Below, one piece after another: positions 1 through 64,000 of a DNA stretch of 64,000 nucleotides. The notes under the pieces are model-generated. The model was not told the origin of the DNA, ran no database searches, and saw only the letters and a program-made list of their open reading frames with translations. Numbering within the stretch: the stretch's first letter is position 1; each line of letters begins with the position of its first letter. This DNA is from Kribbella sindirgiensis (GTDB taxonomy: Bacteria; Actinomycetota; Actinomycetes; Propionibacteriales; Kribbellaceae): contig NZ_SJKA01000008.1 in NCBI RefSeq assembly GCF_004331435.1, positions 124,001-188,000 on the forward strand, given 5' to 3'. A program made the translations under genes and the position numbers.

Positions 1-561
1 GGTCGACGCGAGCCGGGCCGGGTCGGAACCCACATCGGGCTCCGTGAGCAGGAACGCGGTCACCGCGCCGGCCGCGCACCGAGGCAGGAACCGCTGCTTC
101 TGCTCGTCGGTCCCGAACATCTTCACCGGCTCCGGCACACCGATCGACTGATGCGCGGAGACGAGCGCACTGACGCTCGGATGCACCGACGCGACCAGCA
201 TCAGCGCCTTGCCGTAGTACGACATCGGCAGGCCCAGGCCGCCGTACTCGGTGGGGATCTTGATGCCGAACGTCCCCAGCTCCGCGAGTCCCCGCACGTA
301 CTCGTCCGGGATCTTCGCCTCCCGCTCGATCAGCAGGCCGTCGAGGGTCTCGCAGTACGCCGCCAACCGGGCGATGAACTCGTCACCGCGTGCTGCGTCG
401 TCCGCCGCGACGGCGTGCGGTTGGGGGTGGATCAGCGACAGGTCGAAGTCGCCGAGGTACAGCTTCTTGGCGAAGCTCGGCCGGGTCCACTCGGTCTCCC
501 GGGCCGCCTCCGCGACCTCTCGGGCCTCGCGCTCGCCAACTTGCCGGGTTTGTGCCGTCAC
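1..561 (-). CDS. acyl-CoA dehydrogenase family protein, N-terminal part
   Basis: The reading frame starts at a GTG (561-559) preceded by a GGAGG element and stays open to the left edge, so only the first 187 codons are present. The residues resemble the all-alpha N-terminal domain of FAD-dependent acyl-CoA dehydrogenases: a leading helical segment, then FGIKIPTEYGGLGLP and FLLTEPDVGSDPARLAST, the latter being the family's FAD/substrate-contact loop. Such enzymes introduce an alpha,beta double bond into acyl-CoA thioesters and pass electrons to ETF. The exact substrate cannot be told because the catalytic C-terminal half lies outside the window. The gene is separated by 51 bases from the co-directional aldo/keto reductase. 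Confidence 0.85.
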   Translation of the reverse strand, partial: MTAQTRQVGEREAREVAEAARETEWTRPSFAKKLYLGDFDLSLIHPQPHAVAADDAARGDEFIARLAAYCETLDGLLIEREAKIPDEYVRGLAELGTFGIKIPTEYGGLGLPMSYYGKALMLVASVHPSVSALVSAHQSIGVPEPVKMFGTDEQKQRFLPRCAAGAVTAFLLTEPDVGSDPARLAST

Positions 562-612
562 GGGTATCCCTCCTCGTCCGAGGACTCCTACTACCCGCTA
601 GTACCCTAAAAC

Positions 613-1614
<1,002 letters not shown>

Positions 1615-1757
1615 TCAGTTCGCTGCCGCGACCGTAGACCCGCACCACGTGCGCAGGGAGTCTCTGCCGTTCCAGGTACCACCAGTACCTCCCTCGCCCC
1701 GCTGAGTGCACCGCGTTCCGGGCTTGACGTAGGGCGGTTTCCAGCGTGCTATGAGCC

Positions 1758-3920
1758 ATGGGTGGGCGCGAGGGGGTTCCTTGGAGCTCCAAGGCATTCG
1801 GGCTGCGTCTGCCAGCGGATCTGGGGCATACTGCCGCGGCCCTTGTTCTGGTCGGTGCGGCTTACTATCTCGGTGCACGTCTGGGGCTGGGCCTGTCGCT
1901 GGTCGAGCGGAACGTCACGCCGTTGTGGCCGCCCAGCGGCATCGCGCTGGCAGCGTTCCTGGTTCTGGGAAGGTCGATGTGGCCGGCTGTCGCAGTCGCG
2001 GCTCTGGCCGTGAACCTGCCGATCAGCGCCGGCCCGGTACCCGCGCTGTTCACCGCCGTGGGCAACACACTCGCGCCGCTGGTGGCGGCGTACGTCCTCG
2101 ACCGCGTCGGGTTCCGCCGGCAGTTGGATCGGTGGCGTGATGCGCTCGCGATCGTCTTCCTCGGTGCGCTGGGGAGTATGACGATCAGCGCGACCATCGG
2201 CTCCATCGCGCTCATTTCCTCGAAAGGAACCGGTGGGCTGGCCGGTGCGTGGGTGGTGTGGTGGACCGGTGACGCGATGGGCGTTCTCGCCGTCGCGCCG
2301 TTCCTTCTCTGCATCCCACTGTTCTGGGAGCTCGAGCCGTGGACGGCCGTGCGCTGGCTCGAGGCGGCGGCAATCCTCGTACTGACCTCGGCCCTTGCCT
2401 TGTGGACTGCGTCCACCGACCTGGCCCTGTTGTTCCTGGTGCTGCCGTGCCTGGGCTGGGCCTCGTGGCGGCTGCAGTTACGCGGTGCCGCTCCTGCCGC
2501 GCTGATCGCCTCACTGATCGCGACCTGGTCGGCAACCCACGAGCTCGGACCCTACGCGGGTGAGTCGCTGCTGGAGCAGATGCTGACGCTCCAGGCGTTC
2601 AATGCCACCGTCGCGCTCACGTCGTTCTTCCTCGCCGCGCTCGTGACCGAGCGGGTGGGGTTTGCTCGCGCGCTGATGTCCGCGGCTTCCGACCTGGAGG
2701 AGCGCGTCAAGACCCGTACGGCGCAGCTCACCGCAACCAACGACCGCCTGCGCCGCGAGATCCTGCACCGGCACGCCGCCCAGCAACAGCTGACCCTGGA
2801 GGAGGCACGTTCTCAGCGCGAGCATGACATCGCGGAGACCCTGCAACGGAGCTTGCTCCCGGACCGGTTGGCGGCCATCCCCGGCGTGGCAGTGGCTGCC
2901 CGATACTTACCGGCGACCGCGGACCTGCATGTCGGCGGCGACTGGTACGACGTGATTCAGCTGCGCGGCGGCCTGATCGGTCTCGTGATCGGCGACGTCG
3001 CCGGGCACGGTCTGCAGGCCGCGGCGGCGATGGCACAGCTGCGGATGGCGGTCCGCGCGTACGCCGTCCACGATCCGGCACCGGTCGCGGTGATGAACGG
3101 CCTGCACGACCTGGTTCGCGAGCTGCCCATGGCCGAGATGGTGACCTTGCTCTACGTCCTGTACGACCCGGACAACGGCACGATGCGGTTCACGAACGCC
3201 GGCCATCCGCCCGCGCTCCTCATCGACGACGGGGACGCGCGGTACCTGGACGGCGGGCTGGCCCCACCGCTCGGCGTACTCACGCGATGGGACTACACCG
3301 AGGCGACGCTGCACTTGCGGCCCGGAGCGACCTTGCTGCTCTACACCGACGGGCTGGTCGAGAAGCGCACACGGTCGATCCAGGACGGCCTCGACCGGCT
3401 GCTTGCCGAAGCATCCGCGGTCGCGCGATCCGACCTCGAAGCGCTCTGCGACCATCTCCTCTCGACCCTCCCGGACCTCGACCAGGTCGCCGACGACATC
3501 GCACTCGTTGCGCTCCAGCCGTTGGTGCTGGCCGGTAGACCGCTGGTGCTCGAAGTACCGGCCGAGGCACGCATGCTCTTTCAAGTACGGCACGCGTTAC
3601 GCCGCTGGCTCCGCGAGTCAGGCGTCGACGCCCAGATCGCCGGCGAGCTCGAGATCGCCTGCGGGGAGGCCTGCAGCAACGCCGTCAGCCACGCGTACGG
3701 CACGTCACCGGGCGACATGCAGGTCGAGGCACGACTCGTCGACGGCACCGTCGAACTGACCGTCCGCGACCACGGCCACTGGCGAACCCCAACCGGCCAC
3801 ACCGGCGGCCTCGGCCTGACCCTGATCCGGAACCTCACAGACTCGGTAGACGTCGACAGAACCCCATCCGGTACGACGATCCACATGCGACGCCACCTGC
3901 CGGCAGAAGACGACCAATGA
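1758..3920 (+). CDS. MASE1-SpoIIE phosphatase-HATPase membrane regulator
   Basis: A 720-residue multidomain signalling protein. Residues about 20-300 form a MASE1-like multi-helix membrane sensor (LWPPSGIALAAFLVLG is characteristic), followed by a coiled stretch (about 300-360). A PP2C/SpoIIE phosphatase domain covers about 360-590 and carries the metal-binding GGDWYDV and GDVAGHGLQAA motifs. The C-terminus (about 595-715) is a HATPase_c anti-sigma-kinase-like domain with N-box EACSNAVSHAYG and a late GGLGLTLIRNL. Family knowledge: SpoIIE phosphatases dephosphorylate anti-sigma-factor antagonists, and RsbW-like ATPases phosphorylate them. Having both on one sensor suggests a self-contained partner-switch input. 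The ATG at 1758 has no strong ribosome site, so the exact start is uncertain. Confidence 0.9.
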   Translation: MGGREGVPWSSKAFGLRLPADLGHTAAALVLVGAAYYLGARLGLGLSLVERNVTPLWPPSGIALAAFLVLGRSMWPAVAVAALAVNLPISAGPVPALFTAVGNTLAPLVAAYVLDRVGFRRQLDRWRDALAIVFLGALGSMTISATIGSIALISSKGTGGLAGAWVVWWTGDAMGVLAVAPFLLCIPLFWELEPWTAVRWLEAAAILVLTSALALWTASTDLALLFLVLPCLGWASWRLQLRGAAPAALIASLIATWSATHELGPYAGESLLEQMLTLQAFNATVALTSFFLAALVTERVGFARALMSAASDLEERVKTRTAQLTATNDRLRREILHRHAAQQQLTLEEARSQREHDIAETLQRSLLPDRLAAIPGVAVAARYLPATADLHVGGDWYDVIQLRGGLIGLVIGDVAGHGLQAAAAMAQLRMAVRAYAVHDPAPVAVMNGLHDLVRELPMAEMVTLLYVLYDPDNGTMRFTNAGHPPALLIDDGDARYLDGGLAPPLGVLTRWDYTEATLHLRPGATLLLYTDGLVEKRTRSIQDGLDRLLAEASAVARSDLEALCDHLLSTLPDLDQVADDIALVALQPLVLAGRPLVLEVPAEARMLFQVRHALRRWLRESGVDAQIAGELEIACGEACSNAVSHAYGTSPGDMQVEARLVDGTVELTVRDHGHWRTPTGHTGGLGLTLIRNLTDSVDVDRTPSGTTIHMRRHLPAEDDQ

Positions 3921-3980
3921 CTGCAGGCTTCCAGTCCGCTCCGGCTTCCAATCAGCACTACCAGGCGTTAGCATCGTCAT

Positions 3981-4361
3981 ATGGCGATAACAGTGGACCC
4001 GGTCGATGCGACGCTGGAGCACGGTGACGAGTCGGCCGCGCTGAGCGTGGCGGCCTGCCTGTTCCACGGGTTCAGCGACGCGTCCCGGCTAGCGATCGTG
4101 CGGCACCTCGCGCTCGGTGAGCACCGCGTGGTCGATCTGACCGAGCATCTCGGCCTGGCCCAGTCGACGGTGTCCAAGCATCTTGCCTGCTTGCGGGACT
4201 GCGGCCTCGTGGACTCGCGGCCGCAAGGCCGGGCCTCTCTGTTCAGCCTGACCCACCCCGAAGCGACCATGCGGTTGCTGTCGGCGGCCGAGGAACTGCT
4301 CGGTCTGACCGGCGACGCGGTTGCCCTCTGCCCGGTCTACGGCGTGGAGGCACAGGGATGA
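3981..4361 (+). CDS. ArsR/SmtB-family metal sensor, CmtR-like
   Basis: A 126-residue winged-helix repressor. The recognition helix region is AQSTVSKHLACLRDCGLV. Cys70 and Cys74 (CLRDC) plus Cys117 (ALCPVYG) match the spacing of the Cd/Pb ligands in mycobacterial CmtR (Cys57, Cys61, Cys102), so cadmium or lead sensing is likely by family analogy. An imperfect inverted repeat with GTTA...TAAC ends (3967-3991) spans the start codon and may be the self-operator. The gene overlaps the downstream CDF transporter by ATGA, so the two are translationally coupled and the transporter is the probable regulated target. Confidence 0.88.
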   Translation: MAITVDPVDATLEHGDESAALSVAACLFHGFSDASRLAIVRHLALGEHRVVDLTEHLGLAQSTVSKHLACLRDCGLVDSRPQGRASLFSLTHPEATMRLLSAAEELLGLTGDAVALCPVYGVEAQG

Positions 4362-5083
4362 GCGAGCCGCAGCCCCTGCACATATCGCCTACTCCCCCGA
4401 GCACCTGGACCACAGATGCCGAGCAACGCCGCAAGCTGAGCCGTCGCGCTCAACTGCTCGCCGGCGCATCGGTCACCTACAACGTCATCGAAGCCGTCAT
4501 CGCCATCAGCGCCGGCCTGGTCGCGGGATCCGTCGCGCTGGTCGGCTTCGGGCTGGACTCGGTCGTCGAGGTCTCCAGCGGGCTGATCATCTTGTGGCAG
4601 TTCCGTCACCGGCTTCCCGAAACCCGGGAGCGGCAGGCGCTGCGGCTGCTCGCGTTCTCGTTCTTCGGGCTCGCCGCGTACGTCGCCTTCGAGTCGATCC
4701 GGACCCTGATCACCGGCTCCGACCCTGACACGTCGCCGGTCGGTATCGGGCTCGCGATCGCTTCCCTCATCGTCATGCCGTTCCTGTCCTGGGCGCAGCG
4801 CCGTACCGGCAAAGCCCTCGGCTCGAACGCTGTCGTCGCGGACTCGACGCAAACCTTGCTCTGTACGTACCTGTCCGCTGTCCTGCTGATCGGTCTCGTA
4901 CTGAACGCGACCCTCGGCTGGGGCTGGGCCGACCCGATCGCGGGCCTCGTCATCGCCGCGGTCGCCGTACGGGAGGGCATCGAGGCCTGGCGCGGCGAAG
5001 GCTGCTGCTCCCCCATCGCGAGCACAGGCCCTGCGGGCTGCAGCTGCGGCGAAGGCACCTGCAGCGACGGCTGCTGCGACTGA
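4358..5083 (+). CDS. cation diffusion facilitator with Cys-rich tail
   Basis: A 241-residue CDF-type transporter. About five to six membrane helices are visible. The usual HxxxD metal site of TM2 is replaced by GFGLDSVVEVSS, typical of a distinct CDF-like branch, and TM5 carries VADSTQTLLC. The protein lacks the cytoplasmic C-terminal domain of ZitB-type CDFs. It ends in a cysteine-rich tail (CCSPIAS...CSCGEGTCSDGCCD) with eight cysteines, suggesting capture of a soft metal such as Cd, Pb or Zn. The start codon overlaps the stop of the CmtR-like regulator (ATGA). Substrate is inferred from the regulator and the tail. Convergent with the MFS gene at 5091, with 7 bases between them. Confidence 0.85.
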   Translation: MSEPQPLHISPTPPSTWTTDAEQRRKLSRRAQLLAGASVTYNVIEAVIAISAGLVAGSVALVGFGLDSVVEVSSGLIILWQFRHRLPETRERQALRLLAFSFFGLAAYVAFESIRTLITGSDPDTSPVGIGLAIASLIVMPFLSWAQRRTGKALGSNAVVADSTQTLLCTYLSAVLLIGLVLNATLGWGWADPIAGLVIAAVAVREGIEAWRGEGCCSPIASTGPAGCSCGEGTCSDGCCD

Positions 5084-5090
5084 GCCGCGG

Positions 5091-6317
5091 TCATACTGAA
5101 AGACCCTGCTCTGACCGCGCCTCCACAGGCAGCCGCTGGGTGAGGAACAGGAGGAGACCCGCGACCGCGCAGGATGCTGCGACCAGCAGGACCAGGGTTC
5201 GGTACCCGAGCGCGGCGGCGAGCAGCGCCCCGCCCAGCGGTGCGGTGGCCTTCGCGATCAGGATCGGCGCGGCCAGCGTGCCCGCGATCGTGCCGTACCC
5301 GGTCGCGCCGTACCTCTCGAGAAGGATCACGGGAGTCGCGATCGACGCCACCCCGAAACCGAGACCGAACAGCACCAGGCACGCGATCGCTCCGGGCAGG
5401 TCGCGCCCCACGACGGGCAGCAGCGACATCGCCACACCTTGACCGACGAGGACGATTCCGACGATCGTCGCCATGGGCAACCATCTCGTGGACAGGGTGG
5501 TGACGACCCGGCCGGTCACCGACAGCAGCCCGAGCAGGCCGGCAAGGGTCGCGGCAACCACGGCCGGGTGGCCGAGGCTGATCAGGTACTGCACGAGATG
5601 TACGGCGATCACGGCCAGCGCCGCACCGTGCAGGACGAACGTTGCTGCGAGCAACCAGAACGCGGGATCCCGCAGAACCCACGCCGGCGATGCCCGCAAC
5701 CGTCGCTCGTGATGTCCAGCAGCGGAGACGTGCCGCAGCCCGAAGCCGTGCAGCGGGACGGTCAGCGCGAGCGCGATCGCCAGTACGACGAGGGTCTGCC
5801 GCCACTCGATCCGGTCGACCAGCCGACCGGTCAGCGGGATGAAGATCGAGCTCGCGAACCCCGCGACGAGTGTGATCCCCAGCAGCGCCTTCGCCCGCCG
5901 TGCAGGCTCTGTGGCCGCCACGACCACCGCGAACGCCGGCTCGTACAGCACCATCGCCGACGCCACACCGATCAGCGCGAACACGGCGTACAACTGGACG
6001 GCGTTGTGGACGTGCGACCACCCGAGCACGGCCAGCGACCCGATGATCGATCCGGCCGTCATCAGCCCGTGCCCGCCGCGGGCGTCCAGTCGGCGTCCTA
6101 CCGGTATCGACAACAGACCTGCCACCAGGACGGCGATCGTCAGCGCGCCGGCGGCCGTGGTGTGTGAGATTCCCAGGTCGTTGCTCATCGGGCCGAGGAT
6201 CACGCTGAAGGCGTAGTAGAGCACGCCGTACCCGACGGTCTGGGTGACGGCGAGCACTCCGACCAGCCGTCCAGGTCTGACCGCCGCGCTGGTGGTCAGA
6301 CCTGGAGTTGTGGTCAT
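5091..6317 (-). CDS. MFS transporter of the arsenic-type flavoprotein operon
   Basis: A 408-residue major facilitator with about twelve hydrophobic segments; PVGRRLDARGGH lies in the loop after TM2, where MFS proteins carry the motif A loop. The ATG at 6317 is chosen because it overlaps the stop of the upstream flavoprotein gene (TGATG). An in-frame upstream start would lie inside that gene. Both genes are divergent from an arsenic-type ArsR, so the transporter probably exports the product or substrate of the flavoprotein, perhaps an arsenical. It is not ArsB or Acr3, and no arsenate reductase is nearby. Direction and substrate of transport are inference. Confidence 0.85.
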   Translation of the reverse strand: MTTTPGLTTSAAVRPGRLVGVLAVTQTVGYGVLYYAFSVILGPMSNDLGISHTTAAGALTIAVLVAGLLSIPVGRRLDARGGHGLMTAGSIIGSLAVLGWSHVHNAVQLYAVFALIGVASAMVLYEPAFAVVVAATEPARRAKALLGITLVAGFASSIFIPLTGRLVDRIEWRQTLVVLAIALALTVPLHGFGLRHVSAAGHHERRLRASPAWVLRDPAFWLLAATFVLHGAALAVIAVHLVQYLISLGHPAVVAATLAGLLGLLSVTGRVVTTLSTRWLPMATIVGIVLVGQGVAMSLLPVVGRDLPGAIACLVLFGLGFGVASIATPVILLERYGATGYGTIAGTLAAPILIAKATAPLGGALLAAALGYRTLVLLVAASCAVAGLLLFLTQRLPVEARSEQGLSV

Positions 6318-7693
6318 CAGTTGCAGCAGCCGGATTGCTCGGCCTCGACGACTGTGAGCAGGCCACCGCTGATCCCGGTCGCCAGCCCGCGGGTCACCGG
6401 GGCCTCGATGCTGACCGGGGCCGGGCCGCAGCAGCCACCCGCGGCCTCGTCGGCGGAGTCGCCGTACGCCAGGTTCGACGAGCACACACCGGTCTCCGGC
6501 AAGTTCAGCTGGACGTCCCGCGCGGCCTCCCAGTCACCGGCCAGCGCCGCGACGACCGAGCGAGCCTGCTCGTACCCGGTCGCCAGCAGGAACGTCGGCG
6601 CCCGGCCGTACGACTTCGCACCGACCGCGTAGTACCCCGGCTCCGGGTGCGTCAGCTCGTCGACGCCGTGCGGCGGGACGGTACCGCAGGAGTGCTTGTT
6701 CGGGTCGATCAACGGCGCCAGCGCCCGCGTCGAGCCCAGGATCGGGTCCAGGTCGAGCCGCAACTCACCCACCATGGCGTGGTCCGGCCGGAACCCGGTG
6801 GAGTTCACCACCGTGTCCACAACGACCTGCTGGTCGCCTGCCGTCAGCGCCACGCGGCCGTCCGCCGTACGCCCTATCGACTCGGTCCGGAAGCTGCTCA
6901 CCAGCTGCACCCGCCCCGACTGCACCAGCTTCTTCAACCGGGCGCCCAACGCGCCACGCGCAGGCAGTTCGTCGGCCTCGCCGCCGCCGTACGTCCGCGC
7001 CTGGTCCGTGCCACGAACGACCCAAATGACTTCCGTTCCCGGCTCATGCTCGGCCAGCTCACCCAGCTCCAGCAGCGTCGTCGCCGCCGAGTGCCCAGCG
7101 CCCACAACGGCCGTACGCCGACCCGCGAAGCGTTCACGATCGCGCCCGAGGACGTCCGGGAGCGCAGCCGAGATGGCGTCCGCGACCTCGGCCTCGCCGC
7201 GCGCCGGGATGCCCGACGCACCGAGAACGTTCGGCCGCCGCCAGGTACCGGCCGCGTCGATCACCGCCGACGCGATCATCTCCTCCCCGTCCGCCAGCCG
7301 CACCAGGAACGGTGCCGACTCACGGCCCGCCGTACGGATACGGTCGTACCCGACGCGGGTGACTGCGACCACCTCAGCGCCGTACTGGACCTTGTCGCCG
7401 AGCGTCTTCGCCAGCGGGGCCAGGTACTCGTCGATCAGGTCGCCGCCGGTCGGCAACGCGTCCAGGTCGGGCTCGGTCCACTCGCCTTGCTCGAGCAGCC
7501 GGCGCGCGGCGTCGTCGATGTCGTAGCGCCACGGGCTGAACAGCTTGACGTGCCGCCATTCGTCGATCGCCGCAGCCACGCTCGGACCCGACTCCAGAAC
7601 CCGGAACTCGACTCCGCGTTCGGCCAGGTGCGCCGCCGCGGCCAGTCCCACCGGGCCTGCTCCGATGACTACCACCGGCTCTGTCACGATCAT
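6317..7693 (-). CDS. FAD/NAD(P)-binding monooxygenase, ArsO-like
   Basis: A 458-residue flavoprotein with an N-terminal FAD Rossmann motif GAGPVGLAAAAHLAERG and a second nucleotide-binding motif VVGAGHSAATTLLEL near the middle. This two-fold layout is that of flavin-containing monooxygenases. The C-terminus has CysCys pairs (GGCCGPAP and the terminal SGCCN), which could bind As(III) or another thiophilic metal. Family knowledge: a putative flavin-binding monooxygenase named ArsO occurs in Streptomyces ars clusters. The gene lies divergent from an ArsR with CysCys and CVC motifs, with a candidate operator between them, and its stop overlaps the start of an MFS gene. The reaction is not established. 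Confidence 0.85.
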   Translation of the reverse strand: MIVTEPVVVIGAGPVGLAAAAHLAERGVEFRVLESGPSVAAAIDEWRHVKLFSPWRYDIDDAARRLLEQGEWTEPDLDALPTGGDLIDEYLAPLAKTLGDKVQYGAEVVAVTRVGYDRIRTAGRESAPFLVRLADGEEMIASAVIDAAGTWRRPNVLGASGIPARGEAEVADAISAALPDVLGRDRERFAGRRTAVVGAGHSAATTLLELGELAEHEPGTEVIWVVRGTDQARTYGGGEADELPARGALGARLKKLVQSGRVQLVSSFRTESIGRTADGRVALTAGDQQVVVDTVVNSTGFRPDHAMVGELRLDLDPILGSTRALAPLIDPNKHSCGTVPPHGVDELTHPEPGYYAVGAKSYGRAPTFLLATGYEQARSVVAALAGDWEAARDVQLNLPETGVCSSNLAYGDSADEAAGGCCGPAPVSIEAPVTRGLATGISGGLLTVVEAEQSGCCN

Positions 7694-7734
7694 CCTCCGT
7701 GCTGTCTAGAAGTTCATCTAATCAGCAGATTGCC

Positions 7735-7757
7735 TCTTGATTCGATAAGAGTCAAGA
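7735..7757. promoter_or_regulatory. candidate ArsR operator
   Basis: Inverted repeat TCTTGA (7735-7740) and TCAAGA (7752-7757) with an 11-base centre, 8 bases before the arsR start and in the promoter region of the divergent flavoprotein gene. Similar TTCAAG/CTTGAA arms are seen at the next ArsR-family gene (8816-8879). Binding is inferred from symmetry and position. Confidence 0.6.
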
Positions 7758-7764
7758 TAGACAT

Positions 7765-8118
7765 ATGTCGAAACAGGAGCTGCAGGTGCTCACCGGCTGC
7801 TGCACGCCGATCTCCGAGGCCGCCCTTGACCCGGCGCAAGCGGCCGACGGCGCCGCGGTCTTCAAGGCCCTCGCGGACCCGATCCGGCTCCGGCTGATGT
7901 CGATCATCGCCTCGGCCGGCGACGAAATCTGCGTCTGTGACATCACGCCGCACTTCGAGGTGAGCGGCCCGACGATCTCGCACCATTTGAAAGTTCTCCG
8001 CGAGGCCGGCCTGGTCGACTGCGAGCGTCGCGGCACCTGGGTCTACTACTGGCCGCTGCCTGAGCGCCTGACCTGGCTCTCCAGTTTGCTGTCCGCACCC
8101 GCAGCCGCCGGCCTCTGA
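7765..8118 (+). CDS. arsR: arsenic-responsive ArsR repressor
   Basis: A 117-residue ArsR/SmtB repressor. Cys12-Cys13 near the N-terminus (GCCTP) and Cys56/Cys58 (EICVCD) in the helix before the recognition helix reproduce the cysteine arrangement of Corynebacterium glutamicum ArsR (Cys15, Cys16, Cys55), which binds As(III). The HTH is SGPTISHHLKVLREAGLV and the wing ends in GTWVYYWPLP. It probably represses itself and the divergent flavoprotein-MFS operon through the palindrome at 7735-7757. Convergent with the ArsR-rhodanese gene at 8136. Confidence 0.9.
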   Translation: MSKQELQVLTGCCTPISEAALDPAQAADGAAVFKALADPIRLRLMSIIASAGDEICVCDITPHFEVSGPTISHHLKVLREAGLVDCERRGTWVYYWPLPERLTWLSSLLSAPAAAGL

Positions 8119-8135
8119 CCGGCGCCGAGGCGCGG

Positions 8136-8795
8136 CTAACGTTCGACCGGCAGGCCCGCCAACGACCACTCCGGAAACCCGTCCTCAAGACGGTATGCAG
8201 CTCGGCCGGCAGTGCTGAGCATCCGAACGGCCTCGTCGGCGTACACGCAGTACGGACCACGGCAGTACGCGACCACATCGTCGCCGCCATGGACCTCACC
8301 GAGACGTTCGCGCAGTTGGTCAATCGGCAACGAGACCGCACCAGGCAGGTGCCCAGCCGCGAACTCCGGTGCCGGCCGGACGTCGAGTACGACGACATCG
8401 CCGGTCCGCAGGCGCGTCGTCAACTCATCGCGGGTCATGGTCTGCAGCGCCGTACGGTCACCGAGATAGTCCCGCGTGAGCTGCTCGAGTCCAGCGACAT
8501 GCTCCTCGGCGGCCGCCCGCAGCGACACCCACAACGCGACGACCGCCGGACTCGCCGGCGCGTAGTAGATGTGCGTTCCGGACCGGCGAGTGCGGACGAG
8601 TCCGGAGCGCAGGAGCCGTTGCAGGTGGTGCGAGGTGTTCGCAACGGTCTGTCCGATCTCGGCAGCGAGCTCATCGACCGATCGCTCCCCCTGGGCCAGC
8701 ACGTCGATCAGCTCGGCCCGGCGGCCGTTCGCCAACGCCTTCGCCACCTCGGACAAAGCGTCGAACAGTCGCGCCTTCGCCGCGTGATCACCCAT
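8136..8795 (-). CDS. ArsR-family regulator fused to a rhodanese domain
   Basis: A 219-residue fusion. The N-terminal half (about 1-100) is an ArsR winged helix (ANTSHHLQRLLRSGLVRTRR). The C-terminal half (about 115-215) is a rhodanese domain with VVLDVRPAPEFAAGHLPGA and the loop AYCRGPYCVYA, where the first Cys is the predicted active-site persulfide carrier. The ATG at 8795 is preferred over an upstream in-frame ATG because GGGAGG lies six bases before it. The fusion suggests a sensor that reads sulfane sulfur or persulfide directly on its rhodanese domain. It is divergent from a persulfide-dioxygenase-like gene, with two operator-like repeats between them. Confidence 0.9.
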   Translation of the reverse strand: MGDHAAKARLFDALSEVAKALANGRRAELIDVLAQGERSVDELAAEIGQTVANTSHHLQRLLRSGLVRTRRSGTHIYYAPASPAVVALWVSLRAAAEEHVAGLEQLTRDYLGDRTALQTMTRDELTTRLRTGDVVVLDVRPAPEFAAGHLPGAVSLPIDQLRERLGEVHGGDDVVAYCRGPYCVYADEAVRMLSTAGRAAYRLEDGFPEWSLAGLPVER

Positions 8796-8815
8796 GCCCA
8801 GCCTCCCGACCAGCA

Positions 8816-8837
8816 TATTCAAGTCTTCTCTTGACAA
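8816..8837. promoter_or_regulatory. operator-like repeat 1, ArsR-rhodanese/MBL intergenic region
   Basis: TATTCAAG, six bases, then CTTGACAA: an imperfect copy of the perfect palindrome centred 42 bases downstream. Its right arm forms TTGACA (8831-8836), a possible -35 box for the rightward genes with TCTTAT (8855-8860) as a weak -10, so a bound repressor would block that promoter. Confidence 0.6.
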
Positions 8838-8857
8838 TAACCCAGAGTCCGGCGTCT

Positions 8858-8879
8858 TATTCAAGTAGTCTCTTGAATA
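8858..8879. promoter_or_regulatory. operator-like repeat 2, perfect palindrome
   Basis: TATTCAAG-tagtct-CTTGAATA, perfect eight-base arms with a six-base centre, ending nine bases before the ATG at 8889. It is exactly 42 bases (four helical turns) from repeat 1, so two repressor dimers would lie on the same DNA face. The likely ligand protein is the divergent ArsR-rhodanese regulator. Confidence 0.7.
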
Positions 8880-8888
8880 GGCGGCCTG

Positions 8889-10211
8889 ATGACCGTAGTA
8901 CCCCTTGTGGACGAAGGACTCGGCAACTCGTCGTACCTCGTCGACCTCGACGACGGCCGGGCGCTGGTCGTGGACGCGAGTCTCGATCTGCGGGCGGTCG
9001 GCGCTGCGGCCGAGCGGCGAGAGCTGACCGTGGCGTTCGCAGCGGACACGCACCTGCACGCGGACTTCCTGTCCGGTGCGCGTCGGCTCGCCGCGATGCA
9101 GGGCGCTGAGGTGCTGGCCTCGGAGGCAGGGCGGCGGACCTTCGGACATCGCGGACTACGCGACGGCGACGAGGTCGACCTTGGAGGTCTGCGGCTGCGA
9201 GCCCTCGGTACGCCGGGCCACACGCACGAGCATCTCTCGTTCGTGCTCCTGGACGGCGAGCGCCCGCTGGGCGTCTTCACCGGCGGGTCGCTCATCGTCG
9301 GCGCGGCGGCGCGGACCGATCTCGTCTCCCCCGACCGGACGGAGTCGTTGGCTCGCGCGCAGTACGCGTCGCTGCAACGCCTTCTCGAACTGCCCGACGA
9401 CGTCGCGGTGTGGCCGACGCACGGAGCCGGTTCGTTCTGTTCGGCCCCGCCCGGCGCGGACCGGCTCAGCACGATCGGCCGGGAACGGGCGACGAATCCG
9501 TTGCTGCAGGTCGACGGCGAGGACGAGTTCGTGGCGGCGCTGCTCGGTTCGCTCGGCAGCTTCCCGCCGTACTTCCTCCGACTCGCGGAGCTCAACCGGC
9601 GAGGTCCGTTGCCCGACCGCGCTCCCGCTCTTGAACCACTCGCCGTGGACAAGGTCCGGACGATGCTCGGTGAAGGAGCCGAGTGGATCGACGTACGCCC
9701 GACGCGGGACTTCGCGGCAGGGCATGTACCAGGCGCGTTGTCGATCCCGTTCCGGGCGGCGTTCGCATCCTGGCTGGGCTGGCTGGTGCCGGACGAGCGG
9801 CCGCTGATCGTTGTCCGAGGCACCGATCAGGACGCCGATGAGATCGCCTGGCAGGCGGCGAAGATCGGGTACCGCTTCGCCGGTGAGGTTGCGATCGCTG
9901 CTTGGGACGGGCAACTGACCCGCACCCGGCTCGTCGGCGCGGAACAGGTCGGTGGCGCGGTTCTCGACGTACGGCAGGACTCCGAGTACGACGCCGGTCA
10001 CGTTCCCGGCGCACAGCACATCGAACTCGGAGCGCTCCCGGACCGCGCCGACGAGGTACGGCGGGAGCCGACGATCGTGATGTGCGGACACGGTGAACGC
10101 GCGATGAGCGCGGCCAGTGTGCTCGAACGCGCCGGGCATCGCGACCTCGCCGTACTCATCGGCGGCGCCGACGACTGGGCGGCCGCGACCGGACGGCGCC
10201 TGGCGACCTGA
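8889..10211 (+). CDS. persulfide dioxygenase-like MBL hydrolase with two rhodanese domains
   Basis: A 440-residue protein. Residues about 1-240 are a metallo-beta-lactamase fold with iron-site motifs THLHADFLSG, TPGHTHEH, FTGGSLIVG and PTHGAG, close to ETHE1-type persulfide dioxygenases. In FTGGSLIVG, Gly stands where many relatives have a metal-binding Asp (GDTLF). Two rhodanese domains follow. The first (about 255-345) has WIDVRPTRDFAAGHVPGA but no active-site Cys and looks degenerate. The second (about 355-440) has VLDVRQDSEYDAGHVPGA and the loop VMCGHGERA with a Cys. The probable role is oxidation of glutathione- or low-molecular-weight persulfides to sulfite. Its stop overlaps the start of the next MFS gene (TGATG). 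Confidence 0.88.
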   Translation: MTVVPLVDEGLGNSSYLVDLDDGRALVVDASLDLRAVGAAAERRELTVAFAADTHLHADFLSGARRLAAMQGAEVLASEAGRRTFGHRGLRDGDEVDLGGLRLRALGTPGHTHEHLSFVLLDGERPLGVFTGGSLIVGAAARTDLVSPDRTESLARAQYASLQRLLELPDDVAVWPTHGAGSFCSAPPGADRLSTIGRERATNPLLQVDGEDEFVAALLGSLGSFPPYFLRLAELNRRGPLPDRAPALEPLAVDKVRTMLGEGAEWIDVRPTRDFAAGHVPGALSIPFRAAFASWLGWLVPDERPLIVVRGTDQDADEIAWQAAKIGYRFAGEVAIAAWDGQLTRTRLVGAEQVGGAVLDVRQDSEYDAGHVPGAQHIELGALPDRADEVRREPTIVMCGHGERAMSAASVLERAGHRDLAVLIGGADDWAAATGRRLAT

Positions 10212-11452
10212 TGCGGCTCGGGATCCGCGCGAACCTCGCGCAGTTCAGCTTGCTCGTCGCGGTCAACGCGCTCGTCGGCGGCATGCTCGGCCAGGAACGC
10301 ACCGTCCTCCCGTTGCTCGCCGAGCAGACGTTCCACCTGACCGGCTACACCTTCCTGCTCACGTATGTGCTGGCCTTCGGGCTGACCAAAGCAGCGACGA
10401 ACTACTTCGCCGGCACCTGGTCGGACCGGTTCGGCAGGAAACCCGTCCTGCTGGCCGGGTGGCTGATCGCCCTCCCCGTTCCGCTGCTGCTGATCTGGGC
10501 GCCGTCGTGGGCCTGGGTGATCGTGGCCAACGTCCTGCTCGGCATCAACCAGGGCCTCACCTGGTCGACCACGGTCATCATGAAGATCGACCTCGCCGGT
10601 CCCGAGCGACGCGGCCTCGCGATGGGACTGAACGAGGCCGCCGGGTACGTCGCGGTCGCGGCGACCGCCCTCGCAACGGGTTACCTCGCGGCACAGCACG
10701 GACTCCGACCGGCACCGTTCCTGCTCGGACTCTCGTACGCCGCTCTCGGCCTCGGGCTGTCCGTGTTCGCCGTGCGGGAGACGCGCGATCATGCGCACCT
10801 CGAGGCCGCACAACACGAACGTCGCGGTGAACTGACCGACCGGGAAGTGTTCACCCGTACCAGCCTCACGGAGCCGGCGCTCTCCTCGGCCAGCCAGGCG
10901 GGGATGGTCAACAACCTCAACGACGGACTCGCCTGGGGGCTGTTCCCGATCCTGTTCAGCACCGCGGGACTCTCGGTGGCGCGCATCGGGATCCTCGCCG
11001 CCCTCTACCCGGCCGTTTGGGGCCTCGGGCAACTTGTCACCGGCCCGCTGTCCGACCGCTGGGGGCGCAAGCAGTTGATCACCGCCGGCATGCTCGTCCA
11101 AGCCGCGGCGCTGGCCGTGATCGCGGCAGCAAGCTCGTTCACCGTCTGGGCGTCGGCCGCAGTACTGCTCGGCATCGGCACCGCCATGGTCTATCCCACC
11201 CTGCTCGCCAGCATCGGCGACGTCGCTCATCCGGCCTGGAGAGCGCGGGCCGTCGGCGTCTACCGGTTGTGGCGCGACGGCGGCTTCGCGATCGGCGCGA
11301 TCCTCGCCGGCATGATCGCTGACGTCTGGGGCGTGCGCGCAGCGGTCTGGGTGGTCGCGGCTGTGACCGCGTTCTCGGGTCTGGTCGTTGCGCTGCGCAT
11401 GTACGAGACGCACCCTCGTCGTACGGGCACGCTTCCGAGGGGGACGCGATGA
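10211..11452 (+). CDS. MFS transporter of the sulfur-stress operon
   Basis: A 413-residue major facilitator with twelve predicted membrane helices and two MFS loop motifs, GTWSDRFGRKPVLLAG after TM2 and GPLSDRWGRKQLITAG after TM8. It is translationally coupled to the MBL-rhodanese gene (TGATG) and followed 46 bases later by a single-domain rhodanese, so it belongs to the persulfide/thiosulfate module. Export of a sulfur oxyanion or thiol product is plausible, but the substrate cannot be read from the sequence. Confidence 0.85.
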   Translation: MRLGIRANLAQFSLLVAVNALVGGMLGQERTVLPLLAEQTFHLTGYTFLLTYVLAFGLTKAATNYFAGTWSDRFGRKPVLLAGWLIALPVPLLLIWAPSWAWVIVANVLLGINQGLTWSTTVIMKIDLAGPERRGLAMGLNEAAGYVAVAATALATGYLAAQHGLRPAPFLLGLSYAALGLGLSVFAVRETRDHAHLEAAQHERRGELTDREVFTRTSLTEPALSSASQAGMVNNLNDGLAWGLFPILFSTAGLSVARIGILAALYPAVWGLGQLVTGPLSDRWGRKQLITAGMLVQAAALAVIAAASSFTVWASAAVLLGIGTAMVYPTLLASIGDVAHPAWRARAVGVYRLWRDGGFAIGAILAGMIADVWGVRAAVWVVAAVTAFSGLVVALRMYETHPRRTGTLPRGTR

Positions 11453-11498
11453 TTTACCAGACGGACTCGGAACCGCCGCCCGGATCGGAGGGGATCTG

Positions 11499-11906
11499 AT
11501 GGCTATCGACGAGCGGGTGCGAGAGGTCCAGGCTGGGCTCCCCCGCCTCACGCCTGTTCAGGCGTTCGAGGCTGTCCGGAACGGTACGGCGTACATCGTG
11601 GACACCCGGCCCGAGTACCAGCGCCGGGCGGCCGGCGAGGTACCCGGCGCGATCGTGATCGAGCGCAACCACCTCGAATGGCGACTCGACCCGGCCTGCG
11701 CCTCGCGCATTCCCGAGGCGGTGTCCACCGACATCCAGTGGATCGTGCTCTGCGAAGGCGGCTACTCCTCGAGCCTCGCAGCCGACTCCCTCCGGGACCT
11801 CGGGTTGCTCCGCAGCACCGACGTCGAGGGCGGATTCCAGGCCTGGCAGGACGCCGGGCTACCCGTCGTACACCCGGCGACACCGACCGAGCCACGCACC
11901 GCATGA
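11499..11906 (+). CDS. single-domain rhodanese sulfurtransferase
   Basis: A 135-residue rhodanese. The ATG at 11499 follows a strong GGAGGGG site, so it is chosen over an upstream in-frame start inside the MFS gene. Motifs: IVDTRPEYQRRAAGEVPGA for the entry to the fold and VLCEGGYSSSLAA for the active-site loop with the catalytic Cys. The loop ending GGYSSS is typical of small actinobacterial rhodanese-like proteins. It probably transfers sulfane sulfur between thiols and the MBL-rhodanese of the same operon. Convergent with the P450 gene. Confidence 0.88.
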   Translation: MAIDERVREVQAGLPRLTPVQAFEAVRNGTAYIVDTRPEYQRRAAGEVPGAIVIERNHLEWRLDPACASRIPEAVSTDIQWIVLCEGGYSSSLAADSLRDLGLLRSTDVEGGFQAWQDAGLPVVHPATPTEPRTA

Positions 11907-11947
11907 CCACTACGTGAAGGGCTTTCGTCACCGTGAAACCGACACGA

Positions 11948-13123
11948 TCACCATCGCACGGGCAGTTCGGTCAGGCCTCCGGTCAGCGTGTCGCGTCGCA
12001 GCTCGAGGTCGCCGATGTCGACAGCGAGTCTCAGGGCTGGGAGGCGTTCGGCCAACTGGGTGAGAACGGTCTGGAGTTCGATCCGGGCCAGTGGTGCGCC
12101 GATGCAGTACCGCGCGCCGTGCCCGAAGGTGAGATGAGCCCCCGCCTTCCGGGTGACGTCGACCTGGTCCGGATCGGTGAACACGGCCGGATCGTGGTTC
12201 GCAGCACCGTTGTCCAGCAGCACCAGCTCGCCGGCGCGGACCGTCGTACCCTCGATCTCGAAGTCCGTACGTGCATAGCGCGGGATGCCACCGCCGCCTT
12301 TCGCCGGTGCGCGCAGCATCTCCTCGACGGCATCCGGGACCACCGTGGGGTCGCGGGTCAGCGCCCGCCACTGCGTCGGGTTCTCGAGCAGAAGCAGCGT
12401 GCCGAGCCCTATCTGGACAACCGTCGTCTCGTGCCCCGCGAACAACAGGGCCATCGACAGACCCGCGGCCTCGGCGTCGGACACGCCCTCGGTGGCACAC
12501 AGACCTGAGATCACGTCGTCACCGGGCCGCTCCCGTTTGCGGGTGACGAGCCCCAGCCCGTAGCGGAACAGTTCGCCGAGCCCTCGCTCGGAGCGGGCGC
12601 GATCGTGGATGTTCCCCGCATCGGCCGTCCACGCCCGGAACTGGTCGCGGTCCTCGTACGGAACGCCGAGCAACTCGCAGATCACCAGGATCGGCAGCGG
12701 TACCGCCAGCCCCGCGTGCAGATCGGCCGGCGGCCCGTGCGCCACCAACTCGTCGACGAGTCGCGCGGTCAGCGCTTCGATCCGCTGCCGAAGCGCCCGC
12801 ATCCGACGGGCGCTGAAATGGGGCTGAAGCAGAGATCGCATCCGGGCGTGGTCCAGCTGCTCGGTGTCGAAGTTTCCGAGCGGTCCGCCGAACAGAGCTG
12901 ACTCGCCGGTCCGTGCCGCGGTCTCGGGGGCCGGGTGAGCACGCCCGAGTCGGGCGTCATCGAGCAGTTCCCGGACCTGTGCGTGACCAGTGACGAGCCA
13001 GGCCTCGTCGCCGACGGCGGTCCTGATGCGGTGAATCACGCCGTTCGCCTGAAGCTCACGAAGTTGCGGGGCGGCGTCGAGCGGGTGCGGTTGCTCGAAC
13101 GGAAGCTGGGCGAGCTCAGACAT
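11948..13123 (-). CDS. cytochrome P450
   Basis: A 391-residue soluble bacterial P450. The I-helix motif is FAGHETTV, the K-helix ExxR is EEMLR, and the heme-binding loop is FGHGARYCIGAPLAR with the axial Cys. The ATG at 13123 follows GGAGGTTCCC. No ferredoxin or reductase is encoded nearby, so electrons must come from a general partner. The divergent TetR gene and the palindrome between them suggest induction by the substrate or a related small molecule. The substrate is unknown; a detoxification or lipid-hydroxylation role is as likely as a biosynthetic one. Confidence 0.93.
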   Translation of the reverse strand: MSELAQLPFEQPHPLDAAPQLRELQANGVIHRIRTAVGDEAWLVTGHAQVRELLDDARLGRAHPAPETAARTGESALFGGPLGNFDTEQLDHARMRSLLQPHFSARRMRALRQRIEALTARLVDELVAHGPPADLHAGLAVPLPILVICELLGVPYEDRDQFRAWTADAGNIHDRARSERGLGELFRYGLGLVTRKRERPGDDVISGLCATEGVSDAEAAGLSMALLFAGHETTVVQIGLGTLLLLENPTQWRALTRDPTVVPDAVEEMLRAPAKGGGGIPRYARTDFEIEGTTVRAGELVLLDNGAANHDPAVFTDPDQVDVTRKAGAHLTFGHGARYCIGAPLARIELQTVLTQLAERLPALRLAVDIGDLELRRDTLTGGLTELPVRW

Positions 13124-13132
13124 GGGAACCTC

Positions 13133-13160
13133 CGGTTGTAAAAGCCGACTTAAACAACCG
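13133..13160. promoter_or_regulatory. candidate TetR operator between P450 and its regulator
   Basis: CGGTTGT (13133-13139) and ACAACCG (13154-13160) form a perfect seven-base inverted repeat with a 14-base AT-rich centre, ten bases from the P450 start. A second small repeat, GATG...CATC, follows at 13163-13177. Position suggests control of both divergent genes. Confidence 0.55.
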
Positions 13161-13191
13161 TAGATGTAGAATCCATCCTTAACAAGAGAGG

Positions 13192-13776
13192 ATGACTGTG
13201 GATCGAGAGACCCGCGCACCTGCCCGGCGCCTTCCGCGGGCCGAGCGGCGCGAACAGATCCTCGGTGCGGCCACCCGTGCGTTCGCGCGGGCCGGCTACG
13301 CCTCCACCGGGCTCGACGACGTCGCTGCGGAGGCCGGAATCACCCACGTGATCGTGTACCGGCATTTCGCCTCGAAGTCCGACCTGTACCGCGCGGTCCT
13401 CGACCGAGCCTGTCTGCGGCTCGCCGACACCGTCGGCACCGGCGAGTACGGCGACGACGCCATTGCGACGCTCCTCCGCGCAGCCGCCGCCGACCCGGAC
13501 GGCTTCCGGCTGCTGTTCCGGCACGCGACCCGCGAACCCGAGTTCGCCGACGTGATCGACCAGATCCGGACCGGCGCAACGCAGATCGCCGACCGGCACC
13601 TGACCGGCGAGATCCCCACCGGCCCCTGGCGGGACTGGGCGACCAGCCTGATCCCGACCCTGGTCCTCGAGGCCGTCATGGCGTGGCTCGACGCCGGCCA
13701 ACCCGACCCGGACCAGGCGGCGCAACGCATCTCCGGCGCAATCAACGCCATCACCGCAGCCGCGAAGCCCTTCTGA
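13192..13776 (+). CDS. TetR-family regulator of the P450
   Basis: About 194 residues. The N-terminal HTH (AGITHVIVYRHFASKSDLYRAV) is a standard TetR DNA-binding domain; the rest is the ligand-binding helical domain. AGAGAGG touches the ATG at 13192 but lies six bases from the GTG at 13198, so translation may really start two codons later. Divergent from the P450 gene, it probably represses both through the palindrome at 13133-13160. Confidence 0.9.
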   Translation: MTVDRETRAPARRLPRAERREQILGAATRAFARAGYASTGLDDVAAEAGITHVIVYRHFASKSDLYRAVLDRACLRLADTVGTGEYGDDAIATLLRAAAADPDGFRLLFRHATREPEFADVIDQIRTGATQIADRHLTGEIPTGPWRDWATSLIPTLVLEAVMAWLDAGQPDPDQAAQRISGAINAITAAAKPF

Positions 13777-13897
13777 TGTCTCGCAGACTCTCGCTGGCCG
13801 GCCGCACGGGTCCATCAGCCGCCGGTGATCGGGGACATCGTGCGACCGACGCCAGACTGGCCTGTGATCTCTGAAGCCTCTGGAGCACACTGAGGCT

Positions 13898-15520
13898 GTG
13901 ACGGCGAGCGGGGTGCTCGATCAGGCGCGGGAGGCTTTCGCCCGGCGTCTGTGGGCGAGTGCGTACCGGGACTTCGCCGCAGCGGACGCGGCGATGCCAC
14001 TCGAGCTCTCCGACCTGGAGAGTCTCGCGCTCTCGGCGTACTTGTCCGGTCACGATGAGGAGTCGACCAGCGCGTGGACGCGTGCACACCACGCGGCGCT
14101 CCGTCGCGACGAACCGACGCGCGCCGCCAAGTACGCCGTACAGATCGGCGCAGGGCTGTTGTTCCGCGGGGCGGCGGCACCCGCGATGGGCTGGTTCGCG
14201 CGCGGCGAGCGTGCGCTGGAAGGATGCGGCGACAGTCCGGAGCGCGCCTGGTTGCGTACCTGGAATGCGTTCGTCTGGATGTGGAACGGCGAGTTCGGCA
14301 AGGCGCAGCCGGCCTTCGCCGACGGCGCGACGGCCGGACGACGGTGCGGCGACACCGACCTGCTCGCGATGGCCCGCCTGGGCGACGGAATGAGCCTCGT
14401 TCTGCAAGGCGACGCCCGGGCCGGGATGGCGTTGCTGGACGAGGTGATGGCCGGCGTCACCTCCGGCGAGGTGTCGCCGATGTACGCCGGTATCGCGTAC
14501 TGCACCGTGATCGCCGGCTGCTCGGATGTGTTCGACCTCCGCCGCGCCAGAGAGTGGACCGAGGCGCTGACCCGGTGGTGCGATGCCCAGCCCGAGCTCG
14601 TTCCGTTCCGGGGCAACTGCCTGGTTCACCGCTGTGAACTGATGCAGCTGGACGGCTCTTGGCCGGAGGCCGTCGCGGCTGCACGGCAGGCCTGCGAGCA
14701 CCTGTCCGGCTCGGTCAAATGGGACACGCTCGGTTCGGCGTACTACCAGCTCGGCGAGCTGCAGCGGCTGCGAGGCGACTTCCCCGAGGCGGAGAAGAGC
14801 TTCCGCAAGGCCAACGAAGCGGGCCGCTCGCCCGAACCCGGTCTCGCGTTGCTCCGGCTGGCGCAAGGACGAATCGACATCGCCCTCGGCATCCTCGCGC
14901 GCGCACTGAGCGAGGCCGACGATCCGCCGGCGCGATCACGGATCATGCCGGCGTACGTCGAGACGCTGCTGGCCTCCGGTGACGTCGAGTCGGCACGGGG
15001 GTACGCGAGCCGGCTGAAGGCGTACGCCGACCTCATGGATGCGCCGTACCTGCACGCGGTGGCCGACGCCGCGCTCGGCGCCGTGCTGCTCGCCGACGGC
15101 GAGCCGGGCGCGGCGCTCCGGACCCTCCGCGCAGCCGCTACGACGTGGCGCGCACTGAACGCGCCGTACGAAACGGCGCGCGTCCGGGTGCTCATCGGCG
15201 CCGCCTGCGACGAGCTCGGGGACCCGGAAACGGCGGCCCTGGAAACCGCGGCCGCACGGAAGACCTTCGAGGAACTGGGCGCGGTCCCCGACCTCGAACG
15301 GCTCGCCCGCCCAGTCCACAGGAGCCTGACCGCGCGGGAGGAAGAGGTACTGAACCTGCTCGCGGCGGGGAAGACGAATCGGAGCATCGCGCGAGAACTC
15401 GGTCTGGCGGAGAAGACGATCGCCCGGCACGTCAGCAACATCTTCACCAAGACCGGAGCACAGTCCCGGGCGGCGGCCACGGCGTACGCGTACGAGCACC
15501 ACCTGATCCAGGTGCGATGA
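13898..15520 (+). CDS. LuxR-family regulator with TPR-like repeats
   Basis: A 540-residue regulator starting at a GTG. Residues about 10-440 are helical repeats of TPR type (for example GSAYYQLGELQRLRGDFPEA). The C-terminal 65 residues are a LuxR HTH: LTAREEEVLNLLAAGKTNRS then ELGLAEKTIARHVSNIFTK. There is no Walker A motif, so this is not a full LAL/MalT protein but a shorter ATPase-less relative. A hairpin directly follows the stop, and a SAM methyltransferase gene follows 98 bases later in the same direction, so it may be its target. The signal is unknown. Confidence 0.88.
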   Translation: MTASGVLDQAREAFARRLWASAYRDFAAADAAMPLELSDLESLALSAYLSGHDEESTSAWTRAHHAALRRDEPTRAAKYAVQIGAGLLFRGAAAPAMGWFARGERALEGCGDSPERAWLRTWNAFVWMWNGEFGKAQPAFADGATAGRRCGDTDLLAMARLGDGMSLVLQGDARAGMALLDEVMAGVTSGEVSPMYAGIAYCTVIAGCSDVFDLRRAREWTEALTRWCDAQPELVPFRGNCLVHRCELMQLDGSWPEAVAAARQACEHLSGSVKWDTLGSAYYQLGELQRLRGDFPEAEKSFRKANEAGRSPEPGLALLRLAQGRIDIALGILARALSEADDPPARSRIMPAYVETLLASGDVESARGYASRLKAYADLMDAPYLHAVADAALGAVLLADGEPGAALRTLRAAATTWRALNAPYETARVRVLIGAACDELGDPETAALETAAARKTFEELGAVPDLERLARPVHRSLTAREEEVLNLLAAGKTNRSIARELGLAEKTIARHVSNIFTKTGAQSRAAATAYAYEHHLIQVR

Positions 15521-15523
15521 AGT

Positions 15524-15551
15524 ACCCACGGGCTCCGGTCCGTCCGTGGGT
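15524..15551 (+). terminator. hairpin after the LuxR gene
   Basis: ACCCACGG (15524-15531) pairs perfectly with CCGTGGGT (15544-15551) around a 12-base loop, three bases after the LuxR stop codon. No U-tract follows, as is common in actinomycetes. It could alternatively be an operator in the promoter of the methyltransferase. Confidence 0.45.
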
Positions 15552-15618
15552 CGTTCGACCGATGCCGCCCGTCGGGCCGGCCGCCTAGTGTCGATCTCAT
15601 CCTCGAAAGGAGACGATG

Positions 15619-16434
15619 ATGACCGACCTACAGACCAGTCCGGTGGCGGCGTGGGACGTGATCGCGGCCCAGTACGACGAACATGTCGCGCCCGGCGAAT
15701 CCGACCTCGCGGAAGCCGCGCTCCGGATCGCAGCACTGCACCCCGGCGACACCTTCCTCGACGTCGCCGCGGGCACCGGCGGCCTGAGTCTTCCGGCCGC
15801 ACGTCTCGGCGCGAAGGTCCTCGCGACCGACTGGTCACCGAAGATGATCGACCGCTTCACAGCCCGCGTCGCCGCCGAAGGTCTGGACGCCGAGGGACGC
15901 GTGATGGACTGCCACGCACTGGTCCTCCCCGATGACAGCTTCGACGTCTGCGGTTCGCAGTTCGGCGTCATGCTCGTCCCGGACCAGGCCCAGGCGCTGC
16001 GCGAAATGGTCCGGGTCACGAAACCCGGCGGCCGGATCCTGATCGTTGCCTACGGCAATCCGGACGAGTTCGAAGCCCTGCACTTCTTCGTCAGCGCGGC
16101 CCAGGCCGTCGTCCCCGGCTTCGAAGGCCCGCCGGAGGACGAGCCCCTGCTCGAGTTCCAGGTCGCCGACCCGGCCGTCCTGCGCGGGCGACTGCTCGAA
16201 GCAGGCCTGCACGACGTCACAGTCGACACCGGGCACCAGGAGCGCGTCACCGTGAAGAGCGGCCGCCAACTCTGGGACTGGACCCTCGGCGGCAACCCCA
16301 TCCCCGGCAACCTGGTCGCCGGCCTCACCCGGCACCAACGCGACGACATCATCCAGGTCCTCGACGCCATGCTCCGCGAGCGCGCCGTCCACACCCTCAC
16401 CGCCCCCATCAACATCGCGACCGGCACCAAGTAG
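15619..16434 (+). CDS. class I SAM-dependent methyltransferase
   Basis: A 271-residue Rossmann-type methyltransferase. The SAM-binding motif I is FLDVAAGTGGLSLPAA, followed by KVLATDWSPKMID and the post-motif MVRVTKPGGRILIVAYG. Two consecutive ATGs occur at 15616 and 15619; AAAGGAG is better spaced for the second. The fold matches UbiE/COQ5-like and small-molecule methyltransferases; the acceptor is unknown. It follows the LuxR-type regulator with which it may be functionally paired. Confidence 0.85.
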   Translation: MTDLQTSPVAAWDVIAAQYDEHVAPGESDLAEAALRIAALHPGDTFLDVAAGTGGLSLPAARLGAKVLATDWSPKMIDRFTARVAAEGLDAEGRVMDCHALVLPDDSFDVCGSQFGVMLVPDQAQALREMVRVTKPGGRILIVAYGNPDEFEALHFFVSAAQAVVPGFEGPPEDEPLLEFQVADPAVLRGRLLEAGLHDVTVDTGHQERVTVKSGRQLWDWTLGGNPIPGNLVAGLTRHQRDDIIQVLDAMLRERAVHTLTAPINIATGTK

Positions 16435-16485
16435 CAGTCACGATGCGATGCCGACGGGCCGGCTCTCGACGGCGAGGGCTACCGT

Positions 16486-17271
16486 ATGCGCGTGAGTGTT
16501 GATCCGGTAGCGCACAACCGTGCGGCGTGGGACCTTCAGGTTGAGAGTGGCAACGAGTGGTCGCGGCCGGTCACTCCCGAGACCATCGCGCGGGCGCGCG
16601 CCGGCGACTGGTCCGTCGTACTCATCGGGTACCAGCCGGTCGACCGGACGTGGTTCCCCGCCGACCTGGCCGACGTCGACGTTCTCTGCCTCGCCTCGGG
16701 TGGCGGGCAGCAAGGTCCAACGCTCGCCGCAGCCGGCGCACGGGTCACGGTCTTCGACAACTCGCCACGGCAGCTCGCCCAGGACCAGCTGGTCGCGGAC
16801 CGCGACGGCCTGGAACTCCGCACCGTACTGGGCGACATGCGCGACCTGTCAGAGTTCGCCGACGCCTCGTTCGACCTGGTCTTCAACCCGGTCTCGAACC
16901 TGTTCGTACCCGAACTCGCCCCCGTCTGGCGCGAATGCTTCCGGGTCCTGCGCCCAGGCGGCACCCTCCTGTGCGGCTTCCTGAACCCAGACGTCTACCT
17001 CTTCGACAACGAAGCCATGGACACCCGAGGCGAGCTGATCGTCCGCCACCGCCTCCCCTACAGCGACCTGACCCACGTCCCCGCCGAGGAACGCGAACGC
17101 CTCTGGGGCCCGAACGCACCCCTCGAATACAGCCACTCAATGGCCGAGCAACTAGGCGGCCAACTAGCCGCCGGCTTCGTCATCACCGCCTTCGAAGAGG
17201 CCCCCCACCACGCCGACGCCACCGCCGGCTGGCTCCCCGGCTACTACGCCACCCGAGCCCTCAAACCCTGA
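16486..17271 (+). CDS. class I SAM-dependent methyltransferase
   Basis: A 261-residue methyltransferase of the Methyltransf_11 type. Motif I is VLCLASGGGQQGPTLAAAGA, motif II VTVFDNSPRQLAQD, and the post-motif is FRVLRPGGTLLCGF. It is a different branch from the gene just upstream (the GGGQQ variant of motif I). Residue choice in the C-terminal third (EYSHSMAEQLGGQLAAGF) matches a common actinobacterial family of unassigned acceptor. Its 3' end overlaps the convergent membrane-protein gene by 11 bases. Confidence 0.85.
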   Translation: MRVSVDPVAHNRAAWDLQVESGNEWSRPVTPETIARARAGDWSVVLIGYQPVDRTWFPADLADVDVLCLASGGGQQGPTLAAAGARVTVFDNSPRQLAQDQLVADRDGLELRTVLGDMRDLSEFADASFDLVFNPVSNLFVPELAPVWRECFRVLRPGGTLLCGFLNPDVYLFDNEAMDTRGELIVRHRLPYSDLTHVPAEERERLWGPNAPLEYSHSMAEQLGGQLAAGFVITAFEEAPHHADATAGWLPGYYATRALKP

Positions 17272-17842
17272 CTCTGTCGGTAGCTACTCTGCGACGGGAT
17301 CTGGGTCTGGTCGCTGGTCGGTCGGCAGACGGGTCGTCTTGTTCGTCGGCGGCAGCCTTCATGGAGTGGGCCCTGGAGAGCTCCGCCAGTTCGTGCCGCA
17401 TGAAGCTGCGCATGTCGGCCAAACGGGCTTGCTCCTCCTCGCCCGTGCACGGGTACTCGTCGGCCATCAGGCGTGCTCTGACGATCGACGGGTGGTCGAC
17501 GAGGTCCGCCAGGACGGCGCGCATCAGCACGCCGTGGGACAGGCGATGCTTCTGTATCCCCTGGGCGAAGATCAGGGCCGCCAACGCGACCACGACGACC
17601 GTTGCCAGCTTGGTACGCCAATCGGGGTCCGGGGTGCTGGCAGAGAGCACCACGGCGAAAGCGACCATGGGAATGGCGACGTTGATACGGAAGGTGGCTT
17701 CCGCCTCCAGACGGTCGTACTGGTCGTGGATTCCCTGGCTCACGACCAGGAGACGCGCTCGGAGGTCATCGGCCGGCACCAGCTCGCCGAACCGTGAGTA
17801 CTCGCCGTACTTGGCGAGTTCATTCTCGAGGTGATCCAACAA
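17261..17842 (-). CDS. small membrane protein of unknown function
   Basis: A 193-residue protein not recognised as a named family. Two adjacent hydrophobic helices (about residues 52-93: FRINVAIPMVAFAVVLSAS and ATVVVVALAALIFAQGI) are flanked by a charged N-terminal helix and a long cytoplasmic-looking C-terminus ending in a basic, proline-rich tail. The only fitting initiator is a TTG at 17842, so the start is weakly supported. The 3' end overlaps the convergent methyltransferase gene. The layout resembles small two-TM proteins with a cytosolic helical domain, but no function is assigned. Confidence 0.6.
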   Translation of the reverse strand: MLDHLENELAKYGEYSRFGELVPADDLRARLLVVSQGIHDQYDRLEAEATFRINVAIPMVAFAVVLSASTPDPDWRTKLATVVVVALAALIFAQGIQKHRLSHGVLMRAVLADLVDHPSIVRARLMADEYPCTGEEEQARLADMRSFMRHELAELSRAHSMKAAADEQDDPSADRPATRPRSRRRVATDRVRV

Positions 17843-17883
17843 CTCGAGCGCGACGCCCTGACTTCGTGGTAGCGTTTCAGGAG

Positions 17884-17904
17884 TTATCGCCTATAGAGCG
17901 AAAA
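17884..17904. promoter_or_regulatory. candidate NrtR operator upstream of nadC
   Basis: TTATCGCCTATAGAGCGAAAA, followed by CTA, is a near-copy of the perfect palindrome upstream of nadA. The shared left half TTATCGCCTAT and the right-hand GCGAAAACTA are identical at the two sites. It lies about 25 bases before the nadC ATG. Confidence 0.7.
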
Positions 17905-17927
17905 CTACCTGAATCGAGAGATGACTC

Positions 17928-18869
17928 ATGGACCTGGCGATCGAGACCATCCGGGCAGCCGTTCGTGCCGCGCTGGACGAGGATCATGCGGAGAGCGATG
18001 TGACCACGCAGTGGAGCGTCCCGGCGGGCGTGCGCGTCGAGGCTGCGATGATTGCGAAGCAGGCGGGGCGGGTGGCGGGGCTCGCGTTGGTGGAAGGTGT
18101 GTACGACGCGGTCGACACTTCTGTCACGGTGCGGGCGGCGGTGGTCGACGGCGACGAGGTCCGGCCTGGGCAGGTGATGGCGTGGATCAGTGGGCCGGCG
18201 CGGTCGATCATTACCGGTGAGCGGGCAGCGTTGAACTTCGTTCAGCGGATGTCGGGTATTGCCACGCTGACCTCCGCGTTCGTGGGCGCCATCGGCAACC
18301 ACAACGTCAAACTCCTCGATACTCGCAAGACGGCACCAGGCCTCCGCGCGCTCGACAAGTACGCGGTGACCTGTGGCGGCGGCACCAACCACAGGCTCGA
18401 CCTCAACGCCATGGTGCTGCTGAAGGAGAACCACTTGGCAGCCGCAGGTGGCGTCCGCCCGGCCGTCCAAAGTGTCCGCGACGGTATGGCTGCGACCGGC
18501 CAGCACCTAGCCGTAGAGGTCGAAGTCACCACCTTGGCCGAGGCCTACGAGGCGATGGACTGCCAAGTCGACTGGATCATGCTGGACAACATGTCCATCG
18601 ACGTCATGAGGTCAGTGATCGAGCAGCGCGACGCATCCGGGTCCGGCTGCCGGCTCGAGGCCTCGGGCACCATCAGTCTCGAGACTGTCGCCGACATCGC
18701 CGCCAGCGGAGTCGACGCCCTGTCGGTCGGTGCACTGACGCACTCGGCGCCGGCGCTCGACACCAGCCTGCTGATCAGCCCGTTCGAGCGTCAGCAGTCG
18801 GATCATCGAGGTGGGCGCAGTACGGCGAACGGGTCGGTCACCGTCAACTCGCGGGCCACGAACTTGTAA
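17928..18869 (+). CDS. nadC: nicotinate-nucleotide pyrophosphorylase (carboxylating)
   Basis: A 313-residue NadC, which converts quinolinate and PRPP to nicotinate mononucleotide in de novo NAD synthesis. Diagnostic motifs: LNFVQRMSGIATLT, LLDTRKTAPGLRALDKYAV, CGGGTNHRLDL, VLLKENHLAAAGG, EVEVTTLAEA, ASGTISLETV and DALSVGALTHSAPALD. The enzyme body ends near 18785; the last 30 codons are an unusual hydrophilic extension that runs 67 bases into the opposite-strand nrtR gene. A candidate NrtR operator precedes it. nadA and nadB lie nearby in a separate unit with a matching operator. Confidence 0.95.
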   Translation: MDLAIETIRAAVRAALDEDHAESDVTTQWSVPAGVRVEAAMIAKQAGRVAGLALVEGVYDAVDTSVTVRAAVVDGDEVRPGQVMAWISGPARSIITGERAALNFVQRMSGIATLTSAFVGAIGNHNVKLLDTRKTAPGLRALDKYAVTCGGGTNHRLDLNAMVLLKENHLAAAGGVRPAVQSVRDGMAATGQHLAVEVEVTTLAEAYEAMDCQVDWIMLDNMSIDVMRSVIEQRDASGSGCRLEASGTISLETVADIAASGVDALSVGALTHSAPALDTSLLISPFERQQSDHRGGRSTANGSVTVNSRATNL

Positions 18870-19507
18870 ACCGCCGCCGGCCGCCCACCGGACTGTCCCG
18901 GCCGGGCGGTCCGCTCGGTCTGGCCGATCACCTGTCGCCGGGTCAGCACCCGGGTCAGATTGGTCGCGCTGAGCTCATAGCCCAGGGCCGCGCTGAACAG
19001 ATCGCGCAACTCGGCGATGGTGAACTCAGCCGGAGCCAGTGCGAACCCGATATTCGTGTACGACAACTTCGCCCGCAAACGCGCAACGGCGGCATCGATG
19101 AAGTAGTGGTGGTCGAACGCCGTACGCGGCAACTCGTCCACCCGATGCCACGCGGTGTCGTCCGGCAGATTCGGCCGTACGTCGGACGGAACCAGCCCGA
19201 GGTACGCGGTCGCGAGCACCCGCGCCCGCGGATCACGATCGATCGCACTGTGGGTCGCCAACTGCTCCAGATGGGCGACATCACGGACGTCGACTTTCGC
19301 CGCGAGATGACCGGTGATCGCCTCCCGGAGCCGTTCCGTGGGCTGCACGCCTCCCCCGGGCAGCGCCCAGCGGTACCGGAACGGGCTCTGTCCGCGCCGC
19401 CACAGCAGAACGCACAGATGTCCGTCACGGACGGACAGCACCACGGCCAGCACCTCGTGCGGGTAGCTGGGGATGTTGACCGGATCACTTTTCTTGGCCA
19501 TGGGCAT
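18803..19507 (-). CDS. nrtR: NrtR-type NUDIX regulator of NAD synthesis
   Basis: A 234-residue two-domain protein. The N-terminal part (about 10-150) is a NUDIX-like fold (VCVLLWRRG-type start, [18 protein letters not shown]) whose catalytic Nudix box is incomplete, as expected for a ligand-sensing rather than hydrolysing domain. The C-terminal part (about 165-230) is a winged HTH ([20 protein letters not shown]). NrtR proteins bind ADP-ribose-type NAD metabolites and repress NAD synthesis genes. It lies between nadC and nadA with candidate operators on both sides. ATGs at 19507 and 19501 are both possible starts; the operator overlaps the leader region. Confidence 0.9.
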
Positions 19508-19535
19508 GTCGCCGATGGTACCGTCAGACCAGTTA

Positions 19536-19550
19536 TCGCCTATTAGGCGA
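19536..19550. promoter_or_regulatory. NrtR operator palindrome, nrtR-nadA intergenic region
   Basis: TCGCCTA-T-TAGGCGA is a perfect 15-base palindrome between the divergent nrtR and nadA genes, 25 bases before the nadA start. The extended context TTATCGCCTATTAGGCGAAA matches the site upstream of nadC. Confidence 0.8.
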
Positions 19551-19574
19551 AAACTAGAAGGAAGGGAACAGGCA

Positions 19575-20555
19575 ATGTCCGTTGCCCAGAGCACTGCGAC
19601 GACCTGGCAGGAAGAGGTACGCCGCCTGGCCCGCGAGCAGAACGCGGTCGTCCTCGCCCACAACTACCAGGACCCCGCGATCCAGGATGTGGCCGATCAC
19701 GTCGGCGACTCGCTCGAACTGTCGCGGATCGCCGCCACCACCGCCGCGTCGACGATCGTCTTCTGCGGCGTGCACTTCATGGCCGAGACCGCGAAGCTGC
19801 TCAGTCCGGACAAGACCGTACTGATCCCCACGGCCCAGGCCGGATGTTCGCTGGCCGACACGATCGACGCCGATCAGCTGCGGAGCTGGAAGGCCGAGCA
19901 TCCCGGTGCCGCGGTGGTTGCCTATGTCAACACCAGCGCGGCGGTCAAGGCGGAAGCCGACGTGTGCTGCACGTCGTCGAACGCGGTGGCCGTCGTGGAG
20001 TCGATCCCGCCGGACCAGGAGATCCTGTTCCTGCCCGACCAGTTCCTCGGCAACCACGTACGGCGGCAGACCGGGCGCGACAACATCCACGTCTGGATGG
20101 GTGAATGCCACGTCCACGCCGGGATCAGCGCGGCCGATCTGCGGGAGCAGGTGGAGGCCGATCCGGCGGCGGAGATTCTGGTGCATCCGGAGTGCGGCTG
20201 CGCGTCCTCGGCGGTCTGGCTTGCCGGCGTCGGTGACCTGCCCGCGGACCGGACCCGGATCCTGTCCACCTCCGGGATGCTCGGCGCCGCCCGCGACATG
20301 ACGGCGAAGACGGCGCTGATCGCGACGGAGATCGGCATGCTCCATCAGCTGCGCAAGGTCAACCAGCACACGACATTCCGGCCGGTGAACCCGAAGGCCT
20401 CGTGCCGCTTCATGAAGATGATCACGCCCGAGCTGCTGCTGCGGTGCCTCCGCGAGGGCCGCGACGAGGTCCACGTGCCTTTCGACGTGGCCGAACGGGC
20501 CCGGCAGTCGGTCGAGCGGATGGTTGCCATCGGCAAGCCCGGTGGTGCTCGGTGA
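19575..20555 (+). CDS. nadA: quinolinate synthase
   Basis: A 326-residue NadA, a [4Fe-4S] enzyme that condenses iminoaspartate with dihydroxyacetone phosphate to quinolinate. Motifs: [41 protein letters not shown] (cluster Cys), [25 protein letters not shown] (cluster Cys), STSGML and [10 protein letters not shown] (cluster Cys). The start at 19575 follows AGAAGGAAGGG. It overlaps nadB by four bases and is preceded by a perfect NrtR-type palindrome. Confidence 0.96.
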
Positions 20556-22081
20556 GACGATCCGCTGACGTCGTCGTCATCGGCACCGGAGTAGCCGGCC
20601 TGTCCACCGCGCTGGGCCTGGCCGCGACGCGGAACGTACTCCTCGTCAGTGCCGGTTCCGGGAGTACGCCGTGGGCACAGGGCGGGATCGCCGCCGCGTA
20701 CGGCGATGACGACCCGCTCGACCACGCCCACGACACCGAGATCGCCGGCGCGGGGTTCTGCGACCCGCGCAACGTCCGGGCACTGGTCGAAGAGGGTCCG
20801 CAGCGCCTCGCCGAGCTGATCGCCCTGGGCGCGCGGTTCGACCGCAACGCCGACGGTTCGCTGTCACGAACCCTCGAAGGTGGTCACGATCGCCACCGGG
20901 TCGTCCACGCAGGTGGTGATGCCAGCGGCGCCGAGGTTCATCGGGCACTGCACGAGGCCGTGCAGCTCGCCGGCGTCCGTACGGTGACTGGCCGCGTCGT
21001 CGGTCTGGTCAAGTCGGGCTCCGGACACGTCACCGGCGTACTCCTCGAGAAGGGCCGCGACGTCAACCAGATCGACGCTCGCGCCGTCGTACTGGCCACC
21101 GGTGGGATCGGCAACGCCTATCTGGCCAGTACGAATCCGTCTTCCGTCCGCGGCGACGGCATCGCGCTGGCGCTGCAGGCCGGGGCGTCGCTGGTCGACA
21201 TGGAGTTCGTGCAGTTCCATCCGACCGCGCTCTTCACCGGCGAGACCACGGGTCAGCTGCCCTTGGTCACCGAGGCGGTCCGCGGTGAAGGCGGCGTACT
21301 GCGTGATCTGCGCGGCCGCAGGATCATGCCCGACATACACCCGCGTGCCGACCTCGCTCCGCGGGACGTCGTCGCGCGGGCGATCGAGGCGACGATGCGG
21401 CGCGACGGGTGTGAGTACGTGTGGCTGGACGCCCGGTCGATCCCGGAGGACACCATCCGCCGGCGGTTCCCGACCGTCCTCGCGTCGTGCCGGCGGATCG
21501 GCGTCGACATGCTCCGCGAGCCGATCCCGGTCGCCCCGGCCGAACACTTCCTCTGCGGCGGAATCCGCACGAACCGCGACGGAGCCACCGATGTCCCGGG
21601 ACTGTACGCCGTGGGCGAGGCCGCGGGCGGCGGTGTCCACGGGGCCAACCGACTGGCATCGAACAGCCTGCTCGAGGGCCTGGTGTTCGGGCGGCGGGTC
21701 GCGACGGCGCTTACCCTCGACCTGCCCGCGACGTCGTACGGAGAGCCGACCCGGCTGACCTTGGGCCAGGACCGCGAACCGGACAAGATCCGGGCGTTCC
21801 TGACCGAGTACGCCGGTATCCGGCGCGACGGCGCCGGCCTGCAAACCGCCGCCGACCAGCTCGACTCGGCGGGCGACGGGCCCCTGGCGACGGTGGCGCG
21901 CACGGTCGTCGCGGCAGCGCTCACCCGCGAGGACAGCCGTGGGTGTCACTGGCGCTCCGACCACCCGCTTACCGACGACCGGTGGAACCGGCACGTTGTC
22001 ATCCGTCTCGACGAGGACGGCCGCCCAGCGGTACGCGAGCCCCTCCACTCGACCGCTGGACTTCTCGTCGGGCGGTCTTGA
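20552..22081 (+). CDS. nadB: L-aspartate oxidase
   Basis: A 509-residue FAD enzyme that makes iminoaspartate for NadA. The GTG start overlaps the nadA stop (GTGA). Motifs: [18 protein letters not shown] (FAD), [68 protein letters not shown] and [18 protein letters not shown]. It matches the fumarate reductase/aspartate oxidase family over its full length. nadC is not in this operon but lies on the other side of nrtR. Confidence 0.96.
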
Positions 22082-22094
22082 GCGGATGCCGTTC

Positions 22095-22136
22095 GGCGAC
22101 TTAGTATCTGCGTATGCGCGTAGATACTAAGTCGCC
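22095..22136. promoter_or_regulatory. 15+15 base palindrome enclosing the start codon of the zinc ArsR gene
   Basis: GGCGACTTAGTATCT (22095-22109) and AGATACTAAGTCGCC (22122-22136) are perfectly complementary around a 12-base centre that contains the ATG (22114-22116). It is either a repressor operator placed over the translation start of a leaderless mRNA or a hairpin with the start codon in its loop. Confidence 0.75.
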
Positions 22137-22494
22137 GCGGGAGACGCCGGAGGACGATCACGTCGCCTTGGCGGTCGAGGTCTTTCGGATGCTGTCGGAC
22201 GCGACCCGCGTGCGGCTCCTGTGGGCGATGCTCGACGGCGAGCGGTCGGTCAGCGAGCTGGCGGAGACGGTTGGCAAGTCGCCGGCCGGTGTCTCGCAGC
22301 ATCTGGCCAAGCTCCGGCTGGCGCGACTGGTCCGCAGCCGCAAGCAAGGCAACCAGGTCTTCTACCGGATCGAGAACTCGCACGCCAGCCAACTGGTCGA
22401 GGACGCGATCTACCACGCCGAACACTCCAGCGGGGGCTTTCCTCCCCACCACCGCCCGCACCCAGTCACCGGGTCGAGGACCAAGAGCCGATGA
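22114..22494 (+). CDS. ArsR/SmtB-family zinc-type repressor
   Basis: A 126-residue repressor with HTH KSPAGVSQHLAKLRLARLV. The alpha-5 metal site of SmtB/CzrA proteins is recognisable: N88, H90, H101 and H104 follow the pattern D-x-H-x10-H-x2-[E/H], with Asp replaced by Asn at the first position. A His-rich tail (PPHHRPHPV) follows. It overlaps the downstream zinc-type CDF exporter by ATGA, so derepression by zinc is the likely logic. The start codon lies inside a long palindrome, so no Shine-Dalgarno site exists and a leaderless transcript is probable. Confidence 0.88.
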   Translation: MRVDTKSPRETPEDDHVALAVEVFRMLSDATRVRLLWAMLDGERSVSELAETVGKSPAGVSQHLAKLRLARLVRSRKQGNQVFYRIENSHASQLVEDAIYHAEHSSGGFPPHHRPHPVTGSRTKSR

Positions 22495-23525
22495 ACACCA
22501 CAGAACATGGGCATGGGCACGGCCATGGGCACGGTCATGGGCATGGCGGCGGATGGTTCAGTGGGGTCAAGCGGATGTTCGTCCCGCACTCGCACGACAG
22601 TGCCGACAAGGTCGACTCCGCGCTCGAAGCCAGCAGAGACGGCATGCGCTGCCTGAAGATCAGCTTCGCCGGCCTGATCGTCACCGCGATCATCCAGACC
22701 GTGATCGTGTTCCTCACGAACTCGGTCGCGCTGCTCGGCGACACGCTCCACAACTACGCCGACGCGCTCACCGCGATCCCGCTGGCGATCGCGTTCATCG
22801 TCGGCCGCCGGCTCGCCACCCGCGCGTACACGTACGGCTTCGGCCGCGCCGAGGACCTGGCCGGCATCGTGGTCGTGGTGCTGATAGCGGCCTCGTCGGC
22901 GTACGCCGGGTACGAGGCGGTCATGCGCTTCATCCACCCGTCCGAGGTCCGCCACGTCGGCGTGCTGATCATCGCCGGTGTCGTCGGCTTCCTCGGCAAC
23001 GAGATCGTCGCGCAGTACCGGATCCGCACCGGCAAGCGGATCGGATCGGCCGCCCTCGTGGCCGACGGCCTGCACGCCCGCACCGACGGCTTCACCAGCC
23101 TGGCCGTGGTTCTGAGCGCGATCGGCGCGTGGCTCGGGTTCGACCTGGCCGACCCGATCATCGGTCTGCTGATCACGGTCGTGATCCTCTTCGTACTGCG
23201 TGACGCCGCCCGCGAGGTGTACCGCCGCCTGATGGACGCCGTCGACCCGCACCTCGTCGACCAAGCCGAAGAGGTCATCCGGTCCGCTCCTGGCGTACTC
23301 GATGTGACCGACGTCCGGCTCCGCTGGCTCGGCCACAGCCTCCGCGCCGAAGCCAGCATCACCGTCGACCCCAGCACATCACTCGTCGACGCCCACCACC
23401 TCAGCCACCAGGTCGAGCACGAGCTGGTCCACGGCGTACGCCGCCTCACCTCCGCCACGATCCACACCGAGCCACTCACCCCCGACTCCACGCCGGCCCA
23501 CAACCTCCTCGCCCACCACCGCTGA
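22491..23525 (+). CDS. CDF zinc/cobalt exporter with His-rich N-terminus
   Basis: A 344-residue full-length CDF transporter. It starts with an HG repeat (seven His alternating with Gly), followed by six helices with both canonical HxxxD sites, LHNYAD in TM2 and LHARTD in TM5, which is the zinc-type arrangement. The C-terminal about 90 residues form the cytoplasmic metal-sensing domain. The ATG overlaps the repressor stop (ATGA). It probably exports Zn(II) in exchange for protons under control of the adjacent ArsR/SmtB protein. Confidence 0.92.
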   Translation: MNTTEHGHGHGHGHGHGHGGGWFSGVKRMFVPHSHDSADKVDSALEASRDGMRCLKISFAGLIVTAIIQTVIVFLTNSVALLGDTLHNYADALTAIPLAIAFIVGRRLATRAYTYGFGRAEDLAGIVVVVLIAASSAYAGYEAVMRFIHPSEVRHVGVLIIAGVVGFLGNEIVAQYRIRTGKRIGSAALVADGLHARTDGFTSLAVVLSAIGAWLGFDLADPIIGLLITVVILFVLRDAAREVYRRLMDAVDPHLVDQAEEVIRSAPGVLDVTDVRLRWLGHSLRAEASITVDPSTSLVDAHHLSHQVEHELVHGVRRLTSATIHTEPLTPDSTPAHNLLAHHR

Positions 23526-23820
23526 CGCAACAGCGGCGGACCTGCAGCTCGACAGTACGTAGACGCCTAGTACCCGCGCTCGTACGCGAGGCGGCCGGGC
23601 TGGTTGCCGGCCAGTGGACGTATACGTACTGTCCACCTGCACGGGCATGCCCACCGTCGTACACCCGGCGACGGCCGGCGACCCCGCGATCTTCGTACGC
23701 CGGATTCGCGCTGTCCTCGGAGTAGCCCGCAACACGCGGATCGAACCGCGCAGGTGCCCGAAATCGTCGACGCCTTCGTCGGCACCTTCATCCGGCTGCT
23801 CGACACGGTAACGATCACCG
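23526..23820. other. non-coding or decayed stretch
   Basis: No gene with a convincing start and codon pattern is seen. Short protein-like runs occur in different plus frames, for example VPEIVDAFVGTFIRLLDTV around 23757-23815, ending just before the HMA-like fragment. This mixture of frames suggests a decayed gene, but the original family cannot be named. Confidence 0.4.
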
Positions 23821-24012
23821 GTGACTACCCCGAGGAGACCTGGTTCCCAGTGCACCAACACCGTCCGCAGCGTCCTCGAGTCCCACGGCGCTACCGGCGT
23901 ACAGATCAGCCTCGACTCGAAGAAGGTGACCGCCACCTTCCCGTCGGAGGACGTCCGAGTGCAGGCGTTCGGCGCGATCCGGGAACAGGGCTACACCGTG
24001 GTCGCGTCCTGA
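23821..24012 (+). pseudogene. HMA-domain-like small protein, probable remnant
   Basis: A 63-residue frame whose body (CTNTVRSVLESHGATGVQIS, then VTATFPSEDVRVQ and AIREQGYTV) resembles the heavy-metal-associated fold of copper chaperones. The beginning of the fold is missing and the CxxC metal motif is reduced to a single Cys, so metal binding by the usual mode is unlikely. It overlaps the end of the opposite-strand oxidoreductase by 22 bases. It may be a decayed copZ-like gene downstream of the zinc exporter; a functional variant is less likely. Confidence 0.45.
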
Positions 24013-27000
24013 CGCCTCTCCCCGACCGCGGGCGGCTCGGCGCCGAGTTCGCGGAGGGCGGTGGTATAGCGGTCGACGTTGCGCAGCTTGACGGATTCGT
24101 AGCCGCGGACGAGGTCGGGCAGTTCCGCCAGTTGGACCGCGCGTTCGTAGGACGCCCGGTCCAGCTCGGCGGCCAGCTCGGTCATCAGGGCGCGGTAGTG
24201 GTCCCGCAGGGTGCGCTCGAGCTTGCGGAGATGGGCGTAGCCGAAGAGGTCGGCGCGGGTGCCGCGCAGCCACTTGAGCCGTGCGAGGACGCGTAGGGCG
24301 CCGTGCGACGCGGGGCCGAAGGAGATCTTCTTCTGCCGGCCGATCGCGCGCAGTACGGGCGGGTGCAGCTTGAAGGAGACCGTGCCGCCGGGGAAGGATT
24401 GGCCGGTCGAGTCGAGGAACGCCGGGTCGGTGAGGAGGCGCGCGACCTCGTACTCGTCCTTGTACGCCGTCAACTTGAACAGGTTGCGGGCAACGGCCTC
24501 GCTGAACCGGGTCTCGATCGTGACTGCCTGCTCGGCCGCCGCGACCCGCGCGACGAAGTCGACGTACGAGTTCGCGAGCTTGAGGTTCTGGTACGCGACA
24601 AGGTCGGTGGCGCGCTGCGTGACAAGTCGCAGTACCTCACCCTCCAGGCCGGACGCGTCAACTGAAGCCGGTACGTCGGCCTTCACGGCCGGGGCCGTTG
24701 CCGCGCCGGCGGCGCGGAAGGCGGCTGGGTCGGTGACTGCGACGCGTCCCCAGGTGAAGGCGGCGATGTTCGCGGCGACCGCGGTGCCGTTGATCGTGAT
24801 GGCTTCCTCGATGGCGGCGGCCGGGAGCCGGAGCGCGCCGGTCTGGTACGCGGCGCCGACGAGCAGGAAGTTCGCGGCGATCGTGTTCCCGAAGATCCGG
24901 TCCGCGGCCTCGAGCGCGTCGAAGTCGAACAGCTCCCGGCTCGCGGTGCGGACCCGTTCCAGCAGACCGGCCTCGTCAGGGTGCTGGACGGCCGGGTCGT
25001 ACACCATCGCGCCGGTCGCCGTGCGGCTGGTCGAGACCACCGTCCGCGTGGCGGCACCGTTGCCGTAGGCAAGGTTCCGGTCCTCGGCAAGCGTCAGCAG
25101 GTCGAAGCCGAGGAAGCAGTCCGCGGACCCGGGAGTCAGCCGGTTCGCCGGCTCGAGCTCGCCGCCGGCGAACCGCAGGTGACCGGTCACCGGTCCCGCC
25201 TTCTGGCTCAGCCCGGTCTGGTCGAGCGACTCCACGGCGTACCCGGCGCGATGCGCGGCGGTCGCGAGCACCTGGTTGACGGTGACGATGCCGGTCCCGC
25301 CGATGCCGGCCAGGAAGACATTCTGGGTACCGGTCACCCGCCCCTCGGCACTACTCGGCGCAACCGACGGCGGCACCGGGAAGGTGGTCTTCGGACGAGG
25401 CGCGGTACGGCGTGACGCCGTACGACTCGGCGCTGTTTCGACGACCACGAACGACGGGCAGTCGCCGTCGAGACAGCTGTAGTCGGTGTTGCAGGACGTC
25501 TGCTCGATGCGGGTCTTGCGACCGTACTCGGTCTCGACCGGCTGCACCGACAGGCAGTTGCTCTTCACACCACAGTCGCCACAGCCCTCACACACCGCCT
25601 CGTTGATCACGACACGCTGCGTACGGGCAGGCAGACTGCCGCGCTTGCGCTGGCGGCGCGCGTCGGCGGCGCAGTGCTGGTCATAGATCAGCACCGTGAC
25701 ACCGGGGACGTCCCGCAGCATCCGCTGAGCCTCGTCAAGACGATCGCGGCTCCACAGCAAGGTCCCGGGCGCGAGGTCGCGGCGACGGTACCGTCCGAGC
25801 TCGTCGGCGCAAACGACGATCTTCCGCACGCCCTCGACGTACAGCTTGTGGGTCAACTGCGGCACGGTGAGCGCGCCCTCGGCGTCCTGCGCGCCGGTCA
25901 TCGCGACGACGTCGTTGTAGAGAACCTTGTACGTGATGTTGACGCCGGCGGCGATACAGGCCTGTACGGCGAGCTGCCCAGAGTGGAAGAACGTGCCGTC
26001 GCCGACGTTCTGGAAGATGTGGCCGGCGTCGGTGAACCACGCCTGCCCGATCCACTGCGCACCCTCACCACCCATCTGCGTGACTCCGGTGACGGCGCTG
26101 TCCTGCCGGTCGGAGATCGTGACCATCGCGTGGCAGCCGATCCCGCCGCCGCCCATCGACCCCTCGGGCAGAGCGGTGGAGCGGTTGTGCGGACAGCCGC
26201 TGCAGAAGTACGCCGAGCGGCTCGTGGAGAGCAACGGAAGCTGGGTCCGCCGCGGCGGGGGCGGCGTGATCGCGATCAGGTCCTGCAGCAGGTACCGCAG
26301 TGGCGCGAGCAACCGACCTGACGTGAGTTCGCCGTCGGCGGGAATCAGCAGCCGGCCACTCGAGTCGCGCTTGCCGGCGATCTGCGGCGCGTCCGGCGTA
26401 CCGTACAGAATCTCCCGGATCTGGGTCTCGACGAACGCGGTCTTGTCCTCGACCACGACGATCCGGTCGAGACCCTCGGCGAACGAGCGGATGGTCCCGG
26501 GCGCGACCGGGCTCATCAGACCGAGCCGCAGCACCCGGACACCCGCCCGCGTGAGCGCCTCGTCCGTGACGCCCAGGTCCGTCATGGCCTGACGCATCGA
26601 GTCGTAGCAGCTGCCCGTGGCGACGAATCCGACCCGCGCGCCGGGCGAGTCGACGTCAACCACGTCGAGGCTGTTCTCGACGGCGTACGCGCGAACCAGC
26701 TCGGTCCGGGGCCCGACCAGATCCGCCTCGGCGCGCACGATCGCGTCGGGCCGGACAACCATCGGACGCTGCTCGTATGCGTACGGTTTGCCCTCCCACT
26801 CGATCGCGGGCGTGACAGGCAGGACCTCGGTTGCGGCGGCGTCGACCGTCCACGCACCGTCGGCCACGTCCGCGACGATCTTCAGTGCGACGACGCAGCC
26901 CGTCACCCGCGACATCTCGATCGCGTGCAGGCCGAGCGTCACGATCTCGGCGGCGTTGCGCGGGAACAGGACAGGGATCCCCAGTGCGGCCAGGGACCGC

Positions 27001-27545
27001 TCGCTCACCGCCGGTACGGTCGACGACTTCGAGGCCGGGTCGTCACCGACCAGGAGTACGGCGCCGCCGCGCGGGTTCACGCCGTACATGTTGGCGTGCC
27101 GCAGCGCGTCGGTCGCGCGGTCCACACCAGGGCCCTTGCCGTACCAGAAGCCGGTGACGCCGTCGTGGGTGCCGGTACCGAGCGGCAGCTCGATCTGACT
27201 CCCCCACACCGAGGTCGCGGCGAGTTCCTCGTTCAGTCCGGGCACGAACCGGATGTCGTTCTCGTCGAGCACGTCCTTCATGCCCGCGAGCAGCCGGTCG
27301 AGTCCGCCGAGCGGACTCCCCTGGTAGCCGGAGACGAAGGACGCCGTACGCAACCCCCGGCGCCGGTCGAGCGCGCGATGCTCCACGAGCAGCCGCGCGA
27401 TCGCCTGCACCCCGGTCAGCAGCGTCGGCGGACCGGCGTGCCGGAACCGGTCGTCGAGGTCGTACGGCGGCAGCGCGGCGAGCCGCTCCGCACTGATCTC
27501 GACGGCGATCTCGGCAGAGGTCTCGGCGGGGGCGATCGCGGTCAT
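23991..27545 (-). CDS. indolepyruvate ferredoxin oxidoreductase, fused alpha/beta
   Basis: A 1184-residue fused 2-oxoacid:ferredoxin oxidoreductase, the length typical of the proteobacterial/actinobacterial single-chain form. Order: pyrimidine-binding domain (GYQGSPLGGLDRLLAG), a second TPP-binding region (CSGCPHNRSTALPEG, then MGGGIGCHAMV), a Cys-rich Fe-S segment (CEGCGDCGVKSNC, then CNTDYSCLDGDC) and a C-terminal gamma-type domain (GIGGTGIVTVNQVLA). It oxidatively decarboxylates aryl-pyruvates to acyl-CoA and links aromatic amino acid breakdown to ferredoxin. The ATG at 27545 follows AGGAG. A divergent Lrp-family gene 157 bases away is the probable regulator. Confidence 0.93.
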   Translation of the reverse strand: MTAIAPAETSAEIAVEISAERLAALPPYDLDDRFRHAGPPTLLTGVQAIARLLVEHRALDRRRGLRTASFVSGYQGSPLGGLDRLLAGMKDVLDENDIRFVPGLNEELAATSVWGSQIELPLGTGTHDGVTGFWYGKGPGVDRATDALRHANMYGVNPRGGAVLLVGDDPASKSSTVPAVSERSLAALGIPVLFPRNAAEIVTLGLHAIEMSRVTGCVVALKIVADVADGAWTVDAAATEVLPVTPAIEWEGKPYAYEQRPMVVRPDAIVRAEADLVGPRTELVRAYAVENSLDVVDVDSPGARVGFVATGSCYDSMRQAMTDLGVTDEALTRAGVRVLRLGLMSPVAPGTIRSFAEGLDRIVVVEDKTAFVETQIREILYGTPDAPQIAGKRDSSGRLLIPADGELTSGRLLAPLRYLLQDLIAITPPPPRRTQLPLLSTSRSAYFCSGCPHNRSTALPEGSMGGGGIGCHAMVTISDRQDSAVTGVTQMGGEGAQWIGQAWFTDAGHIFQNVGDGTFFHSGQLAVQACIAAGVNITYKVLYNDVVAMTGAQDAEGALTVPQLTHKLYVEGVRKIVVCADELGRYRRRDLAPGTLLWSRDRLDEAQRMLRDVPGVTVLIYDQHCAADARRQRKRGSLPARTQRVVINEAVCEGCGDCGVKSNCLSVQPVETEYGRKTRIEQTSCNTDYSCLDGDCPSFVVVETAPSRTASRRTAPRPKTTFPVPPSVAPSSAEGRVTGTQNVFLAGIGGTGIVTVNQVLATAAHRAGYAVESLDQTGLSQKAGPVTGHLRFAGGELEPANRLTPGSADCFLGFDLLTLAEDRNLAYGNGAATRTVVSTSRTATGAMVYDPAVQHPDEAGLLERVRTASRELFDFDALEAADRIFGNTIAANFLLVGAAYQTGALRLPAAAIEEAITINGTAVAANIAAFTWGRVAVTDPAAFRAAGAATAPAVKADVPASVDASGLEGEVLRLVTQRATDLVAYQNLKLANSYVDFVARVAAAEQAVTIETRFSEAVARNLFKLTAYKDEYEVARLLTDPAFLDSTGQSFPGGTVSFKLHPPVLRAIGRQKKISFGPASHGALRVLARLKWLRGTRADLFGYAHLRKLERTLRDHYRALMTELAAELDRASYERAVQLAELPDLVRGYESVKLRNVDRYTTALRELGAEPPAVGERRQDATTV

Positions 27546-27702
27546 CGACTCTCCTGGGGTCCGCGGCAGTTCCCCCGAGAGTGCGGGCTCGGTGGGCCAG
27601 GTCACAAGAGATGTCGTCGAGTTTGGCGACGATTCGCAATCCCCGGTCTTGTTTCATTGGCTCGCGCGCAACAAAGGACATGCCCGGAGTAGACTTCGTT
27701 GC

Positions 27703-28152
27703 GTGCCCGAGCAAGCCAGCCTGGACGACACCGACCGCGCGATCCTCGACCTGCTCCGCGACAACGCCCGCCGGCCCCTCCGCGAGATAGCGACCGCGGT
27801 CGGCCTGACCGTCGCGCCGGTCCAGCGACGGATCACCCGGCTGGAGAAGCTCGGCGTGATCGAGCGCTACACCGTCCAGATCAACCACGGCCGCATCGCC
27901 GGCGGCATCGAAGCAATGACCGAACTCCACTTCGCCGACGACCTGGACCTCGCCCAGATCATGGAGTTCGTAGCCCAGGTCCCCGAGGTCAAAGAGGTCC
28001 TCACCCTCGCCGGCGACCCCGACGCCCTGATCCGAATCCAGGTGGAAGGCGTAGAAGACCTCCGCCGAGTAGTCAGCTCGCTCCGCTCCACCAAAGCCAT
28101 CGCCAGCACCAAAACACTGGTAGTCCTAGAACAATGGACCCGCCGCGGCTGA
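27703..28152 (+). CDS. Lrp/AsnC-family regulator
   Basis: A 149-residue Lrp/AsnC protein: N-terminal HTH (LDDTDRAILDLLRDNARRPL, then VAPVQRRITRLEKLGVIERY) and a RAM ligand domain (VPEVKEVLTLAGDPDALIRI). The GTG at 27703 is the first reasonable start. It is divergent from the indolepyruvate oxidoreductase gene and likely activates or represses it in response to an amino acid, probably aromatic or branched. The adjoining leader (27546-27702) contains no strong palindrome. Confidence 0.9.
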   Translation: MPEQASLDDTDRAILDLLRDNARRPLREIATAVGLTVAPVQRRITRLEKLGVIERYTVQINHGRIAGGIEAMTELHFADDLDLAQIMEFVAQVPEVKEVLTLAGDPDALIRIQVEGVEDLRRVVSSLRSTKAIASTKTLVVLEQWTRRG

Positions 28153-28250
28153 GAAGCTTCAGGCGCGCCTCCCCGATCGCCGCGTCGCCCGCACGCCCAA
28201 CGCCCGGTTCCGATCGCGGCCACGGAACCCCGATCATCCATGGGTCCGCG

Positions 28251-28583
28251 TCAGATGTTCTCTGCGAGGTGCTTGATAGTCGCGAGGCGGCGGTCCCATT
28301 CGGTGCCGATGGCATCGAGGCGGCGAGCCATGGCGCTCAGCTCGGTCCCGATCACCCGGTACCGCACCTCGCGTCCGGCTTGCACGGTCTCCACGAGGCC
28401 GACCTCGTGCAGCACAGCAAGGTGCTTGGCGATGGCTTGCCGGGTCACGGGCAGGCGCCGGGCGAGGGCGGACGCCGAGGCGTCGCCCTCGCCGAGGGTC
28501 GTCAGGATGCTCCACCGAGTCTCGTCGGCGAGTGCGCTGCACATGGCGACCACGGTCCCGTCCGGCAGTGCTCCGCTGCTCAT
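28251..28583 (-). CDS. ArsR-family regulator paired with an AHSA1 protein
   Basis: A 110-residue ArsR-type winged helix (ADETRWSILTTLGEGDASAS, VTRQAIAKHLAVLHEVGLV, wing GREVRYRVI). It has no cysteine or histidine metal site like the other ArsR proteins of this window, which fits the non-metal subgroup that accompanies AHSA1/SRPBCC genes. Its ATG overlaps the stop of the AHSA1 gene, and both follow an MFS gene in one operon. Confidence 0.9.
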   Translation of the reverse strand: MSSGALPDGTVVAMCSALADETRWSILTTLGEGDASASALARRLPVTRQAIAKHLAVLHEVGLVETVQAGREVRYRVIGTELSAMARRLDAIGTEWDRRLATIKHLAENI

Positions 28584-29071
28584 GCGTCGCGCTCGAGCAG
28601 GGCGACGAGTTTGTCGAGCTCGGCGTCCCAGCCGCCACGGTGGTCGGCCATGAACTGCGCCGGGTCGCTGGTTTGGTCGAAGCCGGTCTCGACGACGGTG
28701 AGCTGGGTGCCGCCGGGGACCTTCTCGAGCGTGAAGGTGAAGACCGTCGAGCGCTGTTCGTCGACTGTCTCCGGCAGCGGGTCTTCCTCATTCCACCAGC
28801 GGTAGGACACCGTCGTCTGCGGGTCGAAGGTCTCGACCCGGATCGGCACCCGGCGCTCACCCGGCCAGCCGATCGTGCCGAGCGCGCCGACGCCGGCGCC
28901 GGCGCCGGTGAGGGTGAGCTGGCCGAACCACTGCGAGATCAGCTCGGGTTCGGTGACGGTGCGCCAGACCTTCTCCGGGGCCGCGCTGATGTGGATCGTG
29001 CGTCGCACGCTGAAGGTCTCGGCGTCGATCACGGCTGCCGGGTTGTGCGTGTTCTCCATGGGGTTTTCCAT
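28580..29071 (-). CDS. SRPBCC/AHSA1-family protein
   Basis: A 163-residue START-like fold protein: FSVRRTIHISAAPEKVWRTV at the start of the domain, ELISQWFG, and the C-terminal helix with WDAELDKLVALLERD. AHSA1-like proteins bind small hydrophobic ligands or chaperone partners. ATGs at 29071 and 29059 are both possible. It lies 17 bases after the MFS gene and overlaps the ArsR gene, making a three-gene operon (MFS, AHSA1, ArsR). Confidence 0.88.
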   Translation of the reverse strand: MENPMENTHNPAAVIDAETFSVRRTIHISAAPEKVWRTVTEPELISQWFGQLTLTGAGAGVGALGTIGWPGERRVPIRVETFDPQTTVSYRWWNEEDPLPETVDEQRSTVFTFTLEKVPGGTQLTVVETGFDQTSDPAQFMADHRGGWDAELDKLVALLERDA

Positions 29072-29088
29072 TCTCTTGTGGGCGGTTG

Positions 29089-30321
29089 TCAGTGGTCCAT
29101 GGCGGGTTCAGGTTGCCGGGACACGGCCGTCTGCGACGAGACGGCAGGGCGCAGGGACCGACTGGCGATCGCGGCGGCGATGGATACGGTGGCGAGGATC
29201 ACGGCCGTGACGAGCGCTGCGGGGATGCCGCCGATGTCGATCGCCTGCCCTCCGGAGAAGGCGCCGATGGCGTCGCCGAGGTTCCCGGCCGAGGCGGGCA
29301 GGGCGGCGGCGAGGATGGCACCGGGGCCGGCGAGGTGCTCGACGCGATGCTGCCAGGGGCTCGTGACGCCTGCACCGCACATGCCGAGACCGAGCAGCGC
29401 GATCACTGCGACCACCGGGTTCGCTCCCCAGAACACCATCGCGATGAGCGATGCGGCGACGAAGATGGCGCCGAGGATCAGGGCGCGTGGGGCTCCGGCG
29501 TCGGCGAACCTGCCACCGCCGAACGATCCGACCGCGGCGGCGATCCCGAAGCCCATCAGGCATACCCCGATCCACGGCCCGGAGATGCCGGCCACACCTT
29601 CCATGAAGGGCACAAGGTAGGTCTGCGCCGCCGAGGAGCCGGCGAACAGGAGGACGCCGACGCCGAGCACCGCCAGCACGCGCGGGGCGAACGCGAACCG
29701 CAGCTGGCCCATCATTCCGACCTCGCTCTCGGCCGGCACAGGGGGCACCACGAACAGGGCGAGCAGGAGCGCGACGGCGGCTGCCAGGACGACGGCGCCG
29801 AACGACACCCGCCAGCCGACGGCATCGCCGAGCATCCGGCCCAGCGGCATCCCCACCGCGCCGGAGACGGCGAACCCGGAGATCACCACCGCCATCGCGC
29901 GCCCGGTCAGCTCCCGGGGCACGATCGAGGTCGCCGTGGTGATCGCCGCCGCGATGAACAGCCCCTCCGCCGCGCCGATCACCAGCCGGGCGGCGATGAA
30001 AGTCTCCAGGCCGGCGCCGAGGGCGGGCAGCAGATTCAGCCCGGTGAACACGGCGAGCGCGGCCAGCAGCACCGGCCGCCGGCCCAGTCGGGCGGTGAGG
30101 AACGTCAGCAGCGGCCCGCCGATCGCGATCCCGAGCGCATTCGCCGACACCAGTGCACCGACCGCCGAGAGCGGGACGGCCAGGTCCGCGGCCATCAGGT
30201 CGAGCATGCCCGCCACGAGCATCTCGGCGCATCCCATCACGAACGTTCCCGTGAACAACACGCCCAGGATGATCGCCGTTCGCGAACGACCTGCTCCGGA
30301 ACGACTCCCTCGATCAGGCAT
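29089..30321 (-). CDS. MFS drug-efflux-type transporter
   Basis: A 410-residue DHA1-type major facilitator (twelve helices; loop motif TARLGRRPVLLAAL after TM2; ALGIAIGGPLLTFLT). It resembles the CmlR/AraJ branch of efflux pumps. GGAGG lies five bases before its ATG at 30321. Two copies of a TGCAACC/GGTTGCA palindrome lie in its promoter region, so it is probably repressor-controlled. It is followed by AHSA1 and ArsR genes. Confidence 0.88.
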   Translation of the reverse strand: MPDRGSRSGAGRSRTAIILGVLFTGTFVMGCAEMLVAGMLDLMAADLAVPLSAVGALVSANALGIAIGGPLLTFLTARLGRRPVLLAALAVFTGLNLLPALGAGLETFIAARLVIGAAEGLFIAAAITTATSIVPRELTGRAMAVVISGFAVSGAVGMPLGRMLGDAVGWRVSFGAVVLAAAVALLLALFVVPPVPAESEVGMMGQLRFAFAPRVLAVLGVGVLLFAGSSAAQTYLVPFMEGVAGISGPWIGVCLMGFGIAAAVGSFGGGRFADAGAPRALILGAIFVAASLIAMVFWGANPVVAVIALLGLGMCGAGVTSPWQHRVEHLAGPGAILAAALPASAGNLGDAIGAFSGGQAIDIGGIPAALVTAVILATVSIAAAIASRSLRPAVSSQTAVSRQPEPAMDH

Positions 30322-30336
30322 CAGAACCTCCAACAA

Positions 30337-30358
30337 CCTGCAACCCTTTGGTTGCAGG
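30337..30358. promoter_or_regulatory. operator-like palindrome 1 upstream of MFS gene
   Basis: CCTGCAACC-cttt-GGTTGCAGG: perfect nine-base arms, 16 bases before the MFS start codon. The spacing from copy 2 is 46 bases. The binding protein is unknown; the operon's own ArsR protein is one candidate. Confidence 0.65.
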
Positions 30359-30382
30359 CAAGCCTGACAGATCTCCCGCCAA

Positions 30383-30404
30383 CCTGCAACCCCATGGCTG
30401 CAAT
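30383..30404. promoter_or_regulatory. operator-like palindrome 2 upstream of MFS gene
   Basis: CCTGCAACC-ccat-GGCTGCAAT: same left arm and spacer length as copy 1, with two mismatches in the right arm. The rest of the gene-free stretch 30322-30715 holds this repeat pair, the hairpin at 30615-30649 and no convincing gene. Confidence 0.55.
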
Positions 30405-30614
30405 AGCGTCCTGGGTTGACTTCTGCACACGCGCGCGACGGCGCGCAACAAGCAGGCACCAGCCGGCCAGGACGATCCGGTGCAGCGCACGTAGCAGGTG
30501 CGTGAGGGACCGGGTGCGTACCACCTCGGGCAGGTAGCGAGAGTACGTTGCCCTCGGCGCGCCTGGTACCGGTGGAGGAGTCCGCGGTCCCATCTGCTTC
30601 AGCTTTATGCCCGA

Positions 30615-30649
30615 AAGACGGTCCCGACTGCTGGCGTCGGGACCGTCTT
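30615..30649 (-). terminator. terminator hairpin after the lyase operon
   Basis: AAGACGGTCCCGAC (30615-30628) and GTCGGGACCGTCTT (30636-30649) form a perfect 14-base-pair stem with a seven-base loop, 67 bases beyond the stop of the leftward heparin-lyase-like gene. On the minus strand the stem ends in CTTTC. It probably ends the long leftward polysaccharide operon. Confidence 0.7.
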
Positions 30650-30715
30650 CGTCGCGCACGAGCTCCGAAACGTCACCAGAGGCCGCCACATATCACCGAA
30701 CACGTATCAGGGCAG

Positions 30716-31690
30716 TCAACCGCGGTTGTAGGGCTGGACCGCCGTCTTGGTGGCGCCGATCCTCAGGTTCCGGAAGTCGGAGCGGAACGTCGCGCCCGGC
30801 TGGTAGTCCTTGTACATACCGAACTTGATCCTGAACTCGTTCTTGAAGGAGTCGTCCTTGCACTTGGAGCGCGTCGCGTAGCCGAAGTACTCCTCGCGCT
30901 CGAAAAGCTTCTCCTCGACGGTGGTCGGTCCCTTGTGCCAGACCGCGATACGCCCCTTGGGCGCGCCGTCGTGGTAGGGCTCCACGTTGTACTTGATGAC
31001 GAAGGAGTGCCACTCGTTGGCACCGATGCTCTTGGTCGCCATCGAGATGTCGTAGTTCGTGTCGGGGTCCTCGCCCCGGCGCACGAACTGGAGGTTGTGC
31101 CCGTTGCCGGCACCGGACTGGATCCGCACGCCGCCGATCGGGTTGGCGGTGCACTGCCACAGCTGCAGCACGTACGCCCCGCTGCCCGTCACGTCGTCGA
31201 CGCCCTCGGGGATGCGTACGTCGAACCCGACCCACACGTCGGTGTGGAACGGCAGGTCCCACCCCGTCGCCAGCTCCGTGCGGTCCCGGAGGGTATTTCC
31301 GGCAGCGTCCTTCCAGGTGTTCTTGGCGGGATCCTCAACGATGGCGCCTTCGTACTCGAAGTCCTTGTCCGTGCGGAACGTCAACGCCCGTGGGCCATCG
31401 GTCCCGGTGATCTGGGGCGCCTGTCCCGCTCCCTGACACTTCCCTGGAAACCAGCCGGCGCCCTCCCGGAGGTTGCCGCCGGCCCCGAGCGTCGCACTGC
31501 ATGCGCCGGCGTTCTCGATCGTCCAGCTCTCACCCGCGATACCCGCCGAGTAGCTGGGCACCGCGGCTGCTGCCGCGCCGGCGGTTCGTGAGTTCGTCAC
31601 TGCGGCGAACCCGACCGTGGCGCTCAGGGTCAACGCCACGGTGAGAGCCATCGTCTGTCGAGCAAGTCGACCAGGGGCCGAGATCTGCAT
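30716..31690 (-). CDS. secreted polysaccharide lyase, heparin-lyase-I-like
   Basis: A 324-residue exported protein. The N-terminus is a signal peptide (basic start, hydrophobic MALTVALTLSATVGFAA, Ala-rich cleavage region). The remainder is a beta-jelly-roll lyase of the PF14099 type: DRTELATGWDLPFHTDVWVG, FDVRIPEG, ANEWHSFVIKYNVEPYHDG and KFGMYKDYQPGATFRSDFRN. Family members cleave uronic-acid-containing glycans by beta-elimination. The ATG at 31690 is chosen because AAGGAG is eight bases upstream; a GTG at 31699 overlaps the preceding stop. Last gene of the leftward ABC/lyase operon. Confidence 0.85.
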   Translation of the reverse strand: MQISAPGRLARQTMALTVALTLSATVGFAAVTNSRTAGAAAAAVPSYSAGIAGESWTIENAGACSATLGAGGNLREGAGWFPGKCQGAGQAPQITGTDGPRALTFRTDKDFEYEGAIVEDPAKNTWKDAAGNTLRDRTELATGWDLPFHTDVWVGFDVRIPEGVDDVTGSGAYVLQLWQCTANPIGGVRIQSGAGNGHNLQFVRRGEDPDTNYDISMATKSIGANEWHSFVIKYNVEPYHDGAPKGRIAVWHKGPTTVEEKLFEREEYFGYATRSKCKDDSFKNEFRIKFGMYKDYQPGATFRSDFRNLRIGATKTAVQPYNRG

Positions 31691-31695
31691 CTGTG

Positions 31696-32781
31696 TCACT
31701 CCTTACCGGTCGGGATGTGTTCCATGGCTGGTTCCATGGCTGCGGTGGCCGGGATCTCGGGGTCGGGTAGATCCTGCCTTCGCAAGGTTTCCGCGAACGC
31801 TTTGAGGCCTGGCGTCTGGTAGACGGCGGCGGCTTCGTCGGCGAGCCACAGAGCGGTTCGGTCGAGATCCGAGGGCTGCCGGGGCCAGATCCAGCGGCGG
31901 TCGTCGTTCGCGTGGCCGGCCCAGAAGTGGAACGCGTCGCGGAGACTGCCGTAGCCGGGTTCGGCGGGCGCGTTCCAGAGGTCGCGGCCTTCGGCGGCTG
32001 CGACTCGACAGCACACGGCGAAGGCTCGGAGACAGTAGATGGTGTAGAGCAACGAGTCGGGACGAGCCAGTTCTCTCGGGAGCGAGCCGCCGGTAGCGAT
32101 GTGGCGCAGCCGGATGCCGAACCGATCGAGGATCTCGGTGAGCGCGGTCCGATCACCGACGAACTGCAGATAGCGCAGTACCTGCGCGTCCCACCACACT
32201 CCGTGGTTGTTGGTCATCAGTTCTTCCTGCCGGCCGAGTTCGCTCGACCGCATCCAGTTGGCCAACTCGGCGAACCAGTCCTGCAGGAGCGGGAGACCTT
32301 CGGCGAATCGGCCGGCCCTCACCAGCAGGTCGACGTGATCCAGGAGGTCGGTCAGGAGCGTCGCCTCGATCTGCCCGATCGCCGCACCGTCGTGCCGGCC
32401 CGGCAGCGCGGCCGCGTGAGCGAAGTTGGGGCGCATCGCGGTCGCCGGGTCCAGGAACCAGCGTTCGAGACGTGCCACCGCGGCGTCGGCGTAGCGCGCC
32501 TCGCCGGTCAGGACGTGGGCCTGCACCAGGGTGTTGACGGCCGCGGCCGTTTGCCGGAACCGCCGTTTGTCGTAGCGATCGCTCCACGCATCGGGGTTCC
32601 GCCGGCCGTCGACCCTGATGTACGGCAGACCGTCGGCTGTCTCCGGATTCGGCCAGGAGTAGTTGCCGACCGAGTAGTAGTCGTGGGCGTCTCCGGCCCA
32701 GTCCGACGGCTCCCGGTCGAGGATGGAATACGGCCGGCCGGCCAGGAACTCGTCGGCCCGGGTCACCAGCTGACGTCTCAC
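31696..32781 (-). CDS. alginate-lyase-family protein
   Basis: A 361-residue all-alpha protein of the alginate lyase (PF05426) type: YSWPNPETADGLPYIRVDG, the catalytic-region TNNHGVWWDAQVLRYLQF, and WIWPRQPSDLDRTALWLAD. It has no signal peptide and so probably acts on imported oligosaccharides in the cytoplasm. The GTG at 32781 overlaps the stop of the solute-binding-protein gene (GTGA). The true substrate may be any uronic-acid oligomer; alginate itself is only the family name. Confidence 0.85.
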   Translation of the reverse strand: MRRQLVTRADEFLAGRPYSILDREPSDWAGDAHDYYSVGNYSWPNPETADGLPYIRVDGRRNPDAWSDRYDKRRFRQTAAAVNTLVQAHVLTGEARYADAAVARLERWFLDPATAMRPNFAHAAALPGRHDGAAIGQIEATLLTDLLDHVDLLVRAGRFAEGLPLLQDWFAELANWMRSSELGRQEELMTNNHGVWWDAQVLRYLQFVGDRTALTEILDRFGIRLRHIATGGSLPRELARPDSLLYTIYCLRAFAVCCRVAAAEGRDLWNAPAEPGYGSLRDAFHFWAGHANDDRRWIWPRQPSDLDRTALWLADEAAAVYQTPGLKAFAETLRRQDLPDPEIPATAAMEPAMEHIPTGKE

Positions 32782-34406
32782 TTGGGTCCCGCCTCCGAGA
32801 AGGCCTGCTCGAACTCGGCCCGGATCTTGTCGCCGCCGCCGTTGCGCCACTTGGTCACGGCCGCCTTCCAGCTCGACACGGGTGCACGTCCGGCCAAGAT
32901 GCCGTTCCGCGTATCGGTCAGGTCCTTGCCCAGCTGCAGGCCCTTGGCGGCATCGGTCTCGGAGTACAGGCCCTGGGTCGGATCAGGGGCGAGAATCGGC
33001 AGCGCGGCCTCCTGGTAGTCGAAGCGGGCCTGGGCGACATCGCGCCGGCCCGGGTCGTAGATGGCCAGGGTCGGGCCGGCGACGTACCCGAACGGCACCA
33101 GCCGCAGATTCTGGCCACGCGAGTTCACGATCGGGTCCTTGCCCTCGAACCTGAACGTCTGGCCCTCGATCCCGAAGTTCCGCAGGAGGTACTCCGACGA
33201 CCCGAACGGCGCGGCGAGCCAATCGAGGACCCGGAGCACCTCGCGGACCCGGTCCGGGTCGGCCTGGGTGACGGCGGTGAACGCCTGAGCCGCACTCCCC
33301 CGAGGGTGCACGGGCTTGCTCGCCGCGTCGTACCCGAACATCGGAAGAGACCCGAGCTTGAAGCCCGGCACCTCGGCTCCCCACATCTCGTACTTGCTCC
33401 AGCCGGCGTACCCGCCGAAGACGATCGGGGTGGTCCCGTTGGTGAACCAGTCGTTGCGTTGGTTGTTGGACGCCACCAGGCCGTCCGGATGGAAGACGCC
33501 GGCGTCGGCCAGTTCGCGGGTGTCGGCCAGCGCCTTCTCGTACTGCTCGAGTTCGATGTTGGAGGTGAATTTCCCGCCGTCCTCGCTCCAGCTGCCCGGG
33601 ATGCCCAGGGAAGCGGCGATCATGGTCAGGGTGCTGCCCGGATCGCCGCAGGCCCAGCGGGACTTGCGCTCGTTGGTCAGCCCTTTCAGCAATGCCTTGA
33701 ACTCTCCGATGTCCTTCGGCTGCGCGGGCAGTCCGGTACCGGCGACAAGGTCGGCGCGGATCCAGGCGACCGACGGGATCGGCACCCGGGCGATCGGTAC
33801 TCCCCACAGGGCGTTGCCGTACACGGTCTTGCGCCACGCGTCGGTGGACAGACCCGCCAGGTTCGGATAGTCCTTGACGGCATCGCCCGACAGGTACTCG
33901 GTCAAGTCGGTGAACTTTGCCTTCAGCAACGCCGGCAACTGCTGCACCGAGCCGTAGATCGACACCACGTCGGGCAGGTCTCCGCCGGCCACGGTCGTCG
34001 CGAACCGTTGAGCGTAGTCAGCTGCCGGCGCGTACGTGATGTCGAGCTTTCCACCGAGTCGCTTGTCGACCTCCTGCCACAGCGGATTGTCGGACTTGCC
34101 AGGCGCCACCGGGTCGAAGGTGTAGGTGAGGGCGGAGATCTGGCCACCCGAGAGCGGAGGCTTGCTGACTGACGCGACGGGATTCGGCGGGTATTCGAAG
34201 TACCCGCTCATGCCGAGCGGACTCGCGCTCTTCAGCGCGGGTTCGGCGTTCCCGGCCTGGGCGAACGTCGGGAGAATGTCCGCTCCGATTCGGCCGGAGG
34301 TTCCCGTCGTCGTCTTGGCGGAGCAGCCGAGAGCTGATCCGGCGGCGCCGGCAACGGCCGCCGCAGACAGCCCTTTGAGCAACGTACGGCGCGAAAGCGC
34401 ATCCAT
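32778..34406 (-). CDS. sugar ABC transporter solute-binding lipoprotein
   Basis: A 542-residue binding protein with a twin-arginine leader (SRRTLLKGLSAAAVAGAAGS) and lipobox ending in LGC, so it is exported, possibly by Tat, and lipid-anchored. The body is a type-I extracellular binding protein of the large LplA/YtcQ class, which serves uronate oligosaccharide importers (DVVSIYGSVQQLPALLK, GVPIARVPIPSVAWIRADL, DPIVNSRGQN). The ATG follows GAGGAGGGACC. It is cotranscribed with two permeases; no ATPase gene is present, so a shared MsmK-like ATPase is expected. Confidence 0.92.
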   Translation of the reverse strand: MDALSRRTLLKGLSAAAVAGAAGSALGCSAKTTTGTSGRIGADILPTFAQAGNAEPALKSASPLGMSGYFEYPPNPVASVSKPPLSGGQISALTYTFDPVAPGKSDNPLWQEVDKRLGGKLDITYAPAADYAQRFATTVAGGDLPDVVSIYGSVQQLPALLKAKFTDLTEYLSGDAVKDYPNLAGLSTDAWRKTVYGNALWGVPIARVPIPSVAWIRADLVAGTGLPAQPKDIGEFKALLKGLTNERKSRWACGDPGSTLTMIAASLGIPGSWSEDGGKFTSNIELEQYEKALADTRELADAGVFHPDGLVASNNQRNDWFTNGTTPIVFGGYAGWSKYEMWGAEVPGFKLGSLPMFGYDAASKPVHPRGSAAQAFTAVTQADPDRVREVLRVLDWLAAPFGSSEYLLRNFGIEGQTFRFEGKDPIVNSRGQNLRLVPFGYVAGPTLAIYDPGRRDVAQARFDYQEAALPILAPDPTQGLYSETDAAKGLQLGKDLTDTRNGILAGRAPVSSWKAAVTKWRNGGGDKIRAEFEQAFSEAGPK

Positions 34407-34442
34407 GGTTACGGTCCCTCCTCATGGCGGGCGTCCGGTCGA

Positions 34443-35393
34443 TCAGCCTTTGACGGCGCCGATCAGAAGTCCCTTGCTGAAGTGCTTCTGGATGAACGGG
34501 TAGATGATCAGGATCGGGATGACGGACATGACCAGAATCGCCATCTGGATCGATGCCTGGGGTGGCAGCGACTCAGTCGCCGCCGAGAGCTCGTCCGTCC
34601 CGAGCGGTGTCTGGTTCACGACGAACGTTCGCAGCACCAGCTGCAGCGGCCACTTCTCCGGCGACGGCAGGTAGAGCAGGGCAGAGAAGAACGCGTTCCA
34701 GTAGGCGACGGCGTAGAACAAGCCGACCACCGCGACGACGGCCTTCGAGAGCGGCAGGACGACGGAGGTGAGGATCCGGAGTTCGCCGGCCCCGTCGATC
34801 TTCGCCGACTCGGTCAGCTCACCGGGAAGCTCGAGGAAGAAGGACCGCATCACGATCACGTTGAAGGCATTGACCACCACCGGCAGGATCAACGCCGCCA
34901 GGTTGTCGATCAGGCCGAGCTGCTTGACGATCAGGTACATCGGGATCATGCCCGGATTGAACAAGAGGGTGAACAGCGTCATCAGCAGGATCGGCTTGTG
35001 CAGCAGCGATCCCGGCCGCGACAGGGCGTACGCGAGCATGATGGTGCAGGCCAGCGACAGGACAGTGCCCACAGCGGTGACCACGACCGACACGCTGAGG
35101 GCCCGCGTCACCACTCCTCCCGACAGAACGGCACGGTACGCCGCGAGCGACGGATCGCTGGTGAAGAGGACAAGTCCACCGCGCGCGCTGATGTCGCGTT
35201 GCGGCGCCAGACTCGTCATCACGACGGCGACGAACGGGACGATCACCGCGAGGCAGGCCACGGTCAGCAGTCCACCGCGGGCCGCGGTCGCCCAGTGCGG
35301 TTGCCGCCCCATCCAGGCCGGCCGGTCGTCCGACGCCGGTCGACGGTTGCGCCGAGCCCGGCGTTCCGCGGTCGTCTCCAGTAGTCCGGTCAT
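34443..35393 (-). CDS. carbohydrate ABC transporter permease, YtcP/LplC-like
   Basis: A 316-residue six-helix permease with the EAA-type motif ELTESAKIDGAGELRILTSV facing the ATPase and the ending FIQKHFSKGLLIGAVKG that is hallmark of the LplC/YtcP branch. Its ATG overlaps the stop of the partner permease (ATGA). Confidence 0.93.
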   Translation of the reverse strand: MTGLLETTAERRARRNRRPASDDRPAWMGRQPHWATAARGGLLTVACLAVIVPFVAVVMTSLAPQRDISARGGLVLFTSDPSLAAYRAVLSGGVVTRALSVSVVVTAVGTVLSLACTIMLAYALSRPGSLLHKPILLMTLFTLLFNPGMIPMYLIVKQLGLIDNLAALILPVVVNAFNVIVMRSFFLELPGELTESAKIDGAGELRILTSVVLPLSKAVVAVVGLFYAVAYWNAFFSALLYLPSPEKWPLQLVLRTFVVNQTPLGTDELSAATESLPPQASIQMAILVMSVIPILIIYPFIQKHFSKGLLIGAVKG

Positions 35394-36376
35394 TTCGAGT
35401 ACACCCCCCGCTCCCCCATGGCGTGGGCGAGCCGATTCGCCCCGAGTACGAGAACCACGCCGACGACGCCCTTCACCAGGCCGACCGCGGCCGAGACACC
35501 CCAGTTCCCGCCGATGATCCCGTTGTTGTAGACGTAGGTGTCGAGCACTTCGGAAGCCTGCGCGCCGACCGGACCCTGCTGCAGGAGGATCTGCTCGAAA
35601 CCGACCGTGAGCGAATCACCCAGCCGCAGGATCAGCAGCAGGACGATCACCGGCCGGATCGCGGGCAGCGTCACGTGCCACAGCTGCCGAAGCGGGCCGG
35701 CCCGGTCGATCGCGGCGGCCTCGTACAGGTTCAGGTCGACCTTGGAGAGCGCGGCCAGGAAGATGATGGTCGACCAGCCGGTGTCCTTCCAGATCACCTG
35801 CGACGTGATCAGCAGTTTGAACAGCTCCGGTACGCCGACGATCTGGAAGGTGCCCAGGTTCGCGGAACGCAGCCACTCGTTCAGCATTCCGCCGTTGCCG
35901 AACATCTGCTGGAACAACGCCACGACGATGACCCAGGACAGGAAGTGCGGCAGGTAGAGGATCGACTGCGTCAGCCGCTTGGCTCGTTCGTTCAGCATCG
36001 AGTTGAGGACCAGGGCCAGCGCGATCGGCAACGGGAACACGAACAGCACCTGGACCATCGTGATGACCAAGGTGTTCACGAGCGCGTTCAGGAACTCCGG
36101 GTCACCGTCGAAGATGACCGAGAAGTTGCTCAGGCCAACGAAATCCGATCCGCTGATCCCGAGGAACGGCTGGTAGTCCTGGAAGGCGATCACGTTACCC
36201 AGCAGCGGCAGGTAGTGGAACAGAACCAGGACGATCACGCCTGGTACCGCGAGCACGAGCAGCACCCGGTCCCGATGCCATCGGGCCGCGAGCTGTCCGC
36301 GGACACGTGTCTCGCGGGCGGCAGGCGCAACAGGATCCGCGCCTGCCCTCGGCCGCACCTTGGTCCCCGACGACAT
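35390..36376 (-). CDS. carbohydrate ABC transporter permease, LplB/YteP-like
   Basis: A 328-residue permease: HYLPLLGNVIAFQDYQPFLG near the N-terminus and the EAA-type loop LYEAAAIDRAGPLRQLWHVT. This is the LplB/YteP branch that pairs with LplC-type permeases and large binding proteins. The ATG at 36376 overlaps by one base the stop of the pyruvyl-transferase-family gene (TGATG), so all are translated from one message. Confidence 0.93.
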   Translation of the reverse strand: MSSGTKVRPRAGADPVAPAARETRVRGQLAARWHRDRVLLVLAVPGVIVLVLFHYLPLLGNVIAFQDYQPFLGISGSDFVGLSNFSVIFDGDPEFLNALVNTLVITMVQVLFVFPLPIALALVLNSMLNERAKRLTQSILYLPHFLSWVIVVALFQQMFGNGGMLNEWLRSANLGTFQIVGVPELFKLLITSQVIWKDTGWSTIIFLAALSKVDLNLYEAAAIDRAGPLRQLWHVTLPAIRPVIVLLLILRLGDSLTVGFEQILLQQGPVGAQASEVLDTYVYNNGIIGGNWGVSAAVGLVKGVVGVVLVLGANRLAHAMGERGVYSK

Positions 36377-37620
36377 CAGCGGATCCTGCTGCCGACCGCT
36401 GCGATGGCAGCCTCGACCATCCCCCGCACGCGCTCCTGCGCGCCGTCCCGCGCCTGCCGCGCAACTTCGGCCGCGGCCGGTCGGTCGTCGGCGATCTTCC
36501 GCAGGAGTTGCCCGGCCGCAACGTCGGCCCCAGGTCCCAACTCGACGAACGGCAGGCCGAGATCGTTGTACATCTGGCCCTTGATCGTGTCGGTCGGCTG
36601 CCGCAGGTAGACCGACGGAACACCTTCCGCCAACGCGATCAGAGGTGAGTGGCACTCCATGCTGACGACGGCGCCGGCCTGGCGGTACACCGCGGCCGCC
36701 TCGGTCAGGTCCCAGAACCGCGGCAAGATGTGGACCAGGTCGGCCACGTCGGCAGGGAATGTCCCCGCGAACTCGGCCTCGGCGAGTTCCATCGCATAGC
36801 TCATCTCCGGCACGACGAGCGCCGGCTCGCCAGTGGCTCGCACCCATCCGATCACGGTCTGCCGCAGAACGTCCAAGTCGGACTTCAGATAGCCCGCGTT
36901 GTAGGCCGTCCGGCGAACATCCTCGGCCGCGGGCGGGTAGTTCCGGATCTGGTGGTACGGCGTGAAACGCAGCCGCGGTACGACGCAGAGGAAGCGACCG
37001 GGCTTCAACCCGTACTCCGCGAGAACCGCCTGGCCGTCGCCGTCGTCGACCACGTCGAACATCACGGTCGCGTCCGGACCGAACGCGATGGTGGGCGCCC
37101 CGAGGTCCTGGCCGGCCAGGAACCGCTCGGTCAACGAGTCCCGGCAGTAGACGAACGCGGCCGTGTCGAGTACCTCGCGCTGGTGCTCGGTAAGCAGGTC
37201 ACCGTCGATCGCGCTGATCATGCTCGCCGCCCGCGCCAGCGTCGAGCCGTACGGCCGGAGCGGATCGACTGTGACCCCGAAAACGCCGTGCGGCTTTCCG
37301 GTCCGCCGATGCCATTCGGCGACCTCCACCTGCGCAACGAGCGACGGCCCCGACCCGTGGACCAAAAGGTCGCCTTCGGCAAACAACCGTTCCAGCGCGG
37401 GGCTGAGCGCCTCGCCGGGCACGACGCGGTCCTCGACGATCTCGACGTCCGGAAAGTAGCGGCCGAGCATCCGCCGTACGTTCTCGTCGATGCTGCGAGC
37501 CCACAGCGTCAGCTTCGCTTCCGGTGCGTAGCGCTGAAAGGCCCGGAGCGCGCCCGGCGTATGGGCGACGTCGCCGATGTTGACGGTTTGCCAGCCGGAG
37601 ACGAGAACGACGTGAACCAT
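36376..37620 (-). CDS. polysaccharide pyruvyl transferase family protein
   Basis: A 414-residue protein of the CsaB/PssM-type pyruvyl transferase fold: N-terminal WQTVNIGDVAHTPGALRAF, VHGSGPSL, a middle domain and the late VVSMECHSPLIALAEGVPSV that resembles the family's HGxxxA binding loop. Classical members add pyruvate ketals to cell-wall or exopolysaccharides. Here it heads the ABC importer operon of a degradation locus, so it may act on an imported sugar or be a diverged enzyme. The ATG at 37620 is chosen over an upstream in-frame ATG because it begins the fold. Confidence 0.8.
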   Translation of the reverse strand: MVHVVLVSGWQTVNIGDVAHTPGALRAFQRYAPEAKLTLWARSIDENVRRMLGRYFPDVEIVEDRVVPGEALSPALERLFAEGDLLVHGSGPSLVAQVEVAEWHRRTGKPHGVFGVTVDPLRPYGSTLARAASMISAIDGDLLTEHQREVLDTAAFVYCRDSLTERFLAGQDLGAPTIAFGPDATVMFDVVDDGDGQAVLAEYGLKPGRFLCVVPRLRFTPYHQIRNYPPAAEDVRRTAYNAGYLKSDLDVLRQTVIGWVRATGEPALVVPEMSYAMELAEAEFAGTFPADVADLVHILPRFWDLTEAAAVYRQAGAVVSMECHSPLIALAEGVPSVYLRQPTDTIKGQMYNDLGLPFVELGPGADVAAGQLLRKIADDRPAAAEVARQARDGAQERVRGMVEAAIAAVGSRIR

Positions 37621-37699
37621 GAGGATCCCTGTCCAGCCCATCCCGAGCATCGGTGGGCTTTACGGTCGATTCGGAGCTACTAGGCGAGCATCATGCCGA

Positions 37700-37717
37700 T
37701 GATTCATCGGTTAATCA
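37700..37717. promoter_or_regulatory. 18-bp LacI-type operator upstream of the ABC operon
   Basis: TGATTCATCGGTTAATCA: five-base perfect ends and a central CG, 14 of 18 positions symmetric, the format of LacI/GalR operators. It sits 80 bases before the pyruvyl-transferase start, between that gene and the LacI gene. Confidence 0.6.
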
Positions 37718-37762
37718 AGACCCGACGAGTGCGCCGATCGTGACTTCTCGACAGGTGGGCGC

Positions 37763-38776
37763 TCAGCCGGCGTACGGTGCTGTCGATCCTCGATCGATCA
37801 GTTTCGGCGCCGGTCGCGTCACCAGTGCCGACTGGACGCGGCGGCCGTCGATCAACCGGCGCAGGGTCGTATAGGCGCGCATTCCGGCTTGCTGCACAGG
37901 CATCCGGACCGTGCTCGGTGCCGGCCGCATGGCGTCCGCGATGGGCAGATCCTGGTACACGACGATCGACAGATCGTCGGGAATCCGCAGGCCGAGATCG
38001 ATCACCGCCGCGATCGCTCCCGGTGCCGCGACGATGTTGTCGATGATCAGCGCGGACGGTGGCCGGGCCGAGCCCAGGAGCTCGCGCGTCGCGGCCGCGA
38101 GGTCCGACGGCTCGTAGCCGACCTGCTTGACCAGCGACCGGTCGAAGCGCACGCCCGCTGCCCGCAACGCCGAGCGGTAGCCGTCGACCCGGGCGGTGCT
38201 GGCGATCGGGACAACGGGACCGCCGACCAGTGCGATCCGGCGGTGCCCGAGACCCAGCAGGTGCGTCGTGGCCAGACCGATCCCGGCCGCGTCGTCGATC
38301 CACACCGACACGGAGTCGTCCGGTCGCGGGTTCTGCAGGATCACGTACGGGATCGACCGCTTGGTGAGTTCCTCGGCGGTCTCGGTCCCCCATTGAGTGG
38401 ACCGCAACAACACCCCGTCGACCATGCCCGTGCCGACGATCCGGCTCATCAAGTGGCTGCCCGGCTCGATCCACAGCGCGTCGGCCAGCAAGAGCACGTC
38501 ACCGTGTTCCTCGGCGGCCGTATGCATGCCACGAATCGCCAACTCGAAGACCGGGTTCGCGATCTTCGGCACCACCGCTGCGATCACTCCCGATCTGGAC
38601 AGTCGCAGCGACTGCGCGGCGTGGTTGACGCGATAGCCCGTGTCCTGGATCGCCTGCTCGACGCGCAGCCGGGTCGCCTCGCTCATCCGGACGTTGCCGC
38701 GAGCCCCGGAGATCACCGCGGAAACCACGGCCGTGGACACCCCGGCCCGCTTCGCAATGTCCTTGAGCGTGGTCAT
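37763..38776 (-). CDS. LacI-family regulator of the polysaccharide locus (1)
   Basis: A 337-residue LacI/GalR repressor: HTH and hinge (TLKDIAKRAGVSTAVVSAVI, MSEATRLRVEQAIQDTGYRV, AAQSLRLSRSG) and a periplasmic-binding-like sensor domain ending in the typical STVRMPVQQAG. The paralogue at 42377 shares the unusual AVVSAV start and the RMSEATR hinge. It lies between the heparinase-like gene and the ABC operon on the same strand. It probably responds to an unsaturated oligosaccharide or sugar acid. Confidence 0.93.
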   Translation of the reverse strand: MTTLKDIAKRAGVSTAVVSAVISGARGNVRMSEATRLRVEQAIQDTGYRVNHAAQSLRLSRSGVIAAVVPKIANPVFELAIRGMHTAAEEHGDVLLLADALWIEPGSHLMSRIVGTGMVDGVLLRSTQWGTETAEELTKRSIPYVILQNPRPDDSVSVWIDDAAGIGLATTHLLGLGHRRIALVGGPVVPIASTARVDGYRSALRAAGVRFDRSLVKQVGYEPSDLAAATRELLGSARPPSALIIDNIVAAPGAIAAVIDLGLRIPDDLSIVVYQDLPIADAMRPAPSTVRMPVQQAGMRAYTTLRRLIDGRRVQSALVTRPAPKLIDRGSTAPYAG

Positions 38777-38825
38777 GCCGCCAGCCTAACGAAGTCCACC
38801 TCCCAACTGGCCCCGGCCGCGAAGT

Positions 38826-41800
38826 TCAGTCCGGACGGACGCGCTGTCGCTCGCAGGAGCGTGCGACAGCGACGTTCTCGAACGTGCTCTCCGTGGATGC
38901 GTAGAGCCCGACGCCGCCGTTGCGGACAACAGTGTCGCGACCTTCCAGGATCTGAACGCCGTTCAGCGTGACGGTGATGCGGTCACCTTGGATCGCTCCA
39001 CCGAGTTCGACGGGACCTGTCAACGGGTTGCTGAGGGATACCGTGCCCACCGTGACCGGACCCGACGCGTGAGCCTCGCGGACGATACTCGCGTACTGCG
39101 TTCCCTGGCTCGTCTTGCCGAGGTGGATCCGGTACCCATAGGAGTCCGAGGTGTCTCGCAGCGAGATGCCCGCCGTACCGACGGATCCGTTGATCGTGAC
39201 CGTGGCCTTCGCAGCAAAGTCGCACGTCTCGGAGAAGCGTGACGGCAGCGTCGAGTCGGCCAGGACGTGCGCCCTGCCATCGGTAGGCGTGAGCGTCAAC
39301 TGGCCCGAGTTGACCGATGCCTTTCCCGCGATACCCCGCCAATTGGCCTGGTCGAGCCCTTCCTTGATCGTGATGTTGTCGAAGGCCGCGGCCCGGCCAT
39401 GCGTGGAGACGGCGGCGCCACCCGTCGGCAGTTGCGCGTCGTCTGCGGAGATCGACGTGTTGCCCACTGTGGCGATCAGATGCTTCCCGACTGCGGACAC
39501 GGTCAGCGCGTGCGCGCTGTCTGCGGTGATGGGCAGCTCGGTCTCCGCGAGAACGGTAGACGTCGCGTTGTAAACCTTCACGAGCTGCAGCTTCGCGCCA
39601 CCCGACGTACTGACGACATCGGCCCGGTAGTAGTTGCGGGAGTCGTGATACCGGAACGCCAGACCGGTCGTTGCCGTCGTCTGGTTTCTTGTCCCCGGAA
39701 CGATGTCGGCAGTCACGATCACGTCATCCGGTACGTCCTGCTGCACCGCCAACGACTGCGTGTCTGTGCCCGAGGTCTGCACCAGCTGCGCGCCGCCGAG
39801 CTCCCAGGTGCCTTGCACCGGCGTCCAGCCGTCAAAGGAACTATTGAAGTCGTAGACGGTGCTGTCCAGGCTCGTGTCGGTGAACTTTTCGTTGAGCAAC
39901 GGCTTCGGGGCGAAAGCTGCCTTGGCCGAGACGGTGACGAGGTTGCCGGTGCGGGTGAACGCGGTCGGGGTGCCGTTGATCTTCACCGCGCGTGCCTTCG
40001 GCGCGTTGATCGTGAGGGTGCCGGTGAAGGGGTCCCCGAGCGAGATCTGGGCGGTAGCGCCCTTCAGTTCCACACTGATGTCGGACACAACTCCGGAGGA
40101 TTTGACGACGGTGTCCCCGTCGTCGACCAGCGACGATCCCTGGGTCAGCGCGTACCGCGTCAGCCCGCCGCCCTTGGCACGCTCGAGGTAGGCGGTCTCG
40201 GCGTTGGTCGCGGCGTCGCCGAACTGCCTGGCCGAGGGAATCGCCTCGCGCGACAAGTAGAAGCGGCCGGTCGCCTTCGGCAGGTCGATCTTCATCGCGC
40301 TGGCCACGGCGTGATCCACCTGAGGCAGTTCGATGCGCGACGCCTTGACCGACGGCGCGGCGCCGGCCTTGCCGGGAACCACGACCGTGTCCACTCCCGT
40401 AGCGCCGGTGGCGGACCAGTCGTACGACAGGTAGTCGACGTCGGTGAGAACCTGCTCGCCCACGCGCACGGCGCCGTTCTTGTGGACGTTCGACGTGAGG
40501 TCGGCGCCGGCCGAGGCCACGGGGACCAGCTGTACGCCGGCAACCGGTGGGGCGCCGGGCACCGTGTCGAACCCGACCGTGGCGACGTTCGTGTTCGGGT
40601 CGACGGTGACAGGATCGCCAGGGAAGTGCCAGAGCTGCCGGTAGTCGTGCGTGCCGGTGTCACCCGTCAGGTCATCGGAGACGACCCAGAAGCCGGGCTT
40701 GACGAAGTAGACGACGCGATCGTGCGCGATCGGCCGGTAGGCCTGTGTCTTACCGCGGTAGATGTCGAGACCCGCGTTCGAGCGCCACAGCGACGTCGAG
40801 CGGGGCAGGCCGGCGGGCTGCGGTTGGCCGTCGACCTCGACGGTGTTGTGCGCCTCGGTCGTGCGGCGCATCCAGTCGTTCGTCGGTGTCGCGCTGTAGT
40901 CCCCCGCTCCGGGGTCGACGATCAACGGACGCCCGTACGCCGCCATCACCAGGCTGAGGTCGTCGGGATGCCGATGCGAGGCCGTATAGCTGGAGTTCTG
41001 GTTGTTGATCAGCATGTACTGGGCGTTGGCGTCCCACCCGGACCGCTGGACCGCATAGCTGATCGGGAACACCGTGGACGACAGCGTCGGGGCGGTCCCT
41101 TCGGTGCGCCCGGAGGCGACCCAGGTGAAGTCGGACCAGGAGTTGCGCTCACCGGTCTTCCGAATCGCGCTCTCGCCTGCGTCCGTGTTCGGAGAGTCCC
41201 CGACGAGCGCGGTCTCGAGATTCGGCATACGGGTCGCGAACAGCGCATCCGCGATCCAATCCGCGGACCGAACAACCCCGGCGGGCAGCGTTCGCCCGTT
41301 GGCACCCGCTACGTCCATCATCGTGTTGATCAGATCCGCCACGTAGGCCTGATAGTTGAACGTCGGCTCGCGGTACACGCCGTCGCCCTTCACCCAGGCG
41401 CGCAGGAACCGCTCGACCGAGCGCACCGCGAACGGCTCCCAGGTGAAGGATCCCGAGAACTCGGGCAGATAGACGGCCGCGACGTAGATCGAGCGGGCCA
41501 TCGAGACGTACCAGTTGTTTCCGACGTGGATCTGCAGCACACTCGCGAGGCGATCCGTCGTCGCGTGCACGCCGGACAGGTACGCCACGAGGTCGTTCGC
41601 GTCGATGCTCGGCTCCGTCCGGAACACGGAGAACGAGCTGACGAGCTGGGCCAGCCGCTTGCCGCCCGAAAGGTTGCGGTTCTGCGGCCAGCTCGGATTG
41701 TCGGCGAAGAAGTCCAGTGAGATGTCCATCCACGCCGACGCGTACTCCGCACGCTTCCGCGGGTCGCTCTCCTTCAGATACGCGCTCGTCAGCGTCGACA

Positions 41801-42254
41801 TGAACGTGAAGTCACTCATCAGAACCTGCGCGCTCCCTGGGATGGTCTCCGTCCCGCCCCAGAGGTCCGCCCAGTCCACGTCGATCCGCTGCTCGGCGTC
41901 GTTGTAGAAGTCACGGGTCACGGTGCCGAACCGGAAGATCCCTGCCGCCAATTCGTCGGCGGTCGCGTCACCTCCCCCTCCCCCGCCGACACCCGGGTAC
42001 TCGATGCCCGCGCGGCCTGCGTAGTAGGCCTTGAGCTCGGCGGCGGCGCCCGCCTCATCACCGGCGGCAAGCTCCGCCGCGACCCGGGCGAGCCCCGGAC
42101 GTGTCAGGTCGAGCAGCTCACCGAGATCCGACATACCGGTCGTGGCGGCCCGGGCCGGCGACAGCCCCGCCACCATCAGAGCCACCGCGGCTGTCGTCGC
42201 AGCCCACGCACGGACACGGCGGCGAGTGCTCCGCCGAAGATGTCTTCGTTGCAT
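38826..42254 (-). CDS. secreted heparinase II/III-family lyase with C-terminal binding domains
   Basis: A 1142-residue exported enzyme. A basic signal peptide ends near residue 36 (SPARA). Residues about 50-400 are an alpha-toroid; about 410-660 is the heparinase II/III beta-sandwich with SHRHPDDLSLVMAAYGRPL and VDPGAGDY. A further beta region (660-800) and two LamG/jelly-roll-like modules follow (about 800-980 with SSFDGWTPVQGTWELGGA; 980-1135). Such enzymes cleave glycosaminoglycans, alginate or other uronates at the cell surface, and the extra modules probably bind glycan. At 1142 residues it is well above the family's usual 600-800. Confidence 0.9.
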   Translation of the reverse strand: MQRRHLRRSTRRRVRAWAATTAAVALMVAGLSPARAATTGMSDLGELLDLTRPGLARVAAELAAGDEAGAAAELKAYYAGRAGIEYPGVGGGGGGDATADELAAGIFRFGTVTRDFYNDAEQRIDVDWADLWGGTETIPGSAQVLMSDFTFMSTLTSAYLKESDPRKRAEYASAWMDISLDFFADNPSWPQNRNLSGGKRLAQLVSSFSVFRTEPSIDANDLVAYLSGVHATTDRLASVLQIHVGNNWYVSMARSIYVAAVYLPEFSGSFTWEPFAVRSVERFLRAWVKGDGVYREPTFNYQAYVADLINTMMDVAGANGRTLPAGVVRSADWIADALFATRMPNLETALVGDSPNTDAGESAIRKTGERNSWSDFTWVASGRTEGTAPTLSSTVFPISYAVQRSGWDANAQYMLINNQNSSYTASHRHPDDLSLVMAAYGRPLIVDPGAGDYSATPTNDWMRRTTEAHNTVEVDGQPQPAGLPRSTSLWRSNAGLDIYRGKTQAYRPIAHDRVVYFVKPGFWVVSDDLTGDTGTHDYRQLWHFPGDPVTVDPNTNVATVGFDTVPGAPPVAGVQLVPVASAGADLTSNVHKNGAVRVGEQVLTDVDYLSYDWSATGATGVDTVVVPGKAGAAPSVKASRIELPQVDHAVASAMKIDLPKATGRFYLSREAIPSARQFGDAATNAETAYLERAKGGGLTRYALTQGSSLVDDGDTVVKSSGVVSDISVELKGATAQISLGDPFTGTLTINAPKARAVKINGTPTAFTRTGNLVTVSAKAAFAPKPLLNEKFTDTSLDSTVYDFNSSFDGWTPVQGTWELGGAQLVQTSGTDTQSLAVQQDVPDDVIVTADIVPGTRNQTTATTGLAFRYHDSRNYYRADVVSTSGGAKLQLVKVYNATSTVLAETELPITADSAHALTVSAVGKHLIATVGNTSISADDAQLPTGGAAVSTHGRAAAFDNITIKEGLDQANWRGIAGKASVNSGQLTLTPTDGRAHVLADSTLPSRFSETCDFAAKATVTINGSVGTAGISLRDTSDSYGYRIHLGKTSQGTQYASIVREAHASGPVTVGTVSLSNPLTGPVELGGAIQGDRITVTLNGVQILEGRDTVVRNGGVGLYASTESTFENVAVARSCERQRVRPD

Positions 42255-42311
42255 CCCATCTCCTCATGACACGTGAGAGTTCTCGCTGAGTCCGAGCCGA
42301 GGCCAGTTAGG

Positions 42312-42329
42312 TGACGTATCGTTAATTCA
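42312..42329. promoter_or_regulatory. 18-bp LacI-type operator upstream of lacI (2)
   Basis: TGACGTATCGTTAATTCA: TGA...TCA ends, central CG, 12 of 18 positions symmetric. It lies between the divergent heparinase II/III and LacI genes. The half-site TGACGTATCG recurs, inverted, downstream of the LacI gene (43463-43480). Confidence 0.6.
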
Positions 42330-42376
42330 CCGTAGGCTTGGTTGAGACGTTACGTCAACGGTTCGAGGAGGCATGC

Positions 42377-43378
42377 GTGACAACGCAACGGGACATCGCC
42401 CGCACAGCGGGCGTATCGGTCGCGGTGGTGTCGGCCGTGCTGAACGGCACGACCCACACCCGGATGAGCGAGGCCACCCGCGCGCGGGTCCTCCAGGCCA
42501 TGGAGAACCTCGACTACCAGCCCAACCAAGCGGCCCGGTCCCTGCGACTGAACCGCACCGGCATGATCGCGCTGATCCTCCACAAGCTCGACAATCCCGT
42601 CTACGCCGACCTGCTGCGCGGTGTCTACGGGGCCGCCTCCGAGCACGGCGGGACAGTCCTGCTCGGCGACGCCGAGACGATGCGCTCGAGCAGCCAGTTC
42701 GTCACCCGGCTGCTCAGCCAGGGCACCGTCGACGGCATCCTGATCCGGGACGACCAGCTGTACGACGACGACGTGATGGCCGAGCTCCGCTCGCACCCCA
42801 AGCCGATTCTCAGCCTTGACCACGACCAGCACCACCCGTGGGTCGGCATCGACGACCGCCGCGCGGGCGAGATCGCGACCCGGTTCCTGCTCAACCTGCG
42901 CCATCGCCGGATCGCCTTCATCGGCGGCGCTCCCGGGCACGCGTTCCAGCAGCGCTACCTCGGGTATCAGCACGAAATGCAGCAGGCCGGCCTGGAACCG
43001 GCGCCGCACCTGGCCACCGGCTTCGGCGAACAGGCCGGCGCCGACGGCCTACGCCAAGCGCTCCAGTTGCCGGCCGCCCCGACCGCGCTCGTGGTGAACA
43101 ACATCATGAGCGCCGTCGGAGTCCTGGCCGCCGCCCACGACCTAGGCATCGCCGTACCCGACCAGCTGTCAGTCGTCGGCATCCACGACGTAGCCCTAAT
43201 GCAACACCTACGCCCAGCCGTAACCGCAGTCCGAATGCCCATGTACGAACTCGGCCAAGCCGGCGTCCACGCGCTCTACGACCTAATGGCAGGCAACCCC
43301 CACACCAGCGGCACCATCACCACCCCCGAGCCCGAACTCATCATCAGAGACTCAGCAACAACCCTGACCAACACCTGA
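42377..43378 (+). CDS. LacI-family regulator of the polysaccharide locus (2)
   Basis: A 333-residue LacI/GalR repressor. The GTG at 42377 is chosen because GAGGAGG lies six bases upstream and the HTH starts at once (TTQRDIARTAGVSVAVVSAV). The hinge is MSEATRARVLQAMENLDYQP and the effector domain ends in AVRMPMYELGQAG. It is divergent from the heparinase II/III gene with an 18-bp operator between them. It is paralogous to the regulator at 37763, so the two probably respond to different products of the same glycan. Confidence 0.93.
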   Translation: MTTQRDIARTAGVSVAVVSAVLNGTTHTRMSEATRARVLQAMENLDYQPNQAARSLRLNRTGMIALILHKLDNPVYADLLRGVYGAASEHGGTVLLGDAETMRSSSQFVTRLLSQGTVDGILIRDDQLYDDDVMAELRSHPKPILSLDHDQHHPWVGIDDRRAGEIATRFLLNLRHRRIAFIGGAPGHAFQQRYLGYQHEMQQAGLEPAPHLATGFGEQAGADGLRQALQLPAAPTALVVNNIMSAVGVLAAAHDLGIAVPDQLSVVGIHDVALMQHLRPAVTAVRMPMYELGQAGVHALYDLMAGNPHTSGTITTPEPELIIRDSATTLTNT

Positions 43379-43462
43379 CCAGCCACCGGCGACGCAGCAC
43401 CCGACTGCATCTCGCCAGCGCGGTTCGTCAACAACCAGCAAGCTCGAATCCCGACACCAAGC

Positions 43463-43480
43463 TGACATCACGATACGTCA
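43463..43480. promoter_or_regulatory. 18-bp LacI-type operator downstream of lacI (2)
   Basis: TGACATCACGATACGTCA, central CG, TGAC/GTCA ends. Its right half CGATACGTCA is the exact inverse of the TGACGTATCG half-site 1.15 kb upstream, so the LacI gene is flanked by related sites that could support looping. Confidence 0.5.
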
Positions 43481-43547
43481 CCGCAGCGCTTCACTCAAGA
43501 AGATGTACGCCGCGGCCGTTCCGCCGCCGTCGCGAGGTGCGCACTGA

Positions 43548-44150
43548 TCAGGTGGTCGCCGCCCGTACGCCGCGCAGGACGACGTCAAGCACTGCGTCAG
43601 CCTCGGCACGGGCGGCCTGGGGGTCGTCGGCGCGGGCAATGTAGAGGGCTGAGCCGTAGAGACCGCCGAGCGCGAGGTGGGCCAGCGCGTCGAGTGCGAC
43701 ACCGGGCAACGCACCGCTGGCCACCAGCGGCGTCAGCACGGTCCGCAGCATTGGCAACTCGACGCCTTCGGTGCCGCTGTCCCAGGCGCGTGCAGCCATC
43801 ACGGTCACACTGTCGATGATCACGACCCGCCTGAACGCCGGGCGCAGACAAGCATCGAGGAACGCGGACAGACCCGCTCGTACCGCGGCCCACGGATCCT
43901 CCTCGGCCAAGGCCGCGGCCATCACCGCGTCAGCGGTCTCGTCCAGCACCACGTCGTACACCGCCTTGAACAGCGCGTCCTTGTTACTGAAGTGGTGGTA
44001 GAGAGCGCCCTTCGCGAGACCTGCGCGCTGGACGATGTCGTCCATCGCGGTCGCTTTGTAGCCCTGCTCGACGAACCGCTCGCGCGCGATCCCGACCAGC
44101 AGCTCCCGGGTTGCCTCCGCCTGCCGTTCCCGCAGCCTCTTGACAGTCAC
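43548..44150 (-). CDS. TetR-family regulator
   Basis: A 200-residue TetR protein with HTH AGLAKGALYHHFSNKDALFKAV and a helical C-terminal domain of the kind that binds hydrophobic ligands. It starts at a GTG. It is divergent from the molybdopterin oxidoreductase/DUF2867 operon, with two GTCGGT-type repeats in the 65-base intergenic region, so local autoregulation is likely. Confidence 0.92.
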   Translation of the reverse strand: MTVKRLRERQAEATRELLVGIARERFVEQGYKATAMDDIVQRAGLAKGALYHHFSNKDALFKAVYDVVLDETADAVMAAALAEEDPWAAVRAGLSAFLDACLRPAFRRVVIIDSVTVMAARAWDSGTEGVELPMLRTVLTPLVASGALPGVALDALAHLALGGLYGSALYIARADDPQAARAEADAVLDVVLRGVRAATT

Positions 44151-44166
44151 CCGGAAAGCATAAAAG

Positions 44167-44198
44167 ACTGACCGCTAGTCGGTGACCGACCGTCGGTC
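44167..44198. promoter_or_regulatory. tandem TetR operator repeats
   Basis: ACTGAC-cgcta-GTCGGT (44167-44183) and GACCGAC-c-GTCGGTC (44184-44198, perfect seven-base arms) lie back to back between the divergent TetR and oxidoreductase genes, just before the oxidoreductase ribosome site. Confidence 0.65.
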
Positions 44199-44215
44199 GG
44201 TGAAGGAGGATTGTG

Positions 44216-44896
44216 ATGGTGCCACTTCCGCCCGGACAACGGAGCGTCGAGGGGTTCCCGCGATTCGGCACGCACCTGCACCGGCCGCCACCCGCGGTGC
44301 CAGACGATCCGGTGATCGCGATCAGCGGCGTGGTGCGCAAGCCGTCTGAGGTGCGGCTGCCGGAGCTCGCCACGCTGCCGCGGCGCGAGGTCGTCGCCGA
44401 CTTCCACTGCGTCTCAGGCTGGACGGCGACCGACCTGCAGTGGGAAGGGGTGCGGTTCGCCGATTTCTTTCGCGCCTTCGTCGAGCCGGCGCTCGACCCG
44501 GAGGTCTCCGTCAGCCACCTCGCGTTCGTGGGTCTGGACGGGATCAGCTCCGTGGTCGAACTGCAGGACGCGCTGGCGGACGACGTCCTGCTCGCGGACC
44601 GGGTGAACGGGGGCCTGCTCGGCGGCGACCACGGCGCGCCGATCCGGTTGGTCAGCCCTGCCCAGTACGGCTACATGAGCATCAAGCACCTGTGCCAGGT
44701 CGAGGTGTGTTCCGCGCTGCCGGCACATCGCCTCGATCGGAGCATCATCGGCCGGCTGATCGAGGGCCATCCCCGGGCTCGGGTCCGGCACGAGGAGCGC
44801 CACGGCCACATCCCGGGATGGCTGATCCGGCCGTTCTACCGTCCGCTGATCCGCCCCATCCGCGCCCTCTGCGCGAAAGGAACGCAAGACCGATGA
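44216..44896 (+). CDS. sulfite-oxidase-fold molybdopterin oxidoreductase
   Basis: A 226-residue protein of the oxidoreductase molybdopterin-binding (PF00174) fold: VVADFHCVSGWTATDLQWEG with the Cys expected to ligate molybdenum, SVVELQDALADDVLLAD and RLVSPAQYGYMSIKHLCQVE. It is the compact form without a dimerisation or heme domain and without a signal peptide. GAAGGAGG precedes GTG 44213/ATG 44216. It overlaps the DUF2867 gene (ATGA) and is controlled by the divergent TetR. The substrate is unknown. Confidence 0.88.
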   Translation: MVPLPPGQRSVEGFPRFGTHLHRPPPAVPDDPVIAISGVVRKPSEVRLPELATLPRREVVADFHCVSGWTATDLQWEGVRFADFFRAFVEPALDPEVSVSHLAFVGLDGISSVVELQDALADDVLLADRVNGGLLGGDHGAPIRLVSPAQYGYMSIKHLCQVEVCSALPAHRLDRSIIGRLIEGHPRARVRHEERHGHIPGWLIRPFYRPLIRPIRALCAKGTQDR

Positions 44897-45501
44897 GACT
44901 CCCCAACGATGTGCTGAAGACCCAGCACTGGATCATCGACGACATCGTGCCCGACTTCGACGTCGAGGACGTCTGGGCCCTTCCCGCCGAGGGCGGCGCG
45001 CACGACTTTCCAGCCGTTATCCAGGCGCAGGACTCCCTCGACTTTCCGGCGTCCGCGCCGCTGCCGGTGCGGTTGCTGTGGGGCATTCGCGATCTGCTCG
45101 GACGCGCGTTCGGACTGGGGCGCATTTCGACATCCGCAGACGCCGCCGGCGCCTGGCCACCCGTTCCCGGCACCGGCGAACCATCGCTGCTCGTGCGGCT
45201 CCCCGAGGACCTCCGCGACACGTCCCCAGCATCGCCGTTCACCGACAAGCCGTTCCGGCCGCTGTACCGCACGGACACCGAGCTCGCCGAGGAAATCTCC
45301 AACCGGACCATGTACGGCGTGATGCACCTGGCCTGGGTCGACCAGGGAAGCGGCCGCTACCGCGCGCAGATGACCGTCTACGTCAAACCCCGCGGCACCT
45401 TCGGCAAGGCATACATGGCCTTCATCAAGCCATTCCGCTATGCGATCGTCTATCCGGCACTCATGCGACACTTCGAACGAACCTGGTCACAACACCACTG
45501 A
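44893..45501 (+). CDS. DUF2867-family protein
   Basis: A 202-residue protein resembling DUF2867: HWIIDDIVPDFDVEDVWAL, FTDKPFRPLYRTDTELAEEI, GVMHLAWVDQGSGRYRAQMT and the end AFIKPFRYAIVYPALMRHFE. Members are often fused to or beside Rossmann-fold NAD-binding proteins; here it is coupled to the molybdopterin oxidoreductase by a four-base overlap. Biochemical role unknown. Confidence 0.8.
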   Translation: MRLPNDVLKTQHWIIDDIVPDFDVEDVWALPAEGGAHDFPAVIQAQDSLDFPASAPLPVRLLWGIRDLLGRAFGLGRISTSADAAGAWPPVPGTGEPSLLVRLPEDLRDTSPASPFTDKPFRPLYRTDTELAEEISNRTMYGVMHLAWVDQGSGRYRAQMTVYVKPRGTFGKAYMAFIKPFRYAIVYPALMRHFERTWSQHH

Positions 45502-45577
45502 CGAGCGACGACGACGGCCGGGCTTGATAACCCTGGCGATCACCAAGCGCTGGAGGCGCCCGCCGACCGCCGTTGGG

Positions 45578-46219
45578 CTAAGCAGTGGGAAGTTGGGCCA
45601 GTAGGCGGTTCAGTGTGGCGATTTCTGCAGTCTGGGCTGTGGTGATCCTGTTGGCGAGTGTGGTCGCTGCCGGGCTCCTGCCGCCTGTTTGCTCTGCTTT
45701 CGCCATGGTCAGTGCCCCCAGGTGGTGCTTGATCATCATCTGGATCCACACCCGGTCGAACATGCTGCCCTTGGTTTTGCCGAGTTCGTGCATCTCGTCC
45801 TCGGTCATCATGCCGGGGATCTCGTCCTCCATCGCGTGCCCACTGTGCGACGCCGCCGGAACCGGCTCGCCCCAGCCGGTGAGCCAGCCGGACATCTGCT
45901 TCATCTCCGCCTCCTGGGCCGTCGTGATCGCCGCGGCGAGTTGCTTGACCTGGGCGCTCGTGGCCTGCCACTTGGCCATTCCGGACATCTGCAAGGCCTG
46001 CTGGTGGTGCAGGATCATGTGCGAGGCGAAGGCCACGTCCGCTTCGTTGTGGTCGGCGGCCGGAGCGGACGCGCCCGCCGAGGTCGTGCCTTTCCCAGCA
46101 CCGTTGGCCCCGGCCGTCGCAGCCGAATCGTCGCCACAACCGGCCAGACCGACGGCGGAGACGAGAACCAGGACTGCAGAGGCAGCACCGGTCCAAGTTG
46201 GGTGTCGCATCGTCTTCAT
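45578..46219 (-). CDS. DUF305 lipoprotein
   Basis: A 213-residue exported lipoprotein: signal peptide with lipobox VGLAGC, then a linker and two DUF305 ferritin-like helical repeats (DVAFASHMILHHQQALQMSG and DRVWIQMMIKHHLGALTMAK). The HH/M-rich helices suggest copper or other metal binding in the cell envelope. The start may be ATG 46219 or the in-frame ATG at 46210. It follows the DUF6153 gene by 44 bases, a pairing seen often in actinobacteria. Confidence 0.92.
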   Translation of the reverse strand: MKTMRHPTWTGAASAVLVLVSAVGLAGCGDDSAATAGANGAGKGTTSAGASAPAADHNEADVAFASHMILHHQQALQMSGMAKWQATSAQVKQLAAAITTAQEAEMKQMSGWLTGWGEPVPAASHSGHAMEDEIPGMMTEDEMHELGKTKGSMFDRVWIQMMIKHHLGALTMAKAEQTGGRSPAATTLANRITTAQTAEIATLNRLLAQLPTA

Positions 46220-46263
46220 TCCTTTGTCGAAACCTGCGGGAACTGTGCGAAACACCTGACGAG

Positions 46264-46656
46264 TCAGATGCGCAGCACGCACAACTTCGACAAGGACGGT
46301 GAGATCCACGGCGGCCTGTTCGGCGGGTGCAGGCCTGGCAGGGCCGAGAAGTCTCGGTTGCTTGCGGCTGCCATCAAGCGCCGTACGGCGGTGCCGGCCA
46401 ACGCCAATGCCAGCGCCGTCATGATTGCCAGGCAGAGGTCCTCCGAGTGGGAATCAGCATCGGAGACCGGGACGACGGAGGCGCCGACAGTCCCCACGGT
46501 GACTGGACTATCGGCATGATGCGCAACGCCAACCTGGCCGGACAGCGTGTGACGAACTGCCAGCATCGCGTCATGCTGACTGGTCAGTCCATGCATCGCG
46601 AACACCCCGGCGAGCAGACAGATGACAGTCAGAGCCCTCCCCAGGCCCGATCTCAT
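46264..46656 (-). CDS. DUF6153-like small membrane protein
   Basis: A 130-residue protein: N-terminal hydrophobic helix (LTVICLLAGVFAMHGLTSQH), a central His/Asp-rich segment (VAHHADSP, SDADSHSEDLCLA) and a second hydrophobic helix (IMTALALALAGTAVRRLM). It resembles the DUF6153 family that neighbours DUF305 genes. A GTG at 46677 is an alternative start. It probably acts with the DUF305 lipoprotein in the envelope. Confidence 0.7.
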   Translation of the reverse strand: MRSGLGRALTVICLLAGVFAMHGLTSQHDAMLAVRHTLSGQVGVAHHADSPVTVGTVGASVVPVSDADSHSEDLCLAIMTALALALAGTAVRRLMAAASNRDFSALPGLHPPNRPPWISPSLSKLCVLRI

Positions 46657-46705
46657 CCCGCAGCCGCCGGCAGTCACGCCGCCAACCATAGTCGGCACCC
46701 CGTCC

Positions 46706-47284
46706 TCACCGGGTGTGAAGCAGCGAGCGCAGCGTGGAGACCAACGTGGGTGGAGCCGCCTCCGACCTGAGGCGGCCCGCGTCGACCTCGTCGGCGGCTG
46801 CGTGCAGCACGGCGTAGAACGTGGCGACCAGCCAGTCGTGGGCCAGATCGACACGGAAGATACCGTCCTGCTGGCCACGTGCGATCAACTGCTCGACATG
46901 ACGGAACGCCGCATCGTGCTGCTCCCGCAGTGCAGCGGGGCCCAGCACGTCGACCGCCGCGACCCGCACCTTGCGGTAGCGATCGAGAATCGGCCACGAC
47001 GTACGGACCAGGCGATCCAGGGCCTCGTCGACGTCGAACGTGTCGAGCTCGAGCGCTGTCAGCGCATCGTCGGTCTCCGCGATGGCCCGCCGTACGACGG
47101 CCTCGACCAGCAACTCGCGGGTCGCGAAGTGCGCGTACAGCGTCATCCGGGTGATGCCGGCAGCGCTCGCGACCTCGCTCATCGTCGGCACGGTGCCGCC
47201 GACGAGGAGGTCGCGAGTGGCGCTGAGGACGGTGTCCGCATTGCGCTCGGCGTCCGCCCGGCGGCGACGCTGGTCAGTGGCCAT
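46706..47284 (-). CDS. TetR-family regulator of the DHA2 transporter
   Basis: A 192-residue TetR protein with HTH AGITRMTLYAHFATRELLVE. It lies 37 bases after the stop of the DHA2 MFS gene on the same strand, so transporter and regulator form an operon typical of drug-efflux autoregulation. Confidence 0.92.
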   Translation of the reverse strand: MATDQRRRRADAERNADTVLSATRDLLVGGTVPTMSEVASAAGITRMTLYAHFATRELLVEAVVRRAIAETDDALTALELDTFDVDEALDRLVRTSWPILDRYRKVRVAAVDVLGPAALREQHDAAFRHVEQLIARGQQDGIFRVDLAHDWLVATFYAVLHAAADEVDAGRLRSEAAPPTLVSTLRSLLHTR

Positions 47285-47321
47285 CCTCGAAGCCTACGAA
47301 CCGCTGCGCCACAACGACGAA

Positions 47322-48764
47322 TCAGTGGCCATGGCCATGACCATGGCCGGCCACCGCTTGCGGCTTGCCCGCCGGAACCAGCACCAACGCGACCACTGCA
47401 GCGCCGGCCGCGGCGATCGCGCTGGCCAGGTAGGCATCGGTGAAGCCGCCAAGGTCCGGTGTTCCGGCCGACGACAGGCTGGCGGCGGCAATCGTCGAGA
47501 CGACCGCGACACCGATGCTGCCGCCGAGTTCGTGGAAGGTGTTCACCACCCCGGACGCGACGCCGGACTCCGCCGCGGGCACGTTCGCCAGCGTCGTCGT
47601 GGTCGCGGTGACGAACACCGGGCCGACGCCCAGCGCGGCGATCACGAATCCGGGCAGCACCGAAGTGGCCACGCCGTCGCCCGGTGAGATCTGAGTCAAC
47701 ATCGCTGCACCCGCCGCGACCAGTGCGAAGCTCGCCACCGCGATGACTCGACCGCCCACACGACTGATCAGGTGGGCGCCGAGCTGCGCGCCGATCGTGA
47801 TCGCGATCGCGACCGGCAGGAACAGCAGACCTGTCTTCAGCGCACTGAAACGCAGCACGTGCTGGAAGTACAGCGAGGTGACGAAGAACAATCCGAGGAG
47901 CAATCCGGTCGCGAGCAGCATCAGAAACGTCCCCGACACGACCGGGCGACGGGCCAGAGTCTGCGGCCGCATCAGCGGTGCGGCGGCCTTCGCCTCCGTC
48001 AGCGCGAAAGCGCCGTACCCGATGATCGCTCCCCCGACGGCCGCCAGCGTTCCCGTGGATCCCCAGCCCGCATCGCCTGCGTGGACCAGGCCGTAGATCA
48101 GTGCCGCCGTGGAAGCAGTCACCAGCAGCGCACCTGGTACGTCGAGGCTCTGCCGTTCACGCGACCGGTCCGGGCCTACCAGACGCGGGATGAGGACGAG
48201 GATTGCCACACCGATTGGCACGTTCACGAAGAACACCCATTGCCAACCAGGGCCTGCCGTCAGAAGCCCGCTCAGCAGTACGCCGATCGCCGCGCCGGCG
48301 CCACCGATCGCAGCCCAGATGCCCAGCGCACGATGGCGTTCACGACCATGGAAAGTCGCGGTCAGGATCGACAACGCAGCCGGTGACATCAACGCCGCCC
48401 CGATCCCCTGGCCGGCGCGCCCGGTGATCAGCACGGCCGCGTTCTGCGCGAGACCGGAGGCCAGCGACGCCAGCGTGAAAACCACCAGCCCTGCCAGCAG
48501 GGTCCGCCGCGCACCCAGCAGGTCGGCCAGCCGGCCACCGAAGATCATCAGCCCGCCGAACACCAGCGTGTACGTCGTGACGACCCACGTCAGCGCGGCC
48601 CGCTCCAGGCGGAGGTCATCGCCGATGCTCGGCAACGCGACCTGAACCACCGTGATGTCCACGATCAGCATGAACTGCGCGAAGGCCAGCAGCACCAACG
48701 TCAGCCACCGCCGCCCGTCCACCCCGTCCGTAGTCTCCACGTGCATCTGCGGGTGATTCATCAC
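47322..48764 (-). CDS. DHA2-family MFS multidrug transporter
   Basis: A 480-residue fourteen-helix EmrB/QacA-type exporter: LIVDITVVQVALPSIGDDL in TM1, GGRLADLLGARRTLLAG (motif A), GQGIGAALMSPAALSIL and GGAGAAIGVLLSGLL (motif C). The C-terminus carries a short HG repeat (GHGHGHGH). AGGGGAG precedes the start. It probably exports toxic hydrophobic compounds under control of the downstream TetR. The promoter region (48765-48838) contains TTGACA (48777-48782) on the plus strand and short GTAT...ATAC and ACAC...GTGT symmetry. Confidence 0.92.
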   Translation of the reverse strand: MMNHPQMHVETTDGVDGRRWLTLVLLAFAQFMLIVDITVVQVALPSIGDDLRLERAALTWVVTTYTLVFGGLMIFGGRLADLLGARRTLLAGLVVFTLASLASGLAQNAAVLITGRAGQGIGAALMSPAALSILTATFHGRERHRALGIWAAIGGAGAAIGVLLSGLLTAGPGWQWVFFVNVPIGVAILVLIPRLVGPDRSRERQSLDVPGALLVTASTAALIYGLVHAGDAGWGSTGTLAAVGGAIIGYGAFALTEAKAAAPLMRPQTLARRPVVSGTFLMLLATGLLLGLFFVTSLYFQHVLRFSALKTGLLFLPVAIAITIGAQLGAHLISRVGGRVIAVASFALVAAGAAMLTQISPGDGVATSVLPGFVIAALGVGPVFVTATTTTLANVPAAESGVASGVVNTFHELGGSIGVAVVSTIAAASLSSAGTPDLGGFTDAYLASAIAAAGAAVVALVLVPAGKPQAVAGHGHGHGH

Positions 48765-48838
48765 GCTCCCCTAACCTTGACACTGGTGTATAGATTACTT
48801 GATACCCTACCCCGGTACAGAAGGCAAGAGGAGTGATC

Positions 48839-49254
48839 ATGAGCAACTCGGCCGCGCCGCATGAGAAGCGGGTCGTCAACGGGCCGGTGGTGTCCGGGCT
48901 GGTGCAGATCGCCGTCGGGGCTTTGACCGGATTCCCTTACGCCGCAGCGACCTACAGGTCGGGCCTCACCAGTCAGCTAGGGATCGAGGCCCATCCGTCA
49001 GCTACACCTGGACCTGGTGATGATGGGCGGCCCCGTGACCGCTACCGGCGCCGCCCTGCCACGCTTGCCACGTTCCGTCGCCGTTCCGCTGGCGATCGGC
49101 TGTTGGACCAACGCACTCGCTTTCGCGCCGCCCGCGGTTCGGCCATCGATCGAGGCCGTTTCGCGTCATGGCCGGCACCTCGTTCGCCGTCACAGCTGCC
49201 AGCTGGATCGCCGTCGCGCGCATCGCTGGCCGTTGCTTGGACCAACAGCGCTGA
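48839..49254 (+). pseudogene. frameshifted small membrane-protein gene
   Basis: AGGAG is correctly placed before the ATG at 48839, and the product begins well (RVVNGPVVSGLVQIAVGALT, GFPYAAATYRSG). After about 48985 protein-like sequence continues in another frame (VMMGGPVTATGAALPRLPRS, VPLAIGCWTNALAFAPPAVR), and after about 49150 in the third frame (MAGTSFAVTAASWIAVARIA) to a stop at 49254. Read across frames it is a coherent hydrophobic protein of about 135 residues, so two frameshifts have inactivated it. It is divergent from the DHA2 transporter. Confidence 0.7.
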
Positions 49255-49983
49255 CGCGCCCACGCCGCACGCCGTCGTCACGAACGGACAAGCCACCCGG
49301 TCATCCTGCGACAGGCCACCGTTCGAAGAAAAGACAGGGAGCGTCCGCTCACCTGATGCGCATGCCGGAGATGGCTCGGGCGACAACGAGGCGCTGAATT
49401 CGGAGGTGCCTTCGAAGATGGTGTAGATCTATTTCAGCTCGCGGGCAATCTCGGCCAGAAGGACTGAAAGTCGGGCCTGACCTGCGGTTTTGTCTCTCAT
49501 CGGTGATCGGCGGTGATCATCGTTCGCCAGCGTCTCACGGAGCTGTGACGGAGCAAGACCTTGCCCATGGCAACTTGTTGGGATCCAGCGACGGAGCAGA
49601 ACCACCAGACGAACCGGCCCGGATGACCGTTCGAAGCGAGATGTGGTCATGCTGCTGATGTGACCGGCACGGAAGCGACAACGCAGCGTGTAGCCCGCGT
49701 CGGCTAAGCCTCGATCCACCGACTGGATCGTGGTCCAGGCGTCGTCTGCGGTGGCTGGTGGTCCGCTGGGCGCCGGTATGGTCCAGGTCCCAGTCTTTGA
49801 CACGGGTTGTCGAGGGAACAGGACTGACTGATTGACGGGGGACGGGCCGCTTCGATGAGATGGTCCGTAGGTGGCCGCGGAACTGCTGGCGGCGGCAGAC
49901 TTGGAGTTGATCGACACGTCCGCAGCGCAGGACGCACAGGTCGACCGGCGCGGCCGTACGAACATCGGAGGAGGCGACGAGCA
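49255..49983. other. gene-poor stretch
   Basis: No open frame here combines a start, a ribosome site and actinomycete third-position GC bias. A minus-strand frame ending at 49429 has a protein-like tail (QARLSVLLAEIARELK), but the rest is low-complexity and lacks a recognisable domain. The stretch lies between two broken genes and reads as decayed DNA. Confidence 0.5.
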
Positions 49984-50194
49984 GTGGAGCAACCTACTGA
50001 CCTGTGGACGGAGTTCGACTACGCCGTAGTCGATGTCGAGGGCAACGGACAGCGACCAAACTGACCTGGTCGAAATCTCAATTGTCGCGATCGAGGACGG
50101 CCTGATCGCGCAAGCGAGGAACTGGCTGGTCCGCCCGCCTCGGCCGATCACTCCGATGGCGACCGATACCACCCATCGCTTGTCGCCGTCTTAG
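49984..50194 (+). pseudogene. truncated DnaQ-like 3'-5' exonuclease remnant
   Basis: From the GTG at 49984 the frame reads WTEFDYAVVDVEGNGQRPN and then stops. The next frame continues the same family alignment (PDLVEISIVAIEDGLIARAR, NWLVRPPRPITPMA) before ending at 50194. VDVEGNG is the Exo I motif (DxE) of DEDD exonucleases of the DNA polymerase III epsilon type. Exo II and III are absent. It is a frameshifted, 3'-truncated remnant. Confidence 0.65.
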
Positions 50195-50342
50195 TGACGG
50201 AGCAGGCCCACCCACGGCAACGACGCGGTCGGTAGCCGTCTTGAACCGCAGGCATGTGTTGTCGACCGTCGATCCACAGGAGTCCCCCTCGACCTGCGGT
50301 TCATCGCCAGACAAACCCCGACCGGATTTGCTGGAGGTACAG

Positions 50343-50750
50343 CTAGCCCGCAGCGACGTCGATCCAGGCAGTGACCAGCAGCCATGCCCCCGTCAGGCAG
50401 AGCAGGACGGAGCCGATACGGTACGTGAACTCCGTGCGCATCGGAGCAGGGTAGGTCACCGCATCATATGGATCAGTCATCCTGAAGACACCGTCATCGG
50501 CCAATCGCCGAAGCACGGTTGCAGCCCACTGGAACCCGCTGTAAGACATCCCGAGGCACGCGCCGGTAGAGAAAGCCAAGGTGAAGAATACCGCGCGGTA
50601 GAACGGCTTGACATCTGAGAAGAGGCCGTTGCCAACGTCTCCCGCGCCAAACAGTGCGATCCCGGCCAATCCTCCAGCGAGATAAGTACACAGCTGTGCA
50701 CGGCGCTGGTACTTCTCGCTCTGACGTTCAAATGTGCCGGTGGCTGCCAT
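50343..50750 (-). CDS. small membrane protein of unknown function
   Basis: A 135-residue protein with about four hydrophobic stretches (LCTYLAGGLAGIALFGAG, FYRAVFFTLAFSTGACLG, YRIGSVLLCLTGAWLLVTAW) and a soluble N-terminal helix (TFERQSEKYQRRAQ). A GTG at 50756 is an alternative start. No family is recognised. It lies 11 bases downstream of the small gene at 50762 on the same strand and may be cotranscribed with it. Confidence 0.55.
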   Translation of the reverse strand: MAATGTFERQSEKYQRRAQLCTYLAGGLAGIALFGAGDVGNGLFSDVKPFYRAVFFTLAFSTGACLGMSYSGFQWAATVLRRLADDGVFRMTDPYDAVTYPAPMRTEFTYRIGSVLLCLTGAWLLVTAWIDVAAG

Positions 50751-50761
50751 CCTCACCGACC

Positions 50762-51082
50762 TCAGAGATCGTCATGCCAGAAGCTGTTGAAAAAAGGGCC
50801 GGCCGCCGCTAAGTATGCGTCGATCTCGTCGGCCGTGAGCGGACCCTCGTTGTTCACCACTCTCATGATGGTCGCGATGACGATGTGTTCAGCTAGAAGT
50901 TCGGCGCCACGGGACGGAACGTCTAATCTCGCAATAACGTCGACCGCCTGCCGCGTGGCCAGCTCGACATCGTTCAACTCAGCGACGACGCCATACCGCT
51001 CCAGACGCGCAACCCCCATCGCGATTCCTCGCGTCAGCGGGTCATCGCGCGCCACCCTGCCCCCGATCGTTGTATCAGACAA
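50762..51082 (-). CDS. hypothetical protein
   Basis: A frame of up to 140 residues (open from 51184). The part from the TTG at 51082 (about 106 residues: RGIAMGVARLERYGVVAELN, VVNNEGPLTADEIDAYLAAA) has consistent codon use. The upstream 34 codons look non-coding and would leave only 19 bases to the divergent gene at 51204. AAGGGG lies eight bases before this TTG. The sequence is helical and acidic, with no recognised domain. Confidence 0.45.
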   Translation of the reverse strand: MSDTTIGGRVARDDPLTRGIAMGVARLERYGVVAELNDVELATRQAVDVIARLDVPSRGAELLAEHIVIATIMRVVNNEGPLTADEIDAYLAAAGPFFNSFWHDDL

Positions 51083-51203
51083 CTCGACCGCCCCTTGGTC
51101 CAAGCAACTTGACGTGACGAAAAGCGTACGCGGACCATGCCTACATGGCCAGGTCAGGAGATAGCGCAGACGGCGCCCCGACACTCGGCCACGGGCGCGC
51201 GCG

Positions 51204-51641
51204 ATGATTCAGCTTGACGATGCGACGCGCCGACAAGCCACAGAGCTCGTTCAGGTCTGCGAATTATGGTGCCAGCAATGGCGCGAACTTTCCGCGGACC
51301 AGGCCTCGGAACCTGTCGACAACATTACTTACGACATGATCGCACGCTACATGCCACTCGCCCTACAACTGCTTCCCGACAGCCCTTTGGTGCTCGCGAT
51401 AGACAACATGTCGGAGTCTGTCCCGGCCTTCGACGACAAGAAGAGTCGATCACCGCTGACCATCCGCCGCGCCCGCGAGCACCTGTCGGCAATCGCCATT
51501 GCGATCAAGGGAGCATATGCCCTCGACCGCCGGTCACCGTCGCTCGGCACATTCGAACCGAGATACGGCCAAGTCACAGCACCGTTGACCAAGTCGGCAG
51601 AAAGTCCCAGCCGGCACGGCAAACCCAACACGAAGCAATGA
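51204..51641 (+). CDS. hypothetical protein
   Basis: A 145-residue acidic, mostly helical protein (LDDATRRQATELVQVCELWC, LTIRRAREHLSAIAIAIKGA) with a polar C-terminal tail. Codon bias is weaker than in the first 48 kb, as in its neighbours. No domain is recognised and no ribosome site is obvious, so it could be leaderless. It sits in a block of accessory genes between decayed DNA and the defence-type island. Confidence 0.45.
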   Translation: MIQLDDATRRQATELVQVCELWCQQWRELSADQASEPVDNITYDMIARYMPLALQLLPDSPLVLAIDNMSESVPAFDDKKSRSPLTIRRAREHLSAIAIAIKGAYALDRRSPSLGTFEPRYGQVTAPLTKSAESPSRHGKPNTKQ

Positions 51642-51862
51642 GGTCGGATCGCCAACGTGTCGGCATTCCCAGAAGCGCGCCGACAGTGCGTCTTAGATAC
51701 GTCACGCTAGCGTCCGGTCCGTCTTGTCCAGGCGCCGAACGGAGGGAGCACTACACGGACCCGTCTCCACCGGAGGGACACGTGCCGGGCTTCCGTTCTA
51801 CGCCTCAGCGATATCGCGCGAGCGCTCGACCGCATCCAGAAGCTACGCCATAATGGTCCGCC

Positions 51863-52546
51863 ATGACGGTCCAGCACCCGCCAGGGACGCCTCGCGCAGC
51901 GCTCACGGACAAGCTTCTCGCCGGTGGCCTCAGTTCGGTTCCTGTAGTGGGCGGTGTCGCCGCAGCTTGGTATCAGAATCTGATGGAGGGACCGTACAAC
52001 AGGCGACTCGATGCGTGGCGGCAGGTAATCACAGAGGTAGTGAACGACCTCGCAGAGAGATATGACAACCTCCTCGACAGTGAGGTTTTCCTTGACGCTT
52101 TCGTCAACGCCACAAGGGCTGCACAGGCAACGCATGAAGGGGAAAAGCTCGAGGCATTGAGAAACGCCGTTGCGAACTCGGTCGCGCCAGACGCCCCGCA
52201 AGTTGGCGAGCAAGCCAGATTTTTCCGATTGGTCGACCAATTCTCGGCCGCCCACATCGTCCTACTCAAGGTGCTCGACGACCCCCGCAGCGCGGCCTTC
52301 CGTCTCGGGCGCAAACATGGCCCTCAGACACTGAGCCTCGAGGCACTGCTCGATGAGGTTGTACCCCAGTTCGTAGGAAACATGGGATGGCGTGAGCTTC
52401 TGATATCAGACTTGGTTGGCACCAGTCTTCTCGTCGACATTAGCTCGAGAGGGTCGTCGCACCCCGCAGAGAACCTCCGCGGCTTCAACCGCCAGACGAC
52501 TGGCTTGGGACGCCGCTTCCTACGCTTCATCTCCGCAGATAACTGA
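51863..52546 (+). CDS. accessory-region protein of unknown function
   Basis: A 227-residue protein. The N-terminal AGGLSSVPVVGGVAAAWYQN, followed by NRRLDAWRQVITEVVNDLAE, is a short hydrophobic/glycine segment and then a helix. A central stretch (DAFVNATRAAQATHEGEKLE) and an alpha-helical C-terminal half with a final basic tail follow. I recall similar hypothetical proteins in variable genomic regions of many bacteria, but cannot assign a family. Low third-position GC bias supports acquisition by transfer. Gap 51642-51862 shows no gene. Confidence 0.65.
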   Translation: MTVQHPPGTPRAALTDKLLAGGLSSVPVVGGVAAAWYQNLMEGPYNRRLDAWRQVITEVVNDLAERYDNLLDSEVFLDAFVNATRAAQATHEGEKLEALRNAVANSVAPDAPQVGEQARFFRLVDQFSAAHIVLLKVLDDPRSAAFRLGRKHGPQTLSLEALLDEVVPQFVGNMGWRELLISDLVGTSLLVDISSRGSSHPAENLRGFNRQTTGLGRRFLRFISADN

Positions 52547-52969
52547 CGACCCACCTATTGGGAGCGCCACCTGGATCCGCAGCCCGAGGCTTAGGCTCGG
52601 GTTATGTCCCGCCGAACCCACACCTTCCGACTCGCGCCTCCGTGTAGCGAGGCCCGTCGGAACGAGGCAGTGTGCGCCCCTCGGGTCCAGGGGCAGGCCA
52701 TCGATAGCAGTCGCCCCTGCCAACGGACCAACCACCCCGATCAGTGCGGTGACGATGCCTGAGGACACTAGAGCCCACCGAGCTACCGGACCACCCCATT
52801 GGCTCGCTACGGCGAGTAGTAGTGCTGGTCTCCGCCCGCCCAGCGGGCGTCAACTGCTGGCAGCGCGCCGCGTGAGGTGCAACGTCTGGCATGCCGATGA
52901 CGGGCCGTTGCCGACGTGCGACGAAAGGCGCTGTGTGGCGACCGGTGCAGCGCGCGTCGCTCCACCTGG
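52547..52969. other. intergenic stretch with a terminator-like hairpin
   Basis: No supported gene. A minus-strand frame starting at 52768 has a plausible membrane-like beginning (SSGIVTALIGVVGPLAGATA) but turns low-complexity after about 25 residues, so it may be the broken start of a lost gene. The hairpin at 52833-52849 is the only other structure noted. Confidence 0.45.
52833..52849 (-). terminator. hairpin downstream of the ImmA/IrrE gene
   Basis: CGCCCGC-cca-GCGGGCG: a perfect seven-base-pair GC stem with a three-base loop, 121 bases beyond the stop of the leftward peptidase gene. No U-tract. Confidence 0.35.
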
Positions 52970-53977
52970 TTAGTCGCAGTCTCGGCACCTGGACGCAGTT
53001 GCGCTCTCGTAGGCTCTTGGAGGCTGGACGATGAAGCATCCGGTGCATCGGCGCTCGCCGGCGATGGCTTTGCACCCGCACCCACAGGCGCCGCACGTTG
53101 GGCACTTGAGGTCACCGCAGGAATCGCATGCGGCCTGGTATGTGGTGAACGCCGCAGTGCAGTTGTCGCACCAACCATCGTTCGGAGCCGAGTACGCGGT
53201 TCGGCCGGCACTGAACTGCATCCACGGGGCAGGTCCGTCGACCATCACGGCGACCACACAGGTTTGTGCCACGGCGGACTCTATGTTCAGCTCGCGCGTG
53301 GTCGACCCTCCTCCGAGGTCGAGATGAGCAACTCCGCGGACCACCGCACCTGCAGCCGCCCGTTTCAATAAACCCGCCTGTGGTGCCCCACGGCGGGCCG
53401 GGAACACGCCACCGGACCGTGCAGCGAACTCCGCGGCGCCTGCAGGATTGAGGAGCACCACGTATCCGGGTTCGCTCATCGACTCTGCAGCAGCGACCGC
53501 TACCGCCTGAGCCGACGCACTGCATGCCTCCATCAGGTCGACCACGGCGCGGGCAGTGACTCCGTCGGAGAATGCCAATTCACGTGCGGCCTCCGGCACG
53601 AGAACGCGGGACGCGAACGCGTCACAGACCTTCTCCTCCAGTTCTGCGGCGCGTGGATGGGCGAAGAGCTCTTCGAGCACCGCGAAGACCTGGTTGCAGA
53701 GGTGGTGCCCGTACTCGTGGAGAAGGCTGAAGCGACGACGCCCGAACGACGCGTCCTCGGCGACGGCGATGCTGGCCGGAGATGTCGACGAGTCGTATGT
53801 TGCTGCGATCGAGCAAGCCGGTGGCAGACGCTCAGCAGGAACCCACGTGACTTGAATGGACGAGTCTGCCTGAAGCGCCCCTCGCGGCTCACGACTGAGC
53901 TCCTCAAGTTTGACGACTCCAGCGGAGCGAACCTGCTCAAGCAACAGCTCGGCGAGCTGCGCCGCCTGCCGACTCAT
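52970..53977 (-). CDS. ImmA/IrrE-family metallopeptidase with C-terminal zinc ribbons
   Basis: A 335-residue protein. Residues about 1-160 form an ImmA/IrrE-type Gly-zincin domain with LLHEYGHHLCN (HExxH at 87-91) and a downstream acidic helix (AAELEEKVCDAFASRVLVPE) that supplies the third ligand region. The C-terminal about 90 residues contain many cysteines in CxxC pairs (CDNC, CDSCGDLKCPTCGACGCGC, CTGC, CRDC), suggesting two or more zinc ribbons. Family knowledge: such proteases cleave HTH repressors or regulators on stress or phage signals. It lies 37 bases after the anti-sigma-like gene, so that protein is a candidate substrate. Confidence 0.85.
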   Translation of the reverse strand: MSRQAAQLAELLLEQVRSAGVVKLEELSREPRGALQADSSIQVTWVPAERLPPACSIAATYDSSTSPASIAVAEDASFGRRRFSLLHEYGHHLCNQVFAVLEELFAHPRAAELEEKVCDAFASRVLVPEAARELAFSDGVTARAVVDLMEACSASAQAVAVAAAESMSEPGYVVLLNPAGAAEFAARSGGVFPARRGAPQAGLLKRAAAGAVVRGVAHLDLGGGSTTRELNIESAVAQTCVVAVMVDGPAPWMQFSAGRTAYSAPNDGWCDNCTAAFTTYQAACDSCGDLKCPTCGACGCGCKAIAGERRCTGCFIVQPPRAYESATASRCRDCD

Positions 53978-54014
53978 CGGACGCTGCGGGGCGCCCTACC
54001 CCGACTCAAGGATG

Positions 54015-55235
54015 CTACTTGCGACGAAGTGCGAAGCGCTCTTCCCACCATCGCCGCCACTCGTCCAAACTCCACTCCTCTTCGGGTTGGACAGAGCGAG
54101 TGACGCCGCTCCGCATCGCGGGCGATGCCTCAAGCATGTGCTCCATGAACGGGACCAGGGCGTCTTCAACCTCGACGTCCAACGCATCAATTTGTTGCTG
54201 CCACTCGAGCCAGTCGTCTCGGTGCGAAGGGCGCGAGAGGACCTCAAGCAACGCCAGGCGCTTCTTCGGCGGATGGGCGGTCTTCACGGGCACTCCGAAA
54301 TACTGCTCCAGAACCGCTCGCTCGTCGCGCGTTGGTTTGGCGCGGCCAGTCTTGAGCGCCTGCAGCCGTACAGCCTCTATGTGCGTAGCGGCCATGACTT
54401 CTCCGAGAGTCCCGCCGGGTCGTTTCAGCAGTTCACTCGCATCGACTGCGTCTGGCGACGATTCTATTTCGCCGTCTCTTCCGACGATCAGTCCAGACTT
54501 GTCGACGACGCCGCGGGTTGCTGACTCGAACCAGCGCATCTGGTCATGAAGCGCATCCAAAGCCTCGAGCCTGTCCCAGTCGTCCGGCTCGAGCCGAGAG
54601 CCCGTCGTTAGCCCGTCCGGGGGCGCTGCCTGCCTAATGCAGGAAGCTTCCAACCGGCGAAGACTCTCGCCCACATCGTCGCTACCAGCCGTGCCGACAT
54701 CGCCGAGGAACCGAGCGAACGTGTACATCGGGACAGTCGCGGCGGCGCGCAGGAAGATGCCTGTCGGGTGGCGCAGCGTGGTGCTGTTCTCATCGGCGAC
54801 GAAGGTGTACTCGTCCGCGAGGGCTACGTCTGTAGTCAGCGGAGCAACGCGGACCCACCAACTGTCGCGTTCGAGAACGACCACAAGTGCGTCCTCGCCT
54901 CGCCAGGACAATCGCCACAGCTGTGCCGGGGCGACGTCGGGCCGCCCAGCCTCATCGGTTCGAAGCAAGGCCTCTAATTCGCTGGGCAGTGACCAAGCGG
55001 CAGCTGCTTCCAGCGCTGCGGACGACACAGGCTGAGCATCCAGCTCCTCGAGCATGGCGCTCAGTTCGTCGCGGTCCTGAGCGGACATCGCTTGCCGGCG
55101 CCGCTGGCACCAGGGACAGCCTGCGAGGTGCTCCTCGGCCGTCTGACTCAGCGCGACCCCTGCGAGCTCGGCGTCGCCAAGGTGCGCCCAAGCGGCTGCG
55201 GTGGGCGAGCCGAGCCGGTTTCGACGCTCATTCAT
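54015..55235 (-). CDS. anti-sigma-like HxxxCxxC protein with HTH segment
   Basis: A 406-residue cytoplasmic protein (no membrane helix). Near the N-terminus AEEHLAGCPWCQRRRQ has the HxxxCxxC signature of zinc anti-sigma (ZAS) domains. Residues about 100-160 form a beta-rich segment (APAQLWRLSWRGEDALVVVL). A later HTH-like stretch (GGTLGEVMAATHIEAVRLQA, KTGRAKPTRDERAVLEQYFG) resembles a Xre-type DNA-binding helix pair, and the C-terminus is a Trp/Glu-rich helix. The arrangement suggests a regulator that sequesters a sigma factor, perhaps the sigma-like protein encoded upstream. Assignment is by motif only. Confidence 0.65.
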   Translation of the reverse strand: MNERRNRLGSPTAAAWAHLGDAELAGVALSQTAEEHLAGCPWCQRRRQAMSAQDRDELSAMLEELDAQPVSSAALEAAAAWSLPSELEALLRTDEAGRPDVAPAQLWRLSWRGEDALVVVLERDSWWVRVAPLTTDVALADEYTFVADENSTTLRHPTGIFLRAAATVPMYTFARFLGDVGTAGSDDVGESLRRLEASCIRQAAPPDGLTTGSRLEPDDWDRLEALDALHDQMRWFESATRGVVDKSGLIVGRDGEIESSPDAVDASELLKRPGGTLGEVMAATHIEAVRLQALKTGRAKPTRDERAVLEQYFGVPVKTAHPPKKRLALLEVLSRPSHRDDWLEWQQQIDALDVEVEDALVPFMEHMLEASPAMRSGVTRSVQPEEEWSLDEWRRWWEERFALRRK

Positions 55236-55249
55236 TGCCGACGGGCAAC

Positions 55250-55516
55250 CTATTCGTAGCCACCCTCACCTCCCTCGCACGGTTGCAGTCTGCGTCTCGT
55301 CGGGGTCGTCGCCATGCTGTCCCAGCGCTCTCTCCGCGCTCCTGCGAAGACGTTCGCGAAGCCATCTTTGCTGACATCAACCCTTCCGACGTGGACAACA
55401 CATTCCAGTGGCGGACCAGATGCATCTGTCCGAATCCAGTTGTGAAGATTCCTAAACCAGTTTCCAGCGACACACACGATGTTCCTTCTCTTTGAGACGA
55501 CTCGCAACGCACTCAT
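55250..55516 (-). CDS. possible small protein, weakly supported
   Basis: An 88-residue frame (RNIVCVAGNWFRNLHNWIRT, VDVSKDGFANVFAGARRERW) lying 14 bases before the anti-sigma-like gene. GGAGG is 12 bases from its ATG, too far for a good ribosome site. An alternative frame from GTG 55512 to 55228 would overlap the next start and has equally unbiased codons. By eye, third-position GC is near 60 percent in both, so neither frame is clearly coding. The stretch 55517-55710 shows no gene. Confidence 0.3.
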   Translation of the reverse strand: MSALRVVSKRRNIVCVAGNWFRNLHNWIRTDASGPPLECVVHVGRVDVSKDGFANVFAGARRERWDSMATTPTRRRLQPCEGGEGGYE

Positions 55517-55710
55517 CCGCAGACCGGGCCTCCGTGCACGCCGCTACGGCAACGGTCGCGTCCGGTGTCCACATCGTCGCCGCTATCCAAGTTCGCCTCC
55601 GGGAACACCTCTTATATGGCGCTTCGCGGACGCCGTCTCCGGCACGTGCAGCGAGGGTCGGCCCCAGTACGAGCGCGACCGCGTTTGGAGACAACGGGCG
55701 CGCCAGGCCG

Positions 55711-56715
55711 TCAGAGGGCGTCAAGACCAAGCTCCGCTCGGGCAGCGTCACGAACCGCGAACGCGATACGCTCCATCGAAGCCTCGCCCATTCCTGCGAG
55801 CCGATGTGAGAGCTTGTCCCGGACGCGCTGGCTAACGGCCCCTGCAGTCGAGACCGCCAGCCCGGTCTCCTTGGAGATATCGCGGACCTTGAGGTGAAGC
55901 CACGCCAGGACAAGCTTTTCCTTCTCGCTGAACTCCTCGAGTACTGCCCGCGCGATCTCTTCGTCCTCCATAGAGACCCCGACCGCGCCAATCGCTGCCT
56001 CAGGCGAGAACGCGTCCGGAACCGCGTCAATTTCGCCGCGGCCGGCAAGCTCGTCGACATCCTCGACTGGCAGCGCCCCAGGGACATTGTTGGGGTCGAG
56101 GCTCAGGCGAGCGGCGACGACCTCGGCGAGGTCGACGAACGGAAGTGACCCACCGGCAGCCTCGAGCACGGCCTTCGAAAGAGCGACCAGCGAGGGCCTG
56201 TCCGCGACCGGACCTTCTCGAGGCACGTTGGCGCCCCACCGAACGATGGTGACGTCACGCACGGTCCGGGCTGCGGCACGCAGCAGCGCCGGGTCGCCGC
56301 TGTACTGCTCGGTGGGACCGTCGACAAGGGCGGCGTTCCCCTCGCCGGGCACCCCGTCGGCGACGATGACGAAACCATCGTCGTCCTTGAGTAGACCCCG
56401 AAGTCGACGGATCAGTTTCCCGATGACCGTTCGGCGGCCGCTTGCGCGCATGTAGTTGCGGAGGATGACGGTGAGCTTCCGCTCCAGGCCAGCGTTATCG
56501 CTGACCGTTGCGGCCAACTCGACCAGCCTCGGGTAGTTCTCGGCGTGCGTCAGGTACTCGTGTGCCGCCTCATGCGCCGCGTCCGGGCCCCATTTCGCGT
56601 AGCCCTTGGGCGGCGGGAAGCGGTATCTCACACCGACGATGAGGACGCGCCGATACAGCAGCTTGGCGAACTCCTCGCCGAGTTGGCCGGAGCGCAGTTC
56701 CTCAAGCGCGGTCAC
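55711..56715 (-). CDS. sigma-factor-like DNA-binding protein
   Basis: A 334-residue protein from the GTG at 56715, which has GGAGGG six bases upstream. Residues about 45-110 (KWGPDAAHEAAHEYLTHAEN, LERKLTVILRNYMRASGRRT, VIGKLIRRLRGLL) resemble sigma-70 region 2 helices. Residues about 262-306 (FSEKEKLVLAWLHLKVRDIS, KETGLAVSTAGAVSQRVRDK) resemble a region 4 HTH. The linker is long (about 150 residues), unlike compact ECF factors. The open frame extends upstream to 58038 but that part is antisense to the Ubl operon. It overlaps the 122-residue gene by four bases and faces the Ubl operon, which it may transcribe. Confidence 0.7.
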   Translation of the reverse strand: MTALEELRSGQLGEEFAKLLYRRVLIVGVRYRFPPPKGYAKWGPDAAHEAAHEYLTHAENYPRLVELAATVSDNAGLERKLTVILRNYMRASGRRTVIGKLIRRLRGLLKDDDGFVIVADGVPGEGNAALVDGPTEQYSGDPALLRAAARTVRDVTIVRWGANVPREGPVADRPSLVALSKAVLEAAGGSLPFVDLAEVVAARLSLDPNNVPGALPVEDVDELAGRGEIDAVPDAFSPEAAIGAVGVSMEDEEIARAVLEEFSEKEKLVLAWLHLKVRDISKETGLAVSTAGAVSQRVRDKLSHRLAGMGEASMERIAFAVRDAARAELGLDAL

Positions 56716-57080
56716 AGCGGTCCCTCCGTCCCGGTCAGTGCCTGCAGCACCCTCTCCCACGTCTTGGCGTCGATCTTCCCGAGCACGTCTACATCCTCGT
56801 CGGCGAAGTGCACCCACGGCACGTGGTGGCGCTTGAACACACGCCACCACCCTGGCTTGTCTAGCTGGAGCTGCGGCTCCGGCGGGTGAGAGACAGCCCT
56901 CGGGCCGCCCGCTCCGACGTTGCTCGTACGGGTCACCACTTGAGCCATCCGAGTCACCTCGTCGACCGAGACGACCAGAACGGGGTGGTCTCGGTCGTCG
57001 GTCTCGTCGTACAACTCGTGCGGCATCCAGTACGCGGTCTGGATCGCCGGGCGACGCACAGGGACACCTAGTAGCGACAT
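56712..57080 (-). CDS. small protein of unknown function, possible PemK/MazF-like fold
   Basis: A 122-residue protein; the ATG at 57080 follows GAGGAGG. The core (DHPVLVVSVDEVTRMAQVVT and WRVFKRHHVPWVHFADEDVD) has a beta-strand pattern loosely like the SH3-like PemK/MazF barrel, but the family's basic catalytic residues cannot be placed with certainty. Its stop overlaps the start of the sigma-like gene (GTGA), so the two are coupled. A regulatory or adaptor role is equally possible. Confidence 0.6.
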   Translation of the reverse strand: MSLLGVPVRRPAIQTAYWMPHELYDETDDRDHPVLVVSVDEVTRMAQVVTRTSNVGAGGPRAVSHPPEPQLQLDKPGWWRVFKRHHVPWVHFADEDVDVLGKIDAKTWERVLQALTGTEGPL

Positions 57081-57113
57081 CGCTGGCACCTCCTCGGTCG
57101 GCCCAGACACGCG

Positions 57114-57131
57114 GCACGCCTTCAGGCGTGC
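57114..57131. promoter_or_regulatory. palindrome in the divergent control region of the Ubl island
   Basis: GCACGCCT-tc-AGGCGTGC: perfect eight-base arms with a two-base centre, too tight for an RNA hairpin and so probably a protein-binding site. It lies 33 bases upstream of the small gene's start and within the 248-base region that must contain the promoter of the rightward Ubl operon. Confidence 0.5.
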
Positions 57132-57328
57132 GACCGATGTTAGGCCACCGAGCAGACGGGCAGGCGCACCGAACCGCTGTCGAGGCCCCACAAGACTCCC
57201 CGCCGTCCGGGCGTTCCCCAGGCGGGTCATGAAAGTTCGGGCCGGACTTGGACAAGACGGCGCGGTCCGCCATCCCCAGTCGATGTGACGCGCCGAAGAC
57301 GGCGCCCCAACCAGGAAGGACCACCAGC

Positions 57329-57646
57329 GTGAGTACCGAGGCCAAGCCCGACGAGCAGGGCGGCAACAGCGGCCACGACCACGACGTCGTCGTCACGATC
57401 GCCGCCCCCAACAACGCCTCCCGCGCCTTCAAGGTCGACCTCCACGACCGTGTCGACAAGGTTGCGCGCGAGGCCGTGCGCATCTTCGTGCGCGCCCACG
57501 AGATGGAGCAGATGGAGTGCAGCCTCGTCCTCATCGTCGACGGCACCGCGAGCACCCTCGACGACGCCGCCCGTCTCGAGGAAGCCGGCGTGCGCAAGCA
57601 CTCCCGCCTCGCCCTTGTCCCCAAGCAGCCGAAGACTGACGGGTGA
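57329..57646 (+). CDS. ubiquitin-like protein (Ubl) of a bacterial conjugation operon
   Basis: A 105-residue protein starting at GTG after AGGAAGGA. A polar N-terminal tail (1-19) precedes a beta-grasp-like core: VVVTIAAPNNASRAFKVDL (strand-turn-strand), the helix VDKVAREAVRIFVRAHEM, then SLVLIVDGTASTLDD and RLALVPKQ. The layout resembles DUF2604/multi-ubiquitin-type bacterial Ubls. The chain ends PKTDG, so a single terminal Gly is exposed without processing. Its stop overlaps the next gene (GTGA). With E1-like and JAB neighbours, the likely role is to be conjugated to targets or to sulfur. Confidence 0.75.
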   Translation: MSTEAKPDEQGGNSGHDHDVVVTIAAPNNASRAFKVDLHDRVDKVAREAVRIFVRAHEMEQMECSLVLIVDGTASTLDDAARLEEAGVRKHSRLALVPKQPKTDG

Positions 57647-58062
57647 GCCTCCACCCTCGAGTGCTTCGAGACCTCCTCGAGGCCGAAGCGGACGTCGCAC
57701 GGGAGCGCCTCGGCGACCGCGTCACGAACATCAGCGTCGGCGCCAACAACGTCGAGGTTCACTTCATCGCGCACGGTGTCGAGCGCCGGATGCGGTTGAC
57801 CGGCGCCGACTACGACCGACGCCCTCTGTCGCTGTCGTTCGTCGACGAGACGGGCAACCCGCTGCCCGCGGAGGGGTGGCCGCCAATCACCACGGGCGGG
57901 CACCACCCTGTCCTTGGCACGCCGTGGACGTGTCTGCGCGGCACGCTGGAGTACCACCTGTACGCGGGGCACACCGCCGCCGCGGACAGCTGGGACGCCA
58001 GTCGCGCCGATCTCCGCGTGCCTGATGTGATCGAGCACGTCCTCCAGAGGTGCACGGCATGA
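57643..58062 (+). CDS. CEHH-type predicted metal-binding protein of Ubl operons (E2-like candidate)
   Basis: A 139-residue protein overlapping the Ubl stop (GTGA) and the JAB start (ATGA). The conserved-looking core is HHPVLGTPWTCLRGTLEYHL followed by YAGH: Cys97, Glu103, His105 and His110 give the C-E-H-H pattern of the predicted metal-binding domain (Metal_CEHH) described from bacterial Ubl gene neighbourhoods. The upstream PLSLSFVDETGNPLPAEGWP followed by P could be the strand-and-proline segment of an E2 fold, and Cys97 would then be the thioester Cys. Sequence alone does not decide between these. It is the only candidate for an E2 role in the operon. Confidence 0.65.
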   Translation: MSLHPRVLRDLLEAEADVARERLGDRVTNISVGANNVEVHFIAHGVERRMRLTGADYDRRPLSLSFVDETGNPLPAEGWPPITTGGHHPVLGTPWTCLRGTLEYHLYAGHTAAADSWDASRADLRVPDVIEHVLQRCTA

Positions 58063-58559
58063 GCATCACCAAGCCCCGGCCGACGCGCCGGCTTCTGCTG
58101 CTCACCGCCGCTGTCCTCGAGGAGGCGGGCACGTTCTTCGAGGCCTGTGGCGTGCACGGCTGCGAAGGCACCGCCCTCATCGCCGGCACCGTCAGCGAAA
58201 ACAGCACCCTGCGCGGCGACACCCTCGTCATTCCCGACCAGGCCTCGACCGCGGCCCCGCACGTGTCGGTGACGGTCACCCCAACCGGTGACCTGGAGCT
58301 CCTGACCGCACTGCGCCCCGAGCAGCGGTACTTGGCGCGCATCCACAGCCACCCGGGCCTCGCGTTCCACTCCCGCACGGACGACAACAACCCTGCCTTG
58401 ACCCATCAGAGCGCCATCTCCATCGTCGCGCCTTTCTTCGGGCTCGGGCTACGGCACGGGCTCGACGCGGGCGCGGTGTACGTGCGCGAGAAGGGCCGCT
58501 GGCGCGAACTTCCGGCAGGAGGCCCCGAGCGTGAGACGTGGGTGAAGGTCAGTGAGTGA
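58059..58559 (+). CDS. JAB/JAMM-domain deubiquitinase-like peptidase
   Basis: A 166-residue single-domain JAB/MPN protein. Glu36 (GCEGTALIAG) pairs with the zinc site ARIHSHPGLAFHSRTDDN, which supplies His96, His98 and Asp108 with Ser105. Family members cleave isopeptide bonds or trim Ubl C-termini. Because the Ubl already ends in Gly, removal of Ubl from conjugates is more likely than maturation. The ATG at 58059 overlaps the CEHH stop, and the last eight bases overlap the E1-like gene. Confidence 0.88.
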   Translation: MSITKPRPTRRLLLLTAAVLEEAGTFFEACGVHGCEGTALIAGTVSENSTLRGDTLVIPDQASTAAPHVSVTVTPTGDLELLTALRPEQRYLARIHSHPGLAFHSRTDDNNPALTHQSAISIVAPFFGLGLRHGLDAGAVYVREKGRWRELPAGGPERETWVKVSE

Positions 58560-60078
58560 GCGTGACCCCCGCGTCGACCTGAGCGACGAGCTCCTCCCCG
58601 AACACGCTGTCGCTGCGGTGCAGGCGCTCGACCATGTCGGCGTCGTCATCGTCCCCGGCGGCTCGCCCGCGGCAGCCCTGACGGCCGCCGCCGCGCTCGT
58701 ACTCCTCGCACGCACCCACGCGCATGTCGACGTATACGGTGACGCAGCCCTGCCGCACAACCCATGGGGTGTCGTCACCCTCTCCGAGCTCCTCACCAGC
58801 CTCGCCGCAGTCCGGCCGATCGCGCAGGCCGAGCCGGAGTGCACTCTCACCATCAGTACCGGCACCGCCCCAGGCGCCGACCGCTACATCGCTCCGGCCG
58901 CGTGGACCGTCTCTGTCACCGATACCCCGAGCGCGCTCGCAGATAACCCGGCGGACGGCATCGAGATGGCCGTCGCGCCGTACGGCGGCATGTTCGCCGC
59001 CGCCATCGTGGCCGCCGACCTGTTCTGCGACGCGCTCGCACCGCTCGGCCTGCCCGTCGCACCTCGGCGCCCGACGTTCGTTTGGAACCTGCTCGACTAC
59101 ACCTACGAGTCCGCGCCCGCGAGCAAGCTCGGACCGCCGGTCTGGGCGCCAGTGCTATTCGGCGGGTGCGGGTCGGTGGGCTCGAGCGCGGCGGCAGCGC
59201 TCGCATGCGACGACCTGACCGGGATGAACGCCGTCGCGGTCGACGGAGACGACTTCGACCCCGTCCGGAACACGTTCCGCTATCCCGCGGCGACCAACCG
59301 TATGGCTCGAACCGCCAAGGCGAGCTGGGTTAGCGACATCCTCGCGGCCGCCGGCGCCACCACCGACCACCTCGTCGGACCTATCCGCAATTGGACGACG
59401 AGTCAGCCCGCCCCCGGGTTCGACGGCATCGTTGTGTCGTCCGTCGACGATGTCGACGGACGGTACGAGGTCGCAGACCTCCTGGCCCGCACGACACTGT
59501 CCGCGGCCGTGCGCGCCCTGAGCTTCCACATCCAGCGCGAACACCTCGGCGACGGGCTCCGCTGCCCGTTCTGCGACTTCGTCACCGCCGCCTCACCCCT
59601 CGCGCAGGCAGCAGCCGACGCTAAGCTCACTGGTCTCGGCGAGCAGCGGATCGTTGAGCTCCTCCACAACGACACCGGCCTAGAGCAGCAGGACATCAAC
59701 GAGATGCTCAGCGCCGGCAAACTCACTCCCGAGACCGCTCAGGGCCTCCTCGGGGCCCGCCTCGCCGACCTGCGGAACCGGCTCTATGCCCAGGCCGCCA
59801 TTCCCGCAGCCGACCCGAACGCTGCGCCGCCTGCCCCGCTCTCGGCGCCGTTCGTGTCCTGGGCCGTTGGCGTGCTACTCGCGGCCGAGGTCGCCAAATA
59901 CGCCCGCGGCCTCGCCTCGGTGAACCGACGCGTAGAGGTCGACCTGCTGGGCTACCCCGGCGACTTCGTCCACATCCGCCCTGCCGATACCACCGGGCGT
60001 TGTGCATGCGCCCGCGCCATCCGGACCCGCTGGATGCACGCTCTCTATCCAGACGCCTTCACCAGGACCGCGAGCTAG
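58552..60078 (+). CDS. E1-like ThiF/MoeB-family adenylyltransferase
   Basis: A 508-residue protein. Residues about 1-190 form an N-terminal domain with alternating hydrophobic strands (VVIVPGGSPAAALTAAAALV). The adenylation domain starts at about 198: VLFGGCGSVGSSAAAALACD (nucleotide loop 204-211), AVDGDDFDPVRNTFRYP (Asp231, Asp233, Asn240 as in E1/ThiF) and Arg250. A Cys-x2-Cys (CPFC, 338-341) and CAC (484-486) probably bind zinc. The segment between about 345 and 430 may carry the thioester function, but no Cys lies there apart from the zinc-type ones. It would activate the Ubl C-terminus with ATP. Confidence 0.85.
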   Translation: MSERDPRVDLSDELLPEHAVAAVQALDHVGVVIVPGGSPAAALTAAAALVLLARTHAHVDVYGDAALPHNPWGVVTLSELLTSLAAVRPIAQAEPECTLTISTGTAPGADRYIAPAAWTVSVTDTPSALADNPADGIEMAVAPYGGMFAAAIVAADLFCDALAPLGLPVAPRRPTFVWNLLDYTYESAPASKLGPPVWAPVLFGGCGSVGSSAAAALACDDLTGMNAVAVDGDDFDPVRNTFRYPAATNRMARTAKASWVSDILAAAGATTDHLVGPIRNWTTSQPAPGFDGIVVSSVDDVDGRYEVADLLARTTLSAAVRALSFHIQREHLGDGLRCPFCDFVTAASPLAQAAADAKLTGLGEQRIVELLHNDTGLEQQDINEMLSAGKLTPETAQGLLGARLADLRNRLYAQAAIPAADPNAAPPAPLSAPFVSWAVGVLLAAEVAKYARGLASVNRRVEVDLLGYPGDFVHIRPADTTGRCACARAIRTRWMHALYPDAFTRTAS

Positions 60079-60134
60079 GTCGCGCCGGGGCTCTCCCAGA
60101 CCCGCCGAACAACACCAACCAGCAGGAGGACCTC

Positions 60135-60416
60135 ATGCCGAAGTCGACCCGCAACAACGAAAAGCCCTAGACCTCGTCCGACAAGGGCGAACTGCCCAGC
60201 TTGGCGAAGACGAGCGCACCGGCCCGCGTCATAGGTCTAAAGATCGGCCGCAGCGAGAACGCCGTCCGCTCCCAGACCCAACGGCAAGGCACATTTCTGA
60301 AGCCGACGAACCAATCGCCTTACAACCGGACGACGCCGCCGTCCCGTCCCCACCATTTCAACCCGAACCGGGCCTACCTCGACTGGGCGCGCGTCCAGAA
60401 CCGGTTCGTCGAATGA
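60135..60416 (+). pseudogene. small SANT/HTH-like protein gene with an internal amber codon
   Basis: AGGAGG precedes the ATG at 60135. After eleven codons (MPKSTRNNEKP) a TAG stands at 60168-60170. The same frame then continues for 82 codons (TSSDKGELPSLAKTSAPARV, IGLKIGRSENAVRSQTQRQG, FLKPTNQSPYNR). Related small proteins I recall have Trp directly before TSSD, so TGG to TAG is the likely change. A restart at the internal ATG (60201) would lack the first helix. Either a pseudogene or, less likely, an amber readthrough. The remaining stretches 60079-60134 and 60417-60577 show no gene. Confidence 0.65.
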
Positions 60417-60577
60417 CCTCGTCGCGAACCGCACATCCCGAACGCTGTCTCGGTGCGGCGCGGACCGGCCCCTTAACTTTCAATCACGCGGAAGGCGGAA
60501 GCTTGAGGAGACTTGGTGGACCATTCTTCGTGAGTCCAACTGTGGATCGTCCATACGCGCCGACTACAGTGGCGTGC

Positions 60578-61708
60578 GTGAGCGTAAAGAAGGCAACAGC
60601 TAGTGCGGACCAAGTTACGCTCGCGGTTGACGAGTTCGTCCAGCTGGCAGCATTGGCGGCCTCCAGCGACAGCCCAGCGGCTCCCATCCTGCTCCGCCGG
60701 CTGGCGCGCCGATACCGCACCGAAAACGGGCGGGCCGCCGAAGAGCTCGTCACCATCCTTCGGGCAGGCCCAGTCCGGGGTGCAGCAGCGTCGACGCCCG
60801 ACCCGGTCGATGTCGACTCCCGTCTCCCGTTGCTTCGCCGCGAAGAGCCGGTCGCGATGCGGGTGAGCCCAATCTACGACGACGCGCTCTCCGCCGCGAT
60901 CCAGCAGATCATTGCCGAGCACCTCCGCAGCGAAGCTCTCTACGCCGTCGGCCTCGCTCCCACGCGCACTGCGCTCTTTGTAGGTCCTCCCGGTGTCGGC
61001 AAGACGCTAGCCGCCCGCTGGATTGCCCAACTTCTCGACCTTCCGCTGCTGACACTGGACCTGTCCTCGGTGATGAGCAGCTTCCTCGGGCGCACTGGCA
61101 GCAACATTCGTCGCGTGCTCGACCACGCGCGAGCCAACCATTGCGTCCTGCTGCTCGACGAACTCGACGCCATCGCGAAGCGGCGCGACGACGCCACCGA
61201 GATCGGCGAGCTCAAACGCCTCGTCACCGTACTTCTCCAGGAGATCGACCGCTGGCCCGAAGGTTCGCTGCTCATCGCGGCCACCAACCACGGCGACCTC
61301 CTCGATCCGGCGGTGTGGCGCAGGTTCGAGGCTGTGCTTGAATTCCCGCTGCCGACCGCCGCCGCGCGGGCCGAGGCCGTTCGTCAACTGCTAGCCGACG
61401 AGTGCGTCGATCCTGTGGTGACCGAAATGGTGGTCGCAGCCTCCGATGGCAGCTCGCTCAGCGCGCTCGAGGGCGACGTGCTGGCCGCGCGTCGCCTTGC
61501 CGCCATTGGTGACCTGGCCCTCGATGAGTCGCTACTGGAGATCCAGAGGGGCCACATCGAACGACTCTCCCAACCAGAGCGCATTAAGCTCGCGACCCGT
61601 GTGCTGAGTCAAACCAGCATGAGCCAGCGTCAGGTGTCGCGGCTGACCGGCGTCAGCCGCGACACCCTGCGCAAGCGCGCGGACGATGGAGGCACCGATG
61701 CCCAGTGA
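60578..61708 (+). CDS. AAA ATPase of an IetAS-like pair
   Basis: A 376-residue AAA protein (GTG 60578; GTG 60569 is possible). An N-terminal helical domain (1-95) precedes Walker A GPPGVGKT (136-143), Walker B LLLDELDAIA (191-200), a sensor-1 region LIAATNHGDLLDPAVWRRFE with an arginine-finger-like RRF, and a lid. The C-terminal 30 residues form an HTH (MSQRQVSRLTGVSRDTLRKR). It overlaps the S8 peptidase gene by 11 bases. AAA plus subtilase pairs are known as IetA-IetS, first described as a plasmid toxin-antitoxin pair and later as phage defence. The ATPase would unfold or gate substrates for the protease. Confidence 0.82.
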   Translation: MSVKKATASADQVTLAVDEFVQLAALAASSDSPAAPILLRRLARRYRTENGRAAEELVTILRAGPVRGAAASTPDPVDVDSRLPLLRREEPVAMRVSPIYDDALSAAIQQIIAEHLRSEALYAVGLAPTRTALFVGPPGVGKTLAARWIAQLLDLPLLTLDLSSVMSSFLGRTGSNIRRVLDHARANHCVLLLDELDAIAKRRDDATEIGELKRLVTVLLQEIDRWPEGSLLIAATNHGDLLDPAVWRRFEAVLEFPLPTAAARAEAVRQLLADECVDPVVTEMVVAASDGSSLSALEGDVLAARRLAAIGDLALDESLLEIQRGHIERLSQPERIKLATRVLSQTSMSQRQVSRLTGVSRDTLRKRADDGGTDAQ

Positions 61709-63923
61709 GCCTCGATACTTCCTCGGCTACGGCGAGCGACTGACCGGCCGCGTCCCGCCCCCGCCCGGCGGGCGGGGGACCGAGCCGCCGTACACGCTCG
61801 AGGAGGCTGTCGAGCGGCTCGCACCCCGGCTCGGCGAGACCGTGGACCGCCTGGACGAACTACCGGCAGCAGCATGCCCGCGCGAACAGGTAGTTGCAGT
61901 GATGACCATGCACCCTCAGGCGGTGGCGAAGTCGTACTTCCCCGCCCAACTGCTGAACCAATACGGACTGTGGCACGTCGGCAGCCGGCCCGTTCTGGTC
62001 ACGCCGGAGCAGTGGACTCGCCAGGACGAAGTCGCCGCCACACCATCGACGGACCTGTTCATCGCCGGACGGCGCGAGTCATTCAACGCGTTCGCCCAGG
62101 CGCTACACACCTTGGACACCGCGGTGCCCGAGGGCCTGCGCCGGATCGAGGACATCCATCCATTCACTGTCGCTGAGCGAGTTCGCGGCCTCGATGCGCG
62201 CGACAGCATAGCCAGGACGGCCTACCTTGAGGTCGTCCTGCACGCCGCTGACACCGGCGATGACGGATATATCGTGGAAGCGTTCGCCGAGTACGCTGAC
62301 CAGCTCGGAGTCGACGCCCGCCTCGGCATGCGCCTCTACGCCGGCGGACTGTGCTTCATCCCCGTCGTCGCATCAGTGGATCAGATCGACGGACTGAGCC
62401 AGTTCTCCTTCCTGCGCGTCGCACGACCGGTCAGTCGCATGCGCGACATCGCGACGCCCATCGAACGCTCTGTGCCCTCTCCTGACCTTCCCGACGTCAC
62501 TTTGCCCACGGAAGGACCCCTCGACCCGGATTTTCGGGTTGCCGTGTTCGATGGAGGCCTCGCTGACGGGTCGCCCCTCGCGCCGTGGGCGGTTGGTCAC
62601 GACACCGATGGGGTCGGCAAACCAGTCGACACCTTCCTCGGACACGGCCACGAGGTCACCTCTGCCCTCCTGTTCGGCTCGCTCGCACCCGGAGCGGAGG
62701 TCACCCGGCCCTACTGCACCGTTGACCACTTCCGTGTCCTTGACGACAGCACCGAAGCGGACCCATTCGAGTTGTACGACGTACTGGGTCGCATCCAGAA
62801 GGTCTTGAGTGACCGCCGCTACGAGTTCTTCAACCTCAGTCTCGGGCCGCATGTCCCGACCGAGAACGACGAGGTCCATCCCTGGACCGCTGTGCTCGAC
62901 GAACACCTCGCCGACGGTCACGCATTTGCCAGCATCGCCGTCGGCAACTCCGGAGCGACATCCGAGCCGCGCATTCAGGTTCCTAGCGACTGCGTGAACG
63001 GCGTCTCCGTTGGAGCCGCCGACAGCACGGGCGCCGGGTGGACGCGCGCGCCCTACAGCGGCATCGGTCCCGGACGCAGCCCTGGAGTCGTGAAGCCAGA
63101 TCTCCTGAACTTCGGCGGATCCGCAACACAACCGTTCCTTGTGATCGACCGCGATTCCGCGCCGTCACTCTCGCGTACCAGCGGGACCTCCCTTGCGGCG
63201 CCGAGCCTGCTGCGCCAGGCCGTAGGGCTGCGCGCGCACTTCGGAAGCCGGTTGAGCCCGCTGGCGCTGAAGGCCTTGCTTATCCACGCTGCCGATCCGC
63301 AAGAGCTCCTCCGACACGAGGTCGGCTGGGGTAAGACACCTTCCGACCTCGACGAGATCGCCGTGTGCAGCGACGGCATGGTCCGCGTCATCTACCAGGG
63401 CGAGTTGAGCCCCAGACAATTTCTGCGAGCCGTCATTCCCACACCTGCCGCCACGATGGCTGGCTTTGTCACCCTGCGGGCGACCTTCTGCTACGCGACG
63501 CCAGTGGACCCGCAAGACCCCGGGAACTACACACGCGCCGGGCTCGAGGTCACCTTCCGCCCACACGCGGAGAGGTTCAAGAAGGACGACGCTGTCGACC
63601 CGGCCCCCCATACCTTCTTCAAACGCACGGAATTCGATCCAGAGCATGACCTCCGCAAGGATGCACAGAAGTGGGAAACCATCCTGCATCATGAGCAGCG
63701 GTTTCGCGGAACAAGCCTCATGCGACCCGTGTTCGACATCCACTACAACGCCCGTGAGGGCGGTGGTGAAGCTAGGCACGCGCCGCGCATGAGATACGCC
63801 CTGGTCGTCGACGTGCTCTCACCACGGACACCCGACCTGTACGACCGAGTCAGCGCCCTCTACGCCGGCCAGCTAGAGGCACTGGTGCCCCTCGTCGACA
63901 TCCCGGTCCAGGTACAGACGTAG
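61698..63923 (+). CDS. S8 subtilisin-like peptidase of an IetAS-like pair
   Basis: A 741-residue cytoplasmic subtilase (no signal peptide). The ATG at 61698 has GGAGG six bases upstream and is preferred over 61686. Residues about 1-270 are an N-terminal domain of unknown fold. The catalytic domain follows: Asp in VAVFDGGLADGS (about 285), His in FLGHGHEVTSALL (about 316), oxyanion Asn in SIAVGNSG and Ser in LSRTSGTSLAAPSLLRQ (about 490). A C-terminal beta domain of about 180 residues ends at the stop. It is coupled to the AAA gene, matching IetS. The last 77 bases of the window show no gene. Confidence 0.85.
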   Translation: MPSEPRYFLGYGERLTGRVPPPPGGRGTEPPYTLEEAVERLAPRLGETVDRLDELPAAACPREQVVAVMTMHPQAVAKSYFPAQLLNQYGLWHVGSRPVLVTPEQWTRQDEVAATPSTDLFIAGRRESFNAFAQALHTLDTAVPEGLRRIEDIHPFTVAERVRGLDARDSIARTAYLEVVLHAADTGDDGYIVEAFAEYADQLGVDARLGMRLYAGGLCFIPVVASVDQIDGLSQFSFLRVARPVSRMRDIATPIERSVPSPDLPDVTLPTEGPLDPDFRVAVFDGGLADGSPLAPWAVGHDTDGVGKPVDTFLGHGHEVTSALLFGSLAPGAEVTRPYCTVDHFRVLDDSTEADPFELYDVLGRIQKVLSDRRYEFFNLSLGPHVPTENDEVHPWTAVLDEHLADGHAFASIAVGNSGATSEPRIQVPSDCVNGVSVGAADSTGAGWTRAPYSGIGPGRSPGVVKPDLLNFGGSATQPFLVIDRDSAPSLSRTSGTSLAAPSLLRQAVGLRAHFGSRLSPLALKALLIHAADPQELLRHEVGWGKTPSDLDEIAVCSDGMVRVIYQGELSPRQFLRAVIPTPAATMAGFVTLRATFCYATPVDPQDPGNYTRAGLEVTFRPHAERFKKDDAVDPAPHTFFKRTEFDPEHDLRKDAQKWETILHHEQRFRGTSLMRPVFDIHYNAREGGGEARHAPRMRYALVVDVLSPRTPDLYDRVSALYAGQLEALVPLVDIPVQVQT

Positions 63924-64000
63924 CCGCACCGATCCGAACGTCGAATTGTTACGTTCAAGGCAGGACTGTGGATCCGGCCTCCCTACATCGTCGGCCGCCG

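Follow-up and report, generated by a model that had tools for sequence, protein, structure and literature searches.

An E1 thioester is generally held to precede the charging of an E2. The 64,000-nucleotide stretch of Kribbella sindirgiensis DNA analyzed here (the window) carries an operon for a ubiquitin-like protein (Ubl), in which an apparently intact E2 active site is combined with an E1 lacking the expected catalytic cysteine, offering a direct test of whether the E1 thioester can be skipped. The irregular part of this operon is the E1 and not the E2, a point missing from the earlier note on this DNA.

Gene Order, Relatives, and Distribution of the Operon

The operon consists of four open frames, and a re-check of these agrees with the coordinates and the overlaps of 4, 4, and 8 bases (Ubl/CEHH, CEHH/JAB, and JAB/E1, respectively) given in the earlier note:

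57329..57646, + strand: Ubl gene (BilA-like, single-domain); GTG start, 105 aa
57643..58062, + strand: CEHH protein gene (BilB-like E2); 139 aa, with C97, E103, H105, and H110
58059..58559, + strand: JAMM isopeptidase gene (BilC-like); from the ATG, with a possible upstream GTG start at 58050
58552..60078, + strand: E1 gene (BilD-like, without the catalytic cysteine); 508 aa

This order of Ubl, E2, JAB peptidase, and E1 is that of BilA-BilB-BilC-BilD, the bacterial ISG15-like operon, which belongs to a known system of defense against viruses. The activation and deconjugation set that had been proposed is confirmed as an interpretation. That the arrangement goes beyond chance follows from two further actinobacteria with matching gene order and from the profiles of the aligned proteins, which retrieve BilD and BilC in the PDB. 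We consider the operon very probably a divergent relative of BilABCD: a complete Bil-like module with the CEHH protein as E2 and an E1 without Cys417, the catalytic cysteine of BilD.

The two further members of the Cys-less operon (L012 and L011/L013) are both actinobacterial and close kin; the L012 operon is complete, and L011/L013 is broken by a contig end within the CEHH gene. Besides the window, the four-gene order occurs in L012, in two other actinobacteria (L048 and L050), and in 9 of the 11 plasmid loci that were retrieved. The exceptions among the plasmid loci are L019, interrupted by an insertion sequence (its E1 has the cysteine, the IS lies upstream, and a CEHH gene is not annotated), and L020, which is without a CEHH gene. 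Plasmid sampling covered 10 of the 17 records with a JAB match and 5 of the 6 with an E1 match. A profile of classical E1s matched 11 genomes of the phylum, the best 3 of which were examined (G640, G501, and G675); the matches in the remaining 8 were short.

The operon is rare, with few and scattered members found. No match was obtained for the window E1 in genome contigs, viral contigs, or plasmids, for the JAB and E1 alignments in viral contigs, for the L012 E1 in plasmids, for the window JAB protein in phages, or for the classical Bil alignments in viral contigs. A search for Metal_CEHH in 394 genomes of the class returned nothing, and is uninformative since the controls were silent too. 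The family and order of G138 were represented by only 4 genomes.

It is only through BilC that the PADLOC 2023 models see the clade to which Bil-like systems are here extended. The PADLOC BilC match of the peptidase has an E-value of 3.3e-7, a single-sequence scan gives Pfam Prok-JAB under the cut-off (9.8e-5), and the aligned profile reaches BilC (PDB 8tyx_B) at 6.3e-12. The JAMM residues previously assigned (E36, H96, H98, S105, and D108) are correct in the numbering from the ATG; the motif is complete, and is kept in the window, L011, and L012.

The Ubl had been described as a beta-grasp-like protein ending in Gly. The Gly end is confirmed: the window protein terminates in ...KTDG, an Asp-Gly end without an extension to remove, and the L012 protein continues from ...KPQVDG into AGITLIK. 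The beta-grasp is weakly backed, by sequence profile: the window Ubl and its L012 homologue together give a weak match to ubiquitins (E 2e-4 for the best single stretch, the top tabulated value of 1e-6 being a sum over polyubiquitin repeats). Similarity of the window Ubl to NGR234 BilA is not detectable in sequence.

The E1 and the Position of Its Catalytic Cysteine

The motifs on which the E1 assignment was founded, GGCGSVGS from residue 204 and DxD as D231-G-D233, are both present. As a single sequence the protein has no Pfam ThiF and no PADLOC BilD match, and is absent from the list of a genome-wide ThiF search; its identity as a ThiF/E1 homologue is visible only via alignment. The aligned profile matches BilD (PDB 8tyz_A) at 8.2e-15 over 38-525 of 557 profile positions, and hhalign pairs the window E1 with NGR234 BilD at 98.7% and E 3.4e-16 (41-529 of 561), and weakly with the other classical E1 set (35%). 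The resulting layout has an inactive and an active adenylation half, homologous to BilD along its length, with a presumed zinc site.

The structure model of the E1 was poor (pLDDT 32.8) and was left out of the fold search, so Cys417 is located by alignment only. The corresponding position in the window E1 is Tyr412 in one alignment and Ala413 in two others, in neither case a cysteine. Across 14 E1s the Cys417 column holds Cys in 10, Tyr in 3 (window, L012, and L011), and a gap in 1 (L020, a protein without the Cys417 domain and with a weak ThiF match, 0.0014, under the cut-off). The L048 and L050 E1s, added later, also have Cys at this place, so that all 12 classical Bil-type E1s in the comparison, including these two from actinobacteria, keep the residue; in all three members of the window group it is Tyr or Ala. 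No cysteine occurs between residues 341 and 484 of the window E1, and the stretches between the corresponding cysteine pairs of the L012 and L011 E1s likewise have none. A further locus, L049 (E1 with ThiF 6.6e-9 and a JAB neighbor, on a 3-kb contig), was counted neither for nor against the loss because it has one Cys near the Cys417 column in a gap-rich alignment.

Phylogenetic analysis (omitting L024, a near-copy of L022) places the window, L011, and L012 E1s in one clade with support of 100/100. As L011 and L012 are close kin, the cysteine loss is seen in two lineages and not three. Loss of the cysteine as a trait of the phylum was considered and rejected, since the actinobacterial L048 and L050 E1s keep it.

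The adenylation residues are largely kept: among 16 E1s, D231, N240, R243, and G207 are conserved in all, and G205, G210, and D299 in 15 each, and all seven are present in the three Cys-less E1s. K256 is Ser in L011 and L012 in one alignment and kept in another.

The E1 could use another of its eight cysteines for a conventional relay to the E2 (C338/C341, C484/C486, or the lineage-specific C97 and C159), which we regard as unlikely. Only C338, C341, C484, and C486 are invariant across the three Cys-less E1s; these four are present in 16 of 16 E1s, those with Cys417 among them, which fits structural zinc ligands.

The E2 and the Transfer of the Modifier

The E2 step had been thought to lack a standard candidate, a view now outdated: CEHH proteins are E2s, as BilB is in PDB 8tyz/8tz0 and in excerpts of a review, where Cys138 and His151 of BilB are given as catalytic and Glu144 and His146 as structural. 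The residues C97, E103, H105, and H110 had been correctly identified in the window protein, and the spacing of C97 and H110 equals that of Cys138 and His151. The comparison of an AlphaFold model with E2 folds, which the earlier note had called for, favors its alternative of Cys97 acting as an E2: the model (pLDDT 72.7 from 3 sequences, with the stretch 109-122, including H110, below 50) adopts an E2 fold and resembles BilB most closely (Z 10.1, 3.3 A, 122 residues; Foldseek E 3.7e-3, where no match reaches 0.001). By hhalign the protein matches classical CEHH proteins at 98.8% (E 6e-17), and its sequence-profile match to BilB is weak (0.018). All 12 CEHH proteins in the alignment retain the Cys and last His of BilB, including those of L011 and L012, which have lost the E and the first H. 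From its modeled fold, motif, and homology, we assign the CEHH protein as the E2.

The E1, with its active-site residues kept by alignment, would adenylate the C-terminal Gly of the Ubl; with the cysteine that does so in BilD missing by alignment, it should not form the usual E1 thioester. Cys97 of the E2, together with H110, would receive the Ubl by direct transfer from the E1-bound adenylate and hand it on to targets, which we consider the most likely step, if at somewhat less than an even chance. The BilC-like peptidase would free target-bound Ubl, and in L012 would trim the precursor as well; the window Ubl would be encoded already with its final Gly. The pathway as a whole, in which the E1 adenylates only, the E2 cysteine accepts the modifier from the adenylate, and the E1 thioester is bypassed, is offered tentatively.

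Adenylation may alternatively serve an end other than conjugation through an E2, such as the direct amide formation known from MccB or the sulfur transfer of MoeB/ThiF, with the E2-fold protein as a cofactor. The Cys-less window E1 resembles adenylating enzymes of the MoeB/MccB kind in this respect, and L011 and L012 retain only two of the four CEHH residues; we nevertheless find this doubtful, as the E2 Cys and last His persist throughout the alignment and the retention of a complete JAMM peptidase points to a bond between Ubl and protein as its substrate. Less probable again is a decaying Bil system with the E1 as a pseudo-enzyme, which would fit the scattered membership, the lost cysteine, and the uncertain K256 of L011 and L012. 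Against it stand the four open frames with tight overlaps, and the JAMM motif, E2 catalytic pair, and nearly all adenylation residues kept in all three members; furthermore, the homologues are 35-37% identical and share the loss, so the Cys-less state has persisted. A role of the CEHH protein as a metal-binding accessory in an E2-free system, as the Pfam name Metal_CEHH (a weak single-sequence match, 0.021) and the metal binding predicted for its NGR234-type class 6c counterpart in excerpts of PMC1779556 might suggest, is very improbable given its E2 fold, which is closest to that of BilB, and the loss in L011 and L012 of just the two residues that the review excerpts call structural, with the catalytic pair kept.

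If transfer from the adenylate to the E2 with a single thioester is correct, the operon would, in its logic, link MoeB/ThiF-like adenylating enzymes with the full E1-E2 cascade as an intermediate, or else be a reversion to such a state, maintained in a clade of actinobacterial operons. A system with a Cys-less E1 bears on the origin of E1-E2 cascades from simple adenylating enzymes.

Genomic Neighborhood and Comparison with Known Systems

The operon lies among the following features:

49399..49430, no strand: left att, marking the left end of the integrative element, a 32-bp exact direct repeat whose second copy lies at contig C53 197772-197803, outside the window
52970..53977, - strand: ImmA/IrrE-type (CapP-like) protease whose tail is rich in cysteines and resembles a zinc ribbon; PF06114 3.3e-8, PADLOC capP 3e-15
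54015..55235, - strand: 406-aa protein beside the protease, a possible regulator by position; Pfam matches under the cut-off only
55711..56715, - strand: 334-aa protein, C-terminal HTH/sigma-region-4-like stretch (by eye only); no Pfam match
56712..57230, - strand: small PemK/MazF-like protein in divergent orientation to the operon; PF02452 E 0.066, under the cut-off
60578..61708, + strand: IetA-like AAA ATPase, start approximate; PADLOC IetA 8.2e-79, NCBIfam IetA 236.9 bits (cut-off 510)
61686..63923, + strand: IetS-like S8 protease; PADLOC IetS 6.4e-39, NCBIfam IetS 104.6 bits (cut-off 900)

The operon and the neighboring IetAS-like defense pair ride on a 24.4-kb integrative element with a tyrosine integrase just inside the right att copy (PF00589 1.5e-14); the att site is uninterrupted and present as a single copy in the four relatives read. 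The pair has the IetAS gene order, AAA ATPase followed by S8 protease, and with both proteins under the NCBIfam equivalog cut-offs it is a divergent IetAS member at most. L011 and L012 each have a homologue of this CapP-like protease downstream of their E1 (blastp to the L011 protease, 1.5e-11). Neither the 406-aa protein compared with the HTH protein of L011/L012 nor the 334-aa protein compared with their ECF-like sigma factor gave a match by hhalign; only the protease matches, and the idea that the whole upstream regulatory set is homologous to the sigma, HTH, and protease genes of L011/L012 was rejected. As for a CapH+CapP pairing, the protease matches capP, and its neighbors have no Pfam HTH, none resembling the HTH protein of L011/L012. 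The PemK/MazF-like gene perhaps starts further in, at ~57059, and only short or imperfect inverted repeats occur in the divergent promoter region. By analogy with its relatives and neighbors, the operon probably functions in anti-phage defense.

Bub operons, which are ubiquitination-like, adjoin CapW or CapH+CapP regulators in 219 of 544 cases according to excerpts of PMC13373217, and are likened to the window operon from that description. Excerpts of the 2006 survey (PMC1779556) list as operon class 6c the NGR234-type set of an E1-like protein, a JAB, and a "predicted metal binding" protein, and locate an E2-like domain at the E1 N-terminus; in 8tyz, by contrast, the chain named E2 (BilB) is the separate CEHH protein. 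The actinobacterial setting, which had been thought of interest, is ordinary by itself: L048 (in G640) and L050 (in G501) share with the window both the phylum and the Ubl-CEHH-JAB-E1 order, but the E1s of both have the cysteine (...GVCGG...) and cluster with the NGR234-type E1s rather than with that of the window.

The closest comparison is with BilABCD of the pNGR234a type (PDB 8tyx, 8tyy, 8tyz, and 8tz0), which has the gene order, the E2 fold with the CEHH spacing, the JAMM peptidase, and an E1 homologous along its length in common with the window operon. Its Ubl, NGR234 BilA, is likewise a single domain of ~100 aa (~98 aa, against 105 aa in the window), whereas the two-domain BilA in the review excerpts has no counterpart in the single-domain window Ubl. 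The PADLOC BilD model matches NGR234 BilD at 1e-15 and leaves the window E1 unmatched; NGR234 BilA and BilB are also unmatched by PADLOC, so that on this point they do not differ from the window. The differences lie in the window E1, which is without Cys417, and in the window Ubl, which shows no detectable sequence similarity to BilA and has a DG end with no extension.

The operon and its relatives

The four genes described in the earlier note are present at positions 57329-60078 of the window and overlap by 4, 4, and 8 bases; the residues it listed for their products are correct in the sequences.

57329-57646, Ubl
57643-58062, CEHH protein
58059-58559, JAB (JAMM) peptidase
58552-60078, E1

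Searches with the single sequences are weak. In Pfam, the CEHH protein matched Metal_CEHH at 0.021 and the JAB peptidase matched Prok-JAB at 9.8e-5, under the cut-off, and the E1 gave no ThiF-type match; in PADLOC, the peptidase matched BilC (3.3e-7) and the sole match of the E1 was E1-E2 (0.091). As a PADLOC control, BilD (1e-15) and BilC (3.6e-15) of NGR234, the source of the pNGR234a-type reference BilABCD, were recovered, with no match for its BilA and BilB. In the PDB, the pNGR234a proteins have matches under the names BilA, BilB, and BilD, and BilC (8tyx_B) belongs to the same set. Profiles of the actinobacterial proteins matched BilD (8.2e-15) and BilC (6.3e-12) in the PDB; the CEHH profile matched BilB weakly (0.018), mostly around the active site, and the Ubl profile weakly matched many ubiquitins (best single-stretch E 2e-4). 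In hhalign, the E1 aligned with NGR234 BilD at 98.7% and with another classical E1 set at only 35%, the two CEHH sets aligned with each other at 98.8%, and the Ubl gave no match to NGR234 BilA.

A scan of genome contigs with the JAB alignment confirmed 2 of 170 pattern matches, at two loci: L012 in Allobranchiibius sp. CTAmp26, and L013 in the actinomycete MAG CAN_BIN24, on the contig shared with locus L011 (genome G138). This clade is rare. The window E1 matched in 4/394 genomes of the class (over full length only its own and G138) and in 2/97 close relatives (over full length only its own); a three-row E1 profile matched in 3/396 genomes of the phylum, again over full length only in its own, and in 1/38 of the genus.

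Searching plasmids by tblastn with the CEHH and JAB proteins led to Rhizobium, Sinorhizobium, Mesorhizobium, and Bradyrhizobium. The order Ubl-CEHH-JAB-E1 was found in 9 of the 11 plasmid loci fetched, under varying annotated names; L019 is broken by an IS and L020 is without a CEHH gene. The latter (3714-6203, Rhizobium beringeri plasmid) encodes multiubiquitin, a JAB protein, and an E1-like protein, and no CEHH gene lies among them. Its E1-like protein matches ThiF only weakly and is without the cysteine-bearing stretch, which makes the locus a natural point of comparison for a system that has no E2. On a Rhizobium sophoriradicis plasmid (L021, 3507-8537), a Bil-type operon is followed by a TIR-domain gene and a caspase-family gene. 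Classical, Cys-bearing Bil-type operons also occur in the Actinomycetota (L050, 4693-7667; L048, 3620-6530).

The CEHH protein and the E1

The suggestion that the operon has no standard E2 candidate does not hold, as the CEHH protein is one, based on the BilB literature, the motif spacing, and the modelled fold. A review (PMC11354881) describes BilB as the E2, with Cys138 and His151 of its CEHH motif catalytic and Glu144 and His146 structural; C97, E103, H105, and H110 of the window protein are spaced equally. Among 12 aligned CEHH proteins, all 12 have the Cys and the final His, 9 have the Glu, and 10 have the first His, and the CEHH residues lost in L011 and L012 are precisely the two structural ones. 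The AlphaFold check against E2 folds, which the earlier note had proposed, returned BilB on top in both searches: the model (pLDDT 72.7, with residues 88-91 and 109-122 of low confidence) found BilB best in Foldseek at E 3.7e-3, with no hit below 0.001 and unrelated folds in lower rows, and best in VIA at Z 10.1. Below the two BilB entries, 46 of 48 VIA rows carry titles that name E2s, variants of E2s, or complexes with E2s (Z 6.3-7.7), the exceptions being 7kzp and 4nf9. The "predicted metal-binding" label for a protein of this operon type dates from a 2006 survey (PMC1779556).

According to the same review (PMC11354881), the BilD thioester forms via Cys417, which is the residue at that position in the BilD PDB sequence. 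Across 14 aligned E1s this column holds Cys in 10, Tyr in the window, L012, and L011 proteins, and a gap in L020; the classical actinobacterial E1s of L048 and L050, added in a later alignment of 16, also have Cys. Whether Tyr412 or Ala413 is placed there depends on the aligner. The choice is immaterial, as cysteine is absent from the window E1 between C341 and C484, and from the L012 and L011 E1s between the matching pairs. Since C338, C341, C484, and C486 are kept in all 16 E1s aligned, also alongside Cys417, we read them as a putative zinc site. Adenylation residues D231, N240, R243, and G207 are conserved in 16/16, and G205, G210, and D299 in 15/16; K256 is conserved in two alignments, and in the 16-E1 alignment, where it is shifted by one residue, L011 and L012 have Ser. 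The three Cys-less E1s form one clade (support 100/100); as L011 and L012 are close kin, the state is seen in two lineages. No Cys-less BilD was found in the open-access literature searched, where the primary Bil and Bub papers did not turn up, so an earlier report is possible.

Neighboring genes and the integrative element

L012 has the gene order of the window, followed by three further genes; L011 is arranged likewise, starting from a truncated CEHH gene.

60578-63923, IetA-like and IetS-like pair (AAA ATPase, S8 protease), downstream of the window operon
L012 12141-14414 and L011 6040-8316, genes for an ECF-like sigma factor, a helix-turn-helix protein, and an ImmA/IrrE protease, following the Bil-like operon

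These three genes may serve a defence operon as a sigma switch under protease control. Upstream of the window operon, and divergent from it, lie a PemK-like gene with a non-significant match and two unclassified proteins. A CapP-like protease also lies there and is the sole upstream protein with detectable homology to the regulatory genes of L011 and L012. CapP proteases are activated by single-stranded DNA and cleave the CapH repressor, and CapW or CapH with CapP accompany 219/544 Bub operons (PMC13373217); it is thus plausible that damage would switch on expression here.

An exact 32-bp repeat (window 49399-49430; contig C53 197772-197803) bounds an island of 24.4 kb, with a tyrosine integrase directly inside the right copy, which itself falls within an acyl-CoA dehydrogenase gene (PF00441, 2.5e-50), at its 3' end. 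In at least 8 of the 37 other genomes of the genus, 35 bases separate the match to this gene from the match to the left flank; the four of these eight that were read have a single repeat copy at the junction (0, 1, 2, and 5 mismatches), which is the empty site of the element. In an 18-kb control, the best repeat match elsewhere had 13 mismatches. A second repeat of 22 bp, perhaps an integrase arm site, lies close to the element ends (window 49533; C53 197606).

Proposed mechanism and comparison with BilABCD

The homology, the residues, and the predicted E2 fold are the part of the mechanism established at the level of sequence and model. The E1 would adenylate the Ubl, the E2 cysteine would accept it from the adenylate, and the BilC-like peptidase would take it off. 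Gly is the last residue of the window Ubl; the L012 Ubl has seven residues beyond Asp-Gly, so its peptidase would also process the Ubl precursor.

Judged by its anatomy, the operon would work like a Bil system. It resembles BilABCD, but its E1 is without the thioester cysteine; because this residue was tested and is missing, the operon is not a strict Bil member, and it is the E1 that makes it of interest.
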